Of a stretch of 64,000 nucleotides of DNA, positions 1-64,000 are shown in pieces; position 1 is the first letter of the stretch, and each line of letters starts with the position of its first letter. The notes below the pieces were generated by a model. That model was not told the DNA's origin and did not search any database. It was given only the letters and a program-made list of their open reading frames with translations. The position numbers and the translations under genes are program-made. This stretch comes from Pseudomonadota bacterium (lineage in GTDB: Bacteria > Pseudomonadota > Gammaproteobacteria > Steroidobacterales > Steroidobacteraceae). The stretch lies in contig JAKCDC010000008.1 of NCBI GenBank assembly GCA_021838635.1, forward strand, positions 1 to 64,000. The letters are read 5' to 3'.

Positions 1-1120
1 GGTACTGCGGGTACTCGCTCGGCTTGCGGATCCCGGCGCGGAACGAGAGCAGATCGCCCAGGTACTGGTTCATCCCCTCGTACACCCACAGCAGATCGGT
101 GCGCTGCGGGATCTGGTAGTTGTCCGTCTTCAGATCCCAGGGCCGGCGGTACTTGCCGTTCCACGAGTGGGAGAACTCGTGCGTGAGCAGATCACCGGCC
201 GTCAGCTGCCACTTCGGGTTGGTCATGAAATCCGCCGGCGCCCGATCATCGCTCGACTGGTGATGCTCGATACCCTGGAAGCCGATCTTGTTCGACAGCG
301 CGAGCAGCGAATGGTAGTTGTACCAGTGCCGCGAGCCGTACAGCGCAAGCGCCTCCGGCGTCATGTTCTTGTACGCATCGATGAGCTTCTGCGGAACGTC
401 GAGGTCCTGCGGCGCATCGGCGAACATGTCGAGCCACTGGTGCGCATTGCCCTTGTGCCACAGCAGGATCTGCTTGTAGTAGCGACCCATGTCGAGCGGG
501 GAATCGACCACGTAGGTCAGCGGCTCCTCCTTGAAATTCACCCGCTGTCCCACCCGGCTTTGCGCAGTGAGCGCGGTGCCGTAGCCCCAGCCCTTCGGCA
601 GGATGATGCTCGCCTTGACGTAGTAGTGGTGGTAGTTGATGTTGTTCTGATAGAACAGCACCCGGTTCCAGTTGATCACCCCGACATTGGGGGTAGACAT
701 CACATCGGGCGAGTTCATCAGCACGGTGAACTGCACGTCGAGCGAGTGCACGCCTTCGGGCACCGTGACGTGGAAGGCATACATGTCGACCTTGTCGCGT
801 CGCCAGGTGATCGGCTTGCCGTTGGCGCTCACCTTGATCTGCGAGATGTCCGCCAGCGGACCGGTCGGTCCATGCTCGCCGGGAATCCACTCGGGGTAGA
901 CGAACGTGAACGGACCGGGTTCGACCGGAATGCTCATCGTCGAGGTCATGAAACCGCGCGCGGCCGTACTGGCGTTCAACACGAGCGTCTCGGGATTGGA
1001 CTGCGTGGCGAGCGGCACGGCATTGGCGTTCGGCTCGGGAATCAGGCCGGCGGCATTGGATGCCGCGCACACCCCGAGCGAGGCGATCGCCAGTATCGAG
1101 CAAATGGACTTGGACTTCAC
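1..1120 (-). CDS. M61 family glycyl-aminopeptidase-like protease, copy A (partial)
   Basis: This is the N-terminal part (about 373 codons) of a secreted zinc metallopeptidase; the gene runs off the left edge. It shows an N-terminal signal peptide ending near AASNAAG, then the M61 beta-rich N-domain. The gluzincin motif HEFSH lies near residues 314-318, with the third zinc ligand Glu in WVYEG about 30 residues later. It is nearly identical to the next gene upstream, lacks one codon relative to it, and differs mainly in the signal peptide and a patch near residues 135-152. The GTG start at 1120 was chosen over an in-frame ATG at 1132 because AGGGT precedes it at good spacing and copy B starts with the same GTG-AAG. 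M61 enzymes release N-terminal residues in the periplasm; the substrate here is unknown. The C-terminal PDZ domain seen in copy B lies beyond the window. Confidence 0.92.
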   Translation of the reverse strand, partial: MKSKSICSILAIASLGVCAASNAAGLIPEPNANAVPLATQSNPETLVLNASTAARGFMTSTMSIPVEPGPFTFVYPEWIPGEHGPTGPLADISQIKVSANGKPITWRRDKVDMYAFHVTVPEGVHSLDVQFTVLMNSPDVMSTPNVGVINWNRVLFYQNNINYHHYYVKASIILPKGWGYGTALTAQSRVGQRVNFKEEPLTYVVDSPLDMGRYYKQILLWHKGNAHQWLDMFADAPQDLDVPQKLIDAYKNMTPEALALYGSRHWYNYHSLLALSNKIGFQGIEHHQSSDDRAPADFMTNPKWQLTAGDLLTHEFSHSWNGKYRRPWDLKTDNYQIPQRTDLLWVYEGMNQYLGDLLSFRAGIRKPSEYPQY

Positions 1121-1338
1121 GGTGACCCTCATTTCATTGTTTGCGCACCGCCGATACCTGCCGGCGGAGGATTCTGGAAGCTTACTTCGGATGCCGTGGG
1201 CACGCCACCGGCGGAGCGCCACGGCCCTCAGTCAACAGAAAACATTAGGAATTCCCGGGAGGCGGGGCGCCGTAGGCCCGGGGGCTCATTCTGCGCATCT
1301 TGCGATCCGGGCACCGCAAGGCATTGCGATAAAAACAA

Positions 1339-1368
1339 CAGGGCCCGGACCTCTCGGTCCGGGCCCTG
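1339..1368 (-). terminator. Intrinsic terminator after M61 copy B
   Basis: A 13-bp perfect GC-rich stem (CAGGGCCCGGACC paired with its complement) with a TCTC loop lies 18 bases beyond the stop codon of M61 copy B. On the minus strand it is followed by a T-rich run (TTGTTTTTATC). This is the only hairpin noted in the window with a real U-tract, so copy A is probably transcribed from its own promoter or by readthrough. Confidence 0.85.
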
Positions 1369-1386
1369 CCGGTCACGGTGCGCCGC

Positions 1387-3303
1387 TCAGTGCTTGGCGT
1401 GCGGGGCCATGATCTTCGCCAGCAGATTCGGCGTGCCCGGGATACGCACCAGGTGCGGGTAGCGCGGACCGCCAAAGTAGCTCACCTTCACGGTGTGGAA
1501 CCAACCGTCCTTCGCCACGATGAAGCTCGTCGGCTGATGGTCGTGCTCGGCCTGGTCCATCTCGTACTTCAGCACCCCCGGGCTGTAGCGCTGCCCGTCC
1601 ACCGACTCAAGCTTCATCCCCGGCGCCATCCCAGCCTTCCAGGCCGGTGAACCTTCGCGCACATCGAGCAGCGCGCCGTTCTTGCCCACGTTAAACCCGT
1701 AGCTCAGCCACTGGTAGTTCATCCCGAACATCTGCTCACGCGCCGCGATGAACGGGTTCGGCTTCGCCGTGTACTCGAGCTTCCAGCCGGAGCGCTTCAG
1801 CTCCCCGGTCGGCGGCCGCTTGGCCACCTCGTACACATGGCGCTGGAAGAACGCATGCCAGTTGTACGGCACCACTTCGTTCAGCAGCTTCTCGATGTCC
1901 GCCCGGGTGTAGGTCTTGGTGATCGGGCCGGTGAACTTAGGCAGCGAGTACAGGTGCAGGAACGTATCGAGGGACTTCTTGTCGTGCGTCTTGGTGCGGA
2001 TGATCGTATCGACATCGAGCCACAGCAGCTCGCCCTCGGTGTAGAAATCCCCCGCCGTGCGCCGGATCGAGGGGTACTGGCCGCTCGCCTCGTACAGGAA
2101 CGGGGCCGCAGTCGTCAGGTCGATCAGCGGCTCGGTCTTGCGCCCCGGCTCGTTCGCCATCTGCGCGTAGATCATCGCCAGGTACTGCGGGTACTCGCTC
2201 GGCTTGCGGATCCCGGCGCGGAACGAGAGCAGATCGCCCAGGTACTGGTTCATCCCCTCGTACACCCACAGCAGATCGGTGCGCTGCGGGATCTGGTAGT
2301 TGTCCGTGGTCAGATCCCACGGCCGGCGGTACTTGCCGTTCCACGAGTGGGAGAACTCGTGCGTGACCAGATCACCTTCGATCAGCTGCGCCTTCGGGTT
2401 GGTCATGAAATCCGCCGACGCCCGGTTGTCGCTCGACTGGTGATGCTCGACGCCCTCGAACGTGATGTGATTCGAGAGCGCGAGCAGCGCGTGGTAGTTG
2501 TACCAGTGCCGCGAGCCGTACAGCGCAAGCGCCTCCGGCGCCACCCGCTTGTACGCGTTGAGGAGGTGTGCAGGAACGTCGAGGTCCTGCGGCGCATCGG
2601 CGAACATGTCGAGCCACATGTGGGCGTTGCCCTTGTGCCACAGCAACACCTTCTTGTAGTACCGGCCGATATCAAGCGGCGAGTCGCCGAGATACGCGAG
2701 CGGCTCCTCCTTGAAATTCACCCGCTCACCGACGCGGCTCTCGGTGGTGAGCGCGGTGCTGTAACCCCACCCCTTCGGCAGGATGACGCTCGCCTTGACG
2801 TAATAGTGGTGGTAGTTGATGTTGTTCTGATAGAACAGCACGCGCGTCCAGGTCAGCACGGCGACGTTGGGCGAAGCACGCAGACTGCCGGCACTGTTCA
2901 GCAGCACCGTGAACTGCACGTCGAGCGTGTGCACGCCTTCGGGCACCGTGACGTGGAAGGCATACATGTCGACCTTGTCGCGTCGCCAGGTGATCGGCTT
3001 GCCGTTGGCGCTCACCTTGATCTGCGAGACATCGACCAGAGGACCGTGCGGGGAGTGATAGCCGGGGATCCACTCGGGGTAGACGAAGGTGAATGGACCG
3101 GGCTTGACCGGGATCTGCATGGTGGAAGTTGCAAACCCGCGCCCGGCGGTGCTCGCATCCAACAGCAGCGTCTCGGGATGGGATTGCGTGGCATAGGGAA
3201 GCGCATTGGCGTTTGGCTCGGGAATGAGTCCTCGAGCGGACGCGGTTGCGCACAGTCCAAGCGCCGCTGCCGCCCACGCGGAGCGCATCAGGAATTGCTT
3301 CAC
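1387..3303 (-). CDS. M61 family glycyl-aminopeptidase-like protease with PDZ domain, copy B
   Basis: This is a complete 638-residue secreted zinc peptidase. Residues 1 to about 24 form a signal peptide ending in ATASARG. The M61 N-terminal domain covers about 30-230. The catalytic gluzincin domain carries HEFSH at 315-319 and the third ligand Glu349 in LLWVYEGMNQY. A PDZ-like domain covers about 520-605 (GALLDVREGSPAWKAGM). The GTG start at 3303 is preceded by GGAGGGG at good spacing. The order of domains and the length are typical of the family. The gene lies between the Asp-box protein upstream and copy A downstream, and ends in a strong intrinsic terminator. A role in periplasmic peptide turnover is inferred from the family. 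Confidence 0.95.
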   Translation of the reverse strand: MKQFLMRSAWAAAALGLCATASARGLIPEPNANALPYATQSHPETLLLDASTAGRGFATSTMQIPVKPGPFTFVYPEWIPGYHSPHGPLVDVSQIKVSANGKPITWRRDKVDMYAFHVTVPEGVHTLDVQFTVLLNSAGSLRASPNVAVLTWTRVLFYQNNINYHHYYVKASVILPKGWGYSTALTTESRVGERVNFKEEPLAYLGDSPLDIGRYYKKVLLWHKGNAHMWLDMFADAPQDLDVPAHLLNAYKRVAPEALALYGSRHWYNYHALLALSNHITFEGVEHHQSSDNRASADFMTNPKAQLIEGDLVTHEFSHSWNGKYRRPWDLTTDNYQIPQRTDLLWVYEGMNQYLGDLLSFRAGIRKPSEYPQYLAMIYAQMANEPGRKTEPLIDLTTAAPFLYEASGQYPSIRRTAGDFYTEGELLWLDVDTIIRTKTHDKKSLDTFLHLYSLPKFTGPITKTYTRADIEKLLNEVVPYNWHAFFQRHVYEVAKRPPTGELKRSGWKLEYTAKPNPFIAAREQMFGMNYQWLSYGFNVGKNGALLDVREGSPAWKAGMAPGMKLESVDGQRYSPGVLKYEMDQAEHDHQPTSFIVAKDGWFHTVKVSYFGGPRYPHLVRIPGTPNLLAKIMAPHAKH

Positions 3304-3835
3304 GGAATACCCCTCCAGTCAGTTATGGTCGCGCCGGGATCTGCGATCCGCCGGCATCCAAAGCGGCCACTATGCCACCGCAGGGGCATGCGGGCCTGCG
3401 CAACCCGGCGGGTATTGCGATGAACGGTGCGCACGACGGGACGAAGCGCGGGGGCATGAACGCCTTCGAACACGTCCAGACGACCCGGCAGGCGCGCACC
3501 AGAGGATGCTCGGGTCAGCCGCGCGAGATCATGATCTGCTCCTGCGCGCGACACAGCGGCATGCGCCCATCCCACGCCCATCAGGATCTGACCCGTCCGC
3601 CGTCCATGCGCGACGGCCGTGCTCGCGCTCGGACTCCTCGGTGTCCTGTGGCGCACATCGCGGGTCGGGAACCGGCCGGTACTCGCGCGCCGCCGGCGAT
3701 CGGTGTGCATCGGGTCCGACGCACTCAGGCGTCACGCGGCGCGCTTGCGGCGCGGCACGAATCGCAGTGCGCACCACACAGCGGTGGCGCCCGAGGAGGG
3801 CGCCACCGCTGCATGAGGCACTCAGGCCACTGCGT
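3304..3835. other. Intergenic region, 532 bases, no gene recognised
   Basis: This lies between M61 copy B and the Asp-box protein gene, both on the minus strand. Frames that remain open here on either strand are arginine-rich, resemble no family and lack convincing ribosome sites. The only clear structure is the hairpin at 3779-3811. The part next to 3303 should carry the copy B promoter, but no convincing -35/-10 pair was found. Confidence 0.6.
3779..3811 (-). terminator. Terminator-like hairpin after the Asp-box protein gene
   Basis: A 14-bp perfect stem (CAGCGGTGGCGCCC and its complement) with a 5-base loop begins about 25 bases past the stop codon at 3836. No U-tract follows on the minus strand, so factor-dependent termination or mRNA 3'-end protection is equally possible. 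Confidence 0.55.
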
Positions 3836-6800
3836 TCACGGCGAGAGCGGCTTGCCGCCGAGCACCCCGGTGAGACCATACCCGGTCATGGTCTGATTGA
3901 AGGCCGCGACCGAGGTACCGAGGAACTGGTCGTACTGCGCCAGCGCGCTGCGGTATTCGACATCGTAGTGCGCCTTCTCGCGCAACGTCGCCGCATCGAC
4001 CGGTGCATCGGAACCCCAGAGCAGACCCGCCAGCGAGAGCAGCTTCTCGTGGATCCCATCCGGCACCCACAGCGTCGACTCCGAGGAGCCGGCGTTGCTG
4101 GTCAGGTGCATCAGCGCCGCGTGGCGGGCACGCTGGAGCGTCATGATGGCGGCATCGGCCTCACGCTGCGCCGGCAGACCCCGAACGGCCGCCTGGAGGC
4201 TCTTCAGCTGCGCGGCCAGTCCATCGAGCTGGTTCAGCGCCACGTCGACCTGAGAGATCTGATGCAGCACCGACTCGGTCACCTCATAGCGCTCGGTCAT
4301 GCCGGCGAGCGTGCCATGCGAGGCCGGATCGTTCACCACGGTGAATGTCTCAGATGCGCTCGTATTCCCGAACTTCACCGTCGCGGTATACGTCCCCGGC
4401 GGTAACAGCGCACCGTTGTGCGGCCCGCGGTTGAACTTCGGTGCCGATCGCCAGCGCACCGGACCCTGCGCGTGCAGATTCCAGTAAATGCGGTGCAGAC
4501 CGGCCTGCCCGGGCACCCACGGCACTTCGCCATGCGCGCCGCCCGGCGCGGCGGCCGCCGGCGTCATCGCCACGGCCTTGCCCTTGTGCAACCCCCGGTA
4601 GATGCGCACGACTTGGCCGCTGGCGTTGCGGATGATCAGCTCCCCGGGGTGATGCTCCACGTGGGCCAGGTAGTAGCTGAATGCCGCGCCGTAATGCGGA
4701 TTCTGACCGTAATAGGCGCTGTCGCCCATCCATTCGGTAGTCGAGAACGGCCAGTAACGGACCGCGTCCTCGGGTTTGAACAGCGTCAGGGCGGTGTGCG
4801 CCACATGCGCATTCCACTGCTCGAAGGGCGTCAGATCATCGAGGATCCAGGCGCCGCGGCCGTGGGTCGCCACCACCAGGGAATTGGTGCGCGCCTGCAA
4901 TGCCAGGTCGTACACCGCCGCATCCGGCAGACCGAGTCCGAACTTGTACCAGTGCCGACCCGCGTCCCACGACACGTACAGGCCGTTTTCCAGGCCGGCG
5001 TAATACAGGTTCGGATCGTGCAGATCTCGGCGCACGACGTGCGCATAGACGTCCGATGGAAGATTGCCGCTGATCGAGCGCCAATGCGCACCGTAATCAC
5101 GGGTGCTGTACAGGTACGGACGGAAATCGCCGCTGAAGTGCCGGTCGACGGCAATCAGCGCACTGCCGGGGTTCCTCGCCGAGACATCGATCGACTCGAC
5201 ACGGCCCCACGCCGGCAGGTGCGGAATATGGGCCGTCACGTTCTGCCAGTGCTTGCCTCCGTCGCGAGTCACCTGCACCAGCCCGTCGTCGGTACCGACC
5301 CAGATCACCTGCGGGTTGGACGGGGCCGGAACGATGGTGAGAATCGTGTCGTAGTACTCCGCCCCGGAATTATCCTGGATGACAGGCCCGCCGGAGGGCC
5401 CCTGCTTGGCGCGGTCGTTGCGCGTCAGGTCAGGACTGATCACCTGCCAGGTACGGCCACGATTGGCGCTGCGGAAGACCACATTGGCGCCCGCGTAGAG
5501 CACCTGCGGATTGTCCGGGGAAACCGCAAACGCCGCTTCCCAATCGAAGCGGTAGCGCGCCCCATCGGCGCCGCGGCCGTTGTCATCGCGCGGGAACGGC
5601 TGAATGTCGTGCAGCTGCTCGTCGGAGCGGTTGTAGATGAAATACGACCCGTTCTGCCCTTCGTTGTAGATCAGGTTCGGGTCGTCGGCGGCGACCATGC
5701 CGTAGATGCCGTCATCCCCGTTGAATCCGACCCAGGCCCGATCGGAGATGCCGAGCGGGTTCTTGCTCGCGCTCGGACCGCACCAGGAGTTGTTGTCCTG
5801 CAGGCCGCCGCAGACCTGATAGAAGAGTCCGCCGCCGGCGGCGATGTGGTAGTACTGCCCGAGCGCGATGTTGTGCACGAACGCCCAGTGCTTACCGTTG
5901 TCGAGCGAGAGCGCCACCCCGCCGTCGTTGCCCTCGATGATGCGCCCGCTGCCGCTCGGGTCGATCCAGATCGCGTGGTTATCGACGTGGATCTGGTGCG
6001 CGATGCCCCGCCAGGTGCGTCCGCCGTTCTCAGAGGCGAGCAGCCGCATCGAGAGCGCGAACAGGTGATTGGGATTCTTCGGGTCGACCGCGATGTGCGA
6101 GAAATAGAACGGCCGCGCATCAACCGACTGATCCTTGCTCACCAGTGTCCAATGCGCGCCCGCATCATCGGACCGCCACAGCACTCCCTGGTGGCTGCCA
6201 ATCACCGCGTACACGACGTTCGGATCGCTCGGCGCGACGGCAAGGCCGATGCGCCCGAGCGCGCCGCTCGGCAGGCCGTGCCCGCTCAGCCGCGTCCAGG
6301 TCTTGCCGCCGTCAAGCGATTTGTAGATCGCATCCTGCGGTCCGCCGGAGGAGTAATGCCAGGGCTCGCGCCGGAACCGGTACGTCGCGGCGTACACGAT
6401 GTTGGGATTGCGCGGATCCATCGCCATGTCGGAGATGCCCACTTGCGGACCGACGTACAGCACCCGCTGCCAGTGCTTGCCGCCGTCTGAGGTGCGGTAC
6501 ACGCCGCGCTCGGTACTGTTCTTCCACGGGTTGCCCATGGCCCCGACCAGCACCGTGCCGCTGTGGTGTGGGTTGACCAGGATGCTTGAGATCTGCAGCG
6601 TGGCGCTGAGGCCGACGTGACGCCAATGCGCACCGCTGTCGTGCGACACGTACACGCCATCGCCGTAGGAGATGTCGTTGCGGATGTTCGATTCACCGGT
6701 GCCGACCCAGATCACGGCCGGATTGCGCGGATCGACCGCGAGCGCCCCGATCGAGGCCACCGCCTGGTGCTGAAAGAGCGCCTTCCAGGTCATGCCACCG

Positions 6801-7063
6801 TCATCGGTGCGAAACACGCCGCCGTCGGCACCACCGACGTAGTAGACCTTGGGGTTGCCGGGCACGCCGGCCACGGCCGTCACACGCCCGCCGGCGAGCG
6901 CCGGACCGATCTGCCGGAAGTGCAAGCGCGCGCTGACGGGCATCGGCAGCAGCGTGCGCCCGTGGGCATTCTCCTGCTGCGGACCGGCCGGCGTGGCCCA
7001 CGCGAGCGGTGCGGCGAGCAGCGCACAGGCCGCCGCGACAGTGAACGATCTTGCCAATTGCAT
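3836..7063 (-). CDS. Secreted Asp-box (BNR/Vps10-like) beta-propeller protein
   Basis: A 1,075-residue protein with a signal peptide (cleavage near PLAWATPAG) and about eleven Asp-box motifs of the form S-x-D-x-G-x-x-W, for example RTDDGGMTW, TSDGGKHWQ, SLDGGKTWTRL, TRDGGKHWQ and SWDAGRHW. Such proteins fold as large seven- to ten-bladed propellers related to sortilin/Vps10 and xyloglucanase-type glycosyl hydrolases, and are often annotated as glycosyl hydrolase or exo-alpha-sialidase. No hydrolase active site can be assigned from the sequence alone. After the propellers comes a beta domain (about 800-890) and then a helical C-terminus. The start ATG at 7063 follows GAGGGAA; the frame stays open far upstream, but that stretch has no family features. 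It is the first gene of a likely exported-protein cluster with the two M61 peptidases. Confidence 0.85.
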   Translation of the reverse strand: MQLARSFTVAAACALLAAPLAWATPAGPQQENAHGRTLLPMPVSARLHFRQIGPALAGGRVTAVAGVPGNPKVYYVGGADGGVFRTDDGGMTWKALFQHQAVASIGALAVDPRNPAVIWVGTGESNIRNDISYGDGVYVSHDSGAHWRHVGLSATLQISSILVNPHHSGTVLVGAMGNPWKNSTERGVYRTSDGGKHWQRVLYVGPQVGISDMAMDPRNPNIVYAATYRFRREPWHYSSGGPQDAIYKSLDGGKTWTRLSGHGLPSGALGRIGLAVAPSDPNVVYAVIGSHQGVLWRSDDAGAHWTLVSKDQSVDARPFYFSHIAVDPKNPNHLFALSMRLLASENGGRTWRGIAHQIHVDNHAIWIDPSGSGRIIEGNDGGVALSLDNGKHWAFVHNIALGQYYHIAAGGGLFYQVCGGLQDNNSWCGPSASKNPLGISDRAWVGFNGDDGIYGMVAADDPNLIYNEGQNGSYFIYNRSDEQLHDIQPFPRDDNGRGADGARYRFDWEAAFAVSPDNPQVLYAGANVVFRSANRGRTWQVISPDLTRNDRAKQGPSGGPVIQDNSGAEYYDTILTIVPAPSNPQVIWVGTDDGLVQVTRDGGKHWQNVTAHIPHLPAWGRVESIDVSARNPGSALIAVDRHFSGDFRPYLYSTRDYGAHWRSISGNLPSDVYAHVVRRDLHDPNLYYAGLENGLYVSWDAGRHWYKFGLGLPDAAVYDLALQARTNSLVVATHGRGAWILDDLTPFEQWNAHVAHTALTLFKPEDAVRYWPFSTTEWMGDSAYYGQNPHYGAAFSYYLAHVEHHPGELIIRNASGQVVRIYRGLHKGKAVAMTPAAAAPGGAHGEVPWVPGQAGLHRIYWNLHAQGPVRWRSAPKFNRGPHNGALLPPGTYTATVKFGNTSASETFTVVNDPASHGTLAGMTERYEVTESVLHQISQVDVALNQLDGLAAQLKSLQAAVRGLPAQREADAAIMTLQRARHAALMHLTSNAGSSESTLWVPDGIHEKLLSLAGLLWGSDAPVDAATLREKAHYDVEYRSALAQYDQFLGTSVAAFNQTMTGYGLTGVLGGKPLSP

Positions 7064-7224
7064 CGGGATTCCCTCGCTTGCGCGCTCCCGGCAGCAGCCG
7101 GACCGCTCCGGCGCGCGGCACTGGTGGAAAGCCAGGCAATGTACCGAAGCGGTCCGAATGCCGCCAGCTGCGGCGGGCCACGCCGGACGCACCCCGGCGC
7201 CGGTCCGTCGCATCCTGGCACCGC

Positions 7225-8004
7225 TCAGCGCAGCGCCTGCGCCATCATGTAGAGCCCCGCGGCGGCCACCACGGCGCTGAACAGCAGCGTCAGGGCGCGC
7301 TTGCGCGCCCCGAGCACGCCGGCGAGCCTGACCCCGGCATATCCTCCAAGCATCCCCCCGGCCATGAGCAGACCGGCGATCGGCCAGGCGACCAGATGCG
7401 CACTCGCGTAACTCACCGCGGTGGTGCCGGCCACCGCACCGACCGAGATCAGCGAGGTGCCCACCGCACTCAGCAGCGGCAGACCGGCCAGGAAAGTCAG
7501 TGCCGGCACGGTGAGAAAGCCACCGCCGACGCCGACCAGCCCGGCGAGCGAACCGACGCCAAAGCCGGCTGCGGCGAGCGCCGCGAGCCGCGCGCCGCTC
7601 CGATCCGATGGTGCGCGGCTCGCCGCCGCACTGCGGCGCAGCGCACCGCGGACCATCAACGCGGCGATCAGCACCATCAGCGCCCCGAGCAGCGCGAGCA
7701 ACAGGTGGCTGTCGGTGGCGCGGCCAAGACGTGCGCCACTCGCCGCGCCAAGAACGCTGGCCAGAGCGTAGGTGCCCCCTTGACGCCAGCGCACGGTCCC
7801 GGCGCGCGCATGAATGCCCAGGCTCCACAGCGCGCTCGCCGTCGCGGCCACCGTCGATGTGCCGATCGCCAGGTGCGGAGGCAGATGCAGACCGTACACG
7901 AGCAGCGGCACGATCAGAATCGAACCGCCGACTCCGAGCAGCCCGAGCGACAAGCCGGCAAGCGTCCCGCCAAGCAACGTCACGAGCGCCATCGCGACAC
8001 TCAC
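7225..8004 (-). CDS. TauE/SafE (TSUP, DUF81) family membrane exporter
   Basis: A roughly 259-residue integral membrane protein with about eight hydrophobic segments and the two glycine-rich repeats typical of the TSUP family ([19 protein letters not shown] near the start, [19 protein letters not shown] in the middle). Characterised members move sulfite, sulfoacetate, taurine-derived sulfur anions or other organic anions across the inner membrane. The GTG start at 8004 follows GGGGTG; an ATG at 7992 is a possible alternative, and the open frame further upstream is unlikely to be translated. It lies on the same strand as the sulfide operon that starts near 16.6 kb but is separated from it by the kch gene. 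DUF81 exporters belong to the BigR sulfur-detoxification operons of other bacteria, so a sulfite-export role is attractive but inferred. Confidence 0.88.
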
Positions 8005-8178
8005 TTCAACACCCCGCGCCCGGCGCGGCACGCCGTCCCTCTACAGCGGTTCCTGCTATAGTGTTGGCGAGTCATACACTGCGGTCGTCCGAGCGCACCA
8101 CTGGCGCACATCTCGTCCCATGAACGTGCCACCTGATGATTTCTGCCACGCGGTGCGGCCCCTCCGGAGGCGTGGCGC

Positions 8179-9408
8179 GTGAAGCGTGAGTGGTTCAGCG
8201 CCGAGCGCATCTGGCTGCGCAAGGAACAGCAGCGCCTGGAGCGCATGCTGCACATGCGCGCCTGGTTTCCGCAAGTGCCGCTCGCCCTTCTGGTCGGCGC
8301 CCAGGGCCTGCTGCACATCCTGCTCGGCTCCGGCTCACTGCGCCCGCTGCTGCATGCGATCGCCTCCCCGTCCATTAGCTCCCTCGCCGGGGGCGTCGGT
8401 ATCGTACGCATCGGCGCCGGCGCCGCCTCACACGTCGGCATCGGAATCCTGCTGATCCTGGTGGGCTTTGGCATGCTGTGGCGCTCGCGCCTCGCCTGGG
8501 TGCTGGCGTTCATGCTCACCCTGGCCGTGGTGGCGCTCGAGTTCTCCTCGCTCGCGCGCGCCTCGCGACCGATGGAGATCTTCAGCATCGTGCAGTTGCT
8601 GCTGTTGCTCTCTGCGCGTCAGGCCTTCACGCGCGCGAGCCTGGCCACCGCGACGCTGTTTGCGCTGACCGGTCTGCTGCTGACACTCGGCTACGGAACG
8701 CTCGGCGCACTGATTCTCGGCGACGGCTTCCAGCCGCACATCACCACGACGATCAACGCGGCGTACTTCGCCGTGGAGACGATGTCGACCGTCGGCTACG
8801 GCGACATCACCCCGGTGTCGAACGATGCGCGGATCTTCACGATCTCGCTGATCGTGCTCGGTCTGGGCGTGTTCGCCACCGCCTTGCCGGCGATCGCCGG
8901 TCCCTTGATCGACAAGCGGCTGATGAACCTGTTGCAGCCGCGAAGAAGAGGCAAGATGAAGCGCGTGTCCCATGTGATTGTGGTGGGCGACGGCCCGCTC
9001 GCCCAGGATACGGCCCGGGCGCTGCTCGCCCGCGGCCTGCTGGTCACCAGCATCGTCTCGCAGAAGCCGCCGGAGAGCGAACAGCATACCGAGGATGTGC
9101 TGGTCGGCGACGGCAGCGATACCGAACTGCTGCGCCAGGCGGACATCGCCAAGGCGCGCGCGGTCCTCGCCCTCAGCGAGGATGACTCCTACAACGCCTT
9201 CGTGGTGCTCGCGGCGAAGGACATGAACCCCGAGGTGCGTACCGTGGCCGCCGTCAGCGACACGCGCAACACCGGCCGCCTGGCCCGCACCCGGCCCGAT
9301 GTGCTGCTCACGCTGCCGCTGCTCGGCGGGGAGCTGCTCGCCATGGCGCTCAGCGGCGAGCAGATCCAGACCGATGCGCTGATCACCCAGCTGCTGAAAC
9401 TCGGCTAG
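8179..9408 (+). CDS. kch: Kch-type potassium channel with RCK domain
   Basis: A 409-residue channel. Hydrophobic segments cover about residues 32-180, the pore helix and selectivity filter TVGYGD are at 204-209, and a final pore-lining helix is near 215-237. A cytoplasmic TrkA-N/RCK nucleotide-binding domain begins near 247 (SHVIVVGDGPLAQDTA). Length and layout match E. coli Kch (about 417 residues), which forms tetrameric potassium channels gated through the RCK ring. The GTG start at 8179 is supported by GGAGG eight bases upstream. The gene is divergent from the TauE/SafE gene and converges on the TolC-like gene with 13 bases between stops. The 174-base divergent spacer has an extended -10-like TGCTATAGT near 8054-8062 but no good -35. 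Confidence 0.9.
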   Translation: MKREWFSAERIWLRKEQQRLERMLHMRAWFPQVPLALLVGAQGLLHILLGSGSLRPLLHAIASPSISSLAGGVGIVRIGAGAASHVGIGILLILVGFGMLWRSRLAWVLAFMLTLAVVALEFSSLARASRPMEIFSIVQLLLLLSARQAFTRASLATATLFALTGLLLTLGYGTLGALILGDGFQPHITTTINAAYFAVETMSTVGYGDITPVSNDARIFTISLIVLGLGVFATALPAIAGPLIDKRLMNLLQPRRRGKMKRVSHVIVVGDGPLAQDTARALLARGLLVTSIVSQKPPESEQHTEDVLVGDGSDTELLRQADIAKARAVLALSEDDSYNAFVVLAAKDMNPEVRTVAAVSDTRNTGRLARTRPDVLLTLPLLGGELLAMALSGEQIQTDALITQLLKLG

Positions 9409-9421
9409 CGCGCAGCGCACC

Positions 9422-10723
9422 CTAGAGTGCGCCCACCGCGTAGGCAAGACGCAGCCGATCGAGCGCCGCGTCGAGCGTCGCATTGTTGTAGTCCTCCTCG
9501 GCCTGGGTGCGCAGCGTGACGGCCTGAAGCACCTGGGTATTTGACGCCAGTCCGACTCCATAGAGCTGGCGCGAGACGCGCAGGTTCTCCTGCGCCTGCG
9601 CGATCGCGGCCCGCGAGGCCTGCATGCGCGCCCGGGCCGCCGCGAGCGTCAGCCAATCGGCACGCACCTCGAGCGTGATGCGCGAGCGCAAATCGGCAAG
9701 CCGATGCCGTTCGGCGCGGCTGCGTGCACGCAGCGCGTCGGCCTGGTTGGCCGCCGCGCCGCCATCGAAGAGCTTCCAGGTGAAGCCGACGCCGACCGAG
9801 GAGAAATTCTCATGGTTGAGAATCTGGTTGTCGAAATGCGTATAGCCGCCGACCGCCGAGAGGTGCGGCAGCCGGCTCGCGGTTGCGGCGCGCGCCCGCG
9901 CGGCGAGCGCCCCGGCCCGCGCGGCGAGCGCATGCAGCTCCCCTCGCCTGGAGAGCGCCCGCGCGATCAGCTGCGCGAGCGGCAACCGATCGACCGCGAA
10001 AGTCGGCAGCACCGGATCGAGATGCGGAACCCGGCCGAGCGGCTCGCCGAGCAGCCGGTTGTACTCCTCCTGGGACACGGCGAGCGCGTTCTTCGCGCTC
10101 ACCTGACTTGAGCGCGCGTTGGCGAGCGCCACGTCAGCGGCGAGCAGATCGCTCTTGGCCACCATGTGCCGAGCGAATTTCGCCTGTACGTCGCGCCGGT
10201 GCGCAGCGAGACTCTCGACGCTGGCGTTTGCGACCCGGACCTGCCGCCCGGCCCGCAGGACCGCCACGTACGCCTCGGCCACCTCGAGTTTCACGTCCGC
10301 CGCGGTCGCTCGCTGCACAGCAGCCGCCCCTCGAAGCCCGTCACGCGCGGCGGCCTCACCGGCGCGGATCGCCCCGCCGGTGTACAGCGGCAGCCGCATC
10401 TGCACCGTTGCACTCAGGTACTGGTTGTTCCTGAAGATGGGGCCGGAGCGGAACGCGAACGAAGGGGTGAGCACCTCAAGCCGCGCGGTCTGCCCCAGAT
10501 GCGAGTAGCTCGCCTGGGCATCGACGCTCGGCCAGCGCGCATCGCGCGCCGCCCGCGCCCCGGAGCGGGCGGCCTGCACTTCGGCCGCCGCCGCGGCCAA
10601 CGTCTGATTGCGCGCCGCCGCGCGCCGCCATGCCTGCTCCAGCGTCCCCGCCCTCGCCTGCAGCGCAAGCCCCGTGCCCGCCAGGAGCGCCGCCGTGACG
10701 AACCGCTTCACACCCACACTCAT
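9422..10723 (-). CDS. TolC-family outer-membrane efflux protein of the sulfide operon
   Basis: A 433-residue outer-membrane factor with a signal peptide (to about residue 25, LQARAG) and two helical OEP repeats rich in Ala, Arg and Leu with heptad spacing. A beta-strand stretch (LPHLSAVGGYTHFDN) separates the repeats and matches the membrane barrel. TolC proteins form the trimeric exit duct of tripartite pumps. The ATG start overlaps the stop of the sulfide:quinone oxidoreductase gene by four bases (ATGA), indicating translational coupling. It is the last gene of the operon, so the outer-membrane part of the pump is separated from the RND and adaptor genes by the oxidoreductase gene. The substrate is not apparent from the sequence. 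Confidence 0.9.
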   Translation of the reverse strand: MSVGVKRFVTAALLAGTGLALQARAGTLEQAWRRAAARNQTLAAAAAEVQAARSGARAARDARWPSVDAQASYSHLGQTARLEVLTPSFAFRSGPIFRNNQYLSATVQMRLPLYTGGAIRAGEAAARDGLRGAAAVQRATAADVKLEVAEAYVAVLRAGRQVRVANASVESLAAHRRDVQAKFARHMVAKSDLLAADVALANARSSQVSAKNALAVSQEEYNRLLGEPLGRVPHLDPVLPTFAVDRLPLAQLIARALSRRGELHALAARAGALAARARAATASRLPHLSAVGGYTHFDNQILNHENFSSVGVGFTWKLFDGGAAANQADALRARSRAERHRLADLRSRITLEVRADWLTLAAARARMQASRAAIAQAQENLRVSRQLYGVGLASNTQVLQAVTLRTQAEEDYNNATLDAALDRLRLAYAVGAL

Positions 10724-12000
10724 GACTCACTGTCCTTCAGCGACACGATCCCGATCGCCTTCAGCACGTAGCGTTCATAGACCGGGGTGATCGATCCGCT
10801 GCGCACCTTGTGCAGGAAGTACTTCTCGAAGGCCACCTTGCCGAGATGAACCCACTTACCCACCCGAGTCCAGGTCACGTTGCGTGGCGGCATCTGCGGC
10901 AGCGCGACGAATGCCGCGCCGGTATCGCCGAAGTCCGCCAGGCAGACCGCGTTCCAGGTCGCCTCGGCCGTCGCCGTGCGCCCCTCGAGCTCCGCGGCGA
11001 TGTTCGCGCAGATCGCCGAGACCATCGACTCGATCATGTAGCCGGTCTTCGGCGCACCGGTCGGCACCGGGGTCGCCTCCACCGGCGCGATGGCGACGCA
11101 CACACCGGCGGAGAAGATGTTCGGATACTGCTTCGAGCGCTGATGCTGATCGATGAGCACGAAGCCGCGCGGATTGCACAGTCCGGGCACCGCGGCGACC
11201 GCATCGACCCCCTTGAAGGCCGGCAGCACCATGGCGAAGCGAAACGCCAGTGTGTGCTCGTGCCGGAGCTGCGCCTGCTCGTCGAACTCCTGCACACGCA
11301 TCTCCCCGGCGCTCACCGCACTGACCTTGGCGTTGGTGATCCATTTGATGTGGCGCTGCCTGAGCTCAGCCTCCATCAACCCCTTGCTGTCGCCTACCCC
11401 GCCCAAGCCCATGTGACCGATGTACGGCTCGCTGGTGACGAAGGTCATCGGTACTCGGTCGCGCAGCTTGCGCCGACGCAAATCGGCATCGAGGATCATG
11501 GCGAACTCGTAGGCCGGACCGAAGCAGCTCGCGCCGGCGGCCGCACCGATCACCACCGGGCCCGGAGCGCGCACGAACTGTTGGTATTGCTCCCAGGCGC
11601 TCTGCGCGTGCGATTGCGTGCAGATCGAGGCGGTGTATCCGTCGGGTCCGAGCCCGGGGACCTCCTCGAAGGCGAGCTTCGGTCCCGTGGTGATCACCAA
11701 GTAGTCGTACTCAACCGTGCTGCGGTCGCGCAGCGTCAGCACCCGGCGCTCGGCATCGATCGCCTCGACCGGCTGTTCCCTCCACTCGACACCGCGCGCC
11801 GCGAGCGGCTCACGCACCGCCACGCGCGTCCTCTCACGCTCGCGCCATCCGACCGCCACCCACGGATTCGACGGCGTGAACTCGAAGTACGGCGATGAGC
11901 CGACGAGCGTGACGCGATGCGCCTTGTCGAGACGCTTACGCAACGCGTATGCGCACGGCACCCCGCCGAGACCGGCACCGATAATGACTATGTGGGCCAT
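10720..12000 (-). CDS. sqr: Sulfide:quinone oxidoreductase
   Basis: A 426-residue FAD enzyme of the membrane surface that oxidises sulfide to polysulfide or sulfane sulfur and passes electrons to quinone. It begins with the Rossmann motif HIVIIGAGLGG. It carries all three redox cysteines known from the Acidithiobacillus ferrooxidans enzyme: Cys127 (SICTQ), Cys159 (AGASCFGPAYE) and Cys353 (WNAVCLAD). Other family signatures are SNPWVAVGW, TTGPKLAFEEVPG, VTSEPYIGHMG and PTGAPKTGYMIESM. The ATG at 12000 follows a G-rich ribosome site; upstream in-frame codons lack family homology. It lies 66 bases after the RND pump gene and overlaps the TolC-like gene by four bases. The symbol reflects strong resemblance; the exact SQR subtype should be checked by phylogeny. 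Confidence 0.95.
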   Translation of the reverse strand: MAHIVIIGAGLGGVPCAYALRKRLDKAHRVTLVGSSPYFEFTPSNPWVAVGWRERERTRVAVREPLAARGVEWREQPVEAIDAERRVLTLRDRSTVEYDYLVITTGPKLAFEEVPGLGPDGYTASICTQSHAQSAWEQYQQFVRAPGPVVIGAAAGASCFGPAYEFAMILDADLRRRKLRDRVPMTFVTSEPYIGHMGLGGVGDSKGLMEAELRQRHIKWITNAKVSAVSAGEMRVQEFDEQAQLRHEHTLAFRFAMVLPAFKGVDAVAAVPGLCNPRGFVLIDQHQRSKQYPNIFSAGVCVAIAPVEATPVPTGAPKTGYMIESMVSAICANIAAELEGRTATAEATWNAVCLADFGDTGAAFVALPQMPPRNVTWTRVGKWVHLGKVAFEKYFLHKVRSGSITPVYERYVLKAIGIVSLKDSES

Positions 12001-12066
12001 GTGAACCCCCCGAGTGACAACGCTCCGACGTGTCTGACACACCGAACCACTGCAAAGAGCCGTCCG

Positions 12067-15000
12067 TCAGGCATGGGCGCTCTTCGCCTGCGCATCGGGC
12101 GCTCGCGTCTCGTTGCGCGCCAGGTGCGCGTAGTAGAGAACCGGGATCACCACCAGCGTCAGCAGCGTCGAGACGAAGATGCCAAACAGCAGCGAGATGG
12201 CGAGGCCGTTGAAGATCGGATCGGAGAGGATGAACACCGCGCCGAGCATGGCCGCCACGGCGGTGAGCACGATGGGTTTGGCGCGGGTCGCCCCGGCGCG
12301 CACCACCGCCTCCTCGAGCGGGAAGCCGGCGCGCACCGCCCCGTCGATGAAATCCACCAGCAGAATCGAATTGCGCACGATGATGCCGGCGAGCGCGATC
12401 ATGCCGATCATGGAGGTGGCCGTAAATTGCGCCCCGAACAGCGCATGCCCCGGCAACACACCGATGACGGTGAGCGGGATCGGCGCCATGATGATGAGCG
12501 GCACGACGTAGGAACCGAACTGCGCAACGATGAGCAGGTAGATCAGCGCAAGTCCAACCGAGTAGGCAATGCCCATGTCACGGAAGGTGTCGTAGGTGAT
12601 CTGCCACTCCCCGCCCCACTTGATCGCGAACTCATTGGGGTTCGAGGGCGGGTGGATGAAGTGCTGCACCACGTGCACGCCGGCCGGCGGATCGCGGTGC
12701 ACGAGCGCGGCGATCGAGAACATGCCGTAGAGGGGGCTGTCGATCCGGCCGGCCATGTCGCCTGTCACGTACGTCACCGGCAGCAAGTCGCGATGGAAGA
12801 TCGGCTGCTGCCAGGTGCGCCGCTCGATCTGCACCACGGAGGACAACGGCACGAGCGCCCCGCCCGCGGCGCGCACCCGCAGTGCGAGCACCTTGGAGAT
12901 GCGAGCCTGGTCGGCCGGCGAGAGCTCGAGGCGCACCGGAATCGGATTGCGTTCGCGCCCAATGTGCACGTAGGTGGCGTCGTAGCCATGCAGCGCAAGC
13001 GCCACCGTGCGGGCGATGGCCTGCTGCGACACTCCGAGCAACGCTGCCTTCTGCCGCTCGACATGCAGCACCAGGCGCGGCGCCGGCGCATCGACACTGT
13101 CGTCGATATCGACGATGCCCGCGGTATGCTCGAAGTCTTTGCGCACCGCGAGGGCGATCTGACGCTGCTTGGCGTAGCTCGGCCCGTAGATCTCCGCGAC
13201 GATGGGCGCCTGCACCGGCGGTCCGGGCGGAATCTCCACCACGGCGATGGCCGCGCCGAAGCGGCGCGCCACGGGCGCAAGCTGCTTGCGCGCCGCGAGC
13301 GCAATCGCGTGACTTTCCCGCTCTCGGGCATCCTTCGGCACCAGCTCGACCGCGATCTCCCCGAGCCGCGGGCTGTGTCGCAGATAGTACTGGCGCACCA
13401 GACCGTTGAAATTCACCGGTGCCGCCGTCCCGGCATACACCTGGTAATCGCTGACCTCGGGCATGCGCGCGAGCACCTGTGCGAGCGCATCCAGCACGTG
13501 CGCGGTCCGCTCCACCGGCGTGCCCACCGGCATGTTGACCACCACTTCGAACTCGGACTTGTTGTCGAAGGGCAGCATCTTCATCACCACCGCCTCGAAC
13601 ACCACCAGGCTCACGGCGAGGAGAATCGCCACACCAATGCCGGTGTAGAGCCAGCGGCGCCGGCGCCGGCCCTCGGGGCCGGCGAGAAACGGTCCCACCA
13701 CACGCTGAAAGAACCCGAGCAGCGGCAACTGCGGGCGGTGTTCGAGCGGCTCGATATGGGTCTTGCTGAGCAGCTTGCGGCACAACCAGGGCGTGAACAT
13801 CAGCGCCACACCGAGGGAGAGCAGCATGCCGGAGCTGGCGTTGATCGGGATGGGACTCATGTAGGGGCCCATCAGACCGCCGACGAAGGCCATCGGCATC
13901 AGCGCGGCGATCACCGTGAAGGTGGCGAGAATGGTCGGTCCGCCGACCTCATCGACCGCCACGGGGATGATGTCGCTCAGCGTGCCGCCGCCGAGGCGCA
14001 TGTGCCGATGGATGTTCTCCACCACGACGATCGCATCATCGACCAGGATGCCGATGGAGAAGATCAGCGCAAAGAGCGACACACGGTTGATGGTGAAGCC
14101 CCAGGCCCACGAGGCGAACAGCGTAGCCATCAGGGTGACACCGACGGCCGCCCCGACCACGAGCGCCTCGCGCCGCCCCATGGTGAGCACGACCAGCAGC
14201 ACCACCGAGAGGGTGGCCTCGAAGAGCTTCTCGATGAGTTCCTTGGCCTTCTGATTGGCGGAGTGGCCGTAGTTGCGCGTGACGGTGACGTGGACTCCGG
14301 CCGGAATGTACGTGCCGCCGAGTTCGCGCACCCGCTGCATCACCGCATCGGCGATGGTGCTGGCGTTGGTTCCACTCTTCTTGGCAATGGCGAGCGTCAC
14401 CGCCGGCGCTTCGCTCACCGCCGGCAGATGCCGGGTTGCGGCCCCCGCACCGGTCCCGAACCACACATAGTCGTGCGGCGCATCGGGCGCGGCGGACACC
14501 TGGGCCACATCGGTGAGGTAGATCGGCTGCCCGTCATGCACACCCACCACGAGGCGGGCCACATTGGCCCGTCCGGCGAGGAAGGTCCCGGCCTGCACCG
14601 GCACGACGTGATCGGCGCCGATCAGGTCCCCGGCCTGGCGCACCAGATTGGCCGCCTGCAGCGCCCGGGCGACATCCGAGGCGGCCAGTCCGTAGGCGGC
14701 GAGCCGGCCCGGCTCAAGGCGCACGCGCACGATGCTCTGCGGGGCCCCGATGGTGTACACCTTGCGCGTGCCGGGGATGCGCTTCAGCTGCGTCTCGATC
14801 GCGTGCGCGACCTGCCCGAGCTGGTACGACCCGTAGCGCGATTCGCCGCTCCAGAGCGTCAACGTGACGATGGGCACATCGTTGATGCCCATGGGCTTGA
14901 TCAGCGGAGGCAGCACGCCGGCACCCGGCGGCCACAGGTCGCGATGCGAATAGATCGCGTTGTACAGCCGGACCAGCGAGGGATTACGCCGCTCGCCCAC

Positions 15001-15309
15001 TTTGAACTGCACGCCGATCACGGCGAGGCCCGACTTAGACTCCGAGAAGATGTGCTTCACGCCGGAGACTTCCCCGAGCACCTGCTCCATCGGCGTGGTC
15101 ACCTGATCGGCGACCTGCTGCGCCGAGGCGCCCGGGAAGGGAATAAACACGTTCGCAAAGGTGACGTGGATCTGCGGGTCTTCCTCCCGCGGGGTGATCG
15201 CCAGTGCGAACAGACCCAAGCCCACCGCGAGCAGCGCCAGCAGCGGGGTGATCTGGTTGTGCAGAAAGCGCCGGGCGAGCCGCCCGCTGAAGCCGAGCTC
15301 GGTGCTCAC
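12067..15309 (-). CDS. RND-family efflux pump permease of the sulfide operon
   Basis: A 1,080-residue AcrB-like permease with the usual twelve membrane helices and two large periplasmic loops. The N-terminus has the PREEDPQI motif after the first helix. The fourth helix carries the paired aspartates of the proton relay (GILVDDAIVVVENIHRH), which suits proton-driven export of hydrophobic or organic substrates and not the heavy-metal CzcA/CusA pattern. It starts with a GTG that overlaps the stop of the adaptor gene (GTGA). The oxidoreductase gene follows 66 bases later. The class is certain; the substrate is unknown. Its position behind a persulfide-type regulator suggests a sulfur compound or a toxic by-product of sulfide oxidation, which is inference. 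Confidence 0.94.
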   Translation of the reverse strand: MSTELGFSGRLARRFLHNQITPLLALLAVGLGLFALAITPREEDPQIHVTFANVFIPFPGASAQQVADQVTTPMEQVLGEVSGVKHIFSESKSGLAVIGVQFKVGERRNPSLVRLYNAIYSHRDLWPPGAGVLPPLIKPMGINDVPIVTLTLWSGESRYGSYQLGQVAHAIETQLKRIPGTRKVYTIGAPQSIVRVRLEPGRLAAYGLAASDVARALQAANLVRQAGDLIGADHVVPVQAGTFLAGRANVARLVVGVHDGQPIYLTDVAQVSAAPDAPHDYVWFGTGAGAATRHLPAVSEAPAVTLAIAKKSGTNASTIADAVMQRVRELGGTYIPAGVHVTVTRNYGHSANQKAKELIEKLFEATLSVVLLVVLTMGRREALVVGAAVGVTLMATLFASWAWGFTINRVSLFALIFSIGILVDDAIVVVENIHRHMRLGGGTLSDIIPVAVDEVGGPTILATFTVIAALMPMAFVGGLMGPYMSPIPINASSGMLLSLGVALMFTPWLCRKLLSKTHIEPLEHRPQLPLLGFFQRVVGPFLAGPEGRRRRRWLYTGIGVAILLAVSLVVFEAVVMKMLPFDNKSEFEVVVNMPVGTPVERTAHVLDALAQVLARMPEVSDYQVYAGTAAPVNFNGLVRQYYLRHSPRLGEIAVELVPKDARERESHAIALAARKQLAPVARRFGAAIAVVEIPPGPPVQAPIVAEIYGPSYAKQRQIALAVRKDFEHTAGIVDIDDSVDAPAPRLVLHVERQKAALLGVSQQAIARTVALALHGYDATYVHIGRERNPIPVRLELSPADQARISKVLALRVRAAGGALVPLSSVVQIERRTWQQPIFHRDLLPVTYVTGDMAGRIDSPLYGMFSIAALVHRDPPAGVHVVQHFIHPPSNPNEFAIKWGGEWQITYDTFRDMGIAYSVGLALIYLLIVAQFGSYVVPLIIMAPIPLTVIGVLPGHALFGAQFTATSMIGMIALAGIIVRNSILLVDFIDGAVRAGFPLEEAVVRAGATRAKPIVLTAVAAMLGAVFILSDPIFNGLAISLLFGIFVSTLLTLVVIPVLYYAHLARNETRAPDAQAKSAHA

Positions 15310-16385
15310 CGCGCGCTCCCGGTGATCACCGGGAAGGGCGCGAGCCGGCGCATCGCCGCGAGCGGATCGAGCGCCACCTGCTCACCGGGCGCGAGTCCCG
15401 CGAGCACCTCAACCTGCGCGCCAACCGGCTCGCCGAGGCGCACCTGCTGCAGCAGCGTCTGCCCATCGGACTCGACTAAGTAGACCGCGGTCACCCCGCT
15501 GCGGCGCACGACGGCGCGCTGCGGCACGAGAATCTGCGCCCGCTCACCGGTGTCGAACGCCACGCGCACCACCATGCCGGGGTACAGTCCCGCAAGGCCC
15601 GCCGGCAGCGCCAGGTGGACCGTGAAGGTGTTGGTTTGGGGCGAGGCCTCGGGGAACACGGTCACGTGCGCGGCGCGGATCCTCTGCGTCCCCAGATAGA
15701 CCGTCGCCCGCCCGATCCGGCGCACCGTATCGGCGAGTGACTGTGGGATATTCACCTCGATGCGCAAGGCGCGCAGCGAGGCGATGCCGAGCAGCGCCGT
15801 GCCCGGGGCGACCGCCTCGCCCACCTGCACCAGGCGCCGGGTGATCACCCCGGCGTACGGGGCGCGAATCTCGGTGTAATCGACGCCCTGAGCGGCGCTC
15901 GCCACCGCCGCCCGGGCGCTGTTGAGCCCGGCGAGCGCCGCGGCGCGCGCGGCCGTGACCTGATCGAGGTCCGCCTTGGGCACGACCTGTTGGTCATAGA
16001 GGTGGCGGATCCGGCGGTAGCGCGTCTGGACTTCGGTGGCGCGCGCCGCAGCGGCGCGCAGTGCCGCGCGGGCCTGACCGAGGCTGGCCCGCTGGATCGT
16101 GGCATGCAGCCGCATCAGCAGCGCCCCGGCCGGCACCGAGTCATCGACATGGTGGTAGACCGCCGTGACGCGTCCGGTCGTCTGTGCCGTGAGCGTAGCC
16201 CGATCGACCGCCTGCACGATGCCATCGAAGCGCTGCCGGGCAGCGCCGCGCTGGAAACCCACCCGCAGCGTCGCGAGCGCCGAAGCGCTCGCACGCGGCT
16301 TCGCCTCATGAGGGGCACTGCAGGCGGCCAAGGCGCCGGCCGCGGTGCACGCCAGCGCCGCGCTCAGAAGTGCTCGACGGCTCAT
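15306..16385 (-). CDS. RND adaptor (membrane-fusion) lipoprotein of the sulfide operon
   Basis: A 359-residue HlyD/AcrA-like periplasmic adaptor. The N-terminus is a lipoprotein signal with lipobox LAAC, so Cys22 is the likely acylation site. After it come the barrel-sandwich half (GIVQAVDRATLTAQTTGRV), an alpha-helical hairpin (about 95-160), the second lipoyl half (YTEIRAPYAGVITRRLV), a beta-barrel and a membrane-proximal domain. The ATG at 16385 follows GGGAGGG. It lies 16 bases after the DUF2892 gene and overlaps the RND gene by four bases. It bridges the inner-membrane pump to the TolC-like duct encoded two genes further on. Confidence 0.93.
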   Translation of the reverse strand: MSRRALLSAALACTAAGALAACSAPHEAKPRASASALATLRVGFQRGAARQRFDGIVQAVDRATLTAQTTGRVTAVYHHVDDSVPAGALLMRLHATIQRASLGQARAALRAAAARATEVQTRYRRIRHLYDQQVVPKADLDQVTAARAAALAGLNSARAAVASAAQGVDYTEIRAPYAGVITRRLVQVGEAVAPGTALLGIASLRALRIEVNIPQSLADTVRRIGRATVYLGTQRIRAAHVTVFPEASPQTNTFTVHLALPAGLAGLYPGMVVRVAFDTGERAQILVPQRAVVRRSGVTAVYLVESDGQTLLQQVRLGEPVGAQVEVLAGLAPGEQVALDPLAAMRRLAPFPVITGSAR

Positions 16386-16401
16386 CGCGCCCTCCCGGAG
16401 C

Positions 16402-16602
16402 TCAAAACGCCGCGCCGGGCTTGACCCCGAAACGCTTGAGAATCTTCGCCAGCGGGCAGAACCCGGTGAAGGCCGATTGCAGCATGTTTACCCCGACAAA
16501 TGCCGGCACGATCAGCCACCAGGGGCTCGCGAGCCAGGCGAGCAGCACGCCGATCAGCACGAAACTGCCGGCAAACGCAAAGACCATTCGATCGACTGAC
16601 AT
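16402..16602 (-). CDS. DUF2892 (YgaP transmembrane-like) small membrane protein
   Basis: A 66-residue protein with two hydrophobic helices (about 6-24 and 26-42) and the DUF2892 signature around [21 protein letters not shown]. The same fold forms the membrane part of E. coli YgaP, a rhodanese; here there is no attached rhodanese domain. In BigR-type sulfur operons a DUF2892 protein is a regular member next to the ArsR regulator. The conserved Cys in GFCP may carry or sense sulfane sulfur, but this is inference. The ATG at 16602 has GAGGGAGAG upstream. It is the first gene of the sulfide operon, directly behind the promoter-operator at 16651-16678. Confidence 0.9.
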
Positions 16603-16650
16603 GGCACTCTCCCTCGAACGAGGCCGGTGCGAGTGACCGGCGGTGAGCCC

Positions 16651-16678
16651 AGTATATTAGGTACGTCTAATTTAGCAA
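16651..16678 (-). promoter_or_regulatory. Promoter of the sulfide/RND operon
   Basis: On the minus strand a -35 box TTGCTA (16673-16678) and a -10 box TATACT (16651-16656) are separated by 16 bases. The predicted start near 16644 gives a leader of about 42 bases before the DUF2892 gene. The palindrome at 16656-16671 fills the spacer, so a bound repressor would block RNA polymerase. Confidence 0.65.
16656..16671. promoter_or_regulatory. Candidate operator of the ArsR-family regulator
   Basis: This is an AT-rich inverted repeat ATTAG-GTACGT-CTAAT in otherwise GC-rich DNA. It lies in the divergent spacer between the DUF2892 operon and the arsR-type gene, exactly within the operon promoter. ArsR-family repressors bind such short imperfect palindromes. 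It would be expected to control the operon and probably the regulator itself. Confidence 0.65.
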
Positions 16679-16717
16679 GTGGCGATTGAACACGAACTGG
16701 TTTAAACTGCATGCCCC

Positions 16718-17083
16718 ATGCGAACGCCGCCCTCACCGCCCGCCAAGAGCCGCCGGAGCACCTCCTCGGCGGGCAGCCCGCTGCTGCGCGCCGCACACGA
16801 CATGCAGCCGCACTGCGTCGAGGCGGCCGGAGTGCTGCGGGCGCTGGCGAACGAGCAGCGCTTGTTGATCCTGTGTCATCTGGTGGCGGCACCGTTGTCA
16901 GTCGGGCAGTTGAACGAACGCGTTCCTCTCAGCCAGTCTGCGCTCTCGCAACACCTGGCGGTGCTGCGCAAAGCCGGCATGGTGCGCACCGAGCGCGAAT
17001 CGCAGACGGTCTACTATTCGCTCGCTCCGGGCATCGTCACGCGCCTGCTCGGTGTCCTGCACGACGAATTTTGCGGCGTCTGA
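16718..17083 (+). CDS. ArsR-family persulfide-sensing type repressor (SqrR/BigR/YgaV-like)
   Basis: A 121-residue winged-helix regulator. The helix-turn-helix spans about 60-90 (LSQSALSQHLAVLRKAGMV) and the wing is TERESQTVYYSL. Two cysteines sit at the places used by SqrR, BigR and YgaV: Cys53 in RLLILCHL and Cys119 in DEFCGV. In those proteins the pair forms a tetrasulfide or disulfide with persulfide and releases DNA. Cys33 is extra. No metal-binding CxC motif of arsenic sensors is present. The ATG at 16718 has no clear ribosome site; with a -10-like TTTAAA at 16701 the mRNA could be nearly leaderless. An internal ATG at 16802 is the alternative start and would keep both sensor cysteines. 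Confidence 0.87.
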   Translation: MRTPPSPPAKSRRSTSSAGSPLLRAAHDMQPHCVEAAGVLRALANEQRLLILCHLVAAPLSVGQLNERVPLSQSALSQHLAVLRKAGMVRTERESQTVYYSLAPGIVTRLLGVLHDEFCGV

Positions 17084-17131
17084 GCCCCCGTGGTTCAATA
17101 GGGGGTTTCCACCGCGAATCCCTTGATTTTC

Positions 17132-18208
17132 ATGTCCGCACTGTTCGACTCGCTGCAGGTCGGCGAGCTACGGCTTCCCAATCGCATCGTCATGGCGCCG
17201 CTGACCCGCAGCCGCGCCGGCGAGCACCGCATCCCGAACGCGCTGATGTGCGAGTACTACCGGCAGCGCGCCGGCGCCGGCTTGATCATCTCGGAGGCGA
17301 CGGTGGTCACCCCGATGGGCGTCGGCTACGCCGACACGCCGGGCATCTGGTCGGATGAGCAGGTCGCCGGGTGGCGGCAGGTCACGCGGGCCGTGCATGC
17401 CGAGGGCGGACGGATCTTTCTGCAGCTCTGGCATGTCGGCCGAGTCTCGCACCCGCTATTCCTCGGCGGCGAACGGCCGGTCGCCCCCAGTGCGATAGCG
17501 CCCGAGGGGCACGTGAGCCTCGTGCGTCCGCACACCGCCTACGTGGTGCCCCGCGAACTGCCGAGCGCGGAGATTGCCGAGATCATCGCGGCCTTCGCGC
17601 GGGGCGCGGAAAATGCCGAACGCGCAGGTTTCGACGGCGTGGAGCTGCACGGGGCCAACGGCTACCTGCTCGACCAGTTTCTCCAGGACAGCGCCAACCG
17701 CCGCGACGATGCGTACGGCGGATCGATCGAGAACCGCGCCCGGCTCCTGCTCGAGGTGACGGATGCGGCCGCCGGCGTGTTCGGTCCCGGACGCGTAGGC
17801 GTGCATCTCGCACCTCGCGGCGATGCGCACTCCATGGGGGATTCCGATCGCGCCGCGACCTTCGGCTACGTCGTACGCGAACTGTCACGACGGCGGATCG
17901 CCTTCGTATTCGCGCGCGAGCATCCCGACGGCGAGCGCATCGGCCCGCAGCTGAAGCGAGCGTTCAGCGGCGTCTACATCGCCAACGAGAAACTCACCCG
18001 CGAGAGCGCCACCGGCCTGATCGAGCGGGGCGAGGCCGACGCGGTGGCCTTCGGCAAGCTGTTCATCGCAAACCCCGATCTGGTCGAGCGCCTGCGCACC
18101 GGTGCGCCGCTGAATGAGCCGCGGCCGGAATTCTTCTACGCCGGAGGCGCGGCCGGATACACCGATTATCCGGCGCTCGCCGACCCCCAAGGGCACCGCC
18201 GCCGGTAA
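17132..18208 (+). CDS. Old Yellow Enzyme family ene-reductase
   Basis: A 358-residue FMN-dependent TIM-barrel oxidoreductase of the NemA/xenobiotic reductase type, reducing activated C=C bonds, nitro compounds or quinone-like electrophiles with NAD(P)H. The motif HGANGYLLDQFLQ contains the substrate-binding pair His173 and Asn176. The active-site entry PLTRSRAG and the C-terminal flavin-phosphate region (ADAVAFGKLFIANPDLVERL) are present. The ATG at 17132 was chosen over an in-frame TTG at 17123; the ribosome site is weak. It begins 48 bases after the ArsR-type gene on the same strand and could share its transcript. Confidence 0.92.
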   Translation: MSALFDSLQVGELRLPNRIVMAPLTRSRAGEHRIPNALMCEYYRQRAGAGLIISEATVVTPMGVGYADTPGIWSDEQVAGWRQVTRAVHAEGGRIFLQLWHVGRVSHPLFLGGERPVAPSAIAPEGHVSLVRPHTAYVVPRELPSAEIAEIIAAFARGAENAERAGFDGVELHGANGYLLDQFLQDSANRRDDAYGGSIENRARLLLEVTDAAAGVFGPGRVGVHLAPRGDAHSMGDSDRAATFGYVVRELSRRRIAFVFAREHPDGERIGPQLKRAFSGVYIANEKLTRESATGLIERGEADAVAFGKLFIANPDLVERLRTGAPLNEPRPEFFYAGGAAGYTDYPALADPQGHRRR

Positions 18209-18214
18209 GGCCGC

Positions 18215-19030
18215 TCAGCCGCCGAAGCTGAAGCAGGAATAGGCTTTGCCGCCAATGCGGCCGCGGAACCGCGCCCGTCCCGGATCATCCCCGGCGGCGG
18301 CGGCGGCGACCATGAGCGGCATGAGATGCTCCTCACGCGGGTGACAGGCGCGCGCCTGCGGCGCGCGCTCCCAGGCGAGCAGCCGCGCACGCCGTTCAGC
18401 CGGATCGACCTGCACCGCCGTCTCGTTCAGCCACGCATCGAAGGCCTCCGAGCCGCCCTCCCCGCCGGCAAAGATCGCACGCAGATTGTGGTAGCTGCTG
18501 CCGCTGCCGATGATCAACACCCCGTCACTGCGCAGCGGCGCGAGCGCTGCGCCGAGGGCCCAGTGGCGCGCCGGATCCAGATCCGCCGTGAGCGAGAGCA
18601 TGAGCACGGGAATGTGTGCCGCCGGATCGATGATCAGCATCGGCACGAACACCCCGTGATCGAAGCCACGCTCGGCGTCGCTCGCCGTGCTGATCCCGGC
18701 GCCCTCCAGCACTCCACGCACCCGCGCGGCAAGCTCCGGGGCACCGGGCGCCGGATAATTCAGCTGATACGTATGCGGCGGAAAGCCGTAGTAATCAAAT
18801 AGCATCGAGGGCGCCGGGGCGCTCGCGACCGTCGGCACCGGCTCCTCCCAGTGCGCGCTCACCATGAGGATGGCGCGCGGCGGGGCCGGCAGACTCCCGA
18901 GCACACCCTCGAGGTAGACCCGCAGTCCCTCGTAGGCACGCGGGCCGAACGGCGCGGGGAATTCCATCCAGAAACACGGGCCACCCCCGTGGGTCAAATA
19001 GATCGTCGGCTGGCGCACAGAACTCTGCAC
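18215..19030 (-). CDS. LigB-type extradiol dioxygenase (4,5-DOPA dioxygenase/YgiD-like)
   Basis: A 271-residue class III ring-cleavage dioxygenase, the same length as E. coli YgiD. Metal-ligand histidines are seen in THGGG (His14), VSAHWE (His60), SSYHNL and HPREEHLMPL, plus the conserved GFDHGVFVPM. The family uses Fe(II) or Zn(II) and cleaves catechols such as L-DOPA in vitro; the natural substrate is generally unknown. The GTG at 19030 is preferred because AGGAG precedes it; an upstream GTG at 19057 has no ribosome site. The gene converges with the ene-reductase gene (6 bases between them) and is divergent from the metallo-hydrolase. Confidence 0.92.
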   Translation of the reverse strand: MQSSVRQPTIYLTHGGGPCFWMEFPAPFGPRAYEGLRVYLEGVLGSLPAPPRAILMVSAHWEEPVPTVASAPAPSMLFDYYGFPPHTYQLNYPAPGAPELAARVRGVLEGAGISTASDAERGFDHGVFVPMLIIDPAAHIPVLMLSLTADLDPARHWALGAALAPLRSDGVLIIGSGSSYHNLRAIFAGGEGGSEAFDAWLNETAVQVDPAERRARLLAWERAPQARACHPREEHLMPLMVAAAAAGDDPGRARFRGRIGGKAYSCFSFGG

Positions 19031-19069
19031 AGGAGCGCTCCTCGGAATCTCGTGCACTCATGCTAGCAT
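19031..19069. promoter_or_regulatory. Short divergent spacer with two perfect palindromes
   Basis: Only 48 bases separate the divergent dioxygenase and metallo-hydrolase genes. They contain AGGAGCGCTCCT (19031-19042), which also includes the dioxygenase ribosome site, and ATGCTAGCAT (19060-19069). Either may be a protein-binding site; no promoter boxes could be assigned. Confidence 0.35.
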
Positions 19070-19078
19070 CAGCGCGCG

Positions 19079-19957
19079 ATGAGTCACCAAGACGGCAGGT
19101 ATGCCGACGCACGGCGCAGCCCCCCGGTCCAGCCCGGGGTGCCGGTGCGTCTCTCGGCGCGGGTCTGGCGCCTGACCTGCGGCAATGCCGGGCTGATGAC
19201 CGGCCCGGGCACCAACAGCTATTTCGTCGGCGAGGGTGATCACTGGGCGCTGATCGACCCCGGTCCAGCGCAGTCGCGGCATTTGCTCGCGCTGCAAAAC
19301 GGCGCGCCCGGCCCGATCCGGCGCATCCTGGTGACCCATACTCACCCCGACCACTCCCCGGGCGCCGCGCCGCTGAAGCGCCTGACCGGCGCCGAACTGC
19401 TCGGGCGGGTAAGCGCACACCCGCACGGCCAGGACGGCTCCTTCCTCCCCGACCGGGAACTCACCGACGGGGAGCGCGTGACGCTCGGCCCGGGCACCGT
19501 GCTGAGAGTGCTGCACACGCCCGGCCATGCCTCGAACCACCTGTGCTACCTGCTCGAGGCCGAGGGACTGCTGTTCACCGGAGATCACATCATTCAGGGC
19601 TCGACCGTGCTGATCGATCCGCCGGACGGGGACATGCAGGCGTATATCGCCTCGCTGCAGCGGCTGCTGCGCGAGGATCTCACCGCGCTCGCTCCCGGAC
19701 ACGGTGAGCGGATCGATGAGCCGCACGAAGCGCTCTGTGCGCTCATTGCGCACCGCTTGAACCGCGAGGCGAAGGTGCTGGAGGCCCTGAGCGCGCAGCA
19801 GCCGGCCACGCTCGCCGAACTGTGCGCGGGCGCCTACGAGGACGTGGCGCCGACGCTGTGGGGACTCGCCGAGCGCTCCCTGCTCGCGCACCTGCTGAAG
19901 CTCGAGGCTGACGGGCGCGCCCTGCGGCACGGGGAACGCTGGCGCGCCGCCCCCTGA
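19079..19957 (+). CDS. Metallo-beta-lactamase-fold hydrolase (LACTB2-like)
   Basis: A 292-residue MBL-fold protein. The metal motif THTHPDHSPG is near residues 86-95, the second histidine is in TPGHASNHLCY, the bridging Asp in LLFTGDHIIQGS and the last His in LAPGHGE. A C-terminal helical domain follows (about 225-290), as in LACTB2-like members, which include endoribonucleases and thioester hydrolases. The substrate cannot be told from sequence. The ATG at 19079 has no strong ribosome site. The gene is divergent from the dioxygenase and ends 12 bases before the stop of the convergent RND gene. Confidence 0.9.
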   Translation: MSHQDGRYADARRSPPVQPGVPVRLSARVWRLTCGNAGLMTGPGTNSYFVGEGDHWALIDPGPAQSRHLLALQNGAPGPIRRILVTHTHPDHSPGAAPLKRLTGAELLGRVSAHPHGQDGSFLPDRELTDGERVTLGPGTVLRVLHTPGHASNHLCYLLEAEGLLFTGDHIIQGSTVLIDPPDGDMQAYIASLQRLLREDLTALAPGHGERIDEPHEALCALIAHRLNREAKVLEALSAQQPATLAELCAGAYEDVAPTLWGLAERSLLAHLLKLEADGRALRHGERWRAAP

Positions 19958-19969
19958 GGCGCGGCGCAC

Positions 19970-22900
19970 TCAGGCGGTGGCGCCCTCGTAGCGCTCCGTC
20001 AGCCACAACACCACCGGCATGACCAGCAGCACCAGCGGCAGCTGCACGATCGCCCCGGCGATGATCGCGATCGCGAGCGGTTGGAGCATCTGGTCGCCCG
20101 AACCGCTGATCGCCGCTGCGAGCGGCACCAGCGCCAGGATCATCGCCAGCGTGCTCATGGTGATCGGGCGCAGCCGATTCAGCGCCGCCTCATAGAGCGC
20201 CTCACGCCGCGGCATGCTGCGCGCGAGCGTCTGGTACTCCGAGACGTAGAAGATCGCCATTTCGGTCGAAATGCCGACGATCATCACCATGCCCATCATG
20301 GCGGTGATGTTCAGCTCCACCCGCGTCAGCCACAGCCCGACGAACACCGCGCCGGTGGAGATCAGCGCACTCAGCATGATCACCACCGGCGTGACGAACC
20401 GCTCGTAGAGGAACAGCAGCAAAATCAGCTCCGCGACCAACGCGGCGCCGAACACCCGGATCATGCCGTGCACGGCGAGCTGTTCCTGCTTGTACTGGCC
20501 GCCGAGGGTGTACATCACCCCGGGAGGCAGCAGACCGGGTTTGCTCAGCACCTGCTTGACGCCCGCGATGGTCGTACTCAATGCATAACCGCCGCCGATC
20601 TGCGCCGTCACCGCGACGATCTGCGCCAGGTTGTCGCGGGTGAGCTCAGGCTGACCGGCAACGAAGCGCACCGTGGCGACGCTGGCCAGTCGCAGCATCC
20701 GCCCATCGGGCGCGCGGATCGGCAGATCCCCGAGCTGGCTGCGGTAGATGCGCCGCTCCGGCGGACTCAGCCACAGGCGCACGCCGATGTCCTGCACGCT
20801 GCCGAGATAGCTCGTCACCACCGCACCGTGCAGGTAGTGATAGACCTGGTCGCGCACCTGCGCCACCGTGAGCCCCTCCATCGCGGCTGCGGCCGGATCG
20901 ACGTGGATGTCGAGCGCATCCCCGGCCGGCACCACCCCGTCGATGACCGAGGCCGGCTCGATCCCCGGCACGGCGCGGATCGCCTTGGCGACCCGCACCG
21001 CCACGGCACCGAGCACTGCCGGGTTCTTCGCGCTGAGGGAGATGACCACCGGCTGGCGCCGTCCGACCATGTCCCCGATCATGTCGCTCATCAGCTGATG
21101 GGTATCGAAATCGATGCCCGGCACGTCACGCGTGACCTTGCGGGTGATCTCATCCATCACCTTCCAGATGTTGGGCCGTTTCGAGGAGGAGATCAGGCGC
21201 ACGAAGAAATCGCCCTGATAGGCCTCGTTCAGATCTCCACCCAGACCCGCACCCGTGCGGCGCGAGTAGGTGTACACGTACGGGTCCTTGTGCAGGATGT
21301 ACTCGATCTCCTCGAGCTCGCGGTTCGTCTCGGTGAGCGAGGTACCCGGGGCCGCCTGGTAATCGAGGACGAAGCCGCCCTCGTCCATGCGCGGCAGAAA
21401 CCCGCTGCCGACGTTGAGGTAGGCGACGTATCCGACCAGCACCACCACCCCGAGCACCGGCACGAGCAGCACGGGCTTCTCGAACAGCCGGCTGAGTGCC
21501 TTGCCGTGCACGCGCTTCAGCCGCGTTTCCTTGCCATGGGAGGGATCGTGGAAGTTCCTGAAGTCGATCAGGCTCCGCGCCAGCAGCGGCACCGCGAAGG
21601 CGGTGAGGATCAGCGAGATGATCAGCGCCGAGGCCATGGTGAGGGAGAGGAACTTGAAGAACGCCCCGGTGATGCCGGAGAGAAACGCAAGCGGAATGAA
21701 GATGATGATCGTGGCCAGACTCGAGCCGAGCAGCGGCGCGAGAAACTCGCGCGCCGCGGTGAGCACGCTCTGCTGCGGCTTTTCCAGTCCGGGTACGCCG
21801 GCGCGCCGCGCAATGTGCTCGATCATGACGATGACATCGTCGATCAGCAGGCCGATCGCCGCGGCAATCCCGCCCAAGGTCATGATGTTGAAGGTCATGC
21901 CGAGCAGCGACAGCAGCAGCACGGTGATCAGCACCGACAGCGGCACCACCACCATCGCCACCATCGTGACTCGCCAGTTACGCAGGAACGCGAGCAGCAC
22001 CAGCGCGGCGAACACCAGACCGATCAGGATCGCCTCCTCGAGCGCGGCGATCGAGGAGCCGACCATCTGGGTCTGGTCGTACCACTTGTACAGGTGGATG
22101 GCCTTCGGCTGGGTCTTCATGAACGCCGAGAGGCGCTGCTTGACCTTGCGTGCCAGGCTGATCGAGTCTGCGTTGTCCTGCTGGTAGACGTCGAAGGTCA
22201 CCGCCGGCTTGCCGTTGTCATCGACCAGCAGCCACTGCGGCACCGTGCCCATCGTAATCTTGGCGATGTCCCCGAGGCGCACGATGCCGTTGGTCGCGGT
22301 GCGCAGCGCCACTCTGCGCACCGAGTGCAGCGATGTGAACGCATTGTTGTTGATCGCGAGGTACAACAGATCGTTGTCCTCCAGCCGCCCGACGGCCTGC
22401 ACGACGTTGGTCTGCGCGAGCGCCTGGGAGACCTGCGCGAGCGTCAGGCCGAAGGCGCGCAGCTTCTCCTCATTGACCGACACCTGCACCTCGGGGGTCT
22501 TCCCGCCGAGCACCCCGACGCGGCGCACGCCCGGAATGCCAGTGAGCAGCGGGGTGATCTCGTACTGCGCGAGCTGGCGCAACGCCGTCGGCGGCACGCT
22601 CTTGGAAATGAGCGCGTACGACACGAACGGCATGATGATGTTCGGACTCATCTGGATGATGTCGTAGCTGGTGCCCTTCGGCAGCGTCGGCAGTTCCTGG
22701 GCGAGCGCCGCGTCGACCGCGAGCAGCGCCTGATTCATGTTCGAGCCCCAGGGAAAATCGACGTAGATCTGCGCCGAGCCGCGCGAGGTGGTGGAGGTCA
22801 CGTTCTGCGCGCCGGGAATAGCGCGGGTGCTCTGCTCGAGCGGCTCGGTCACATCGACCAGCATCTGGCGCGCCGGCATGCTGCCGGTGCTCACTTCGAT

Positions 22901-23038
22901 CCGGATGCGCGGAAAGCTGGTCACCGGGAACAGCCCCACCGGCAGCGAGATGGCCGCGAACACCCCGGCGAGCGCGAGTGCAAAGGCAATCGTCAGGAGC
23001 GAGCGGCGGTGCCGCTCGACCCATTCGGAGAAGCTCAC
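19970..23038 (-). CDS. RND-family efflux permease, second system
   Basis: A 1,022-residue RND pump with twelve predicted helices and duplicated periplasmic loops. The N-terminal loop contains PVTSFPRIRIEVSTGSMPARQM. Helix 4 has a paired acidic motif GLLIDDVIVMIEH, without the single-Asp metal-transporter pattern, so a hydrophobic or organic substrate is more likely than a metal. The GTG start overlaps the stop of the adaptor gene (GTGA). It is the last gene of an operon encoding outer-membrane lipoprotein, adaptor and pump, divergent from a two-component system that may control it. It is clearly distinct in sequence from the RND protein of the sulfide operon. Confidence 0.93.
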   Translation of the reverse strand: MSFSEWVERHRRSLLTIAFALALAGVFAAISLPVGLFPVTSFPRIRIEVSTGSMPARQMLVDVTEPLEQSTRAIPGAQNVTSTTSRGSAQIYVDFPWGSNMNQALLAVDAALAQELPTLPKGTSYDIIQMSPNIIMPFVSYALISKSVPPTALRQLAQYEITPLLTGIPGVRRVGVLGGKTPEVQVSVNEEKLRAFGLTLAQVSQALAQTNVVQAVGRLEDNDLLYLAINNNAFTSLHSVRRVALRTATNGIVRLGDIAKITMGTVPQWLLVDDNGKPAVTFDVYQQDNADSISLARKVKQRLSAFMKTQPKAIHLYKWYDQTQMVGSSIAALEEAILIGLVFAALVLLAFLRNWRVTMVAMVVVPLSVLITVLLLSLLGMTFNIMTLGGIAAAIGLLIDDVIVMIEHIARRAGVPGLEKPQQSVLTAAREFLAPLLGSSLATIIIFIPLAFLSGITGAFFKFLSLTMASALIISLILTAFAVPLLARSLIDFRNFHDPSHGKETRLKRVHGKALSRLFEKPVLLVPVLGVVVLVGYVAYLNVGSGFLPRMDEGGFVLDYQAAPGTSLTETNRELEEIEYILHKDPYVYTYSRRTGAGLGGDLNEAYQGDFFVRLISSSKRPNIWKVMDEITRKVTRDVPGIDFDTHQLMSDMIGDMVGRRQPVVISLSAKNPAVLGAVAVRVAKAIRAVPGIEPASVIDGVVPAGDALDIHVDPAAAAMEGLTVAQVRDQVYHYLHGAVVTSYLGSVQDIGVRLWLSPPERRIYRSQLGDLPIRAPDGRMLRLASVATVRFVAGQPELTRDNLAQIVAVTAQIGGGYALSTTIAGVKQVLSKPGLLPPGVMYTLGGQYKQEQLAVHGMIRVFGAALVAELILLLFLYERFVTPVVIMLSALISTGAVFVGLWLTRVELNITAMMGMVMIVGISTEMAIFYVSEYQTLARSMPRREALYEAALNRLRPITMSTLAMILALVPLAAAISGSGDQMLQPLAIAIIAGAIVQLPLVLLVMPVVLWLTERYEGATA

Positions 23039-24093
23039 GGACTCGTCCCCGGCTCGCCGGACTTGGCGATGCGGATGTGCATGCCGTTCTCGAGTTGATA
23101 GTCCCCGGCCAGCACCACCGCGGCGCTCGGATCGAGCGCCCCGCTGATGATGTCCTGATCGTCGTATTCATCGAGCACGCGCACCGGCACCTTGTGCGCG
23201 ATGCCCTCGACCGCCTGAACGACGTAGGGCGCGCCGCGCTCGTTGACCAGCAGTGCCGCGTGCGGCACGAGAAAGCCCTTGACCTCAGCGGTCGTGATGC
23301 GCGCGCGCGCCACCTGCCCCGGGATGAACTTCCCGGCCGGCAGGGCGATCTGCACCGGCACCAGTCCGGTGTTGGGAATACTCGCCGCGCCGCTCATCGC
23401 GACACGGGCGCGCACCCAGTCGTCCGAGCCGGTGGCCTGTACCACCGCCGAGTCCCCCACCGCCATGCTGAACGCCTGCGAGGGCACCACGCCGGCGGCG
23501 AGCACCAGGTGATCCGGGGAGGCGAGCGTCAGCACCGGGGTGCCCATGTTCACGATCGTGCCGGTCAGTGCCGAGAGCGTCGTGATGACCGAGGCGAACG
23601 GTGCGCGCAGCACCTGCGGGCCACCGGCGCCGGTGGCCCGCAGCGCGGCGAGATTCGCTTGCGCGTCGAGCTGTGACTTCTCCGCCGCCGCCAACTGCTC
23701 GTTGGTCGCCAGATGCAGGCTGTAGAGCTTGCGGGTGCTGCGCACCAGCGCATGCGCCACCTTCAGCGAGGAGATCGCCTGGTGATAGGCCGCCGCCGAC
23801 TGCGGACTCGGCAGGATCTGCACGAGCTGCGCGCCGGCGACCACTCGCTGACCGACCCGCACATACACCGTACCGATAAGGCCGGACTCGGCGGCCATCA
23901 TTGCGAGTCCGCCGGTATTGCTCGGCTCGACCGTTCCGTACGCGACCACCACGTGCGGGAGGCTGCCGCTGCGCAGCGGCGTCAGCGTCACCAGCACGCT
24001 CGGGCTGGAAGTGTCGGCCGCCCACACCGGCTGCAGCAGCGCCGCGCCGCTGAGCGCAAGACAGAACACTCCGAAGATCATTCGGCGGATCAT
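23035..24093 (-). CDS. RND periplasmic adaptor, second system
   Basis: A 352-residue membrane-fusion protein with a Sec signal peptide (MIRRMIFGVFCLALSGAALL, cleavage near PVWA-AD) and no lipobox. It has the usual order of lipoyl half (MAAESGLIGTVYVRVGQRV), short helical hairpin, second lipoyl half (VLRAPFASVITTLSALTG), beta-barrel and membrane-proximal domains. The ATG at 24093 follows CGAGGA at good spacing; in-frame sequence further upstream lies inside the preceding gene. It is 10 bases after the outer-membrane gene and overlaps the pump gene by four bases. Confidence 0.92.
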   Translation of the reverse strand: MIRRMIFGVFCLALSGAALLQPVWAADTSSPSVLVTLTPLRSGSLPHVVVAYGTVEPSNTGGLAMMAAESGLIGTVYVRVGQRVVAGAQLVQILPSPQSAAAYHQAISSLKVAHALVRSTRKLYSLHLATNEQLAAAEKSQLDAQANLAALRATGAGGPQVLRAPFASVITTLSALTGTIVNMGTPVLTLASPDHLVLAAGVVPSQAFSMAVGDSAVVQATGSDDWVRARVAMSGAASIPNTGLVPVQIALPAGKFIPGQVARARITTAEVKGFLVPHAALLVNERGAPYVVQAVEGIAHKVPVRVLDEYDDQDIISGALDPSAAVVLAGDYQLENGMHIRIAKSGEPGTSP

Positions 24094-24103
24094 GGCGTCC
24101 TCG

Positions 24104-25531
24104 TTATATCTGGGCGACCGGGACGATGCGCACTTGCGGCAGTCCGAGTCCGAGCTCAAGGGTGAAGGCGATGCGCGCCTGGCCGAGCGTCCGCTCGAGC
24201 GTGTCGGCCTCGAGCCGCCGCGCAAGCGCGCCCGTCAGGTAATCGGCGAGCGCGCGCTCATCGAGATCCCCACGTCCATACGCGCGCTGGGCGGAGCGGG
24301 CGAGCCGCTGCGCGGCGAGTGCGGCGCGATGCGCCTGACGCACCGCGCGATGAAGCCGGCGGATCTGCACCGCAAGTGCGCGCACCGTGCCGACCGCGGC
24401 ATCGAGCCGCGCCTGGTACTGCGCATGCAGCACCAGCCGGGTGGCACGGGTGGCGGCAATCTGACCCTGATTGCGATTGAAGATCGGCAGATCGAGCTGG
24501 GCAGTCGGGCCACCGTTGCGGATATTGCCGTTGTCCTGGTCCCACTGCGCCCCGAGCACCAGGGCGGGGAATTGCCCAAGGATCGCAGTGCGCACGTTCT
24601 CGTCCGCCGAGTGATAGCCCATCTTCAGCGCTACCAGGTCCGGCCGGCGCTCAGGGAGCGAGGCGAGCAGCGGCGCGATGTGGCGCGGCAGCGCGACCGC
24701 CCGCGCAGCGGCGATCGGAAAACGCACGGTCGGCTCCAGACCGAGCAGCGCATCGAGCGCCTGCCAGGCGCGCAGCTGCGCCAGCGTCAGGTTGGCGAGC
24801 GTCTGATCGGCACCGGCCTTGGCCGCGAGGATCGGTGCGAGCGAGCGCATGTCCAGACTGCCGCTTGCCGCAGCGGCATGTGCCGCGCGGGCTTCCCGAT
24901 CGAGCAGCCGCGCCTCGCGGCGGCTGGCGCGCAGCGCGTCATGTCCCCAGTACAGATAGACCGCGAGCACACGCGCCTGCTGCGCCGTCTGCCACTCGCG
25001 CCACAGCAGGCCGGCGTCGACCTGCTCGAGCGCATCGTGGGCGGCCGCGACCCGGGTGTGGTAGGTGATGATGGACTGGACGTCCTCGGCGAGCGTGGCC
25101 GTCCAGGACGGCGCCACGCCGGCGCCGCCGAGCTGCGGCTCGTAGACCAGGCCCGCCACGGGATTGGGCAGCAGCGAGGCCTGCAGCAGACTCGCCTGGG
25201 CCGCGGCCAGATACCCGCTCTCGGTGCGCAGCGCCGGATCGTTCAGCACCGCGAGCAAGCCGATGTCGCCGGGCCGCAACGGCCGATTCACTCGGATGCG
25301 CCGCGGCGACGCGCCGGGCTGCAGCGGCGGCACCTCGGTACGCAGCGCGCTCAGTGCCCCGGCCAGATGCGCCTGGCGGGGCAGCGGCAGGGCATGGTAG
25401 GTGGCGCAGCCGCCGAGGAGCGCTGCCACAGCGAGTGCGCCGAGTCCGCCGAGCCGTGCCGGGAAGCGCCGGCCGCATCCGGCGCCGGTCGAGCAGGCCG
25501 CCGCGGGACCAGAACCGCCAATACGGTGCAT
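24104..25531 (-). CDS. NodT-like outer-membrane efflux lipoprotein, second system
   Basis: A 475-residue TolC/NodT-family outer-membrane factor. Its unusually long N-terminus (about 25 residues before the hydrophobic segment) leads to a lipobox LLGGC, making Cys42 the likely acylated residue. Two OEP helical repeats follow, with PNPVAGLVYEPQLGG and FPALVLGAQWDQDNGN in the strands of the barrel. The ATG at 25531 is the first plausible start with a GGA ribosome site. It is the first gene of the second tripartite operon, and a 161-base spacer separates it from the divergent response-regulator gene. Confidence 0.9.
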   Translation of the reverse strand: MHRIGGSGPAAACSTGAGCGRRFPARLGGLGALAVAALLGGCATYHALPLPRQAHLAGALSALRTEVPPLQPGASPRRIRVNRPLRPGDIGLLAVLNDPALRTESGYLAAAQASLLQASLLPNPVAGLVYEPQLGGAGVAPSWTATLAEDVQSIITYHTRVAAAHDALEQVDAGLLWREWQTAQQARVLAVYLYWGHDALRASRREARLLDREARAAHAAAASGSLDMRSLAPILAAKAGADQTLANLTLAQLRAWQALDALLGLEPTVRFPIAAARAVALPRHIAPLLASLPERRPDLVALKMGYHSADENVRTAILGQFPALVLGAQWDQDNGNIRNGGPTAQLDLPIFNRNQGQIAATRATRLVLHAQYQARLDAAVGTVRALAVQIRRLHRAVRQAHRAALAAQRLARSAQRAYGRGDLDERALADYLTGALARRLEADTLERTLGQARIAFTLELGLGLPQVRIVPVAQI

Positions 25532-25692
25532 CGCGATTTCCGTTTCTCCAGACCAAAACCCTACCGACCGACCCGCAGCGTGGCCGGCGCGGACACATTG
25601 CCAGTCATTGCTGACCAAGTCCTGACGAGCGCCGCAGGCCTCCGGCGCGGATAATGAGGCCAGACCCAACCCCTTTCCTCGACGCGAGTCCC

Positions 25693-26373
25693 ATGAGAAT
25701 ACTGCTGGTCGAAGACCACCAGGCGATCCGCGAGATGATCGCCGATCATCTGCGCGAGCGCGGCTTCGCGGTCGATGCCTTCGAGCGCGGTGAGCATGCG
25801 CTCGCCGGGGCCCGCGTCGCCCCGGTCGACGCGGTGGTCCTGGACCTCGGTCTGCCGGACATGGACGGCATGCAACTGCTCGGCGAGCTGCGCATGCTGC
25901 AGCCGCAGGTGCCGGCGGTGATCGTCACGGCGCGCGACGGCATGGAGGAGCGCCTGTTCGGACTGAACTCGGGAGCCGACGACTACATCGTCAAGCCGTT
26001 CAACCTGCTCGAGCTCGAGGCCCGCCTGCGCGCGGTGCTGCGGCGCGTCGGCAGCCGGCGCGAGACCCGCTACACGCTCGGGGAGATCACCTTCGACACC
26101 GTCACCCGCGAAGCGACGGTGCTCGGCAAGCCCCTCGATCTGACCCGCCGCGAAGCGGCGCTGCTGGAGGAACTGCTGCGGGTGCCCGGCCAGGTGATCA
26201 CCAAGGATCGGCTGGAGGATCGGTTGTACGCGCTGGAGGACGCCGGCAGCACCAATGCGCTGGAGGCTGCTGTCTCCCGTCTGCGCCGCAAGCTCGCCGG
26301 TGCGCAGGCCACCGCCTCGATCGAAACCAAGTGGGGCATCGGCTATCGCCTGGTTGAGGGTCCGGTGCCGTGA
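25693..26373 (+). CDS. OmpR/PhoB-family response regulator
   Basis: A 226-residue two-component regulator. The receiver domain (about 1-118) has the acidic pocket VEDH, phospho-acceptor Asp51 (AVVLDLGLPDMDG) and conserved Lys in IVKPFN. The winged-helix DNA-binding domain covers about 128-224 (LTRREAALLEELL, ETKWGIGYRL). The ATG at 25693 is followed directly by the canonical MRILLVEDH start of the family. It overlaps the kinase gene by four bases (GTGA). Because it is divergent from the RND/OMF operon, control of that efflux system is the simplest inference. Confidence 0.94.
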   Translation: MRILLVEDHQAIREMIADHLRERGFAVDAFERGEHALAGARVAPVDAVVLDLGLPDMDGMQLLGELRMLQPQVPAVIVTARDGMEERLFGLNSGADDYIVKPFNLLELEARLRAVLRRVGSRRETRYTLGEITFDTVTREATVLGKPLDLTRREAALLEELLRVPGQVITKDRLEDRLYALEDAGSTNALEAAVSRLRRKLAGAQATASIETKWGIGYRLVEGPVP

Positions 26374-27848
26374 GCCGCGCGCACAGCCTGCGTCTGCGGC
26401 TGCTCGGGGTGATGTTCGCGCTGTTCGCACTCGGGCTTGGCGCCTCGTTCGTGTCGTACCGGCTGGAGGTGCACAACGTCATCGCCGGCCTGCGGGCAAG
26501 CACGCTGCAGAATCAGGCTCGCGAGCTCATCGAGGCGCTGCGCTTCGATCGCGCCGGCGTCCTGCAGGTTCGCCTCTCGAAGGACTGGGCCAAGGTCTAT
26601 GCCGACCCCTCGCGCCGCTTCAGCTTCACGGTGTTCGGCGCCGATCATCGGCCGCTCGCGAGCTCGGCGAACCTCACCACCCCTCTGCCCTACATCCCGG
26701 TCGATGCGCGCGGGTCGGTCGGCCCGGTCGAGTTCATCGGCGTCGGGGCGGCCAAACAGCCCATCGTCGCGGCCCGCGGGCCGGGCGGACTGACGGTCGT
26801 GGCGGCCCGCTACCGCATGAGCAGAGGCACGCTGGTCGACAGTCTGTTCGCCGAGGACTCCGAGCACGTCTCGGTGCTCATCGTCTTTGCCCTGCTCGCG
26901 CTCGGCCTGATGTGGCTGATCAGCGGCTGGAGCCTGCAGCCGATCGAGCGGGCCTCGCGCGAGGCGGCGCGGGTCGGGCCGCGCGAGCCGGATCTGCGCA
27001 TCTCGGCCGGCGGTCTGCCGCGGGAGATCCAGCCGCTGGTGGAAGCCGTCAACGGCGCACTTGACCGTCTCTCGCGCGCCTACGCGGTGGAGCGGCGCCT
27101 CACGGCCGATGCGGCTCATGAACTGCGCACGCCGCTCGCGGTGCTCAATCTGCGCCTGCAGCGGGCGCGCCTGACGGGCACGACGGACTGGCCGGCGGTC
27201 GAGCGCGAATTGAGTCAGATGGGTCGTCTGGTCGATCAGCTGATCGACCTGGCGCGCAAGGAGTCGCTCTCGTATGAGCGGCACGGCGAACCGCTGCCGC
27301 TGATGAATCTCTCGCGACTGACGCGCGAGGCGGCCGCCCAGGTGCTGCCGTTGATGGAAGCGCAGGGTCGGCGGCTCGAGGTGCACGTACCGGATGCCGT
27401 AGAGATCCGCGGCCGGTCGGATGATCTGCGCGACATGGTGCGCAACTTGCTCGACAACGCCCTCGTGCACGGACAGGGCACCGTCAGTGTGCGGATCATG
27501 GCGCCGCCCGTGGAGCACGGGATGATCCGGATCGAGGTCCGTGATCAGGGCCCGGGGGTCCCCGCCGGCCAGGAAGAGTCGGTGTTCGAGCGCTTTCACC
27601 GCATCAACGCTCAGGCACCGGGCTCCGGACTCGGCCTGGCGATCGTGCGCCAGGTGGCCCGCAGCCACGGCGGCGATGCCCGCTTCAGCCCGGGCGAAGG
27701 GCGCATCATCGTGCAGTTGCCGGCCGCGCGCACGGGGGAAGCGGCATCCCGGGCACGCGCACGGTTGAAATCCCCCGCCGACGCCCCGATGGTCGAGCGA
27801 GCCCGAACGGAGAACGATGATGATCGAAGTCAGCCTGAACACCTTTGA
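26370..27848 (+). CDS. Sensor histidine kinase of the efflux-linked two-component system
   Basis: A 492-residue inner-membrane kinase. It has a first membrane helix at about 10-30, a periplasmic sensor region at about 31-165, a second helix at 168-188 and a HAMP-like linker. The HisKA domain carries His250 (ADAAHELRTPLAVL). The ATP-binding domain shows N box (VRNLLDNALVH), G1 (RDQGPGVP), F box (VFERFH) and G2 (GSGLGLAIV). After the catalytic domain there is a charged, probably disordered tail of about 40 residues. The start codon GTG overlaps the regulator stop, and its 3' end overlaps the start of cnoX by 32 bases. Confidence 0.94.
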   Translation: MSRAHSLRLRLLGVMFALFALGLGASFVSYRLEVHNVIAGLRASTLQNQARELIEALRFDRAGVLQVRLSKDWAKVYADPSRRFSFTVFGADHRPLASSANLTTPLPYIPVDARGSVGPVEFIGVGAAKQPIVAARGPGGLTVVAARYRMSRGTLVDSLFAEDSEHVSVLIVFALLALGLMWLISGWSLQPIERASREAARVGPREPDLRISAGGLPREIQPLVEAVNGALDRLSRAYAVERRLTADAAHELRTPLAVLNLRLQRARLTGTTDWPAVERELSQMGRLVDQLIDLARKESLSYERHGEPLPLMNLSRLTREAAAQVLPLMEAQGRRLEVHVPDAVEIRGRSDDLRDMVRNLLDNALVHGQGTVSVRIMAPPVEHGMIRIEVRDQGPGVPAGQEESVFERFHRINAQAPGSGLGLAIVRQVARSHGGDARFSPGEGRIIVQLPAARTGEAASRARARLKSPADAPMVERARTENDDDRSQPEHL

Positions 27849-28686
27849 GCAGGAGGTCATCGAGACCTCGCGGCAGCTGCCGGTCCTGGTGGATTTCTGG
27901 GCGCCATGGTGCGGACCGTGCCGGGCCTTAGGTCCGGTGCTCGAGCGGCTCGAGGCGAGCTACGCCGGACGCTTCAAGCTGGTCAAGATCAATTCCGATG
28001 AGAACCCCGAACTGTCCGAGAAGTTCATGGTCCGCAGCATTCCCTACGTCCTCGCATTCGTCGACGGCAATCCGGTCGACGGGTTCATCGGGGCGCTGCC
28101 GGAGGGCCAGATCCGGCCATTTCTCGACCGGCTGCTGCCCGGCTCGTCCGAGGCGGAACGGCGACGCGGGCATCAACTCATCGGCGCCGGGGATTTTGCC
28201 GGCGCCGCCACGGCGTTTACGGCCGCGATCCAGGCCGACGCCGACAACGACGAGGCAAAACTCGACCTCGCCGATGTGCTGCTGAACCGCCTTCCGTCCC
28301 GTCCGGATGCGCGCCAGCTCGAGCAAGCCGATCAGGCGCTCGCCGCGCTCGGACCGCGCGGTCAGGCCGAAGCGCGCGCCGCAGCACTGAAGACGCGGGT
28401 TGCGAGTCTGCGCGACGCGGCCGCGCTGCCCGACCTCGACACGCTGCGCGCACAGGTCAGCGCCGATGGGGCCGATTTGAAAGCCCGTTCGGCGCTGGCG
28501 CAACGCTATATTGCCGACGGCGAGCACGAGAAGGCGCTCGAAGAACTGCTCGAGATCATCAAGCGCGACCGCCAGTACGACGGCGGCGCGGCCCGGCAGT
28601 CCTTCCTCTGCGTGCTCGAACTGGCCGCCGGTGAGCCCGCCCTCGTGTCCGAGTACCGCAAGCGGCTCTCGCGCATTCTGAATTGA
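27817..28686 (+). CDS. cnoX: Chaperedoxin CnoX (YbbN-type thioredoxin-TPR protein)
   Basis: A 289-residue protein: an N-terminal thioredoxin domain (about 1-112) with WCGPC (Cys32, Cys35), followed by a helical TPR-like region (about 118-289). This is the CnoX/YbbN layout, a holdase chaperone that protects proteins from over-oxidation and hands them to GroEL or DnaK. E. coli CnoX has lost one of these cysteines; the intact CxxC here predicts real thiol-disulfide activity. Two adjacent ATG codons (27817 and 27820) share the GGAGA site; the second has better spacing. It overlaps the 3' end of the kinase gene by 32 bases, so it is probably co-transcribed with the two-component system. Confidence 0.92.
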   Translation: MMIEVSLNTFEQEVIETSRQLPVLVDFWAPWCGPCRALGPVLERLEASYAGRFKLVKINSDENPELSEKFMVRSIPYVLAFVDGNPVDGFIGALPEGQIRPFLDRLLPGSSEAERRRGHQLIGAGDFAGAATAFTAAIQADADNDEAKLDLADVLLNRLPSRPDARQLEQADQALAALGPRGQAEARAAALKTRVASLRDAAALPDLDTLRAQVSADGADLKARSALAQRYIADGEHEKALEELLEIIKRDRQYDGGAARQSFLCVLELAAGEPALVSEYRKRLSRILN

Positions 28687-29251
28687 GGCGATCGGGACAC
28701 CCGATCATGCCGGCGCGATGATGGAAGGCCCCCCGCCGATCATTGCGCGCGTTCTTGCGCAGATCGATGTGCCGGGTCGAGGGGTGAGAGCACCGGCGCT
28801 GCGCCCCGCCGGGCGCTGATGAAGTCGCGCCCCGCGCGCTCGGGCCGGCCTGGTACGCGAAACACCCCTCCAGGGGCATCGGCCATTCGGCCGGGACGCA
28901 GCCCCCCCTGAGCGGGTGCGACGGCGCCCTCGTCCTTCGACCGCCTCACAGCTGCGATTTAGTCTGCCAGGACTGCGCCCTGGAGCACCTTCGCCGCAGA
29001 ATCGCTGCGCGCACATCGTTCAGGTCAGTCATATCGACTCCGATGGTCAGGCCGCACTGAGCCTACGCCAGCGCCGCGCACTTCAGTGCCTGCATCGATG
29101 TGCAGACGTCAATCAGGGCCGACGGGGCCAGCACACACCCCCGCGAGGTCGCTCATGTCGCGCTGGCGACCCCAGCACGGCGACACAACACCAGAGCAGC
29201 CCGCGACGTCGGCTCGCAGGCGCTCTGAAATAGAGGATCGAATGCAGGGCC
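28687..29251. other. Gene-poor stretch after cnoX, 565 bases
   Basis: No family-like protein could be read in any frame. A small hairpin GATCGGG-ACA-CCCGATC (28690-28706) directly follows the cnoX stop, but without a U-tract. A 28-codon minus-strand frame at 28946-29032 has a GGAG-like site but no recognisable homology. The region merges into a second non-coding stretch beyond the DUF2934 gene and looks like eroded sequence. Confidence 0.55.
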
Positions 29252-29539
29252 CTACTGGGGCCCGTGGCCGTGCGCCGCGCCTTCGAGCAGCGCATCGACC
29301 TCCGCTTCCGCCTTCAGCCAGTCCTGTTCCTCACCGCCTGGCGCAAAGCCACGACGTTCGGCGTGAAAATAGGCGGCTTGCGCAATCATGGCGCGCCGGG
29401 TCTCGACCGTGACGCTCGTGGCGGTCGCGGCTGAATTCCCTGTCGGCTTGGCACGTTGCACCCGGCGGGCAGGCGCCTTGGGCGCAACGCCCTGCTCGGT
29501 TTTGGGCGTGGGGGTCGAATCGGAACGTCGAGTCGCCAT
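29252..29539 (-). CDS. DUF2934 domain protein
   Basis: A 95-residue basic protein. The first 45 residues are Ala/Pro/Lys/Arg-rich and probably disordered. The C-terminal half matches the DUF2934 pattern of a short helical segment: RRAMIAQAAYFHAERRG, then DWLKAEAEVDALL. The function of the domain is unknown; DUF2934 proteins are common in soil and acid-environment Proteobacteria and Acidobacteria. The start ATG at 29539 has a near-perfect AGGAGG at ideal spacing, which makes expression credible. It is the only intact gene between cnoX and the FUSC gene. Confidence 0.85.
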   Translation of the reverse strand: MATRRSDSTPTPKTEQGVAPKAPARRVQRAKPTGNSAATATSVTVETRRAMIAQAAYFHAERRGFAPGGEEQDWLKAEAEVDALLEGAAHGHGPQ

Positions 29540-29636
29540 AAGTCCTCCTCAGGATGGCTCCGTGCGCGAACTGCGGCACTAGGCTGTGCCCCCCCTGTTC
29601 GGCGGGCGAACTCGCCCGTCGACGCGACAGGTCTAT

Positions 29637-29666
29637 AGGATAGGCCTGAACGGCCGCGGATGCCAA
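29637..29666 (-). promoter_or_regulatory. Candidate promoter of the DUF2934 gene
   Basis: On the minus strand TTGGCA (29661-29666) and TATCCT (29637-29642) are 18 bases apart. The predicted leader is about 90 bases. The -35 box lies in one arm of a 7-bp hairpin (CGCGGAT-GCCA-ATCCGCG, 29655-29672). Confidence 0.4.
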
Positions 29667-30261
29667 TCCGCGCACTGCGATTTGCCCGCCTCTGTGGTTG
29701 TCCGCGGACTGTCCGCTGTCCGCGACACGGACGGTTCAGGGCATCACCCCACGCCGCGGAAGAGCGATTTTCCATCCGGACATCCGCCAGTTGCTGCTTT
29801 GCGCATCCCGGGTTCGTGGCATGTATCGCTCGCTCACCCATGAGCGTCCTAGGCTTGAAGACCCTGCGTCCCGCGACCGAAATTTCCTCAGCGCTCCACC
29901 CTACGCGCACCCCATCGGCGCAAGACCCAATCGCCGACAAGCGCCCGCCTCGGCGTCGGCGCCCGCCGCGACCATGGCGCCTATGACACCTTCTCGATCG
30001 CGTGACTGAATTTCAACACGCTCACCGCACGCAGGCACGGAAAGCCGTTAGAGCCCCGTCCTAACTACTCCTCGCACTGTTCTCGACACAGATCGAGCAC
30101 TCTTGGCGCTGGTCGGCCGTTGAGCCGGTTGGCAATTCTGCGTAACGCGGCGCCAGCATCCCGGTACACACGAAGCGCGAGGTCCCGGCGAGCCGCCCAG
30201 TACGCCTCCTGACAGGCGCTTGAGTGGCAACGCAGGCGGTATGCTCGCTCGCAGACGGTAG
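29667..30261. other. Intergenic stretch, 595 bases, probably degraded sequence
   Basis: No intact gene was recognised. Stop codons are frequent in the forward frames. Near 30128-30152 the forward strand can be read, with a frame change, as fragments like VGN and LRNAA, which would suit the N box of the histidine kinase whose 3' end survives at 30262-30426. Short repeats of GCGGACA occur near 29700-29730. Confidence 0.45.
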
Positions 30262-30426
30262 GCGCGGCGAGCAGGCGGTGCGCTCCTCCCGTTCTTCTCG
30301 ACCCAATCCTCAGGCAGCGGTCTCGGGTTGACGCTGTGCCGCGAGATCATCGAAGCGCACGGCGGGCGGCTCACCATCGCCAACCGTCAGGACGGCGGGG
30401 CCGTGGTCGCGGTGTATCTGCCATAA
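30262..30426 (+). pseudogene. 3' remnant of an NtrY/NtrB-like histidine kinase
   Basis: Frame 1 of this stretch reads as the end of a kinase ATP-binding domain: F box ALLPFFSTQ, G2 box GSGLGLTLCREIIEAHGG (GGC at 30313), then the closing strands and a TAA at 30424-30426. This is the normal C-terminus of NtrY/NtrB-type sensors. A TAG at 30259-30261 closes the frame upstream, and there is no start codon, dimerisation domain or intact N box. The rest of the gene has decayed or was deleted. It ends 48 bases before the FUSC start, on the same strand. Confidence 0.82.
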
Positions 30427-30474
30427 TCGGCGGGTCGTCGCCGCGCGAGCGCGGCGCAGAATCGGAGTCCACGG

Positions 30475-32553
30475 ATGCCCACCGCCGTCACGTCCCTGCG
30501 CCAGAACATGGTCGCGGCGCTGCTGAAGACCAAACCGGCGCAACTGCCCTGGCGGGTGCTGCTGCGCAACACCGCTGCGGTGGTCCTGCCGCTCGTCTGG
30601 GGCATCGCCACCGCGCACCTGTTGCCGGGCATCGCCGCGGCCGTGGGCGCGGTGGTGACGATGTACTCGGATCAACCGGGCCCGTACCGCCAGCGCCTGT
30701 TCCGGCTGCTCGCGGTCTCGGCCGCCGGCGGACTGGCCACCTTCCTCGGGCTGACGCTGAACCACCATTTGCCGGCGCTGCTGGTGGCGAGTTTCGCCAT
30801 CGGCTTCTGCGGGGCGCTGCTCGTGGTGTTCGGCGATGCGATCGCACGGGTGGGTATGACGGCGATGATTCTGCTGGTGATCGCCACGGATCTGCCGGCC
30901 CCCTCGCTCGGGGCGGCCCTGGCGCTCACCGCATGGGTCACGGCCGGCGGCTTGCTGCTGACGCTGTTCTCGATCGCAGCCTGGCCGCTGCAACGCTACG
31001 GACCGGAGCGCGAGGCGCTCGCGGCGGTGTATCGCGAGCTCGCCGCCATGGCACGGCGCGGGGCGCACGACGGCGGCGCCGCACTCGAACTGACCGCCGA
31101 GATGACCGAACTGCAGCACACGCTGCTCGGTCCGCTGCGCGCCCACGGTGCGGTCATGGACCACTTCGGCGTGATGCTCGAGCTGGCCGAGCGGGCGCGG
31201 CTCGAGCTCACGGCACTGGAGCTCACCGATCCCGGCGAGCGCCTCACGCCGCTCGTGCAGCAGGACTGCGCGGCACTGTTCGAGGCGATCAGCGCAGCCA
31301 TCGAAGCCGGCGCCGACCCGCGTCAGGTCATGCGCACCGAGCTCGATCGGCTGCAGCGGGCCGAGCGCGCTGCCGCGGAACATGAGGCGGAGCTGCCCGA
31401 GGGACCGTGGCGGCATTTCCAGGCGCTCTCCGGTCAGCTCTCCGCCGCGGTGCGCAACGCCGAGCGCGCCGACACACAGGCGCTCGGCCGCCCCGTGCAG
31501 GAGGATCTGCAGCGACCGCACGCGCTGCGCCCGCAATCCCCGTTCGCCATCCTGGGAGCGAACCTCACGCCCCGTTCGGCCGCCTTCCGCCACGCGGTGC
31601 GCAGCGCCGTGTGCTTCACGTTCGCACTGTGGCTCGCTCGGATGCTGCCGGTCGTGCACGGTTACTGGATACCGATGACGGTGGCGATCGTGCTGCGCGC
31701 GGACTTCGCCGCCACGTTCAGCTACGGACTGCTGCGCGTGGTCGGCACCATCCTCGGACTGGTGCTCACCACGGCGCTGGTCTATGTGCTGCCGCTCAAC
31801 GCGTGGGTGCACCTGGCGGTGCTGGCCGCGCTGTGCGCCGGATTTCGCTACTTCGGCGATGTGCACTACGGAATCGCGGTGGCCTGCCTCACCGGAATGG
31901 TGGTGCTGCTGCTGGCGTTCGTCGGCGAGCGCCCCGAGCCGACCGTCGTCGCCCGTCTGATCGATACCATCATCGGCAGCGCGGTGTCACTGTCGGTGTA
32001 TGCGCTGTGGCCGACCTGGGAGAAGGGTCGCACGCGCGAGACGCTCGCGGACATGCTGCGCGCCTATGCAACCTACCTCACCTCCCTCGCAGGCGGCAGC
32101 GTGCATGAGCGGCGCGACGGCCGCCAGGGCGCCCGGGTCGCGCGGGTCAATGCCGAAGCGTCCGTGAACCGCCTGCTCGCCGAGCCGGCCACGCCCTCGG
32201 CGCTGGCGGAACTGGCCCAATCGCTGCTCACCAACGGCAACCGGCTGGCCCGCACGGTCATGACGCTGGAGGCGCTGCTCGGACATCAGGTGCCCGTGCC
32301 GGAACAGGCCTCGCTCGAACCATTTCTGCGCCAAAGCGCCACCGCGCTCGCCGAGGTGGCCGCAGCCCTGAGCGCGCGCCGCGAGCCGAACGCCCTGCCG
32401 CCGATCCGCGCCGCCCAGCGCCGCCTGGCGCGCGAACTCACCGCCGCCACGGACATCGTGGTCGCCTGCGACCGCCTGGTCGACAACATCAACACGCTGG
32501 CGCACCTCACGGCACGCACGCCAGAGCAGCCGCCGCTGGTGCAGCCGGCGTAG
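30475..32553 (+). CDS. FUSC-family (AaeB/YccS-like) aromatic-acid exporter
   Basis: A 692-residue inner-membrane protein with two membrane blocks of about five to six helices (about 25-175 and 365-510), each followed by a helical cytoplasmic region, as in FUSC/AaeB/YccS proteins. The second block shows the typical HGYWIPMTVAIVLRADF segment. Known members export hydroxylated aromatic acids or fusaric acid, or are of unknown function. The ATG at 30475 follows CGGAG at good spacing. It lies downstream of the kinase remnant and ends 10 bases before the convergent galU stop. The substrate is not determinable here. Confidence 0.9.
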   Translation: MPTAVTSLRQNMVAALLKTKPAQLPWRVLLRNTAAVVLPLVWGIATAHLLPGIAAAVGAVVTMYSDQPGPYRQRLFRLLAVSAAGGLATFLGLTLNHHLPALLVASFAIGFCGALLVVFGDAIARVGMTAMILLVIATDLPAPSLGAALALTAWVTAGGLLLTLFSIAAWPLQRYGPEREALAAVYRELAAMARRGAHDGGAALELTAEMTELQHTLLGPLRAHGAVMDHFGVMLELAERARLELTALELTDPGERLTPLVQQDCAALFEAISAAIEAGADPRQVMRTELDRLQRAERAAAEHEAELPEGPWRHFQALSGQLSAAVRNAERADTQALGRPVQEDLQRPHALRPQSPFAILGANLTPRSAAFRHAVRSAVCFTFALWLARMLPVVHGYWIPMTVAIVLRADFAATFSYGLLRVVGTILGLVLTTALVYVLPLNAWVHLAVLAALCAGFRYFGDVHYGIAVACLTGMVVLLLAFVGERPEPTVVARLIDTIIGSAVSLSVYALWPTWEKGRTRETLADMLRAYATYLTSLAGGSVHERRDGRQGARVARVNAEASVNRLLAEPATPSALAELAQSLLTNGNRLARTVMTLEALLGHQVPVPEQASLEPFLRQSATALAEVAAALSARREPNALPPIRAAQRRLARELTAATDIVVACDRLVDNINTLAHLTARTPEQPPLVQPA

Positions 32554-32563
32554 CCGGCCGGAC

Positions 32564-33532
32564 TTAGGAACTCGCCGCCGGCCGCGTCGCGCGTCGACGT
32601 GGTGCGGCGCCGTTGCTCTTGCGGTGCGCCGGGGCCGCCGTGCCCATCTCCAGCTGCAGGCCGCGCAGGTAACGGCGAAAATCCTTGCCCAGCACCGGGT
32701 GCCCGAGCGCGTACTCGACGGTGGCCTGCAGATATCCGAGCTTGCTGCCGCAGTCGTAGCGGGTGCCGGCGAAACGGTACGCGTACACCGCCTCCTCGCG
32801 CATCAGCGCGGCGATGCCATCGGTGAGCTGAATCTCTCCACCGGCGCCCCGGCCGATCTTCTCCAGGTGCTCGAAGATCGCCGGGGCGAGCACGTAGCGA
32901 CCCACTACCGCGAGATTCGACGGGGCCACCTGAGGTTTGGGCTTCTCGACGATACTGTGCACCCGGGCAGTGGCCGACTTGTCGGCCTCGACCGCCACGA
33001 TGCCGTACTTGTCGGTGTCGGCACGCGGCACGGCCTGCACGCCGAGCACACTGGCGCGCTTCGAGTCATACACCTCGGCCATCTGCGCCAGGCAGGCGAC
33101 GTCGCTGCGGATCAGATCGTCGGCCAGGTGCACGAAGAACGGCTCGGCGCCGACCGCCGGCTGCGCACAGAGCACCGCGTGACCGAGTCCGAGCGGGGCG
33201 GGCTGGCGGATATAGATGCACGAGGCATAGGACGGCAGGACGCTGCGGATCTGATTGAGCAGACTGCTCTTGCCTTGGCGCTCGAGCAGCTGCTCGAGTT
33301 CCTGGTCGGAGTCGAAGTGATCCTCGATGGCGCGCTTGGCCGCGCCGGTGACGAACACCAGGCGCGTGGCGCCTGCGGCAAGCGCCTCCTCCACCGCGTA
33401 CTGGATGAGCGGCTTGTCGACCACCGGCAGCATCTCCTTCGGGCTGGCCTTGGTCGCCGGCAGAAAGCGCGTACCGCGACCGGCCACCGGAAATACGGCC
33501 GTGCGTATGATCGACTTCGGAGGGGTGCGCAT
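32564..33532 (-). CDS. galU: UTP-glucose-1-phosphate uridylyltransferase
   Basis: A 322-residue nucleotidyltransferase that makes UDP-glucose for lipopolysaccharide, exopolysaccharide and galactose metabolism. It shows the N-terminal nucleotide-binding signature ([20 protein letters not shown]), the active-site stretch [14 protein letters not shown], and [13 protein letters not shown] with the later ELT/QLTDGI region. Length fits the GalU family (about 290-300) plus a short basic C-terminal tail. The ATG at 33532 has AGGAGC at ideal spacing. It lies downstream of lapB on the same strand, 105 bases away, linking envelope biogenesis genes. Confidence 0.96.
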
Positions 33533-33637
33533 GGTGTGCTCCTAGAAATGTCAGCTCCGACCCGTCACGGGTCGCTCATCGGGCTAGTGTAACGCGCACC
33601 TCGGCGCAAATCGCCCCGGCACGCCCAGCCAGTGCAC

Positions 33638-34759
33638 TCACTGCGCGGCGATCGCCCGCGCCGCACCGCCGTCGCGTTTCAGCGCGACCGGCCGCAGGCT
33701 GTCCCAGGCGCGGCACTTCGGACAGCGCCAGTACCAGGCCGTGCTCAACAGCCCGCACTCCCCGCACTGATAGCGGCCGCCGGCATCCCCCAGGCGCTTC
33801 ATCAGCAGCGCCAGCGCGTACGCCTCGGCGAGTGAGTCGGCCTGCGGGCCGTGTGACTGCGCGAGACGCTGCAACTCCTCCGGCGGCAGCGCGCTCGCCA
33901 GCAGCACGGCGAGTTCGCGCGCCCCGCTCTGACCGGAGCGCTCGAGCCGCGCCCACAGCGCCGCGAGCGCCGGGGGCTCCTCGGTCCGCCGCGCGAGCGC
34001 GAGGGCCCGCGGAATCATCTCGATGGCGAGCACCGGGTGCGCCTCGAGGATGTTCAGATACCGCTCGAGCGCCTGGGCGGACTGCCCGTCCGCCTCCGCC
34101 AACCGCGCCGCCAGCACCTCGGCGCGCGGCAAGTCCCGCGACCGCGCACGGGCCTCCCCGAGCAGCGTTCGGGCCCGCCGGGCATCCCCCTGGGCGAGTG
34201 CTTGCTCGGCGAGCTCGCACAAATAATGCGCCGCGATGCGTGCCCGCTCGGCCTGCACCTGCGGCGGCAGCGCCTGGAGGGTCTCCAGCGCGTGCGTCCA
34301 GTCGCCCTGCGCCTCGTAGATGCGCAGCAGTTGATCAAGCGCGGTGTCGCGATACTCGTTCGAGGCCGCGAGCTCCGCGAACAACTCCTCGGAGCGGTCC
34401 ATGAGACCGGCACTCAGATAGTCCAGCGCCAGCGCAAAAGTGGCCTTGTCGCGCAGCGCCCCACGCCCCTGCTCACGCAGGCGCGTGTGCACGGCGATCG
34501 CACGATCCACCTCGCCGCGACGGCGGAACAGGCTGCCGAGCGCGAATTGGATTTCCGCCGCGTCGCCCGCTTCGGCCATGCGTGCGAACACCTCGACGGC
34601 ATGGTCGAAACGATCGTTGATCAGATGGTCAAGTCCGACGTAGTAATCGCGCGGCAGACGCACCGTGCGGCGGTTACCGGTCAAACGCCCGAGCAGCCAC
34701 GCGGCGAAACCGACGGCGGCGAACGCCAACGCGAGCAGGAAAGCGGGCAGCGCGATCAC
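33638..34759 (-). CDS. lapB: Lipopolysaccharide assembly protein B
   Basis: A 373-residue inner-membrane-anchored TPR protein. Residues 4-24 form the membrane anchor, followed by DYYVGLDHLINDRFDHAVE and several TPR repeats (about 40-320), and a C-terminal rubredoxin-type metal site CGECG ... CPKC. LapB recruits LpxC to FtsH and so controls lipid A synthesis. The GTG start at 34759 is the only start that keeps the membrane anchor; its ribosome site is weak. In many gammaproteobacteria lapA lies between ihfB and lapB, but here only 46 bases separate them, so lapA is absent from its usual place. Confidence 0.94.
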   Translation of the reverse strand: MIALPAFLLALAFAAVGFAAWLLGRLTGNRRTVRLPRDYYVGLDHLINDRFDHAVEVFARMAEAGDAAEIQFALGSLFRRRGEVDRAIAVHTRLREQGRGALRDKATFALALDYLSAGLMDRSEELFAELAASNEYRDTALDQLLRIYEAQGDWTHALETLQALPPQVQAERARIAAHYLCELAEQALAQGDARRARTLLGEARARSRDLPRAEVLAARLAEADGQSAQALERYLNILEAHPVLAIEMIPRALALARRTEEPPALAALWARLERSGQSGARELAVLLASALPPEELQRLAQSHGPQADSLAEAYALALLMKRLGDAGGRYQCGECGLLSTAWYWRCPKCRAWDSLRPVALKRDGGAARAIAAQ

Positions 34760-34805
34760 CGGGGCAATGTAGCATGCGCCGGTGCTACGGGCCTTAGGCT
34801 GCGGA

Positions 34806-35108
34806 TCAGCCGCGGATGGGTTGCCCCGCGCCCTCGTTGACCCGTTCCCTCAGATCCTTGCCGGCTTTGAAATGCGGGACGTGCTTGCCCGAGAGCGCCA
34901 CGGTTTCCCCGGTCTTCGGGTTACGTCCCTGTCGGGGCGGTCGGAAGTGCAGCGAGAAGCTGCCGAAGCCGCGAATCTCGATGCGCTCGCCTTGCGCGAG
35001 GGCATCACTCATCACCTCGAGCATCTGCTTCAGAGCGAGCTCGACATCCTTGGCCGGCAGATGCTTCTGCTTCGCAGCGATGATTTCAATGAGCTCAGAT
35101 TTGGTCAT
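34806..35108 (-). CDS. ihfB: Integration host factor subunit beta
   Basis: A 100-residue HU/IHF-family DNA-bending protein. It begins [13 protein letters not shown] and contains the DNA-intercalating arm region with [23 protein letters not shown], the family signature, and the proline-tipped beta arm. The IHF heterodimer bends DNA at specific sites in transcription, recombination and replication. It lies between rpsA and lapB on the same strand, the classical gammaproteobacterial arrangement. Confidence 0.96.
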
Positions 35109-35164
35109 GTCTCAGGCCAATCCGTCGCCGCCTCCGCCGAGGCGGAAGCGGCGACGTTCAGGAC

Positions 35165-36841
35165 TCAGCCACGGTCCCCGATGTGCTCTTTGAGCAGATC
35201 GCCAAGACTCGTACCGGTTGTGCTGGAGTCCGAGGAGCGGTAGTTCTGCACCGCCTCGGCTTCCTCGTGGGCTTCCTTCGCCTTGATCGAGAGCGAGATG
35301 GTGCGCGACTTGCGGTCGACGCCCGTGAACTTCGCCTCGACTTCCTCCCCGACCTTCAGCACCGTGCGCGCATCCTCGATGCGGTCACGGCCGAGCTCGG
35401 AGGCGCGCAGCTGACCCTCGATCCCGTTGCCCAGATCGATGGTGGCGCCGCGTGCATCGACGTCCTTGACCACGCCGCGCACGATGGTGCCCTTGGGGTT
35501 CTCGGCGATGTAGCTGGAGAACGGGTCCTTCGCCAGCTGCTTGATGCCGAGGCTGATGCGCTCGCGCTCCGGATCGATCGACAGCACCATGGCCTCGAGC
35601 TGCTGACCCTTCTGGTAGCTGCGCACGGCTTCCTCCCCGGGCATGTCCCAGGAGATGTCCGACAGGTGCACCAGGCCGTCGATGTTGCCGGACAGCCCGA
35701 TGAAGATGCCGAAGTCGGTGATCGACTTGATCTGGCCGCTGACATGATCGCCGCGGTTGTAGTTCTCGGCGAACTCCTTCCACGGATTGGCCTTGCACTG
35801 CTTCAGGCCGAGGGAGATGCGGCGACGGTCTTCATCGACGTCGAGCACCATGACCTCGACTTCCTCGCCCGTGTGCACCACCTTGGCCGGATTGACGTTC
35901 TTGTTCGTCCAATCCATCTCCGAGACGTGCACCAGGCCCTCGACGCCGTCCTCGATCTCGACGAACGCGCCGTAGTCGGCGATGTTGGTGACCTTGCCGA
36001 ACACGCGGGTGTTGGCCGGGTAGCGCCGGGCGATGTTCTCCCACGGATCGGCTCCGAGCTGCTTCAACCCGAGGCTCACGCGCGAGCGCTCGCGGTCGAA
36101 CTTCAGGATCCGCACGTCGATCTCCTCACCGACCTTGACCACCTCGGAGGGATGCTTGACGCGCTTCCACGCCATGTCGGTGATGTGCAGCAGACCATCG
36201 ATGCCGCCGAGGTCGACGAACGCACCGTAGTCGGTGAGGTTCTTGACCATACCGTGCACGACGGCGCCTTCCTGCAGATTCTCCAGCAGCGCACTGCGCT
36301 CGGCGGAGAACTCCTGCTCGACGACCGCGCGGCGCGAGACCACCACGTTGTTGCGCTTCTGGTCGAGCTTGATGACCTTGAACTCGAGCGGCTTGCCCTC
36401 GAGATATGCCGTGTCGCGCACCGGTCGCACATCGACCAGCGAGCCCGGCAGGAACGCCCGGACGTTGTCGATTTCCACCGTGAAGCCGCCTTTGACGCGG
36501 CCGGTGATCATGCCGGTGACGATCTCGGCCTTGTTGAAGGCCTCCTCGAGACGCGTCCAGGTGCGGGCGCGCTTGGCTTTCTCGCGCGACAGGCGCGTCT
36601 CGCCGGTGCCATCCTCGACCGAATCGAGCGCGACTTCGACTTCGTCGCCCGCTTTGACTTCGATCTGGCCGCTCTCGTCCTTGAACTGCTCGACGGGAAT
36701 GACGGCTTCGGACTTCAGACCGACGTTGACCACGACCACATCGGGGGTGACGTCAACGACCAGTCCGGTGAGGATCATCCCCGGGCGGATGCGCTGGTTG
36801 GCGAGGCTCTGCTCGAAGAGCTGTGCAAAACTTTCTGTCAT
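35165..36841 (-). CDS. rpsA: 30S ribosomal protein S1
   Basis: A 558-residue protein (557 in E. coli) with six S1 RNA-binding repeats. The first repeats begin [25 protein letters not shown] and [19 protein letters not shown]; later ones carry [22 protein letters not shown] and similar motifs. S1 brings mRNA to the 30S subunit. The ATG at 36841, just after GAAGGT, gives the conserved [13 protein letters not shown] start; an in-frame extension upstream has no homology. The 139-base spacer before cmk should hold the promoter and possibly a leader for autoregulation. Confidence 0.97.
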
Positions 36842-36980
36842 ACCTTCACTCGCACGGTCCTTCAGGACGGCGTGCTTATTAACTGGCGCCCCTGTCATCC
36901 CTAGAGGCCAGGCAGATGCGGAACATGGCCTGCGCTTCCCTGGCGCAAGCCGACCGGAAACTCTTCGCGTCAGGACCGCG

Positions 36981-37667
36981 CTACGCCCACAGCGAACGGC
37001 GTCGGCCCAACTCGATCACGCGCTCGACCGCGGCCTCGATGGTCAGGTCGGTCGAATCGATCCGCGCGGCGTCTGCGGCCGGGACGAGCGGGGCCACGGC
37101 CCGACTCGAATCCCGCGCGTCTCGCTCGGCGATCTCGCGCGAAAGGGCCGAGAGGCTAGCACCGGGGCCCTTTTCTTTCAACTGGTTATAGCGGCGGCGG
37201 GCCCGTTCCTCGGCGCTCGCGGTGAGAAATATCTTCAGGACCGCGTGTGGGAAGACCACCGTGCCCATATCCCGGCCGTCGGCAACGAGTCCCGGCGCCT
37301 CGACAAACGCGCGCTGGCGTCCCAGGAGCGCGGCACGCACGGCCGGCCAGGCGGCCACCCGGGAGGCGCCCTGTCCCATCGTTTCGGTCCGGATCGCCGC
37401 CGTGACGTCGCGCCCCTCGAGCAGCACCCGTTCGCCCTCCCGCTCGGTCCCGAAGCGCACCCGCATCGCGGCGGCGAGCCGGGCATGGCCGTCGACGTCG
37501 TCCGCCGCCAGCTTATGTTCAATGCCCGCGAGCGCCACCAAACGATACAGCGCCCCGCTGTCGAGCAGGTGCCAGCCGACGCGACGCGCCACGGCGCGGC
37601 TCACCGTGCCCTTGCCCGAACCGCTCGGACCGTCGAGGGTAACGACTGGAATAGCCGCTTCGCTCAC
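36981..37667 (-). CDS. cmk: Cytidylate kinase
   Basis: A 228-residue CMP/dCMP kinase of pyrimidine salvage. It has the P-loop GPSGSGKGT at 13-21, the CMP-binding region [20 protein letters not shown] and the lid [13 protein letters not shown]. The GTG start lies two bases after the aroA stop, so translation is coupled to aroA. The aroA-cmk-rpsA order is widely conserved. Confidence 0.96.
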
Positions 37668-37669
37668 GC

Positions 37670-38989
37670 TCAGGTGGCCTCGAGCGTCAGGCCCGCGGTG
37701 CGTGCCAGCGCGACGAAGCCCGGGAACGAGGTCGCCACGTTGGCCACGTCGTGGATCTCAATGGGCGCGCGCGCCGCGAGCGCCGCGATCGCGAAGGCCA
37801 TGGCGATCCGGTGATCGCCGTGGCTGTTGATCTGCCCGCCGGTAAAGCCCTGCCCGCCGCGCAGCCACAGGCCGTCATCGAGCAGATGATTCTCCACCCC
37901 GAGGACGCTCAGTCCCTCGGCCATCGCCGCCAGTCGATCGGTCTCCTTCACGCGCAGTTCCTCGGCCCCGCGCACCGTCGTTTCCCCCTGCGCCAGCGCC
38001 GCGGCGACGAAGAAGATGGGGAACTCGTCGATCGCGAGCGGCACCAGCTCGCGCGGCACGTGGATACCGCGCAACGCGCTCTTGTGTACCTCGATGTCCG
38101 CCGTCGGCTCCGCGCCAGCGCCCGGATGCGGGTGCAGTCGGATATCCGCGCCCATGCTGCGCAGCATCTCGAGCAGCCCGGTCCGGGTGGGATTGACCCC
38201 GACGTTACGCAGCAGCAGTCCCTCCTCGGCGCTGATCAGGCCGGCGACGATGAAAAACGCCGCCGAGGAGAAGTCCGCCGGCACCCGGACGGCCGTGCCG
38301 GTGAGCACCTGACCGCCCTCGAGCGACACGCTCGCCCCGTCGCGCTGCACCTGTACCCCGAAGGCCCTGAGCATCCGCTCGGTGTGATCCCGGGTCGGAG
38401 CCGGTTCGCTCACCCGGGTGCGCCCGTGCGCCCCGAGGCCGGCGAGCAGCACGGCGGATTTGACCTGCGCGCTCGCCACCGGCATCCGAAAGTCGATGCC
38501 GTGCAGTGCCGGTGTGCCGCGGATGTGCACCGGCGGGCGCCCCTCGCGCGTCTCGATGCGCGCGCCCATCTGGCGCAGCGGCACCGCGACGCGCTCCATC
38601 GGCCGACGCATCAGGGACTCGTCTCCGACCAGCACCGAGTCGAACGGCTGCGGGGCGAGCAGCCCCATGAACAAACGCATGGCGGTGCCCGCGTTGCCCA
38701 TGTCGAGCGGCGTGCCCGAGCCGCGCAAAGCCGCGACCCCCGCCCCGTGCACCCGCACGTGCTCGGGCGATGGCCGCTCGATACGCACCCCGAGGGTCTG
38801 CAGCACCCGCAGCGTCGAGAGGCAGTCCTCCCCGGCGAGAAAGCCGGTGATCTCGGTCTGTCCGGTGGCGAGCCCACCGAGCATCAACGCGCGGTGCGAG
38901 ATCGACTTATCCCCGGGCACCGTCAACTCCCCGCCGATGCGTCCGCCGGGACTGACGCGAAAGCGCGGCTTGATGTCAGCTGCTGTCAT
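37670..38989 (-). CDS. aroA: 3-phosphoshikimate 1-carboxyvinyltransferase (EPSP synthase)
   Basis: A 439-residue enzyme joining shikimate-3-phosphate and phosphoenolpyruvate in the chorismate pathway. Signatures include [15 protein letters not shown] near the N-terminus, the [11 protein letters not shown] loop, and [18 protein letters not shown] towards the end. The ATG at 38989 gives the conventional N-terminus 11 bases after the pheA stop; the frame continues upstream through pheA without homology. It works next to pheA in aromatic amino-acid supply. Confidence 0.96.
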
Positions 38990-39000
38990 GATTCTCTCTT

Positions 39001-40125
39001 CTACAACACGGCGCGCGGGTACGAGCCGAGCAAACGGAACAGCGAGGCACGCCGCTTCAGCGAGGCGAGCGCGCGCACCACGTGCGGCTCCTCGGCATGC
39101 CCGTCGATGTCGATGAAGAACACATAGTCCCATTTGCGCCGGTGCGAGGGACGCGACTCGATGCGCGTCATGCTCACCCGATGGCGTGCCAGCGGCTCGA
39201 GCAGCCGCTGCAGCGCCCCCGGGGCATCGGTGTGCCCGACCGACACCAGCAGCGTGCTGCGGTCCTCGCCGCTCGGCGCGAGCAGCTTTCTGCCGAGCAC
39301 CAGAAAGCGCGTGCTGTTGTCGGCGCGATCCTCGATCTGACCGGCGAGCACCTTCAGGCCGTACACCTCCGCGGCGGTCTGGCCGGCGATCGCCGCCGTG
39401 CCGCGCTCATCGCGCGCCCGTCGGGCCGCCTCGCCGTTGCTCGCCACGGGGATCTGCTCGACCTCCGGCAGATGCTCCTGCAGCCACATCCGGCACTGCG
39501 CGAGCGACTGCGGATGCGAGCAGATGCGCACGATGCGCCCGAGGGCGCTCATGTTGCCCATCAGATGGTGATGGATGCGCAGCTCCACCTCCCCGCAGAT
39601 CTTCAGCGGCGAGGAGAGGAACCGATCGAGCGTGTGGTTGACCGTGCCCTCGGTGGAGTTCTCGATCGGCACGACACCGAAGTCGGCCGCCGCGGACTCG
39701 ACCTCATGGAACACCTCGTCGATCGAGCCGAGCGGCAGCGCGCGCACCGAGTGGCCGAAGTGCGTGAGGACCGCGGTCTGGCTGAAGGTCGCCTCCGGGC
39801 CGAGATAGGCCACTTTCAGCGGCTCCTGCTGCGCCAGGCACGCGGACATGATCTCGCGAAACAGCCGCACCACTTCCTCATCGCGCAGCGGCCCGCGGTT
39901 GCGCTCGCGCACCGCGCGCAGCACCTGCGCCTCGCGTTCGGGGCGGTAGAACTCCGCGCCCGCCTCGTTGCGGCTCTTGGTGAGACCGACCCGCTGCGCC
40001 AGGCGCGCCCGCTCGTTCAACAGCCGCTGGATCTGCTGATCGACGTTGTCGATGCGCTCACGCACGGCGGTCAACGCGGTGGCGGCGGGCGCGGCGCGGC
40101 GGCGATCGGGACTCTTGCGTGGCAT
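39001..40125 (-). CDS. pheA: Bifunctional chorismate mutase/prephenate dehydratase
   Basis: A 374-residue P-protein for phenylalanine synthesis. A basic N-terminal tail (to about 15) leads into an AroQ chorismate mutase domain (about 16-100), a prephenate dehydratase domain (about 103-280, with IENSTEGTVNHTLD and the NSTRFLVLG motif), and a C-terminal ACT domain. The ACT domain carries the phenylalanine-binding ESRPSHRRKWDYVFF motif, so feedback inhibition by phenylalanine is expected. No attenuator peptide is visible in the 15 bases before its start, in keeping with its place inside the serC-serA-pheA-aroA operon. Confidence 0.96.
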   Translation of the reverse strand: MPRKSPDRRRAAPAATALTAVRERIDNVDQQIQRLLNERARLAQRVGLTKSRNEAGAEFYRPEREAQVLRAVRERNRGPLRDEEVVRLFREIMSACLAQQEPLKVAYLGPEATFSQTAVLTHFGHSVRALPLGSIDEVFHEVESAAADFGVVPIENSTEGTVNHTLDRFLSSPLKICGEVELRIHHHLMGNMSALGRIVRICSHPQSLAQCRMWLQEHLPEVEQIPVASNGEAARRARDERGTAAIAGQTAAEVYGLKVLAGQIEDRADNSTRFLVLGRKLLAPSGEDRSTLLVSVGHTDAPGALQRLLEPLARHRVSMTRIESRPSHRRKWDYVFFIDIDGHAEEPHVVRALASLKRRASLFRLLGSYPRAVL

Positions 40126-40140
40126 GTCGGGGGAGCGGCC

Positions 40141-41310
40141 TCAGATCAGGTGGGCGGAGAGCACGCCGTGGATGGCGCGCACCGCATCGAGCAGCGGTGC
40201 GGCGAGCGTACCGTCGAGATCGAGCAACGTGTATGCGTAATCGCCACGCGAGGCGTTCAGCAACGCCGCGATGTTCAGTCCCGCGCCGGCGAGGTGCGTG
40301 GAGACCTGCCCGACCACATTCGGCACGTTGCGATTGGCGATCGCCAGGCGGGCGCTGCCGGCGCGGCGCGCGAGCTGCGCTTCGGGGAAGTTGACGCTGT
40401 TGCGCACGTTGCCGTTTTCGAGGAAATCGCGCAGCTCATCGGCGGCCATGACCGCGCAGTTAGCCTCGGCCTCCCCGGTGAGCGCCCCGAGATGCGGCAG
40501 CGTGATCACGCGCGCATGGCCCTTCAGCAGCGCGTTGGGAAAATCCGATACGTACGCGTGCAGCCAGCCCGCATCGAGCGCCGCGATCAGCGCGGCATCC
40601 TCGACGATGCCGGCGCGCGAGAAGTTCAGCAACACCGCGCCCTTGGGCAGCAGCCGCACCCGGTACTCCCCGACCAGCCCGCGGGTCTGCTCATTCAGCG
40701 GCACGTGCAGGGTCACCAGATTCGAGCGGGCGAACAGATCATCGAGCGAGAGCGCCTGCTCGACGCCGCAGGAGAGCTGCCAGGCGCGCTGCACGGTGAT
40801 CTGCGGGTCGTAGCCGAGCACGCGCATTCCGAGCGCCTCGGCGGCATTGGCGACCTCCACGCCGACCGCCCCGAGTCCGACCACCCCGAGCGTGCGGCCA
40901 CTCAGTTCGAACCCCGCGAATGCGCCCCGCCCCTCGCGCACCGCCGCGCCGATCGAGGCATCCTCGCCCCCGAGGGTGCGCGCGAAGTCCCACGCCTGGC
41001 AGATGTTGCGCGCCGCCAGGAACAGACTGGCCAGCACCAGTTCCTTCACCGCGTTGGCGTTGGCGCCCGGGGCATGGAACACCGGGATGCCGCGCCGGCT
41101 CAATGCATCGACCGGAATGTGATCGACCGCCGCGCCGGCGCAGGCCACCGCGCGCACCGAGGGCGGCAGCGCCAGCTCGTGCATGTCCGCGGCGCGCACC
41201 AGCACCGCATGCGGGTGCGCCAGACCGGCGGCGACCTCGTAGCGCTCGCGCGGCAGGCGCTCCAGACCCCGAGGGCTGATGTCATTGAGGGTCAGGATCC
41301 GGTAGCGCAT
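40141..41310 (-). CDS. serA: D-3-phosphoglycerate dehydrogenase
   Basis: A 389-residue NAD-dependent dehydrogenase for the first step of serine synthesis. It has the Rossmann motif GRTLGVVGLGAVGVEVAN, the catalytic Arg in LLNFSRAGIVED, the Glu in the same segment, and the catalytic His in LPHLGALTGEAE. A C-terminal ACT-like domain (about 315-389) ends with ALLNASRGDYAYTLLDLDG, suggesting serine regulation. It lies between serC (6 bases upstream) and pheA (15 bases downstream), so both serine genes sit together in the aromatic cluster. Confidence 0.93.
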   Translation of the reverse strand: MRYRILTLNDISPRGLERLPRERYEVAAGLAHPHAVLVRAADMHELALPPSVRAVACAGAAVDHIPVDALSRRGIPVFHAPGANANAVKELVLASLFLAARNICQAWDFARTLGGEDASIGAAVREGRGAFAGFELSGRTLGVVGLGAVGVEVANAAEALGMRVLGYDPQITVQRAWQLSCGVEQALSLDDLFARSNLVTLHVPLNEQTRGLVGEYRVRLLPKGAVLLNFSRAGIVEDAALIAALDAGWLHAYVSDFPNALLKGHARVITLPHLGALTGEAEANCAVMAADELRDFLENGNVRNSVNFPEAQLARRAGSARLAIANRNVPNVVGQVSTHLAGAGLNIAALLNASRGDYAYTLLDLDGTLAAPLLDAVRAIHGVLSAHLI

Positions 41311-41316
41311 CGCCGC

Positions 41317-42399
41317 TCAGCCGTGCCGCCGCTCGAACTCGCGCATGAAGCCGACCAGCGCCTCGACCGCCTCGAGCGGCACGGCGTTGTAGAGGCTCGC
41401 GCGCAGCCCACCGACGGAGCGGTGACCCTCCAGGTGCGTCAGCCCCTCGGCCTCGGCCGCGCGCAAAAACGGCGCCTCGAGCTCCGGGCGCGCGAGCATG
41501 AACGGAACGTTCATCCAGGAGCGGCAGGCGCGCTCGACCGGATTGCGGTACAGCCCCGAGGCGTCGATCGCCCCGTAGAGCAGCTCTGCCTTGGCGCGGT
41601 TGCGTGCGGCCATCACCGCCAAGCCGCCCTCGGCCTCGATCCATTCGAACACGAGACCGGCCATGTACCACGCGAAGGTCGGCGGGGTGTTCAGCATCGA
41701 GCCGTGCGCGGCGAGGCGCGTGTAGTCGAGCACGGCCGGCACCTCCGCGCGTGCCCGCCCGAGCAGCGCCTCGTGCACGATCACCAGGCACAACCCGGCC
41801 GGGCCGATGTTTTTCTGGGCCCCGGCGTAGATCAGCCCGAAACGTCCGACCTCGATCGGCCGGGAGAGGATGGTCGAGGACATGTCGGCCACGAGCGGCA
41901 CGGTGCCGGTGTCGGGAATGTAGGGGAACTCCACCCCGCCGATGGTCTCGTTCGGGGTGTAGTGCACGTACGCGGCATCGGCATCGAAGCGCAGCGTCCG
42001 GTGATCCGGCACGGTGGTGTAGCGCGAGGCGGCCTCATCGGCGGCGACGCGAACCGCCACGCCAAGCCGGCCGGCCTCCTCGATCGCCTTGGTCGACCAC
42101 ACCCCGGTATTCAGGTACTCGGTCTTCGCCCCCGGCACGGTGAGGTTCAGCGGCACGGCCGCGAACTGCGCGGTGGCGCCGCCCTGCATGAACAGCACCC
42201 GGTAGTGACTCGGGATCGACAACAGCGCGCGCAAGCGCGCCTCGGCCGCTTCGGCGAGTGCGGTGAAGGCCTTGCCGCGGTGGCTGACCTCCATCACAGA
42301 CAGGCCGCTGCCGTTCCAATCGGTCAGTTCCGCGCGGGCACGCTCGAGCACTGCGAGCGGCAGCGCTGCGGGCCCCGCGGAGAAATTGAACACGCGCAC
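41317..42399 (-). CDS. serC: Phosphoserine aminotransferase
   Basis: A 360-residue class V aminotransferase acting in serine and pyridoxal-phosphate synthesis. The start NFSAGPAALP, the pyridoxal-phosphate lysine in YAGAQKNIGPAG and the C-terminal VGGLRASLYNAVP are classical. The GTG at 42399 is chosen because GGAAGGAC stands just upstream; an ATG 17 codons earlier would add residues not seen in the family. It lies downstream of gyrA on the same strand and begins the serC-serA-pheA-aroA-cmk series. Confidence 0.96.
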   Translation of the reverse strand: MRVFNFSAGPAALPLAVLERARAELTDWNGSGLSVMEVSHRGKAFTALAEAAEARLRALLSIPSHYRVLFMQGGATAQFAAVPLNLTVPGAKTEYLNTGVWSTKAIEEAGRLGVAVRVAADEAASRYTTVPDHRTLRFDADAAYVHYTPNETIGGVEFPYIPDTGTVPLVADMSSTILSRPIEVGRFGLIYAGAQKNIGPAGLCLVIVHEALLGRARAEVPAVLDYTRLAAHGSMLNTPPTFAWYMAGLVFEWIEAEGGLAVMAARNRAKAELLYGAIDASGLYRNPVERACRSWMNVPFMLARPELEAPFLRAAEAEGLTHLEGHRSVGGLRASLYNAVPLEAVEALVGFMREFERRHG

Positions 42400-42531
42400 A
42401 GTGTCCTTCCGGCCCAAAAATGCAAAAAAGGGGGCTTCAGATAGTAGCAACTGCCCGTGCGGCGTTCAGAACTTTTGGGCATGAGCGCAGCCGGGGCCGC
42501 ACGCCCCGCCTGGCCTCGCCGCGCGCTCCCG

Positions 42532-45132
<2,601 letters not shown>

Positions 45133-45160
45133 CGGGCCTGGGGGATCTGCCAAAAGAGCG

Positions 45161-45169
45161 ATGTTAGCA
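45161..45169 (-). promoter_or_regulatory. Extended -10 promoter of gyrA
   Basis: On the minus strand TGCTAACAT (TG at 45168-45169, -10 TAACAT at 45161-45166) lies 28 bases before the gyrA start, giving a leader of about 20 bases. No good -35 is present, as expected for an extended -10 element. Confidence 0.45.
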
Positions 45170-45280
45170 CGGGGCGCACACCGGGCGCTGCGCAAGGAGG
45201 CCAGATGAACGATAATGGCTGTTGCTCGCCGCAGGGCGAGCGCCGTCAGGCTCGAACCGAGTCCGTTGAGCAGGTGAATT

Positions 45281-46015
45281 ATGGAAACCGCAACCGAGCA
45301 GCACGCCGCCGCGCGCGGCAGAGCGAATGTCGAGAGCGCCGAGATCGGCAAATTCGACGCCATCGCCGGACGATTCTGGGACGAGCATGGCCCGTTCCGG
45401 CCCCTGCACCTGCTGAACCCGGTGCGCATGCGTTTTATCACCGAGCGCTGTGCCACTGCGGGGGCGCGTGCGCTTGATGTCGGCTGCGGCGGCGGCTTAG
45501 TCGCAGAGGGGCTCGCGCGCGCCGGGGCGAGGGTCTGTGGCATCGATCTGGCCGCCGGCATGATCGAGGTGGCCGCGCTGCACGCCGCGGCGCACGGTCT
45601 GTCGATCGACTACCGGGTGGCGGCGGCCGAGACGCTCGCCGCCGAGCAGCCCGGCGCCTTCGATATCCTCACCTGCCTCGAGATGCTCGAGCACGTGCCC
45701 GACCCGCGCGCAATGCTCGGCACACTCGCGCAGCTGGTACGCCCCGGCGGCTCGCTCATCGTCTCGACGCTCAATCGCAATCTGAAGTCCTTCTTAGTCG
45801 CCATCGTCGGCGCCGAATACCTGCTCTCGGTGGTGCCGCGCGGCACGCATGAGTACGAGCGCTTCATCCGCCCGAGCGAGCTGACCCGCTGGGCGCGCGA
45901 GGTTGGACTCGAGGCCCGTGCGCTCACCGGCGTGACGTTAAGTCCGCTCGGCATGGCGCGCCTGAGCCGCGATCCGTCCGTCAACTACATCGCGCAGCTG
46001 GTGCGCACCGCCTAG
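45281..46015 (+). CDS. ubiG: Ubiquinone biosynthesis O-methyltransferase
   Basis: A 244-residue SAM-dependent methyltransferase performing both O-methylations in ubiquinone synthesis. Motif I is [17 protein letters not shown], motif [13 protein letters not shown] and motif [17 protein letters not shown]. The UbiG membrane-association segment is seen in [16 protein letters not shown] and [10 protein letters not shown]. The ATG at 45281 follows AGGTG. The gene is divergent from gyrA, a common gammaproteobacterial neighbourhood, and is followed by rmuC after nine bases. Confidence 0.96.
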
Positions 46016-46024
46016 CGTGCGCAC

Positions 46025-47299
46025 ATGAGCGTCGCTCTCGCCGCCACCGCGGCGCTCCTCGCCGGGGCGTTGCTTGGATTTTTGCTCGGCCAGATGCGCG
46101 CCGTGAAGCGCAACGCGACGCTGAGTGCGCAACTGCAAGCAGAGCGCAGCGCCGCGGCGGCGCGCAGCGCGGCGAGCGAGCTGTCCGAGCGGCGCGTGCG
46201 CGAGAGCTTCGAGTCCCTCGCCGCGCAGGCGCTGAAGAACAACAGCGAGATGTTCCTCGCCGTGGCGCGCGAGACGCTCGGGCGCGAACAGGCACTCGCG
46301 CAAGGCGGACTGCAGGCGCGCGAGACGGCCATCGCGCAGCTGCTCGCACCGCTGCGCGCGGCGCTGGAGAAGACCGAGCAGCAGGTACAGGCGCTCGAGC
46401 GCGAACGGCGCGAGGCTTACGGCGCGCTGCGCACCCAGATCGAGTCGCTCGCCAGCGGCCACAGTCAGCTGCAGCGCGAGACGCGCAACCTCGTCACCGC
46501 GCTGCGCCGGCCCGAGGTGCGCGGCCGCTGGGGCGAGCTCACGCTGCGCCGTCTGGTGGAGCTCGCCGGCCTGAGCGAGCACTGCGACTTCACCGAACAG
46601 GCGCACCTCGCCGGACCCGAAGGGGCGTTGCGCCCGGACCTCGTGGTGCACATGCCCGAGGCGCGCGACCTCGTGATCGACGTCAAAACCCCGCTCGATG
46701 CCTACCTCGAGGCCCTCGAGGCGCCGAGCGAGGAGGCGCGCCAGAGCGCGCTGCGCCGCCACGCCCAGCAGCTCGAGGCGCGCATCCGCGAGCTGGCCGC
46801 CAAGGCCTACTGGGCGCAGTTTGCGCACAGCCCGCAGTTCGCCGTGCTGTTTCTGCCGGGGGACCAGTTCCTCGGCGCCGCGCTCGCCGAGCGGCCGGAG
46901 CTGATCGAAGCGGCGCTCGCGCAGAACATCATCATCGCCACGCCCTCGACGCTGATGGCACTGCTGAAGACGGTGGCCTATGGCTGGCGCCAGAGCGCGC
47001 TGGCGGACAACGCGACGCTGGTGCGCGCACTCGGTCAGGAACTGTACCGGCGCCTCGGCAGCTTCACCGGACACCTGCAGCGGCTCGGACAACGTCTGGA
47101 GGGATCGGTCGATGCGTACAACGCGGCGGTCGGTTCGCTCGAGCGGCAGGTGCTGCCGCAGGCGCGCCGCTTCAGCGAGCTCGGTGTGCCGGCCGAGACG
47201 CCGCTCGAGGCACTCGCGCCGATCGAGCAACCCGTGCGCACCGTGCGTGCGCACGCCACCGACGAAGCCGATGCCGAGCCGCCCTCAGAGGGCCGCTGA
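46025..47299 (+). CDS. rmuC: DNA recombination protein RmuC
   Basis: A 424-residue protein with an N-terminal membrane helix (about 4-23), a coiled coil (about 30-155) and a nuclease-like RmuC domain (about 165-370) with RPEVRGRWGELTLRRLVELAG, PDLVVHMPEARDLVIDVKTPL and NIIIATPSTLMALLKTVAYGW. RmuC limits inversions at short inverted repeats, probably by trimming DNA structures. Its last 15 bases overlap the 3' end of the convergent rluB gene. Confidence 0.94.
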   Translation: MSVALAATAALLAGALLGFLLGQMRAVKRNATLSAQLQAERSAAAARSAASELSERRVRESFESLAAQALKNNSEMFLAVARETLGREQALAQGGLQARETAIAQLLAPLRAALEKTEQQVQALERERREAYGALRTQIESLASGHSQLQRETRNLVTALRRPEVRGRWGELTLRRLVELAGLSEHCDFTEQAHLAGPEGALRPDLVVHMPEARDLVIDVKTPLDAYLEALEAPSEEARQSALRRHAQQLEARIRELAAKAYWAQFAHSPQFAVLFLPGDQFLGAALAERPELIEAALAQNIIIATPSTLMALLKTVAYGWRQSALADNATLVRALGQELYRRLGSFTGHLQRLGQRLEGSVDAYNAAVGSLERQVLPQARRFSELGVPAETPLEALAPIEQPVRTVRAHATDEADAEPPSEGR

Positions 47300-48100
47300 C
47301 GGGGCGATCGACGGTGCCGGCGGTGCGAGCAACGCCTGGATTTCCGCGCCCGAGAGGGCGCGGAAATGCCCGCGCGGCAGGGCGCGCTCGAGCAGCACCG
47401 GACCGAGCTGGGTACGCAGCACGCGGCTGACGCGTGCGGCCTGACGCTCAAAGAGCTGCCGGATGTCCTTGCCGCTCGCCCCCTCGACCTTCAGGGCATA
47501 CCAGCGGTTGGTGCCCTCCCCGCCGGCGCTCTCGCACCCGAGCACCCGCAGCTGCACGCCGCGGTCGAGCACTCCGCCGAGAATCCCCTGGAGCTGCTCG
47601 GCCGTGAGCTCCCCGAGCACCCGGACGCTGAAGGCGCTGATCCAGTGGCGCACCCGCCGCTGCAGCTGCGCGGCACTCTCCCCGTCCCCACAGAGCAGCT
47701 CCAGTCCGCCGTCGATGCGCGGCATGGGACTGATCAGCACGAACCGCCGGCCGGCCCGGCGCGGCAGGCGCTCGAGCAGAGGGACACCCTCCGGCGCATC
47801 CTCCGGGGCGGCATCGAGCCGCTCGCCGCTCGAGCGATGATAGATGAACACCTGGCCTGCGCCGGCCGGGGCGCGCTGGCGCACCAGGCGGCCGTCCAGA
47901 CGCACCTGGTCGCTCGGGCCGACGCGCACCCCGAGGCTCGCCGGCGCACCGTTGACGGTCAGCCGGCCGGCACGGATCCAGTCTTCGGCCTCGCGGCGCG
48001 AGGCGAGCCCGGCCTGCGCGAGCACCTTCTGCAACCGCTCCGGCGTGCCGTGTGACTCGGTTCGGGCTACAGATCGTCGCGACGGACGTCGGGTCGGCAC
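47285..48100 (-). CDS. rluB: RsuA/RluB-family 23S rRNA pseudouridine synthase
   Basis: A 271-residue enzyme. An N-terminal S4 RNA-binding domain (ERLQKVLAQAGLASRREAEDWIRAGRLTVNG split over about 20-60) precedes the pseudouridine synthase domain. Its catalytic Asp is in PRIDGGLELLCGDGE, a somewhat divergent form of the GRLDxxTxGLLLxTNDG motif. The fixed GTG at 48100 starts one base after the scpB stop. The frame is open further upstream, but there it reads the other phase of scpB and is Arg-rich nonsense. Position after scpAB is typical of rluB; the exact target uridine is inferred. Confidence 0.88.
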   Translation of the reverse strand: MPTRRPSRRSVARTESHGTPERLQKVLAQAGLASRREAEDWIRAGRLTVNGAPASLGVRVGPSDQVRLDGRLVRQRAPAGAGQVFIYHRSSGERLDAAPEDAPEGVPLLERLPRRAGRRFVLISPMPRIDGGLELLCGDGESAAQLQRRVRHWISAFSVRVLGELTAEQLQGILGGVLDRGVQLRVLGCESAGGEGTNRWYALKVEGASGKDIRQLFERQAARVSRVLRTQLGPVLLERALPRGHFRALSGAEIQALLAPPAPSIAPSAAL

Positions 48101-48101
48101 G

Positions 48102-49034
48102 TCAGTCGCGCTCCCCGTCGGCGCCGGCCAGCATCTTGCGCGGCGGCTCGTCCGGCTCCTCGTTCGCCGCTTCCGCCTCGATCTGCACGGGCGGCTCGCC
48201 GCTCTGCGGCGCGGCCTGCAGGTCGGCGTCCGGGTCGAGCGCCGCCTCCGGTGGATCGTCCACCGCCTCGAGGTCCTCCGCCCCAGCGCTGCGCGTCGCC
48301 GGGTCGGACTCGCCATCGTGCGGCTCGGCCGCGGGCTCCTCGCCCTGAGGACCCTCCGCCAGCGCCGGTGGGGGTGTGCCCGGCTCGCTCGAGGCCTCCA
48401 CCTGCCTCTCGCCATCGCCGTCCGCCTGCGCAGGCGCAGCGTCCGGCGCCGCAGCGCCCTCGGGCGTTGCGGCGCTCGCGGCCAGATCAAGCTGCAGGTT
48501 CAGATCCGTAAGCGCCTTGAGCTCCGCGAGCGGCGGCAAGTCATCGAGGCCCGAGAGTCCGAAATAATCCAGAAACTCCCGCGTCGTGCCGAGCAGCTCC
48601 GGCCGGCCCGGCACATCGCGCTGGCCGACGACGCGCACCCAGTTGCGCTCGAGCAATGTCTTGACGATGTTGGGATTGACCGCCACGCCGCGCACGTCCT
48701 CGATCTCCCCGCGGGTGATCGGCTGGCGGTAGGCGATCAGCGCCAACGTCTCGAGCAGCGCGCGCGAGTAGCGCGCCGGCCGCTCCGGCCAGAGCCGCGA
48801 GACTTCGGCGGCGAACTCGCGGCGCACCTGGATGCGCCACCCCGAGGCGGTGTGTTTGACCTCGATGGCCCGCGCGGCATAGTCGGCCGCCAGCTGCTCG
48901 AGCGCCGCGCCGAGCGCCGCATCATCCGGGCGCGAGGTCTCATCGAACACCTGACCGAGCTCCGCGAGCGTCAGCGGCCGGCCGGCGGCGAGCAGTGCCG
49001 CCTCGATCACATTTCGCACATACGATTCAATCAT
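48102..49034 (-). CDS. scpB: Segregation and condensation protein B with long acidic tail
   Basis: A 310-residue protein. Residues 1-165 are the two winged helices of the condensin subunit (MIESYVRNVIEAALLAAGRP, LLETLALIAYRQPITRGEIE, GRPELLGTTREFLDYFGL). Residues 184-310 form an Ala/Pro/Glu/Asp-rich, low-complexity tail not needed in the shorter ScpB of other bacteria. ScpB dimers bind ScpA and Smc in the chromosome-organising complex. The ATG at 49034 overlaps the end of scpA by eight bases; an ATG two codons earlier (49040) is also possible. Confidence 0.92.
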   Translation of the reverse strand: MIESYVRNVIEAALLAAGRPLTLAELGQVFDETSRPDDAALGAALEQLAADYAARAIEVKHTASGWRIQVRREFAAEVSRLWPERPARYSRALLETLALIAYRQPITRGEIEDVRGVAVNPNIVKTLLERNWVRVVGQRDVPGRPELLGTTREFLDYFGLSGLDDLPPLAELKALTDLNLQLDLAASAATPEGAAAPDAAPAQADGDGERQVEASSEPGTPPPALAEGPQGEEPAAEPHDGESDPATRSAGAEDLEAVDDPPEAALDPDADLQAAPQSGEPPVQIEAEAANEEPDEPPRKMLAGADGERD

Positions 49035-50028
49035 CAGCATTCTCTTGGCTATCGGGTGCCTCGGTCTGATCCGCAAACGGTGCCGGCTCATCCTCCTCGA
49101 GGAAGCCTTCGGCCGCCTCGCCCGGCTCGGCGGAGGGCGCCTGCGCCTCCTCGGCGCCCACCACGCGCAGCGCGGGCTTGCCGGGACGCACGTGCAGGGG
49201 CGCGTAGGGCTCGGACTGCACGATGTCGATCAGACCCTCGCGCACCAACTCGAGGATCGCCATGAAGGTCACCGTGACCCCCATGCGACCCTCTTCGGGT
49301 TTGAAGAGCCGGACGAACTCGACGAACCCGCCGTGCTCGAGACTGCAGAGGATGGTGCCCATGCGCTCGCGCACCGAGAGCGCCTCGCGCTGGATGTGAT
49401 GATGCGCGAACATCTCGGCGCGCACCACGACTTCCTGGAAGGCGAGCAGCATCTCCTTCAGCGTCACCTCCGGCAGCGAGCGCACCACCTGACGGTCGCG
49501 CAGCTCCGCGCCGGCCACGAAGTGATCGCGCTCCAGGCGCGCCAGCGCATCGATACTCTCGGCGGCGCGCTTGAACCGCTCGTACTCCTGCAGGCGGCGG
49601 ACCAGCTCGGCGCGCGGATCCTCCTCGCCGTCGCTCTCGGCACTCTTCGGCCGCGGCAGGAGCATGCGCGATTTGATCTCCGCGAGCGTCGCGGCCATCA
49701 CCAGGTACTCCCCGGCGAGCTCAAGCTGCAGATCCTGCATCAGCTCGATGTAGCGCATGTACTGGCGGGTGATCTCCGCCAGCGGAATGTCGAGGATGTC
49801 CAGGTTCTGCCGCCGGATCAGGTACAGCAGCAGATCGAGCGGCCCCTCGAAGGCCTCGAGAAACACCTCGAGGGCCTGCGGCGGGATGTACAGGTCGCGC
49901 GGCAGCTCGGTCACCGGCTCGCCGTTGACCACCGCGAAGGGCATCTCCACCTGCTCCGGCGTCATCGGCGCCGTCGCGGACGGCGCTTCGCCTGCGGCGG
50001 CCGTCGGTTCGGGATTCGTCTGGCTCAT
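49027..50028 (-). CDS. scpA: Segregation and condensation protein A (kleisin)
   Basis: A 333-residue kleisin. The N-terminal Smc-binding part starts near FLEAFEGPLDLLLYLIRRQ, followed by DIPLAEITRQYMRYIELM and AGEYLVMAATLAEIKSRMLL. The C-terminal winged helix region includes TFMAILELVREGLIDIVQ. Acidic tail at the end. The ATG at 50028 is 8 bases after the trpS stop; earlier in-frame codons lie within trpS. It works with ScpB and Smc, all encoded in this window. Confidence 0.93.
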   Translation of the reverse strand: MSQTNPEPTAAAGEAPSATAPMTPEQVEMPFAVVNGEPVTELPRDLYIPPQALEVFLEAFEGPLDLLLYLIRRQNLDILDIPLAEITRQYMRYIELMQDLQLELAGEYLVMAATLAEIKSRMLLPRPKSAESDGEEDPRAELVRRLQEYERFKRAAESIDALARLERDHFVAGAELRDRQVVRSLPEVTLKEMLLAFQEVVVRAEMFAHHHIQREALSVRERMGTILCSLEHGGFVEFVRLFKPEEGRMGVTVTFMAILELVREGLIDIVQSEPYAPLHVRPGKPALRVVGAEEAQAPSAEPGEAAEGFLEEDEPAPFADQTEAPDSQENADD

Positions 50029-50036
50029 CGGGGCGG

Positions 50037-51251
50037 TCAGTCGGTACGCAGGTGCATCGCGCGGCGCACTTCTTCGAGCGTCTCCCGGGCGGCATCGCGG
50101 GCCTTCTCGGCCCCTTCGGCGATGACATCGCGCAGCAGCTCGGGATTGTCGGTGTACTCCTGGGCGCGCCGGCGCATGCCGGTGACTTCCTCGATGATCT
50201 TGTCGATCACCGGCTGCTTGCACTCCAGGCAGCCGATCCCCGCCGAGCGGCATCCCTCGGCGGCCCAGGTGCGGGTGTCCTCGGCGGAGTAGATCTTGTG
50301 CAGGCCCCACACCGGACAGCGCTCCGGTTCGCCCGGATCGGTCCGCCGGGCGCGCGCCGGATCGGTCTTCATGGCGCGCAGCTTGCGGGTCACGGACTGC
50401 GGGTCCTCGCGCAGCTCGATGGTGTTGCCGTAGGACTTGGACATCTTGCGCCCGTCGAGGCCGGGCACCTTGGGCGTCTCGGTGAGCAGCGCCTGCGGCT
50501 CGGGCAGAATGCTCACCCCACCGCCCTCGAGGTACCCGAGCAGCCGGTCCCGGTCGGCCACGGTGAGCCGGCTGACCCCGCTCACCAGCGCCCGGGCGCG
50601 CTCGAGCGCCTCATGATCACCGGCTTCCTGGAACTTGCGCCGCAGCTGCCGGTAGAGCGTGGTGTTGCGCCCGCCGAGGGCTTTGATGGCCCGCTCGACC
50701 TTCTCCTCGAAGTCCGGCTCACGCCCATAGAGGTGGTTGAAGCGGCGCGCCGTCTCGCGCGTGAGCTCCACGTGCGCCACCTGATCCTCCCCGACCGGCA
50801 CGTGCTGGGCGCGGTAGACGAGGATGTCCGCGCTCTGCAGCAGCGGGTAGCCGAGGAACCCGTAGGTGGCCAGATCGCGGTCCTTCAGCTGCTCCTGCTG
50901 GTCCTTGTAGCTCGGTACCCGCTCGAGCCAGCCGAGCGGGGTGATCATCGAGAGCAGCAGGTGCAGCTCGGCGTGCTCGGGCACGTGCGACTGCACGAAC
51001 AGCGTCGCGACGCCCGGGTTCAGCCCCGCGGCGAGCCAGTCGATCAGCACCTCGTGCACGTACTGCGGCAGCCGCGCGGTATCCTCATACCCGGTGGTCA
51101 GCATGTGCCAGTCGGCGACGAAGAAATAGCACTCGTACTCGTACTGCAAGCGCACCCAGTTGCGCAGCGCCCCGTGATAGTTGCCCAGGTGCAGCCGGCC
51201 GGTGGGCCGCATACCGGACAGGACCCGCCCGCCGGGGTTGGGAGTGCTCAT
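50037..51251 (-). CDS. trpS: Tryptophanyl-tRNA synthetase with predicted [4Fe-4S] motif
   Basis: A 404-residue class I synthetase charging tRNA-Trp. The HIGH-like motif is HLGN at 21-24 and the KMSKS motif is KMSKS near 269-273. Compared with the 330-residue E. coli enzyme there is an insertion (about 180-245) before KMSKS. After it come four cysteines: Cys312, Cys334, Cys341 and Cys344, spaced C-x21-C-x6-C-x2-C. The Thermotoga maritima enzyme has C-x22-C-x6-C-x2-C that binds a [4Fe-4S] cluster in the anticodon-recognising region. The ATG at 51251 follows GAGAGAGG. Confidence 0.95.
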   Translation of the reverse strand: MSTPNPGGRVLSGMRPTGRLHLGNYHGALRNWVRLQYEYECYFFVADWHMLTTGYEDTARLPQYVHEVLIDWLAAGLNPGVATLFVQSHVPEHAELHLLLSMITPLGWLERVPSYKDQQEQLKDRDLATYGFLGYPLLQSADILVYRAQHVPVGEDQVAHVELTRETARRFNHLYGREPDFEEKVERAIKALGGRNTTLYRQLRRKFQEAGDHEALERARALVSGVSRLTVADRDRLLGYLEGGGVSILPEPQALLTETPKVPGLDGRKMSKSYGNTIELREDPQSVTRKLRAMKTDPARARRTDPGEPERCPVWGLHKIYSAEDTRTWAAEGCRSAGIGCLECKQPVIDKIIEEVTGMRRRAQEYTDNPELLRDVIAEGAEKARDAARETLEEVRRAMHLRTD

Positions 51252-51277
51252 CGAACCTCTCTCGTGCCGCTAAACGA

Positions 51278-51922
51278 TCAGTATACCGTTTCGCCCCCGC
51301 CCCCGAGGATCGGTGCAAGCGGCCCGCGCCCGACCCTCAGCACCGTCGGTGGCGTGACCGACAGATCCACCACCGTGGTCGGCACCACCCCGCAATCACC
51401 TCCATCGAGCACCGCATCGAGCTCGTGACCGAGCCGCTCGTGGATCTCCCGGGCCGAGGTGAGCGGCGCGGCATCCTGCGGCAGCATGAGCGTGCTGCTC
51501 ATCAGCGGCTCACCGAGCTCGCGCATCAGCATCAGCGGCACCTGATGCTCCGGGACGCGCACCCCGATGGTGCGCCGCTTGGGGTTCTGCAGCCGCCGCG
51601 GCGTCTCGCGGCTGGCCTTGACGAGAAAGGTGTACGGACCGGGCAGACAGGTGCGCAGCATGCGGAACTGCCAGGTCTCCAGACGCGCAAAGCGCCCGAC
51701 CTGGGCCAGATCGGCGCACACCAGCGTGAAATGATGGTGGCGGTCGGCCGCGCGGATGCGTCGCACCCGCTCAAGCGCCTGGGTATCGCCCAGATGCCAG
51801 CCGAGGGCGTAGCACGAGTCGGTCGGGTAGGCGATCAGGCCGCCGCCGCGCACGATGTCCGCCGCGAGGCGGATCAGGCGCGCCTGGGGCGTCACCGGAT
51901 GCAGCTCCAGGTACTCACTCAC
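51278..51922 (-). CDS. YciO-type Sua5/YrdC/TsaC-family protein
   Basis: A 214-residue member of the YrdC-like family, which binds double-stranded RNA and nucleotides. It has GGGLIAYPTDSCYALGWHL near the N-terminus, then GPYTFLVKASRETPRRL and TIGVRVPEHQVPLMLM. The family makes threonylcarbamoyl-AMP for t6A in tRNA, but YciO proteins form a separate branch with uncertain activity. The GTG at 51922 follows a strong AGGAGGAGG; an ATG 17 codons earlier is less likely. It lies just upstream of trpS, so both may serve translation. Confidence 0.88.
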   Translation of the reverse strand: MSEYLELHPVTPQARLIRLAADIVRGGGLIAYPTDSCYALGWHLGDTQALERVRRIRAADRHHHFTLVCADLAQVGRFARLETWQFRMLRTCLPGPYTFLVKASRETPRRLQNPKRRTIGVRVPEHQVPLMLMRELGEPLMSSTLMLPQDAAPLTSAREIHERLGHELDAVLDGGDCGVVPTTVVDLSVTPPTVLRVGRGPLAPILGGGGETVY

Positions 51923-52031
51923 CGGCTCGCGCCTCCTCCTGACCCATCGGCTGCCCGCTCCCTTGGGGAGCATCGGCGCTCGAGTGCGTTATGATACCCG
52001 CATCACGAACCGGAACGGCCCCGCCCCGCGG

Positions 52032-52325
52032 ATGAATCCCACGCCTAAAGTCTCCCTCAACGACATTCGCGCCGCGCTCGAGCGCTCACTTGCGCCGACG
52101 GCGCTGGAAGTGCTCGACGACAGCGCGCGCCACGCGGGCCATGCCGGGGCGCGCTCGGGCGGACATTACCGCGTCTGCGTAGTGTCGGCGGCCTTCGCCG
52201 GCCGCTCCCGGCTCGAGCGCCACCGCCTGGTCTACCAGGCACTCGAGCCGCTGATGGGCCAGGGCATCCATGCGCTGAATATCCGCGCGGGCGCCCCGGA
52301 GGACCCGCCGCATCCGGTCACTTGA
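52032..52325 (+). CDS. bolA: BolA family protein
   Basis: A 97-residue BolA/IbaG-type protein. The conserved stretch SGGHYRVCVVSAAFAG is followed by RLERHRLVYQALEPLM and IHALNI, with the invariant RHR (helix-turn-helix-like) motif and a class-defining His. BolA proteins act with monothiol glutaredoxins in iron-sulfur trafficking and as stress regulators. The ATG at 52032 is directly preceded by a weak GCGG. It is divergent from the YciO-like gene; the parvulin gene follows after 58 bases. Confidence 0.9.
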   Translation: MNPTPKVSLNDIRAALERSLAPTALEVLDDSARHAGHAGARSGGHYRVCVVSAAFAGRSRLERHRLVYQALEPLMGQGIHALNIRAGAPEDPPHPVT

Positions 52326-52383
52326 GCCGGGCTCGGCCACTCGGCCGGGCCCTCTCGCTTTCCACCACCCTAACGAGAACCTC

Positions 52384-53334
52384 ATGAAGCATCTCAGGAT
52401 CCTCTGCATCGGGCTCGCCGCGCTCGGCCTGGCCGCCTGTCACGGCAAACCCTCCTCGAGCGCCGGCGCTTCCGCCGCGGTCGCCACGGTCAACGGCCAC
52501 CCGATCACGCGCCAGTTCTACGACTCATACATCAAGATGGTGTCCGGCGGGCGCACCCCGAGTGAGCTCACGCCGCAGCAGCGCGCGATGGTGCTCGATG
52601 GGCTGATCCGCGCCGAGGCGGTCGCCCAGGCCGCCGTCAAGAAGGGGCTGGACAAGCAGCCGCATACCCAGACGATGCTGAAGCTGACCCGCCTGAACGT
52701 GCTCGAGCAGGCGCTCTCGGATCAGTACCTCGCCAACGCCGCGCCCACCGATGCGCAACTGCAATCGGTGTACGACCAGCAGCTCGCCAAGTTCCCCCAG
52801 GTCGAGTACCACGCGCGGCACATCCTGGTGAAGAGCAAGGCCGAGGCTGTGCAGATCATCCACCAGCTCGACGCCGATCACGACCGCAACTTCGCGGCGC
52901 TCGCGAAGAAGGACTCGCAGGATCCGGGTTCGGCGCAGAACGGGGGGGATCTTGGCTGGTTCCCGCCGAACAACATGGTGCCTTCGTTCTCCGCAGCGCT
53001 CGCGAAACTCAAGGTCGGACAGGTCACCCAGACGCCGGTGCACACGCGCTTCGGCTGGCACGTGATCCAGCTGCTCGGCACGCGGCCGATGCACGCCCCG
53101 AGCTTCGCGCAGGTCAAGGCTCGCCTGAAGCAGGCGTTGGAGAACAAGAAGTTCCAGACCTACACCACCTCCCTGGTGAAGAAGGCGAAGGTCGAGACCT
53201 ACCTCGACCCGCAGACCGGTGAGCTCTCGGCGAAGCCGACCGCGGGCATGCCGGCGATTCCGGCCCCGACTGCGGCGCCGGCCCCGACCGCCGCACCGAG
53301 TGCCCCCCCGGCGGCAGCCCCGTCAGGTCACTGA
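52384..53334 (+). CDS. Parvulin-type peptidyl-prolyl isomerase lipoprotein
   Basis: A 316-residue exported foldase. The signal ends in the lipobox LAAC (Cys19). A SurA-like N-terminal helical part (about 33-135) leads to the parvulin domain (about 140-235, with HARHILVKSKAEA, NGGDLGWFPPNNMVP and HTRFGWHVIQLLG). The last 40 residues are Ala/Pro-rich and likely flexible. It probably assists folding of outer-membrane or periplasmic proteins. It is a PrsA/SurA-like protein, not SurA itself. Confidence 0.92.
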   Translation: MKHLRILCIGLAALGLAACHGKPSSSAGASAAVATVNGHPITRQFYDSYIKMVSGGRTPSELTPQQRAMVLDGLIRAEAVAQAAVKKGLDKQPHTQTMLKLTRLNVLEQALSDQYLANAAPTDAQLQSVYDQQLAKFPQVEYHARHILVKSKAEAVQIIHQLDADHDRNFAALAKKDSQDPGSAQNGGDLGWFPPNNMVPSFSAALAKLKVGQVTQTPVHTRFGWHVIQLLGTRPMHAPSFAQVKARLKQALENKKFQTYTTSLVKKAKVETYLDPQTGELSAKPTAGMPAIPAPTAAPAPTAAPSAPPAAAPSGH

Positions 53335-53348
53335 GCGATCGGATCGAT

Positions 53349-53382
53349 CCTCTGCGGAGCGGCGTCAGCCGCTCCGCAGAGG
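53349..53382. terminator. Bidirectional terminator-like hairpin between the parvulin gene and ligA
   Basis: A perfect 15-bp stem (CCTCTGCGGAGCGGC and its complement) with loop GTCA lies between the convergent stops at 53334 and 53390. No U-tract follows on either side. The position fits shared termination or mRNA end protection for both genes. Confidence 0.65.
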
Positions 53383-53389
53383 GACGTCC

Positions 53390-56354
<2,965 letters not shown>

Positions 56355-56355
<1 letters not shown>

Positions 56356-59300
56356 CAGACGGCGGCCAGCCGGACCGCCTCGTCCACATCCACGGCCACC
56401 AGCCGCGACACCCCCGCCTCGTGCATCGTCACGCCGAGCAGCTGGGCGGCCAGTTGCATGGTGGTCTTGTTGTGAGTGATGAAGATGAACTGTACGCGCT
56501 CGGACATCTCCCGGACAATGTCGCAGAAGCGCCCGACGTTGGCCTCATCGAGCGGCGCATCCACCTCATCGAGCAGACAGAACGGCGCGGGGTTCAGATC
56601 GAAGATCGAGAACACCAGCGCCACCGCGGTGAGCGCCTTCTCCCCACCGGAGAGCTGGTGGATGGAGCTGTTCTTCTTCCCCGGCGGACGCGCCATCACC
56701 GATACCCCGGCATTGAGCACGTCGTCCCCGACGAGCTCAAGGTACGCATGTCCCCCGCCGAAGAGGCGCGGGAACTTCTCCTTCATGCCGCTGTTGATCT
56801 TCTCGAAGGTCTCCTCAAAGCGCGTGCGCGTCTCCTTGTCGATGCGCCGCATCGCCTCCTCGAGAGTCTCCAGCGCGCTGGTCAGGTCGGCGAACTGCCG
56901 ATCGAGGTACTCCTTGCGTTCGGTCTGCTCGGTGAGCTCCTCGATCGCCGCGAGATTGACCTGCCCCAACTTCTCGATGCCGGCGCGCAGCTCCGCGAGG
57001 TTCTGCTCCCACTGCGCCACGGTGGCCTCGCTGAGCAGTCCCTGCTCGACCTCGGGGAGCTCCAGGTGCGTGGCGCTGAACTGCTCAAAGAGCGACTCGC
57101 GCCGCACGCGATTCTCCTGCGCCGCAAAGCGCGCCGCCTCCATCGCCTCGCGGGCATGGTGGGCGCGCCGCTCGGCCTCGGTGCGCTGCTGCTCGAGCGT
57201 GCGCATCGCGATGTCGACTTCCTCCAGCGCCGCACGCGCCGCAGCGAGCTGCTGCTCGACCTCGAGCCGCTGTGAGAGCGCCTCGTTCAGCCGCGCCTCG
57301 AGCGCGAGCACCGGGGCATCGCCGCCGGAGAGTTCCTGCTCGAGCTCCTCACGACGCCGCTCGAGCTGCACGCGCTGCTCACCCATGCGCGCCAGGCTCG
57401 TGAGCGCGGCGCTCTCGGCGGAGCGGCGCGACTCGATGCGCACCATCAGGTCACGCGCACCGAGCTGCGCGGCCTGGGCGCGCGAACGCGCCGCGCTCAC
57501 ACCCTCGCGGCGCACTTCGCGCTCCTCCTCCAGTTCCTCGCGCGCGCCGTTGAGCTCGGCGAGCCGCTCGATGCTCGCCTCGAGCGAGGCGCGCGCACCG
57601 CTCATCGTCGTGCGCGCCGCGTCCCCCTCGCGCACGAGCTCGGCATGCTCCTCATCGATGCGGCTGCGCCGCGCGAGCGTCTGCTCCTCCCGCGCTTGCG
57701 CCGCCTGCAAAGCGGCGGCCAGTTCGGCGTGCCGGCGCTGCGCGCCGTGGATCTGACTCTGCGTGCCGTCGCGCTCGGACTCCGCGCGCGCCAGTCCGTC
57801 GCGCACCGCGGCAAGTTCGCCCTCGGCCTCGCGCACGCGCGCCTCGGCCTCGGCGGCCGCATTGCGCAGACTCTTCAGCCGGTGTTCGCGCTCAATGATG
57901 CCGGCATGCGGATCGACGCCGCGGCTGACCCGCAGCCAGGCGCGCCCGACCCACTCCCCGTTGCGGGTGATGATCGACTCGTGCGGACCGAGTTCGGCGC
58001 GGGCGCGCAGCGCCTCGCTCAGCGTCTCAGCGGTGCGCACGCCGGCGAGCGCGCCGCGCGCGGCGGCGGACCCGGACACTTTTTCCGCCAGCGTCGGCCC
58101 GGTGGCGCCCCGCGGGGCGCCGCCGGAGGATTCCTGCACGAGCACGAGGCGGCCCTCGCGCAGCGACTGCAGGGGCTCGGCCAGTGGATCGAGCGCCTCG
58201 ACGCAGACGGCCTCCAGATAATCCCCGAGGGCGGTCTCGACGGCCCGTTCCCAGCCCTTCTCGACCTCGAGCCGCTCGGCGAGGCGCTCAGCGCCGGCGA
58301 GTCCGGCGCCGCCGAGCCACTCGCGCACCTGTCCGGCGCTGCTCGAGAGCGCAGCCTTCTGCACCGCCTCGAGCGAGGTGCACTCCTCGCGTGAGCGCTC
58401 ACGCGCCTCCCGCGAGCGCTGCAGGTCCCGTTCGGCCTGCAACTGCGCGCCGCGGGCCGCCTGCACACGCTCGAGCGTGTCCGTCAGGCGCTCGGCCAGC
58501 ACCTCGGTCGTCTCGCGCGCCTCGCGCTCCTCGGCCTGAAGCCGCGCGAGCTGCTCGGTGGACTGCTGCGCCGCGAGCGCCTCGCGCTCCAGCGCGAGCC
58601 GCTCGCTCTGTGCGGCGAGACGGCGCAGCTGGTTGTCGAGCTGCTCGATGCGGGCCCGCTCGACCTGTGCGGTGCGATCGGCCGCGCCGAGGGCGTGATT
58701 CAGTTGCTCCCAACGCTCCTGCCAGGCGGCGAGTTCCCCCTCGGCCGACTCCAACGCCTCGGCAGCGGCCTGCTCGGCCTGCTGGGCGCCCTCGAGCGCC
58801 GGGGCGGACTGTTCGAGCTCGGCACGCACGGCGGCGAGCTCACGTTCCTCGCGCTCGATGTGCGCGGCGAGTTCCGCCAGACTGGCTCGCGCCTGTGTCA
58901 GATCGGTGCGCTGGCGCTCGCGCAGCTCGCGAGTGTGCTGGATCGACTGCTCGAGGCGCGAGATCTCCGCGCCGAGGGCATAATGGCGCGCCTGCACCGC
59001 CGAGAGCTGCTCGCCGGCGCCGGCGTGGCGCTCGCGCGCGCTCTCGATCGCGGCCTCCGCGGCCCGCTGATCGGCGAGGGCGGCCTGCATCTCGAGCTCA
59101 CGCTCGCGGGTGGCGCTGTCGTGCACTTCGGCGCCGCTGTCGAGCTCGCGCATGCGCAGCGCGAGCAACTCCGCGAGCGTGCGCCGCTCCTGCTCCTTCA
59201 GCCCCTGGTAGCGCCGCGCGGTGGCCGCCTGACGCTGCAGGTGACGGATCTGCTTCTCGATCTCCTCGCGCACATCCTGCAGACGCTCGAGATTCTCGCG

Positions 59301-59861
59301 CGTCTCGGCGATGCGGCTCTCGGTCTCGCGCCGCCGCTCCTTGTAGCGGGAGATCCCGGCGGCCTCCTCGACGAACGCGCGCATGTCCTCGGCGCGCGCC
59401 TCGATGATGCGCGAGATGGTGCCCTGCTCGATGATCGCGTAGCTGCGCGAGCCGAGGCCGGTGCCGAGGAACAGGTTGGTGATGTCCTTGCGTCGGCAGC
59501 GCGCCCCGTTGATGTAGTAGCCCGAGGAGCCATCACGCGAGACCTGGCGCTTCAGCGCGATCTCGTTGTAGCTCGCATACGCGCCGCCGACCTTGCCGTC
59601 GGAGTTGTCGAACACCAGCTCCACCGAGGCGGTGCCGACCGGCTTGCGCTGCGAGGAGCCGTTGAAGATGACATCGGCCATGTTGTCGCCGCGCAGATGC
59701 TTGGCCGACAGCTCGCCCATCACCCAGCGCACCGCGTCGATCACGTTCGACTTGCCGCAGCCGTTCGGACCGACCACGCCGGTGAGATTGCTCGGGAAGG
59801 TGACTTGGGTGGGATCGACGAAGGACTTGAATCCGGCGAGCTTGATTTTCGTCAGCCGCAT
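56355..59861 (-). CDS. smc: Chromosome partition protein Smc
   Basis: A 1,168-residue SMC ATPase. The Walker A motif GPNGCGKSN is at 31-39, followed by VIDAVRWVMGELSAKHLRG. Long coiled coils flank a hinge of about 510-650. The signature LSGGEKALT starts at 1070, and the Walker B with catalytic Glu is LLDEVDAP with Glu1099. With ScpA and ScpB (encoded nearby) it organises the chromosome. The ATG at 59861 gives the normal N-terminus MRLTKIKLAGFKSF. A 66-base spacer separates it from the divergent queF. Confidence 0.97.
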
Positions 59862-59927
59862 CTACTGATCTTCCGTTCTCTTCTGGAGGCCGCCGCAGCG
59901 AAGCGCGGTAGTGTAGAGTAATTGCCC

Positions 59928-60317
59928 ATGCCCTCACAGCCTGCCCCGTCCATCGAGACGTTCCCCAATCCCTGCCCCGGGTCCGACTACACCATCCGCA
60001 TGCGGATCCCGGAGTTCACTTGTCTGTGTCCGCGCACCGGGCAGCCGGACTTCGCCACGCTCAAGCTCGCCTACGTGCCCGATCAGCGCTGCGTGGAGCT
60101 GAAGTCATTGAAGCTGTACATCTGGTCGTTCCGCGACCGCGGCGCGTTCCACGAGGCGCTCACCAATGAGATCGCCGATCTGCTCGCCGCCGAGCTGGAA
60201 CCGCGCTTTTTGCGCCTCGAGGGGCGCTTCAAGGTGCGCGGGGGGATCTACACGCGGGTCATCGCCGAGCGGCGCTCGGCGCACTGGCAGCCCCCCCCGC
60301 CGGTCCGCCTGCCCTAG
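59928..60317 (+). CDS. queF: NADPH-dependent 7-cyano-7-deazaguanine reductase
   Basis: A 129-residue short-form QueF of the queuosine pathway, reducing preQ0 to preQ1. The catalytic Cys is in [16 protein letters not shown] with the nearby Asp, and the QueF motif is [23 protein letters not shown] split around residues 60-82. The ATG at 59928 is preferred over an in-frame TTG two codons upstream. The ribosome site is weak. It is divergent from smc. Confidence 0.95.
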
Positions 60318-60344
60318 CGCCGGCGCGCCCGGCGCACGCGGCGC

Positions 60345-60372
60345 TGTACAGGCCCAAGGGCGCCGGTATAAT
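60345..60372 (+). promoter_or_regulatory. Promoter of dksA
   Basis: A perfect -10 TATAAT (60367-60372) lies 16 bases after TGTACA (60345-60350). The predicted leader is about 30 bases. This is the best consensus -10 noticed in the window. Confidence 0.7.
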
Positions 60373-60410
60373 CGCGCGTCCCGCAAGAGCCTTATGCGTA
60401 GGAGCAAGTG

Positions 60411-61157
60411 ATGTCGGCCAAGAAACCCGCGCCCAAAACTGCGAAGGGTAAGAAGGCCGCGCCGGCGAAATCCGCGGTGAAGAAGTCCGTCACGGCCAAG
60501 CGGCCGCCGGCTGCGCACAAGAGCGCGGCCCGTCCTGCTGCGCACAAGAGCGCGGCGGTCAAAAGCACCGCCCATCCGCGCCACGCGGAAACGCCCGGGA
60601 CTGAGACGACTGCCGAGCGGATGCATGCGCCCGTCGCGCCCCCCCACCTGCCGCCGGTGCGCGAACGTATCGTGCACGTGAGCGACGCCGAGGAAGGCGA
60701 GTCGGCCGAGCCGGGCAGCCTGCTCGCAGGCCCCCGCAACGTTCAGCCGTACATTCCAAAGCGCGGCGAACAGTACATGAGCAAGGAGCAGCTCGAGCAC
60801 TTTCGCAACATCCTCAACAGCTGGAAGCGCGACCTGATGGTCGAGGTCGACCGCACGGTCTCGCACATGAAGGATGAGGCGGCGAACTTCCCCGACCCCT
60901 CCGACCGTGCGACCCAGGAAGAGGAATTCAGCCTGGAGCTGCGCACCCGGGACCGCGAACGCAAGCTGATCCGCAAGATCGACGAGGCGTTGAAGCGCAT
61001 CGAAGACGGCAGCTACGGCTACTGTCTCGAGACCGGCGAGGAGATCGGCATCAAGCGTCTGGAGGCCCGTCCCGTGGCCACCTTGAGCATCGAGGCCCAG
61101 GAGCGGCGCGAGCGGCGCGAGAAGCAATACGGCGATCGCGACGACCGCTACCGCTGA
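60411..61157 (+). CDS. dksA: DksA with Lys/Ala-rich N-terminal extension and degenerate zinc finger
   Basis: A 248-residue RNA polymerase secondary-channel protein. Residues 1-60 are Lys/Ala/Pro-rich, followed by a linker; the DksA part begins near 113 (YIPKRGEQYMSKEQLEHFR). The coiled-coil tip is intact: Asp162, Asp165 and Ala167 in NFPDPSDRATQEEEFSLEL. Only Cys205 remains of the four zinc ligands; the other positions are Thr208, Ser226 and Ala229. This resembles the zinc-independent DksA2 type. It responds, with ppGpp, to starvation. AGGAG stands just before the ATG at 60411. The gene ends two bases before the gluQ start. Confidence 0.93.
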   Translation: MSAKKPAPKTAKGKKAAPAKSAVKKSVTAKRPPAAHKSAARPAAHKSAAVKSTAHPRHAETPGTETTAERMHAPVAPPHLPPVRERIVHVSDAEEGESAEPGSLLAGPRNVQPYIPKRGEQYMSKEQLEHFRNILNSWKRDLMVEVDRTVSHMKDEAANFPDPSDRATQEEEFSLELRTRDRERKLIRKIDEALKRIEDGSYGYCLETGEEIGIKRLEARPVATLSIEAQERRERREKQYGDRDDRYR

Positions 61158-61158
61158 T

Positions 61159-62061
61159 CTGAGCGCGGCGGCCGGCTACGTCGGCCGCTTCGCCCCCTCC
61201 CCCACCGGCGCGCTGCACCTGGGGTCGCTGTTGGCGGCCGTGGGCAGCTTTGTCGACGCCCGCCACCATGGCGGCCGCTGGCGGGTGCGTATCGAGGACA
61301 TCGATCCGCGCTGCGTTCCCGGCAGTGCCGATCAGATCCTGCGGACCCTCGAGGCGTTCGGCCTCGAATGGGATGGCCCCGTAGAGGTGCAAAGCCAACG
61401 CACCGAGTCGTACCGGGCCGCGCTCGAGCAGCTGCGCGCCGCGGGCGCCACCTTCGAGTGCACCTGCTCGCGCAGCGAGCTGGCCGCGTACGGGGCGCTC
61501 ACCAGCCGCTACCCCGGTCTGTGCCGCAGCGGACCGCGGCGCGACGGCCCGAGCGCCACGCGCCTGCGCATCGAGGCGCTGCGCATCTTCACGTTCGAGG
61601 ATCGCTTCCAGGGCCCCTTCAGCTGCCCGGCGGGCAGCCTCGGCGATGTGGTCGTGCGCCGCCGCGACGGCGTGTTCGCCTACCAGCTCGCCGTCGTCGT
61701 CGATGATGCGCTGCAGGGCATCACCGACGTGGTGCGCGGCGCGGATCTGCTCGAGAGCACCGGCTGGCAGATCGCGCTGCAGGAGGCACTGCGGCTGGCG
61801 CGACCGCGCTACGGGCACCTGCCGCTGCTCACCGAGCCCGGCGGGGCGAAGCTCGCCAAGCGCCACCACGCGGTGCCCCTCGACGCCCACCGCGCGAGCG
61901 CCGAACTGTTGGCGGTGCTGCGGCTGCTCGGCCAGGCGCCCCCGGCCGAACTCGATGGCGCCGCACCATCGGTCGTGCTCGCCTGGGCGAGCGCGCACTG
62001 GCGGCCCGCGGCCTTCCACGGCCGGCGGGAGATTGCGTTGGCGCGCCGCACAGGCTCCTGA
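61159..62061 (+). CDS. gluQ: Glutamyl-Q tRNA(Asp) synthetase
   Basis: A paralogue of GluRS lacking the anticodon domain, about 300 residues, that glutamylates queuosine in tRNA-Asp. It has GRFAPSPTGALHLGSL as the nucleotide-binding motif, the zinc-binding cysteines CTCSRSELAAYGALTSRYPG(L)C, and GAKLAKRHHA in place of KMSKS. The catalytic motif begins before any ATG, GTG or TTG in this frame; the nearest is a TTG at 61231, behind the motif. The first possible start is CTG at 61159, just after the dksA stop TGA at 61155-61157. It follows queF and dksA, and queuosine genes thus flank dksA. Confidence 0.88.
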   Translation: MSAAAGYVGRFAPSPTGALHLGSLLAAVGSFVDARHHGGRWRVRIEDIDPRCVPGSADQILRTLEAFGLEWDGPVEVQSQRTESYRAALEQLRAAGATFECTCSRSELAAYGALTSRYPGLCRSGPRRDGPSATRLRIEALRIFTFEDRFQGPFSCPAGSLGDVVVRRRDGVFAYQLAVVVDDALQGITDVVRGADLLESTGWQIALQEALRLARPRYGHLPLLTEPGGAKLAKRHHAVPLDAHRASAELLAVLRLLGQAPPAELDGAAPSVVLAWASAHWRPAAFHGRREIALARRTGS

Positions 62062-62065
62062 AACG

Positions 62066-62101
62066 ACACGGGGCCCGCGCCTTACGACGCGGGCCCCGTG
62101 T
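62066..62101. terminator. Bidirectional terminator-like hairpin between gluQ and pnp
   Basis: A 14-bp stem (ACACGGGGCCCGCG paired with its complement) and an 8-base loop stand between the convergent stops at 62061 and 62125. There is no clear U-tract; a short TTT follows on the minus strand. Confidence 0.65.
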
Positions 62102-62124
62102 ACAGGCTCGTCTGCGCGCGTGCG

Positions 62125-64000
62125 TTACGCGACGTCGACGTCGCGCATCGAGAGGCGGATGCGCCCCTGACGGTCGACTTCGAGCACCTTCACGCGGATC
62201 ACGTCGCCTTCCTTGAGCTTGTCGCTGACCCGCTCGACGCGCTCGTTGGAGATCTGCGAGATGTGCACCAGACCGTCGCGGCCCGGCAGGATGGTGACGA
62301 ATGCGCCGAAGTCCATCAGGCGCGCCACCTTGCCCTCGTAGATGCGCCCGACTTCCACATCGGCGGTGATCAGCTCGATGCGCCGCTGGGCCTCGCGGCC
62401 GGCGGTGCCGTTGACCGAGGCGATCTTCACCGTGCCGTCGCTCTCGATGTCGATGGTGGTGCCGGTCTCCTCGGTGATCTGACGGATCACCGCACCGCCC
62501 TTGCCGATCACATCGCGGATCTTCTCCGGATCGATCTTCAGGGTGATGATCGAGGGCGCCCACTCGGACATGTTGGCCCGCGGGGTGCTGATGACCTTGT
62601 TCATCTGCTCGAGGATGTGCAGCCGGCCCTCGCGGGCCTGGGCGAGTGCCACCTTCATGATCTCGGGCGTGACGCCCTCGACCTTGATGTCCATCTGCAG
62701 CGCGGTCACACCGTCTTTGGTGCCGGCCACCTTGAAATCCATGTCGCCGAGATGATCCTCGTCGCCGAGGATGTCGGTGAGCACCTTGAAGCGGCCGCCC
62801 TCGAGCACCAGGCCCATCGCGACACCGGCCACCGGCGCCTTGATCGGCACGCCGGCATCCATCATCGCGAGCGAGGAGCCGCACACGCTCGCCATCGAGC
62901 TCGAGCCATTCGACTCCAGGATCTCCGAGACGACGCGGATCACGTACGGGAATTTGGCCATGTCGGGCATGACCGCGTTCACGCCGCGGCGGGCCAGGTT
63001 GCCGTGGCCGATCTCGCGGCGCTTCGGGGAGCCCATCATGCCGGTCTCACCGACCGAGAACGGCGGGAAGTTGTAGTGCAGCATGAACGGTTCGCGCCGC
63101 TCGCCCTCGAGCGCATCGATGATCTGGGCATCGCGGGTGGTGCCGAGCGTCGTGACCACGAGCGCCTGCGTCTCCCCGCGGGTGAACAGCGCCGAGCCGT
63201 GGGTGCGCGGCAGCACGCCGACCTTGACGGTGATCGGACGCACCGTGGTGCAGTCGCGTCCGTCGATGCGCGGCTCGCCGTTGAGGATGCGCTGGCGCAC
63301 GATGTCGCTTTCGAGCTTGAACAGCGCGGTGTCGACCGGATCGGCACTCCACTGCGCGCCCTCGCCTTCGGTGAGCGCCGCGATCGTCTCGCGCTTGATC
63401 TCACCCACGCGGGTGTAGCGCTGCTGCTTCTCGGTGATGGTGTAGGCCTGGGCGAGCGCATCGCGCGCCTTGCCGGCGACGGCGGCGGCGAGCTCGGCGC
63501 TCTCGGCCGGCGCCTGCCACTCCCAGCGCGGCTTGCCGGCCTCGCGGGCGAGCTCACGGATCGCGCCGATCGCGGTCTGCATCTGCTGGTGGCCAAACAC
63601 CACCGCGCCGAGCATCTGCTCCTCGGTGAGGCCCTTGGCCTCGGACTCGACCATCAGCACGCCCTTCTCGGTGCCAGCGACCACTAGGTGCAGCTGCGAC
63701 TCGGCGAGCTCGGCGAGCGTCGGATTGAGCACGTACGCGCCATTCTTCCAGCCGACGCGCGCGGCGCCCACCGGGCCGTTGAACGGAATACCCGAGAGCG
63801 CGAGCGCCGCGGAAGCGCCGAGCAGCGAGGCGATGTCCGGATCGATCTGCGGGTCGAGCGAGACCACCGTCGCCACGACCTGCACGTCGTTGAAGAAGCC
63901 ATCCGGGAAGAGCGGACGGATCGGGCGGTCAATCAGACGCGAGGTCAGCGTCTCCTTCTCGCTCGGCCGGCCCTCACGCTTGAAGAACCCGCCCGGGATG
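62125..64000 (-). CDS. pnp: Polynucleotide phosphorylase (partial at the 5' end)
   Basis: 624 residues of PNPase remain; about 70 N-terminal residues lie beyond the right edge. The sequence enters at [20 protein letters not shown], in the first RNase PH domain. Then come the second RNase PH domain (near [20 protein letters not shown]), a KH domain and an S1 domain ([18 protein letters not shown]). It ends with LSMRDVDVA, so the C-terminal tail is short. PNPase degrades RNA 3' to 5' with phosphate. In relatives the genes rpsO and truB lie upstream, beyond this window. Confidence 0.97.

Follow-up and report, generated by a model that had tools for sequence, protein, structure and literature searches.

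A sulfide-oxidizing enzyme and a complete three-part efflux pump are grouped opposite a divergent repressor of predicted sulfur-sensing type in the window, by which we mean the whole stretch of 64,000 nucleotides that was analyzed. This grouping is real and not due to chance, because related genomes repeat the set. To it we add a conserved palindrome, ATTAG-N6-CTAAT, located in the spacer of the promoter that we predict for the operon, and the observation that the sulfide:quinone oxidoreductase (SQR) is an optional part of the locus, since no SQR was detected in 25 of the 76 family genomes that carry the pump and only a remnant is left in one relative. What is at stake is the disposal of the sulfane sulfur made by SQR where no dioxygenase is at hand.

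Gene content of the operon

Six genes between positions 9422 and 17083 lie where the preliminary description had placed them, and profile matches bear out the families it had given. The ArsR-family repressor of the SqrR/BigR/HlyU kind (16718..17083, plus strand; Pfam HTH_5, 46.3 bits) is divergent from the operon, whose minus-strand genes encode a DUF2892 / YgaP-like_TM protein (16402..16602; PF11127, 48.5 bits, cut-off 25.3), an RND periplasmic adaptor or membrane-fusion lipoprotein (15306..16385; TIGR01730, 189.2 bits, cut-off 94.9), an HAE-like RND permease (12067..15309; PF00873, 501.6 bits), a type I SQR (10720..12000) and a TolC-like outer-membrane duct (OEP; 9422..10723; PF02321, 178.5 bits). 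The two four-base stop/start overlaps described earlier are both present, at 15306-15309 between adaptor and permease and at 10720-10723 between SQR and duct; the remaining gaps are 16 nt between DUF2892 and adaptor and 66 nt between permease and SQR, the latter counted from the ATG at 12000 that starts the SQR (a longer GTG open reading frame begins at 12042). A TauE gene on the operon's strand (7225-8031, minus) is found 1.4 kb beyond the duct, with a convergent K+-channel gene (8179-9408, plus) between the two.

The SQR matches the 3sz0 group, which we take to be the SQR of Acidithiobacillus ferrooxidans, over its full length (query residues 15-439, 545 bits, E 9.2e-163), and three of its cysteines align with what are presumably the catalytic C128, C160 and C356 of that enzyme; its assignment to type I rests on both. 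Permease, adaptor and outer-membrane duct are encoded together, as in a tripartite RND system. The adaptor has a lipobox-like LAAC, read straight from the sequence, and the closest solved relative of the permease is 6vej (248 bits). The GILVDDA motif of the permease contains the TM4 aspartate pair, which we take to be its proton relay, and is invariant in the permeases of 76 regulator-linked pumps and 54 members of a mostly unlinked sister group. A search for a signature of the linked clade gave no position conserved in at least 90% of the 76 linked pumps and in under 10% of the 54 others; what is conserved in the former is conserved in the latter as well.

The top-scoring families of the permease are generic multidrug RND families (RND_permease_2, 463 bits, under the cut-off of 1250), and the window and eight same-genus loci have an old yellow enzyme gene behind the regulator (it is absent from two others, L144 and L145). 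Both observations agree with a general envelope-protection or multidrug exporter, for which sulfane sulfur would only be the induction signal of respiratory or electrophile stress and SQR would be co-induced without being the source of the substrate; we consider this a serious possibility, with roughly one chance in three of being right. It is improbable, by our estimate, that the pump instead removes metal-sulfide or metal-persulfide complexes or sulfide-mobilized metals. Such a role has been suggested, as the export of metal sulfides by metal efflux pumps, by the authors who described an operon of Azospira (excerpts of PMC5358917), and the adaptor scores 137 of 319 bits with the CzcB/NccB model. 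However, the permease reaches 230 bits with the HME metal RND model CusA/CzcA (TIGR00914), under the cut-off of 701 and lower than its score with RND_permease_2, the conserved methionines of the linked pumps, M1021 excepted (100% vs 78%), are conserved in the sister group as well, and the regulator carries a sulfur-type cysteine pair.

Regulator and predicted control region

Against solved structures, the regulator matches HlyU (4k2e, E 1.2e-22), the 6o8l group (E 1.4e-17) and BigR (3pqj, E 1.6e-15). The preliminary description had credited it with the SqrR/BigR cysteine pair, and in the sequence alignment C53 and C119 do line up with cysteines both in HlyU and in the 6o8l protein, presumably SqrR. 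An ArsR fold with two conserved cysteines places it among the SqrR/BigR/HlyU sulfane-sulfur repressors; its score with the NCBIfam BigR equivalog (NF040642) is 78.3 bits, under the cut-off of 155, and the regulators of relatives at L041 and L085 are likewise under this cut-off. Both cysteines are kept in 47 of the 68 regulator open reading frames near pumps, and the linked ArsR of one branch is without the pair.

The palindrome ATTAG-N6-CTAAT (16656..16671, no strand assigned), which we predict to be the operator, has a single exact copy in the whole 3.47-Mb assembly and, at up to one mismatch, one match in the window (chance mean 0.08). With at most one mismatch allowed, it recurs upstream of the regulator in 34 of 47 regions, compared with a mean of 0.2 in 40 shuffles. 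The palindrome fills the spacer of a predicted sigma-70 promoter of the operon, TTGCTA-16-TATACT (16651..16678, minus strand; 9 of 12 consensus matches, shuffles mean 0.1), touching the -10 element by one base. The cysteine pair and a conserved palindrome inside a predicted promoter support, at the level of sequence, the sulfane-sulfur type of regulation proposed earlier. The SqrR motif ATTC-N8-GAAT, of equal 16-bp length and differing from the palindrome by 2 mismatches, was rejected as the operator, as the 330 bases searched in the window contain no exact copy of it upstream of the regulator, and it is exact in 2 of the 47 regions (L142 and L161).

Our preferred reading, to which we give slightly less than an even chance, is that of a reactive-sulfur stress operon, in which a sensor-controlled SQR is combined with a tripartite exporter of a sulfane-sulfur stress product. 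The ArsR repressor would sit on ATTAG-N6-CTAAT, between -35 and -10, and block the operon promoter; by analogy with SqrR, YgaV and sHdrR, sulfane sulfur would link C53 to C119 and release it. The SQR would then, as is known for its family, oxidize sulfide to sulfane sulfur and pass the electrons to quinone, while adaptor, RND pump and duct would act as one exporter clearing the sulfane-sulfur stress product from the periplasm or inner membrane. Sulfane-sulfur products are our best guess for the cargo, with polysulfide, hydrophobic sulfur and organic persulfides or polysulfides as candidates. The more stable core would be formed by pump, DUF2892 and regulator, and SQR or, in other lineages, persulfide dioxygenase would be accessory members that either fuel this stress or ease it.

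Association of SQR, pump and partners among genomes

The co-occurrence counts for the host family (150 genomes) and the host class (369 genomes) are the least selected of our data, with SQR accepted at E up to 1e-40 and 1e-80, respectively, and class pumps taken, among the matches listed, at 53% identity or more. The pump is present in 51 of 56 family genomes with SQR vs 25 of 94 without (Fisher p 2e-15) and in 56 of 105 class genomes with SQR vs 46 of 264 others (p 2e-11), the genomes of both samples being related and not independent. Within the family, 46 of the 51 SQR-pump pairs lie within 3 kb and 34 of those 46 have gaps under 100 nt; in the class, the two are within 6 kb in just 5 of the 56 genomes with both, the window included. 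The conserved synteny by which the preliminary description proposed to judge the operon is thus strong within the family and not class-wide. Several draft genomes have contigs that break off early, such as the short L020 of G064, and one SQR counted as lone has a cut RND gene beside it (L024 of G019).

The position of SQR varies among lineages, being after the RND gene, before DUF2892, or after DUF2892 and duct, and the RND-linked SQRs are spread over several branches of the SQR tree. Both facts speak against a general pump, and the SQR-pump linkage has for the same reasons probably arisen repeatedly. The possibility that SQR is a passenger inserted in a pump operon whose function it does not share appears very improbable to us, given the short distances within the family and the meeting of the same partners in different gene orders. 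Its presence on the pump tree is scattered, resembling shuffled labels (15 changes vs a mean of 15.7, 60 loci), a same-genus relative has an SQR remnant beside the pump in the same place, and the two genes are rarely adjacent class-wide, all of which a passenger would explain. The root of the permease tree is unsure, as a single, very remote outgroup (branch 6.3) places it, and the RND-seeded loci by themselves, with SQR in 2 of 20, gave no information on gain or loss of SQR.

A regulator, DUF2892, SQR or dioxygenase gene is near 73 of the 76 linked-clade pumps, which argues against a general pump, though many of these loci were found through SQR. Of 589 loci found in this way the best 80 were used (L039-L118), which gives SQR too much weight in the tree and in the survey of locus partners; loci from 19 of the 25 family genomes with a pump and no SQR match were also taken in. 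The general-pump explanation gains from the sister group, where 50 of 54 permease loci are without such partners in the flanks examined, a contrast in which group and sampling are confounded, because all 54 come from the 60 class-level loci (5 of them in the linked clade) that were hand-picked, mostly by score, with L217-L220 chosen because SQR was near. None of the four partners occurs at 39 of 93 well-flanked loci. A LysR gene is near 26 of 55 sister-group loci (22 within 700 nt) vs 2 of 76 linked-clade loci, and the one sister-group LysR protein that was classified is of the selenium-metabolism kind. It is conceivable, but in our judgment unlikely, that the whole permease family, linked and sister groups together, is specialized in exporting reactive sulfur (or selenium) species under lineage-specific sulfur sensors, which would be SqrR/BigR-like regulators with DUF2892, another ArsR type, and the LysR of the sister group. 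On plasmids, 43 records carry a permease, all under 60% identity.

The preliminary description also had the RND system take the place of the persulfide dioxygenase of known BigR-type operons. The window operon indeed has no persulfide dioxygenase, and so departs from the BigR type, and the whole assembly (96.5% complete) has no close one, only three partial matches, 34-39% to a relative's dioxygenase, of which two have hydroxyacylglutathione hydrolases as best relatives and the third is the window gene 19079-19957. As a general rule, replacement was rejected, since several relatives carry both. A dioxygenase-like gene lies within 5.5 kb at 10 of 131 permease loci (9 of the 93 well-flanked ones) and on the pump's strand at six (L044, L045, L047, L060, L081 and L138; in L047 and L060 recognized by a profile match alone), five of which have SQR too. 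Dioxygenase-like gene, SQR and pump are all on one strand at L044, L045 and L047, and L138 combines the first and last without SQR. The sister-group locus L179 has a fused dioxygenase-rhodanese (PRF)-like gene on the opposite strand.

The reactive-sulfur reading is favored by the cysteine pair and the conserved palindrome in a promoter-like site, by the co-occurrence of SQR and pump in family and class, by the varied gene orders, and by the expression and Bar-seq data from Azospira described below. It is weakened by the unchanged rate in Azospira and by the known RND substrates, most of which are amphiphiles of greater size than small polysulfides, as well as by the rarity of SQR and pump as neighbors class-wide, the lack of a clade-specific pump position, the scatter of SQR on the pump tree and the branch whose linked ArsR has no cysteine pair. 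A pump that is constant with a sulfane-sulfur-type sensor, a variable SQR and an operator predicted to the base make the question of a reactive-sulfur RND exporter testable. If the reading is true, a permease type present in 102 of the 369 sampled class genomes gains a physiological substrate; if not, the locus is a clean case of sulfide signaling turning on a general pump.

Comparison with known systems

Escherichia coli YgaVP, in the excerpts of PMC9774250, shares with the window an ArsR repressor of the SqrR/BigR kind, and YgaP is the namesake of the Pfam domain PF11127 matched by the DUF2892 protein; unlike in the window, YgaP is described as a rhodanese and the operon is just ygaV and ygaP. 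The FisR and BigR operons of Acinetobacter baumannii, as excerpted from PMC7315123, resemble the window in their persulfide-sensing regulators and sulfur-oxidizing enzymes and have TauE or YeeE/YedE transporters; they include no tripartite RND exporter, whereas the window operon includes no dioxygenase. The excerpts of PMC8269239 and PMC10128140 contain nothing on this operon.

A similar operon is already in print (PMC5358917; also PMC12423496). The available sections of the survey PMC12423496 report two-cysteine ArsR regulators that have RND, sqr, pdo or TauE genes close by, as here; RND pumps receive one sentence (section 6), and the palindrome, the optional SQR and the pump clade are not described in those sections. 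The operon Dsui_3440-3443 of Azospira suillum PS consists, according to the excerpts of PMC5358917, of a gene of unknown function, a cation/multidrug efflux pump, SQR and an RND adaptor, a likeness that we draw from the description. Its order as numbered differs from that of the window, and no ArsR regulator or duct is named in those excerpts. Deletion of this SQR operon left the sulfide oxidation rate unchanged, according to the same excerpts of PMC5358917, which also report its high expression during sulfide oxidation and a Bar-seq result pointing to it.

Operon content and flanking genes

Gene calls and Pfam matches, each above its cut-off, bore out the arrangement proposed in the preliminary description: a minus-strand run encoding DUF2892, a YgaP-like transmembrane protein (16402-16602), an RND adaptor (15306-16385), an RND permease (12067-15309), sulfide:quinone oxidoreductase (SQR, 10720-12000) and a TolC-like duct (9422-10723), with two four-base overlaps, as it had claimed, and a divergent ArsR regulator on the plus strand (16718-17083). 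SQR aligns along its entire length with a solved enzyme belonging to the 3sz0 group, and the alignment includes three cysteines that we take to be the catalytic ones. For the permease, multidrug RND models outscore metal RND models, and among solved structures 6vej is closest to it in sequence.

A TauE/SafE exporter gene (7225-8031, on the operon's minus strand) and a convergent K+-channel gene between it and the duct (8179-9408, plus strand) occupy the same place in four same-genus loci (L041, L151, L152 and L153); TauE was not found at the corresponding loci L155 and L156. An old yellow enzyme gene (17123-18208, plus strand, PF00724) follows the regulator in the same orientation after a gap of about 40 nt, likewise in eight same-genus loci, and the two may be co-transcribed. 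Also beside the operon, within 18215-23038, are genes for a LigB-type dioxygenase (minus) and a metallo-beta-lactamase-fold protein (plus), and that of another RND permease, only distantly related (19970-23038, minus); similar genes flank the operon in several same-genus relatives.

Linkage of SQR, pump and dioxygenase

Among 150 Steroidobacteraceae genomes (SQR criterion E <= 1e-40), SQR occurs in 56, the permease in 76 and both in 51; the two share a contig in 47 genomes and in 46 of these lie within 3 kb, so that the operon grouping is real and its synteny conserved in the family. The permease is also present in 25 of the 94 family genomes without SQR. Twenty pump loci were examined, 19 from these 25 genomes and one from G028, a genome whose SQR lies 0.85 Mb from the pump: 16 had both an ArsR gene and DUF2892 close to the pump, L127 had ArsR alone and L131 DUF2892 alone, and loci L133 and L136 end early upstream of the pump. 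Locus L124, from the same genus (genome G133), holds an SQR remnant between RND and duct (7822-8085), in which pieces corresponding to residues 1-55 (80% identity) and 383-426 (52%) stand side by side, the middle of the gene being gone and the permease frame open.

The synteny does not extend class-wide. Across 369 gammaproteobacterial genomes the permease (identity at least 53%) was counted in 102, SQR in 105 and both in 56, and in only 5 of these 56, one of them the window genome, are the two no more than 6 kb apart. Named records yielded 589 SQR loci, and among the 80 best of these a pump lies near SQR in Solimonas variicoloris (L085), Luteimonas weifangensis (L086), Mizugakiibacter sediminis (L060), Oleiagrimonas citrea (L108), Simplicispira psychrophila (L064) and Undibacterium macrobrachii (L092); where at least 5.5 kb is present on both sides, the pump is within 5.5 kb of SQR in 26 of 42 loci and not in 16, and gene order differs from lineage to lineage. 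Tight linkage therefore characterizes the window's family and certain other lineages but does not extend to the class. Its weakness class-wide favors the main rival explanation, in which sulfane sulfur acts only as the signal for a general pump; the varied gene orders in which the pump occurs with SQR and dioxygenase tell against it. In two genomes (at G299 C14 and G505 C1) SQR has a more distant permease (45-46% identity) within 4 kb, so another type of pump may also be associated with SQR.

The preliminary description had the RND system replacing a persulfide dioxygenase, which does not hold in general. The window genome (96.5% complete) gave only partial dioxygenase matches (34-39%), namely C112, most like a hydroxyacylglutathione hydrolase of the 2xf4 kind, C91, whose highest score is against GloB (183 bits, cut-off 200.8), and the window gene at 19079; the lineage is therefore without a recognisable dioxygenase. 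At three relatives' pump loci (L044, L045 and L138), the regulator's neighbor resembles the dioxygenase portion of Blh, scoring 294-371 bits, below a cut-off of 625 that applies to the whole fusion. The L138 protein scores 333 bits against 4ysk, presumably a Pseudomonas persulfide dioxygenase. SQR is also found in L044 and L045, not in L138. The pump is thus not the dioxygenase's general substitute.

The locus set comprised 131 distinct full-length permeases, not a random sample, of which 93 are flanked by 5 kb or more on each side; regulator plus DUF2892 occur in 41 of the 93, SQR in 35, a dioxygenase-like gene in 9 and none of the four partners in 39. A FastTree phylogeny with one distant outgroup, whose root is unsure, gave a linked group of 76 permeases (support 0.705; 0.972 for 71 of them), and 73 of these have regulator, DUF2892, SQR or dioxygenase near; the others are the early-ending L133 and L136, and L163, which does not end early. 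Any of the four partners is found for 4 of the 54 permeases in the sister group, and L221 falls outside both groups. SQR changes on the linked group number 15, versus a shuffled-label mean of 15.7 (60 covered loci). The pump therefore tends to stay with its sensor through inheritance and SQR to come and go. No alignment position separates linked from sister permeases by the criterion we set, which again favors a general pump.

Outside the linked clade, a LysR gene is near 26 of 55 loci, and in 22 it lies downstream in the same orientation, no more than 700 nt away; the one classified scores marginally above the cut-off for selenium-metabolism LysR proteins (250.6 against 250) and below the one for YeiE (200.7 against 480). 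In the sister group (L164-L212) LysR in these 22 cases stands directly behind the adaptor-RND pair, and in 20 of 44 loci it is followed by a gene for a membrane transporter, AI-2E/YtvI-like but scoring under all curated cut-offs.

The regulator and its predicted operator

Among solved structures the regulator is closest to HlyU, followed by NolR, an ArsR group with 6o8l (which we take to be SqrR), BigR and YgaV. Both C53 and C119 fall opposite cysteines in HlyU and the 6o8l protein, in line with the SqrR/BigR-type pair reported earlier; NolR is without the first, and its alignment stops before the second. In characterised members sulfane sulfur reacts with the two cysteines to give a tetrasulfide, according to PMC12423496. 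Because the regulator scores 78.3 bits against the curated BigR equivalog (cut-off 155), we do not name it BigR. The two-cysteine type accounts for 47 of the 68 regulator ORFs near pumps. One branch of ArsR proteins beside the pump is without the pair and has a C-x3-C motif near the end (LCDLVC-like; L053, L057, L059, L067, L079, L082, L089, L090, L092, L106, L130, L141, L144-L147 and L218); its named records are mostly Burkholderiales, and L144 and L145 are of the window's own genus.

Upstream regions of the two-cysteine regulators (n=47) share the palindrome ATTAG-N6-CTAAT, exact in 13 and with at most one mismatch in 34 (means over 40 shuffles 0.03 and 0.2), as counted in the same sequences that served for its discovery. 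The window copy (16656-16671) is the sole match there at up to one mismatch and the sole exact copy in the 3.47-Mb assembly. It falls in the spacer of a sigma-70-like site, TTGCTA-16-TATACT (16678-16651, minus strand), and the natural reading would be that the regulator represses the operon by blocking its promoter. The palindrome equals in length the SqrR motif ATTC-N8-GAAT quoted in PMC9774250, and the stretch CTAAATTAG, present upstream in several relatives, also appears in the footprinted HlyU oligonucleotide described in PMC4330345.

Proposed function and known systems

Gene content, palindrome, its overlap with the promoter-like site, family synteny and the optional SQR can be read from the sequences themselves. 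From family membership, SQR would convert sulfide to sulfane sulfur and pass electrons to quinone, sulfane sulfur would release the repressor, and the tripartite pump would carry out proton-driven export; we infer that the exported compound would derive from sulfane sulfur.

The outline is already known, and what is new is the detail: the palindrome, the optional SQR and the pump clade. Our literature search, in which papers spelling sulfide:quinone were reached via other words, found, in the text portions retrieved, no pump operon of this kind with the palindrome and no substrate for its pump. According to PMC12423496, the likely targets of sulfane-sulfur ArsR regulators include RND pumps. 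PMC5358917 describes an Azospira suillum PS operon that, like the window's, joins a cation/multidrug efflux pump, an RND adaptor and SQR, together with an unknown gene; its expression was high during sulfide oxidation and Bar-seq pointed to it as well, yet deletion of SQR or of the whole operon left the sulfide oxidation rate unchanged. This result fits tolerance, not oxidation, as the function served.
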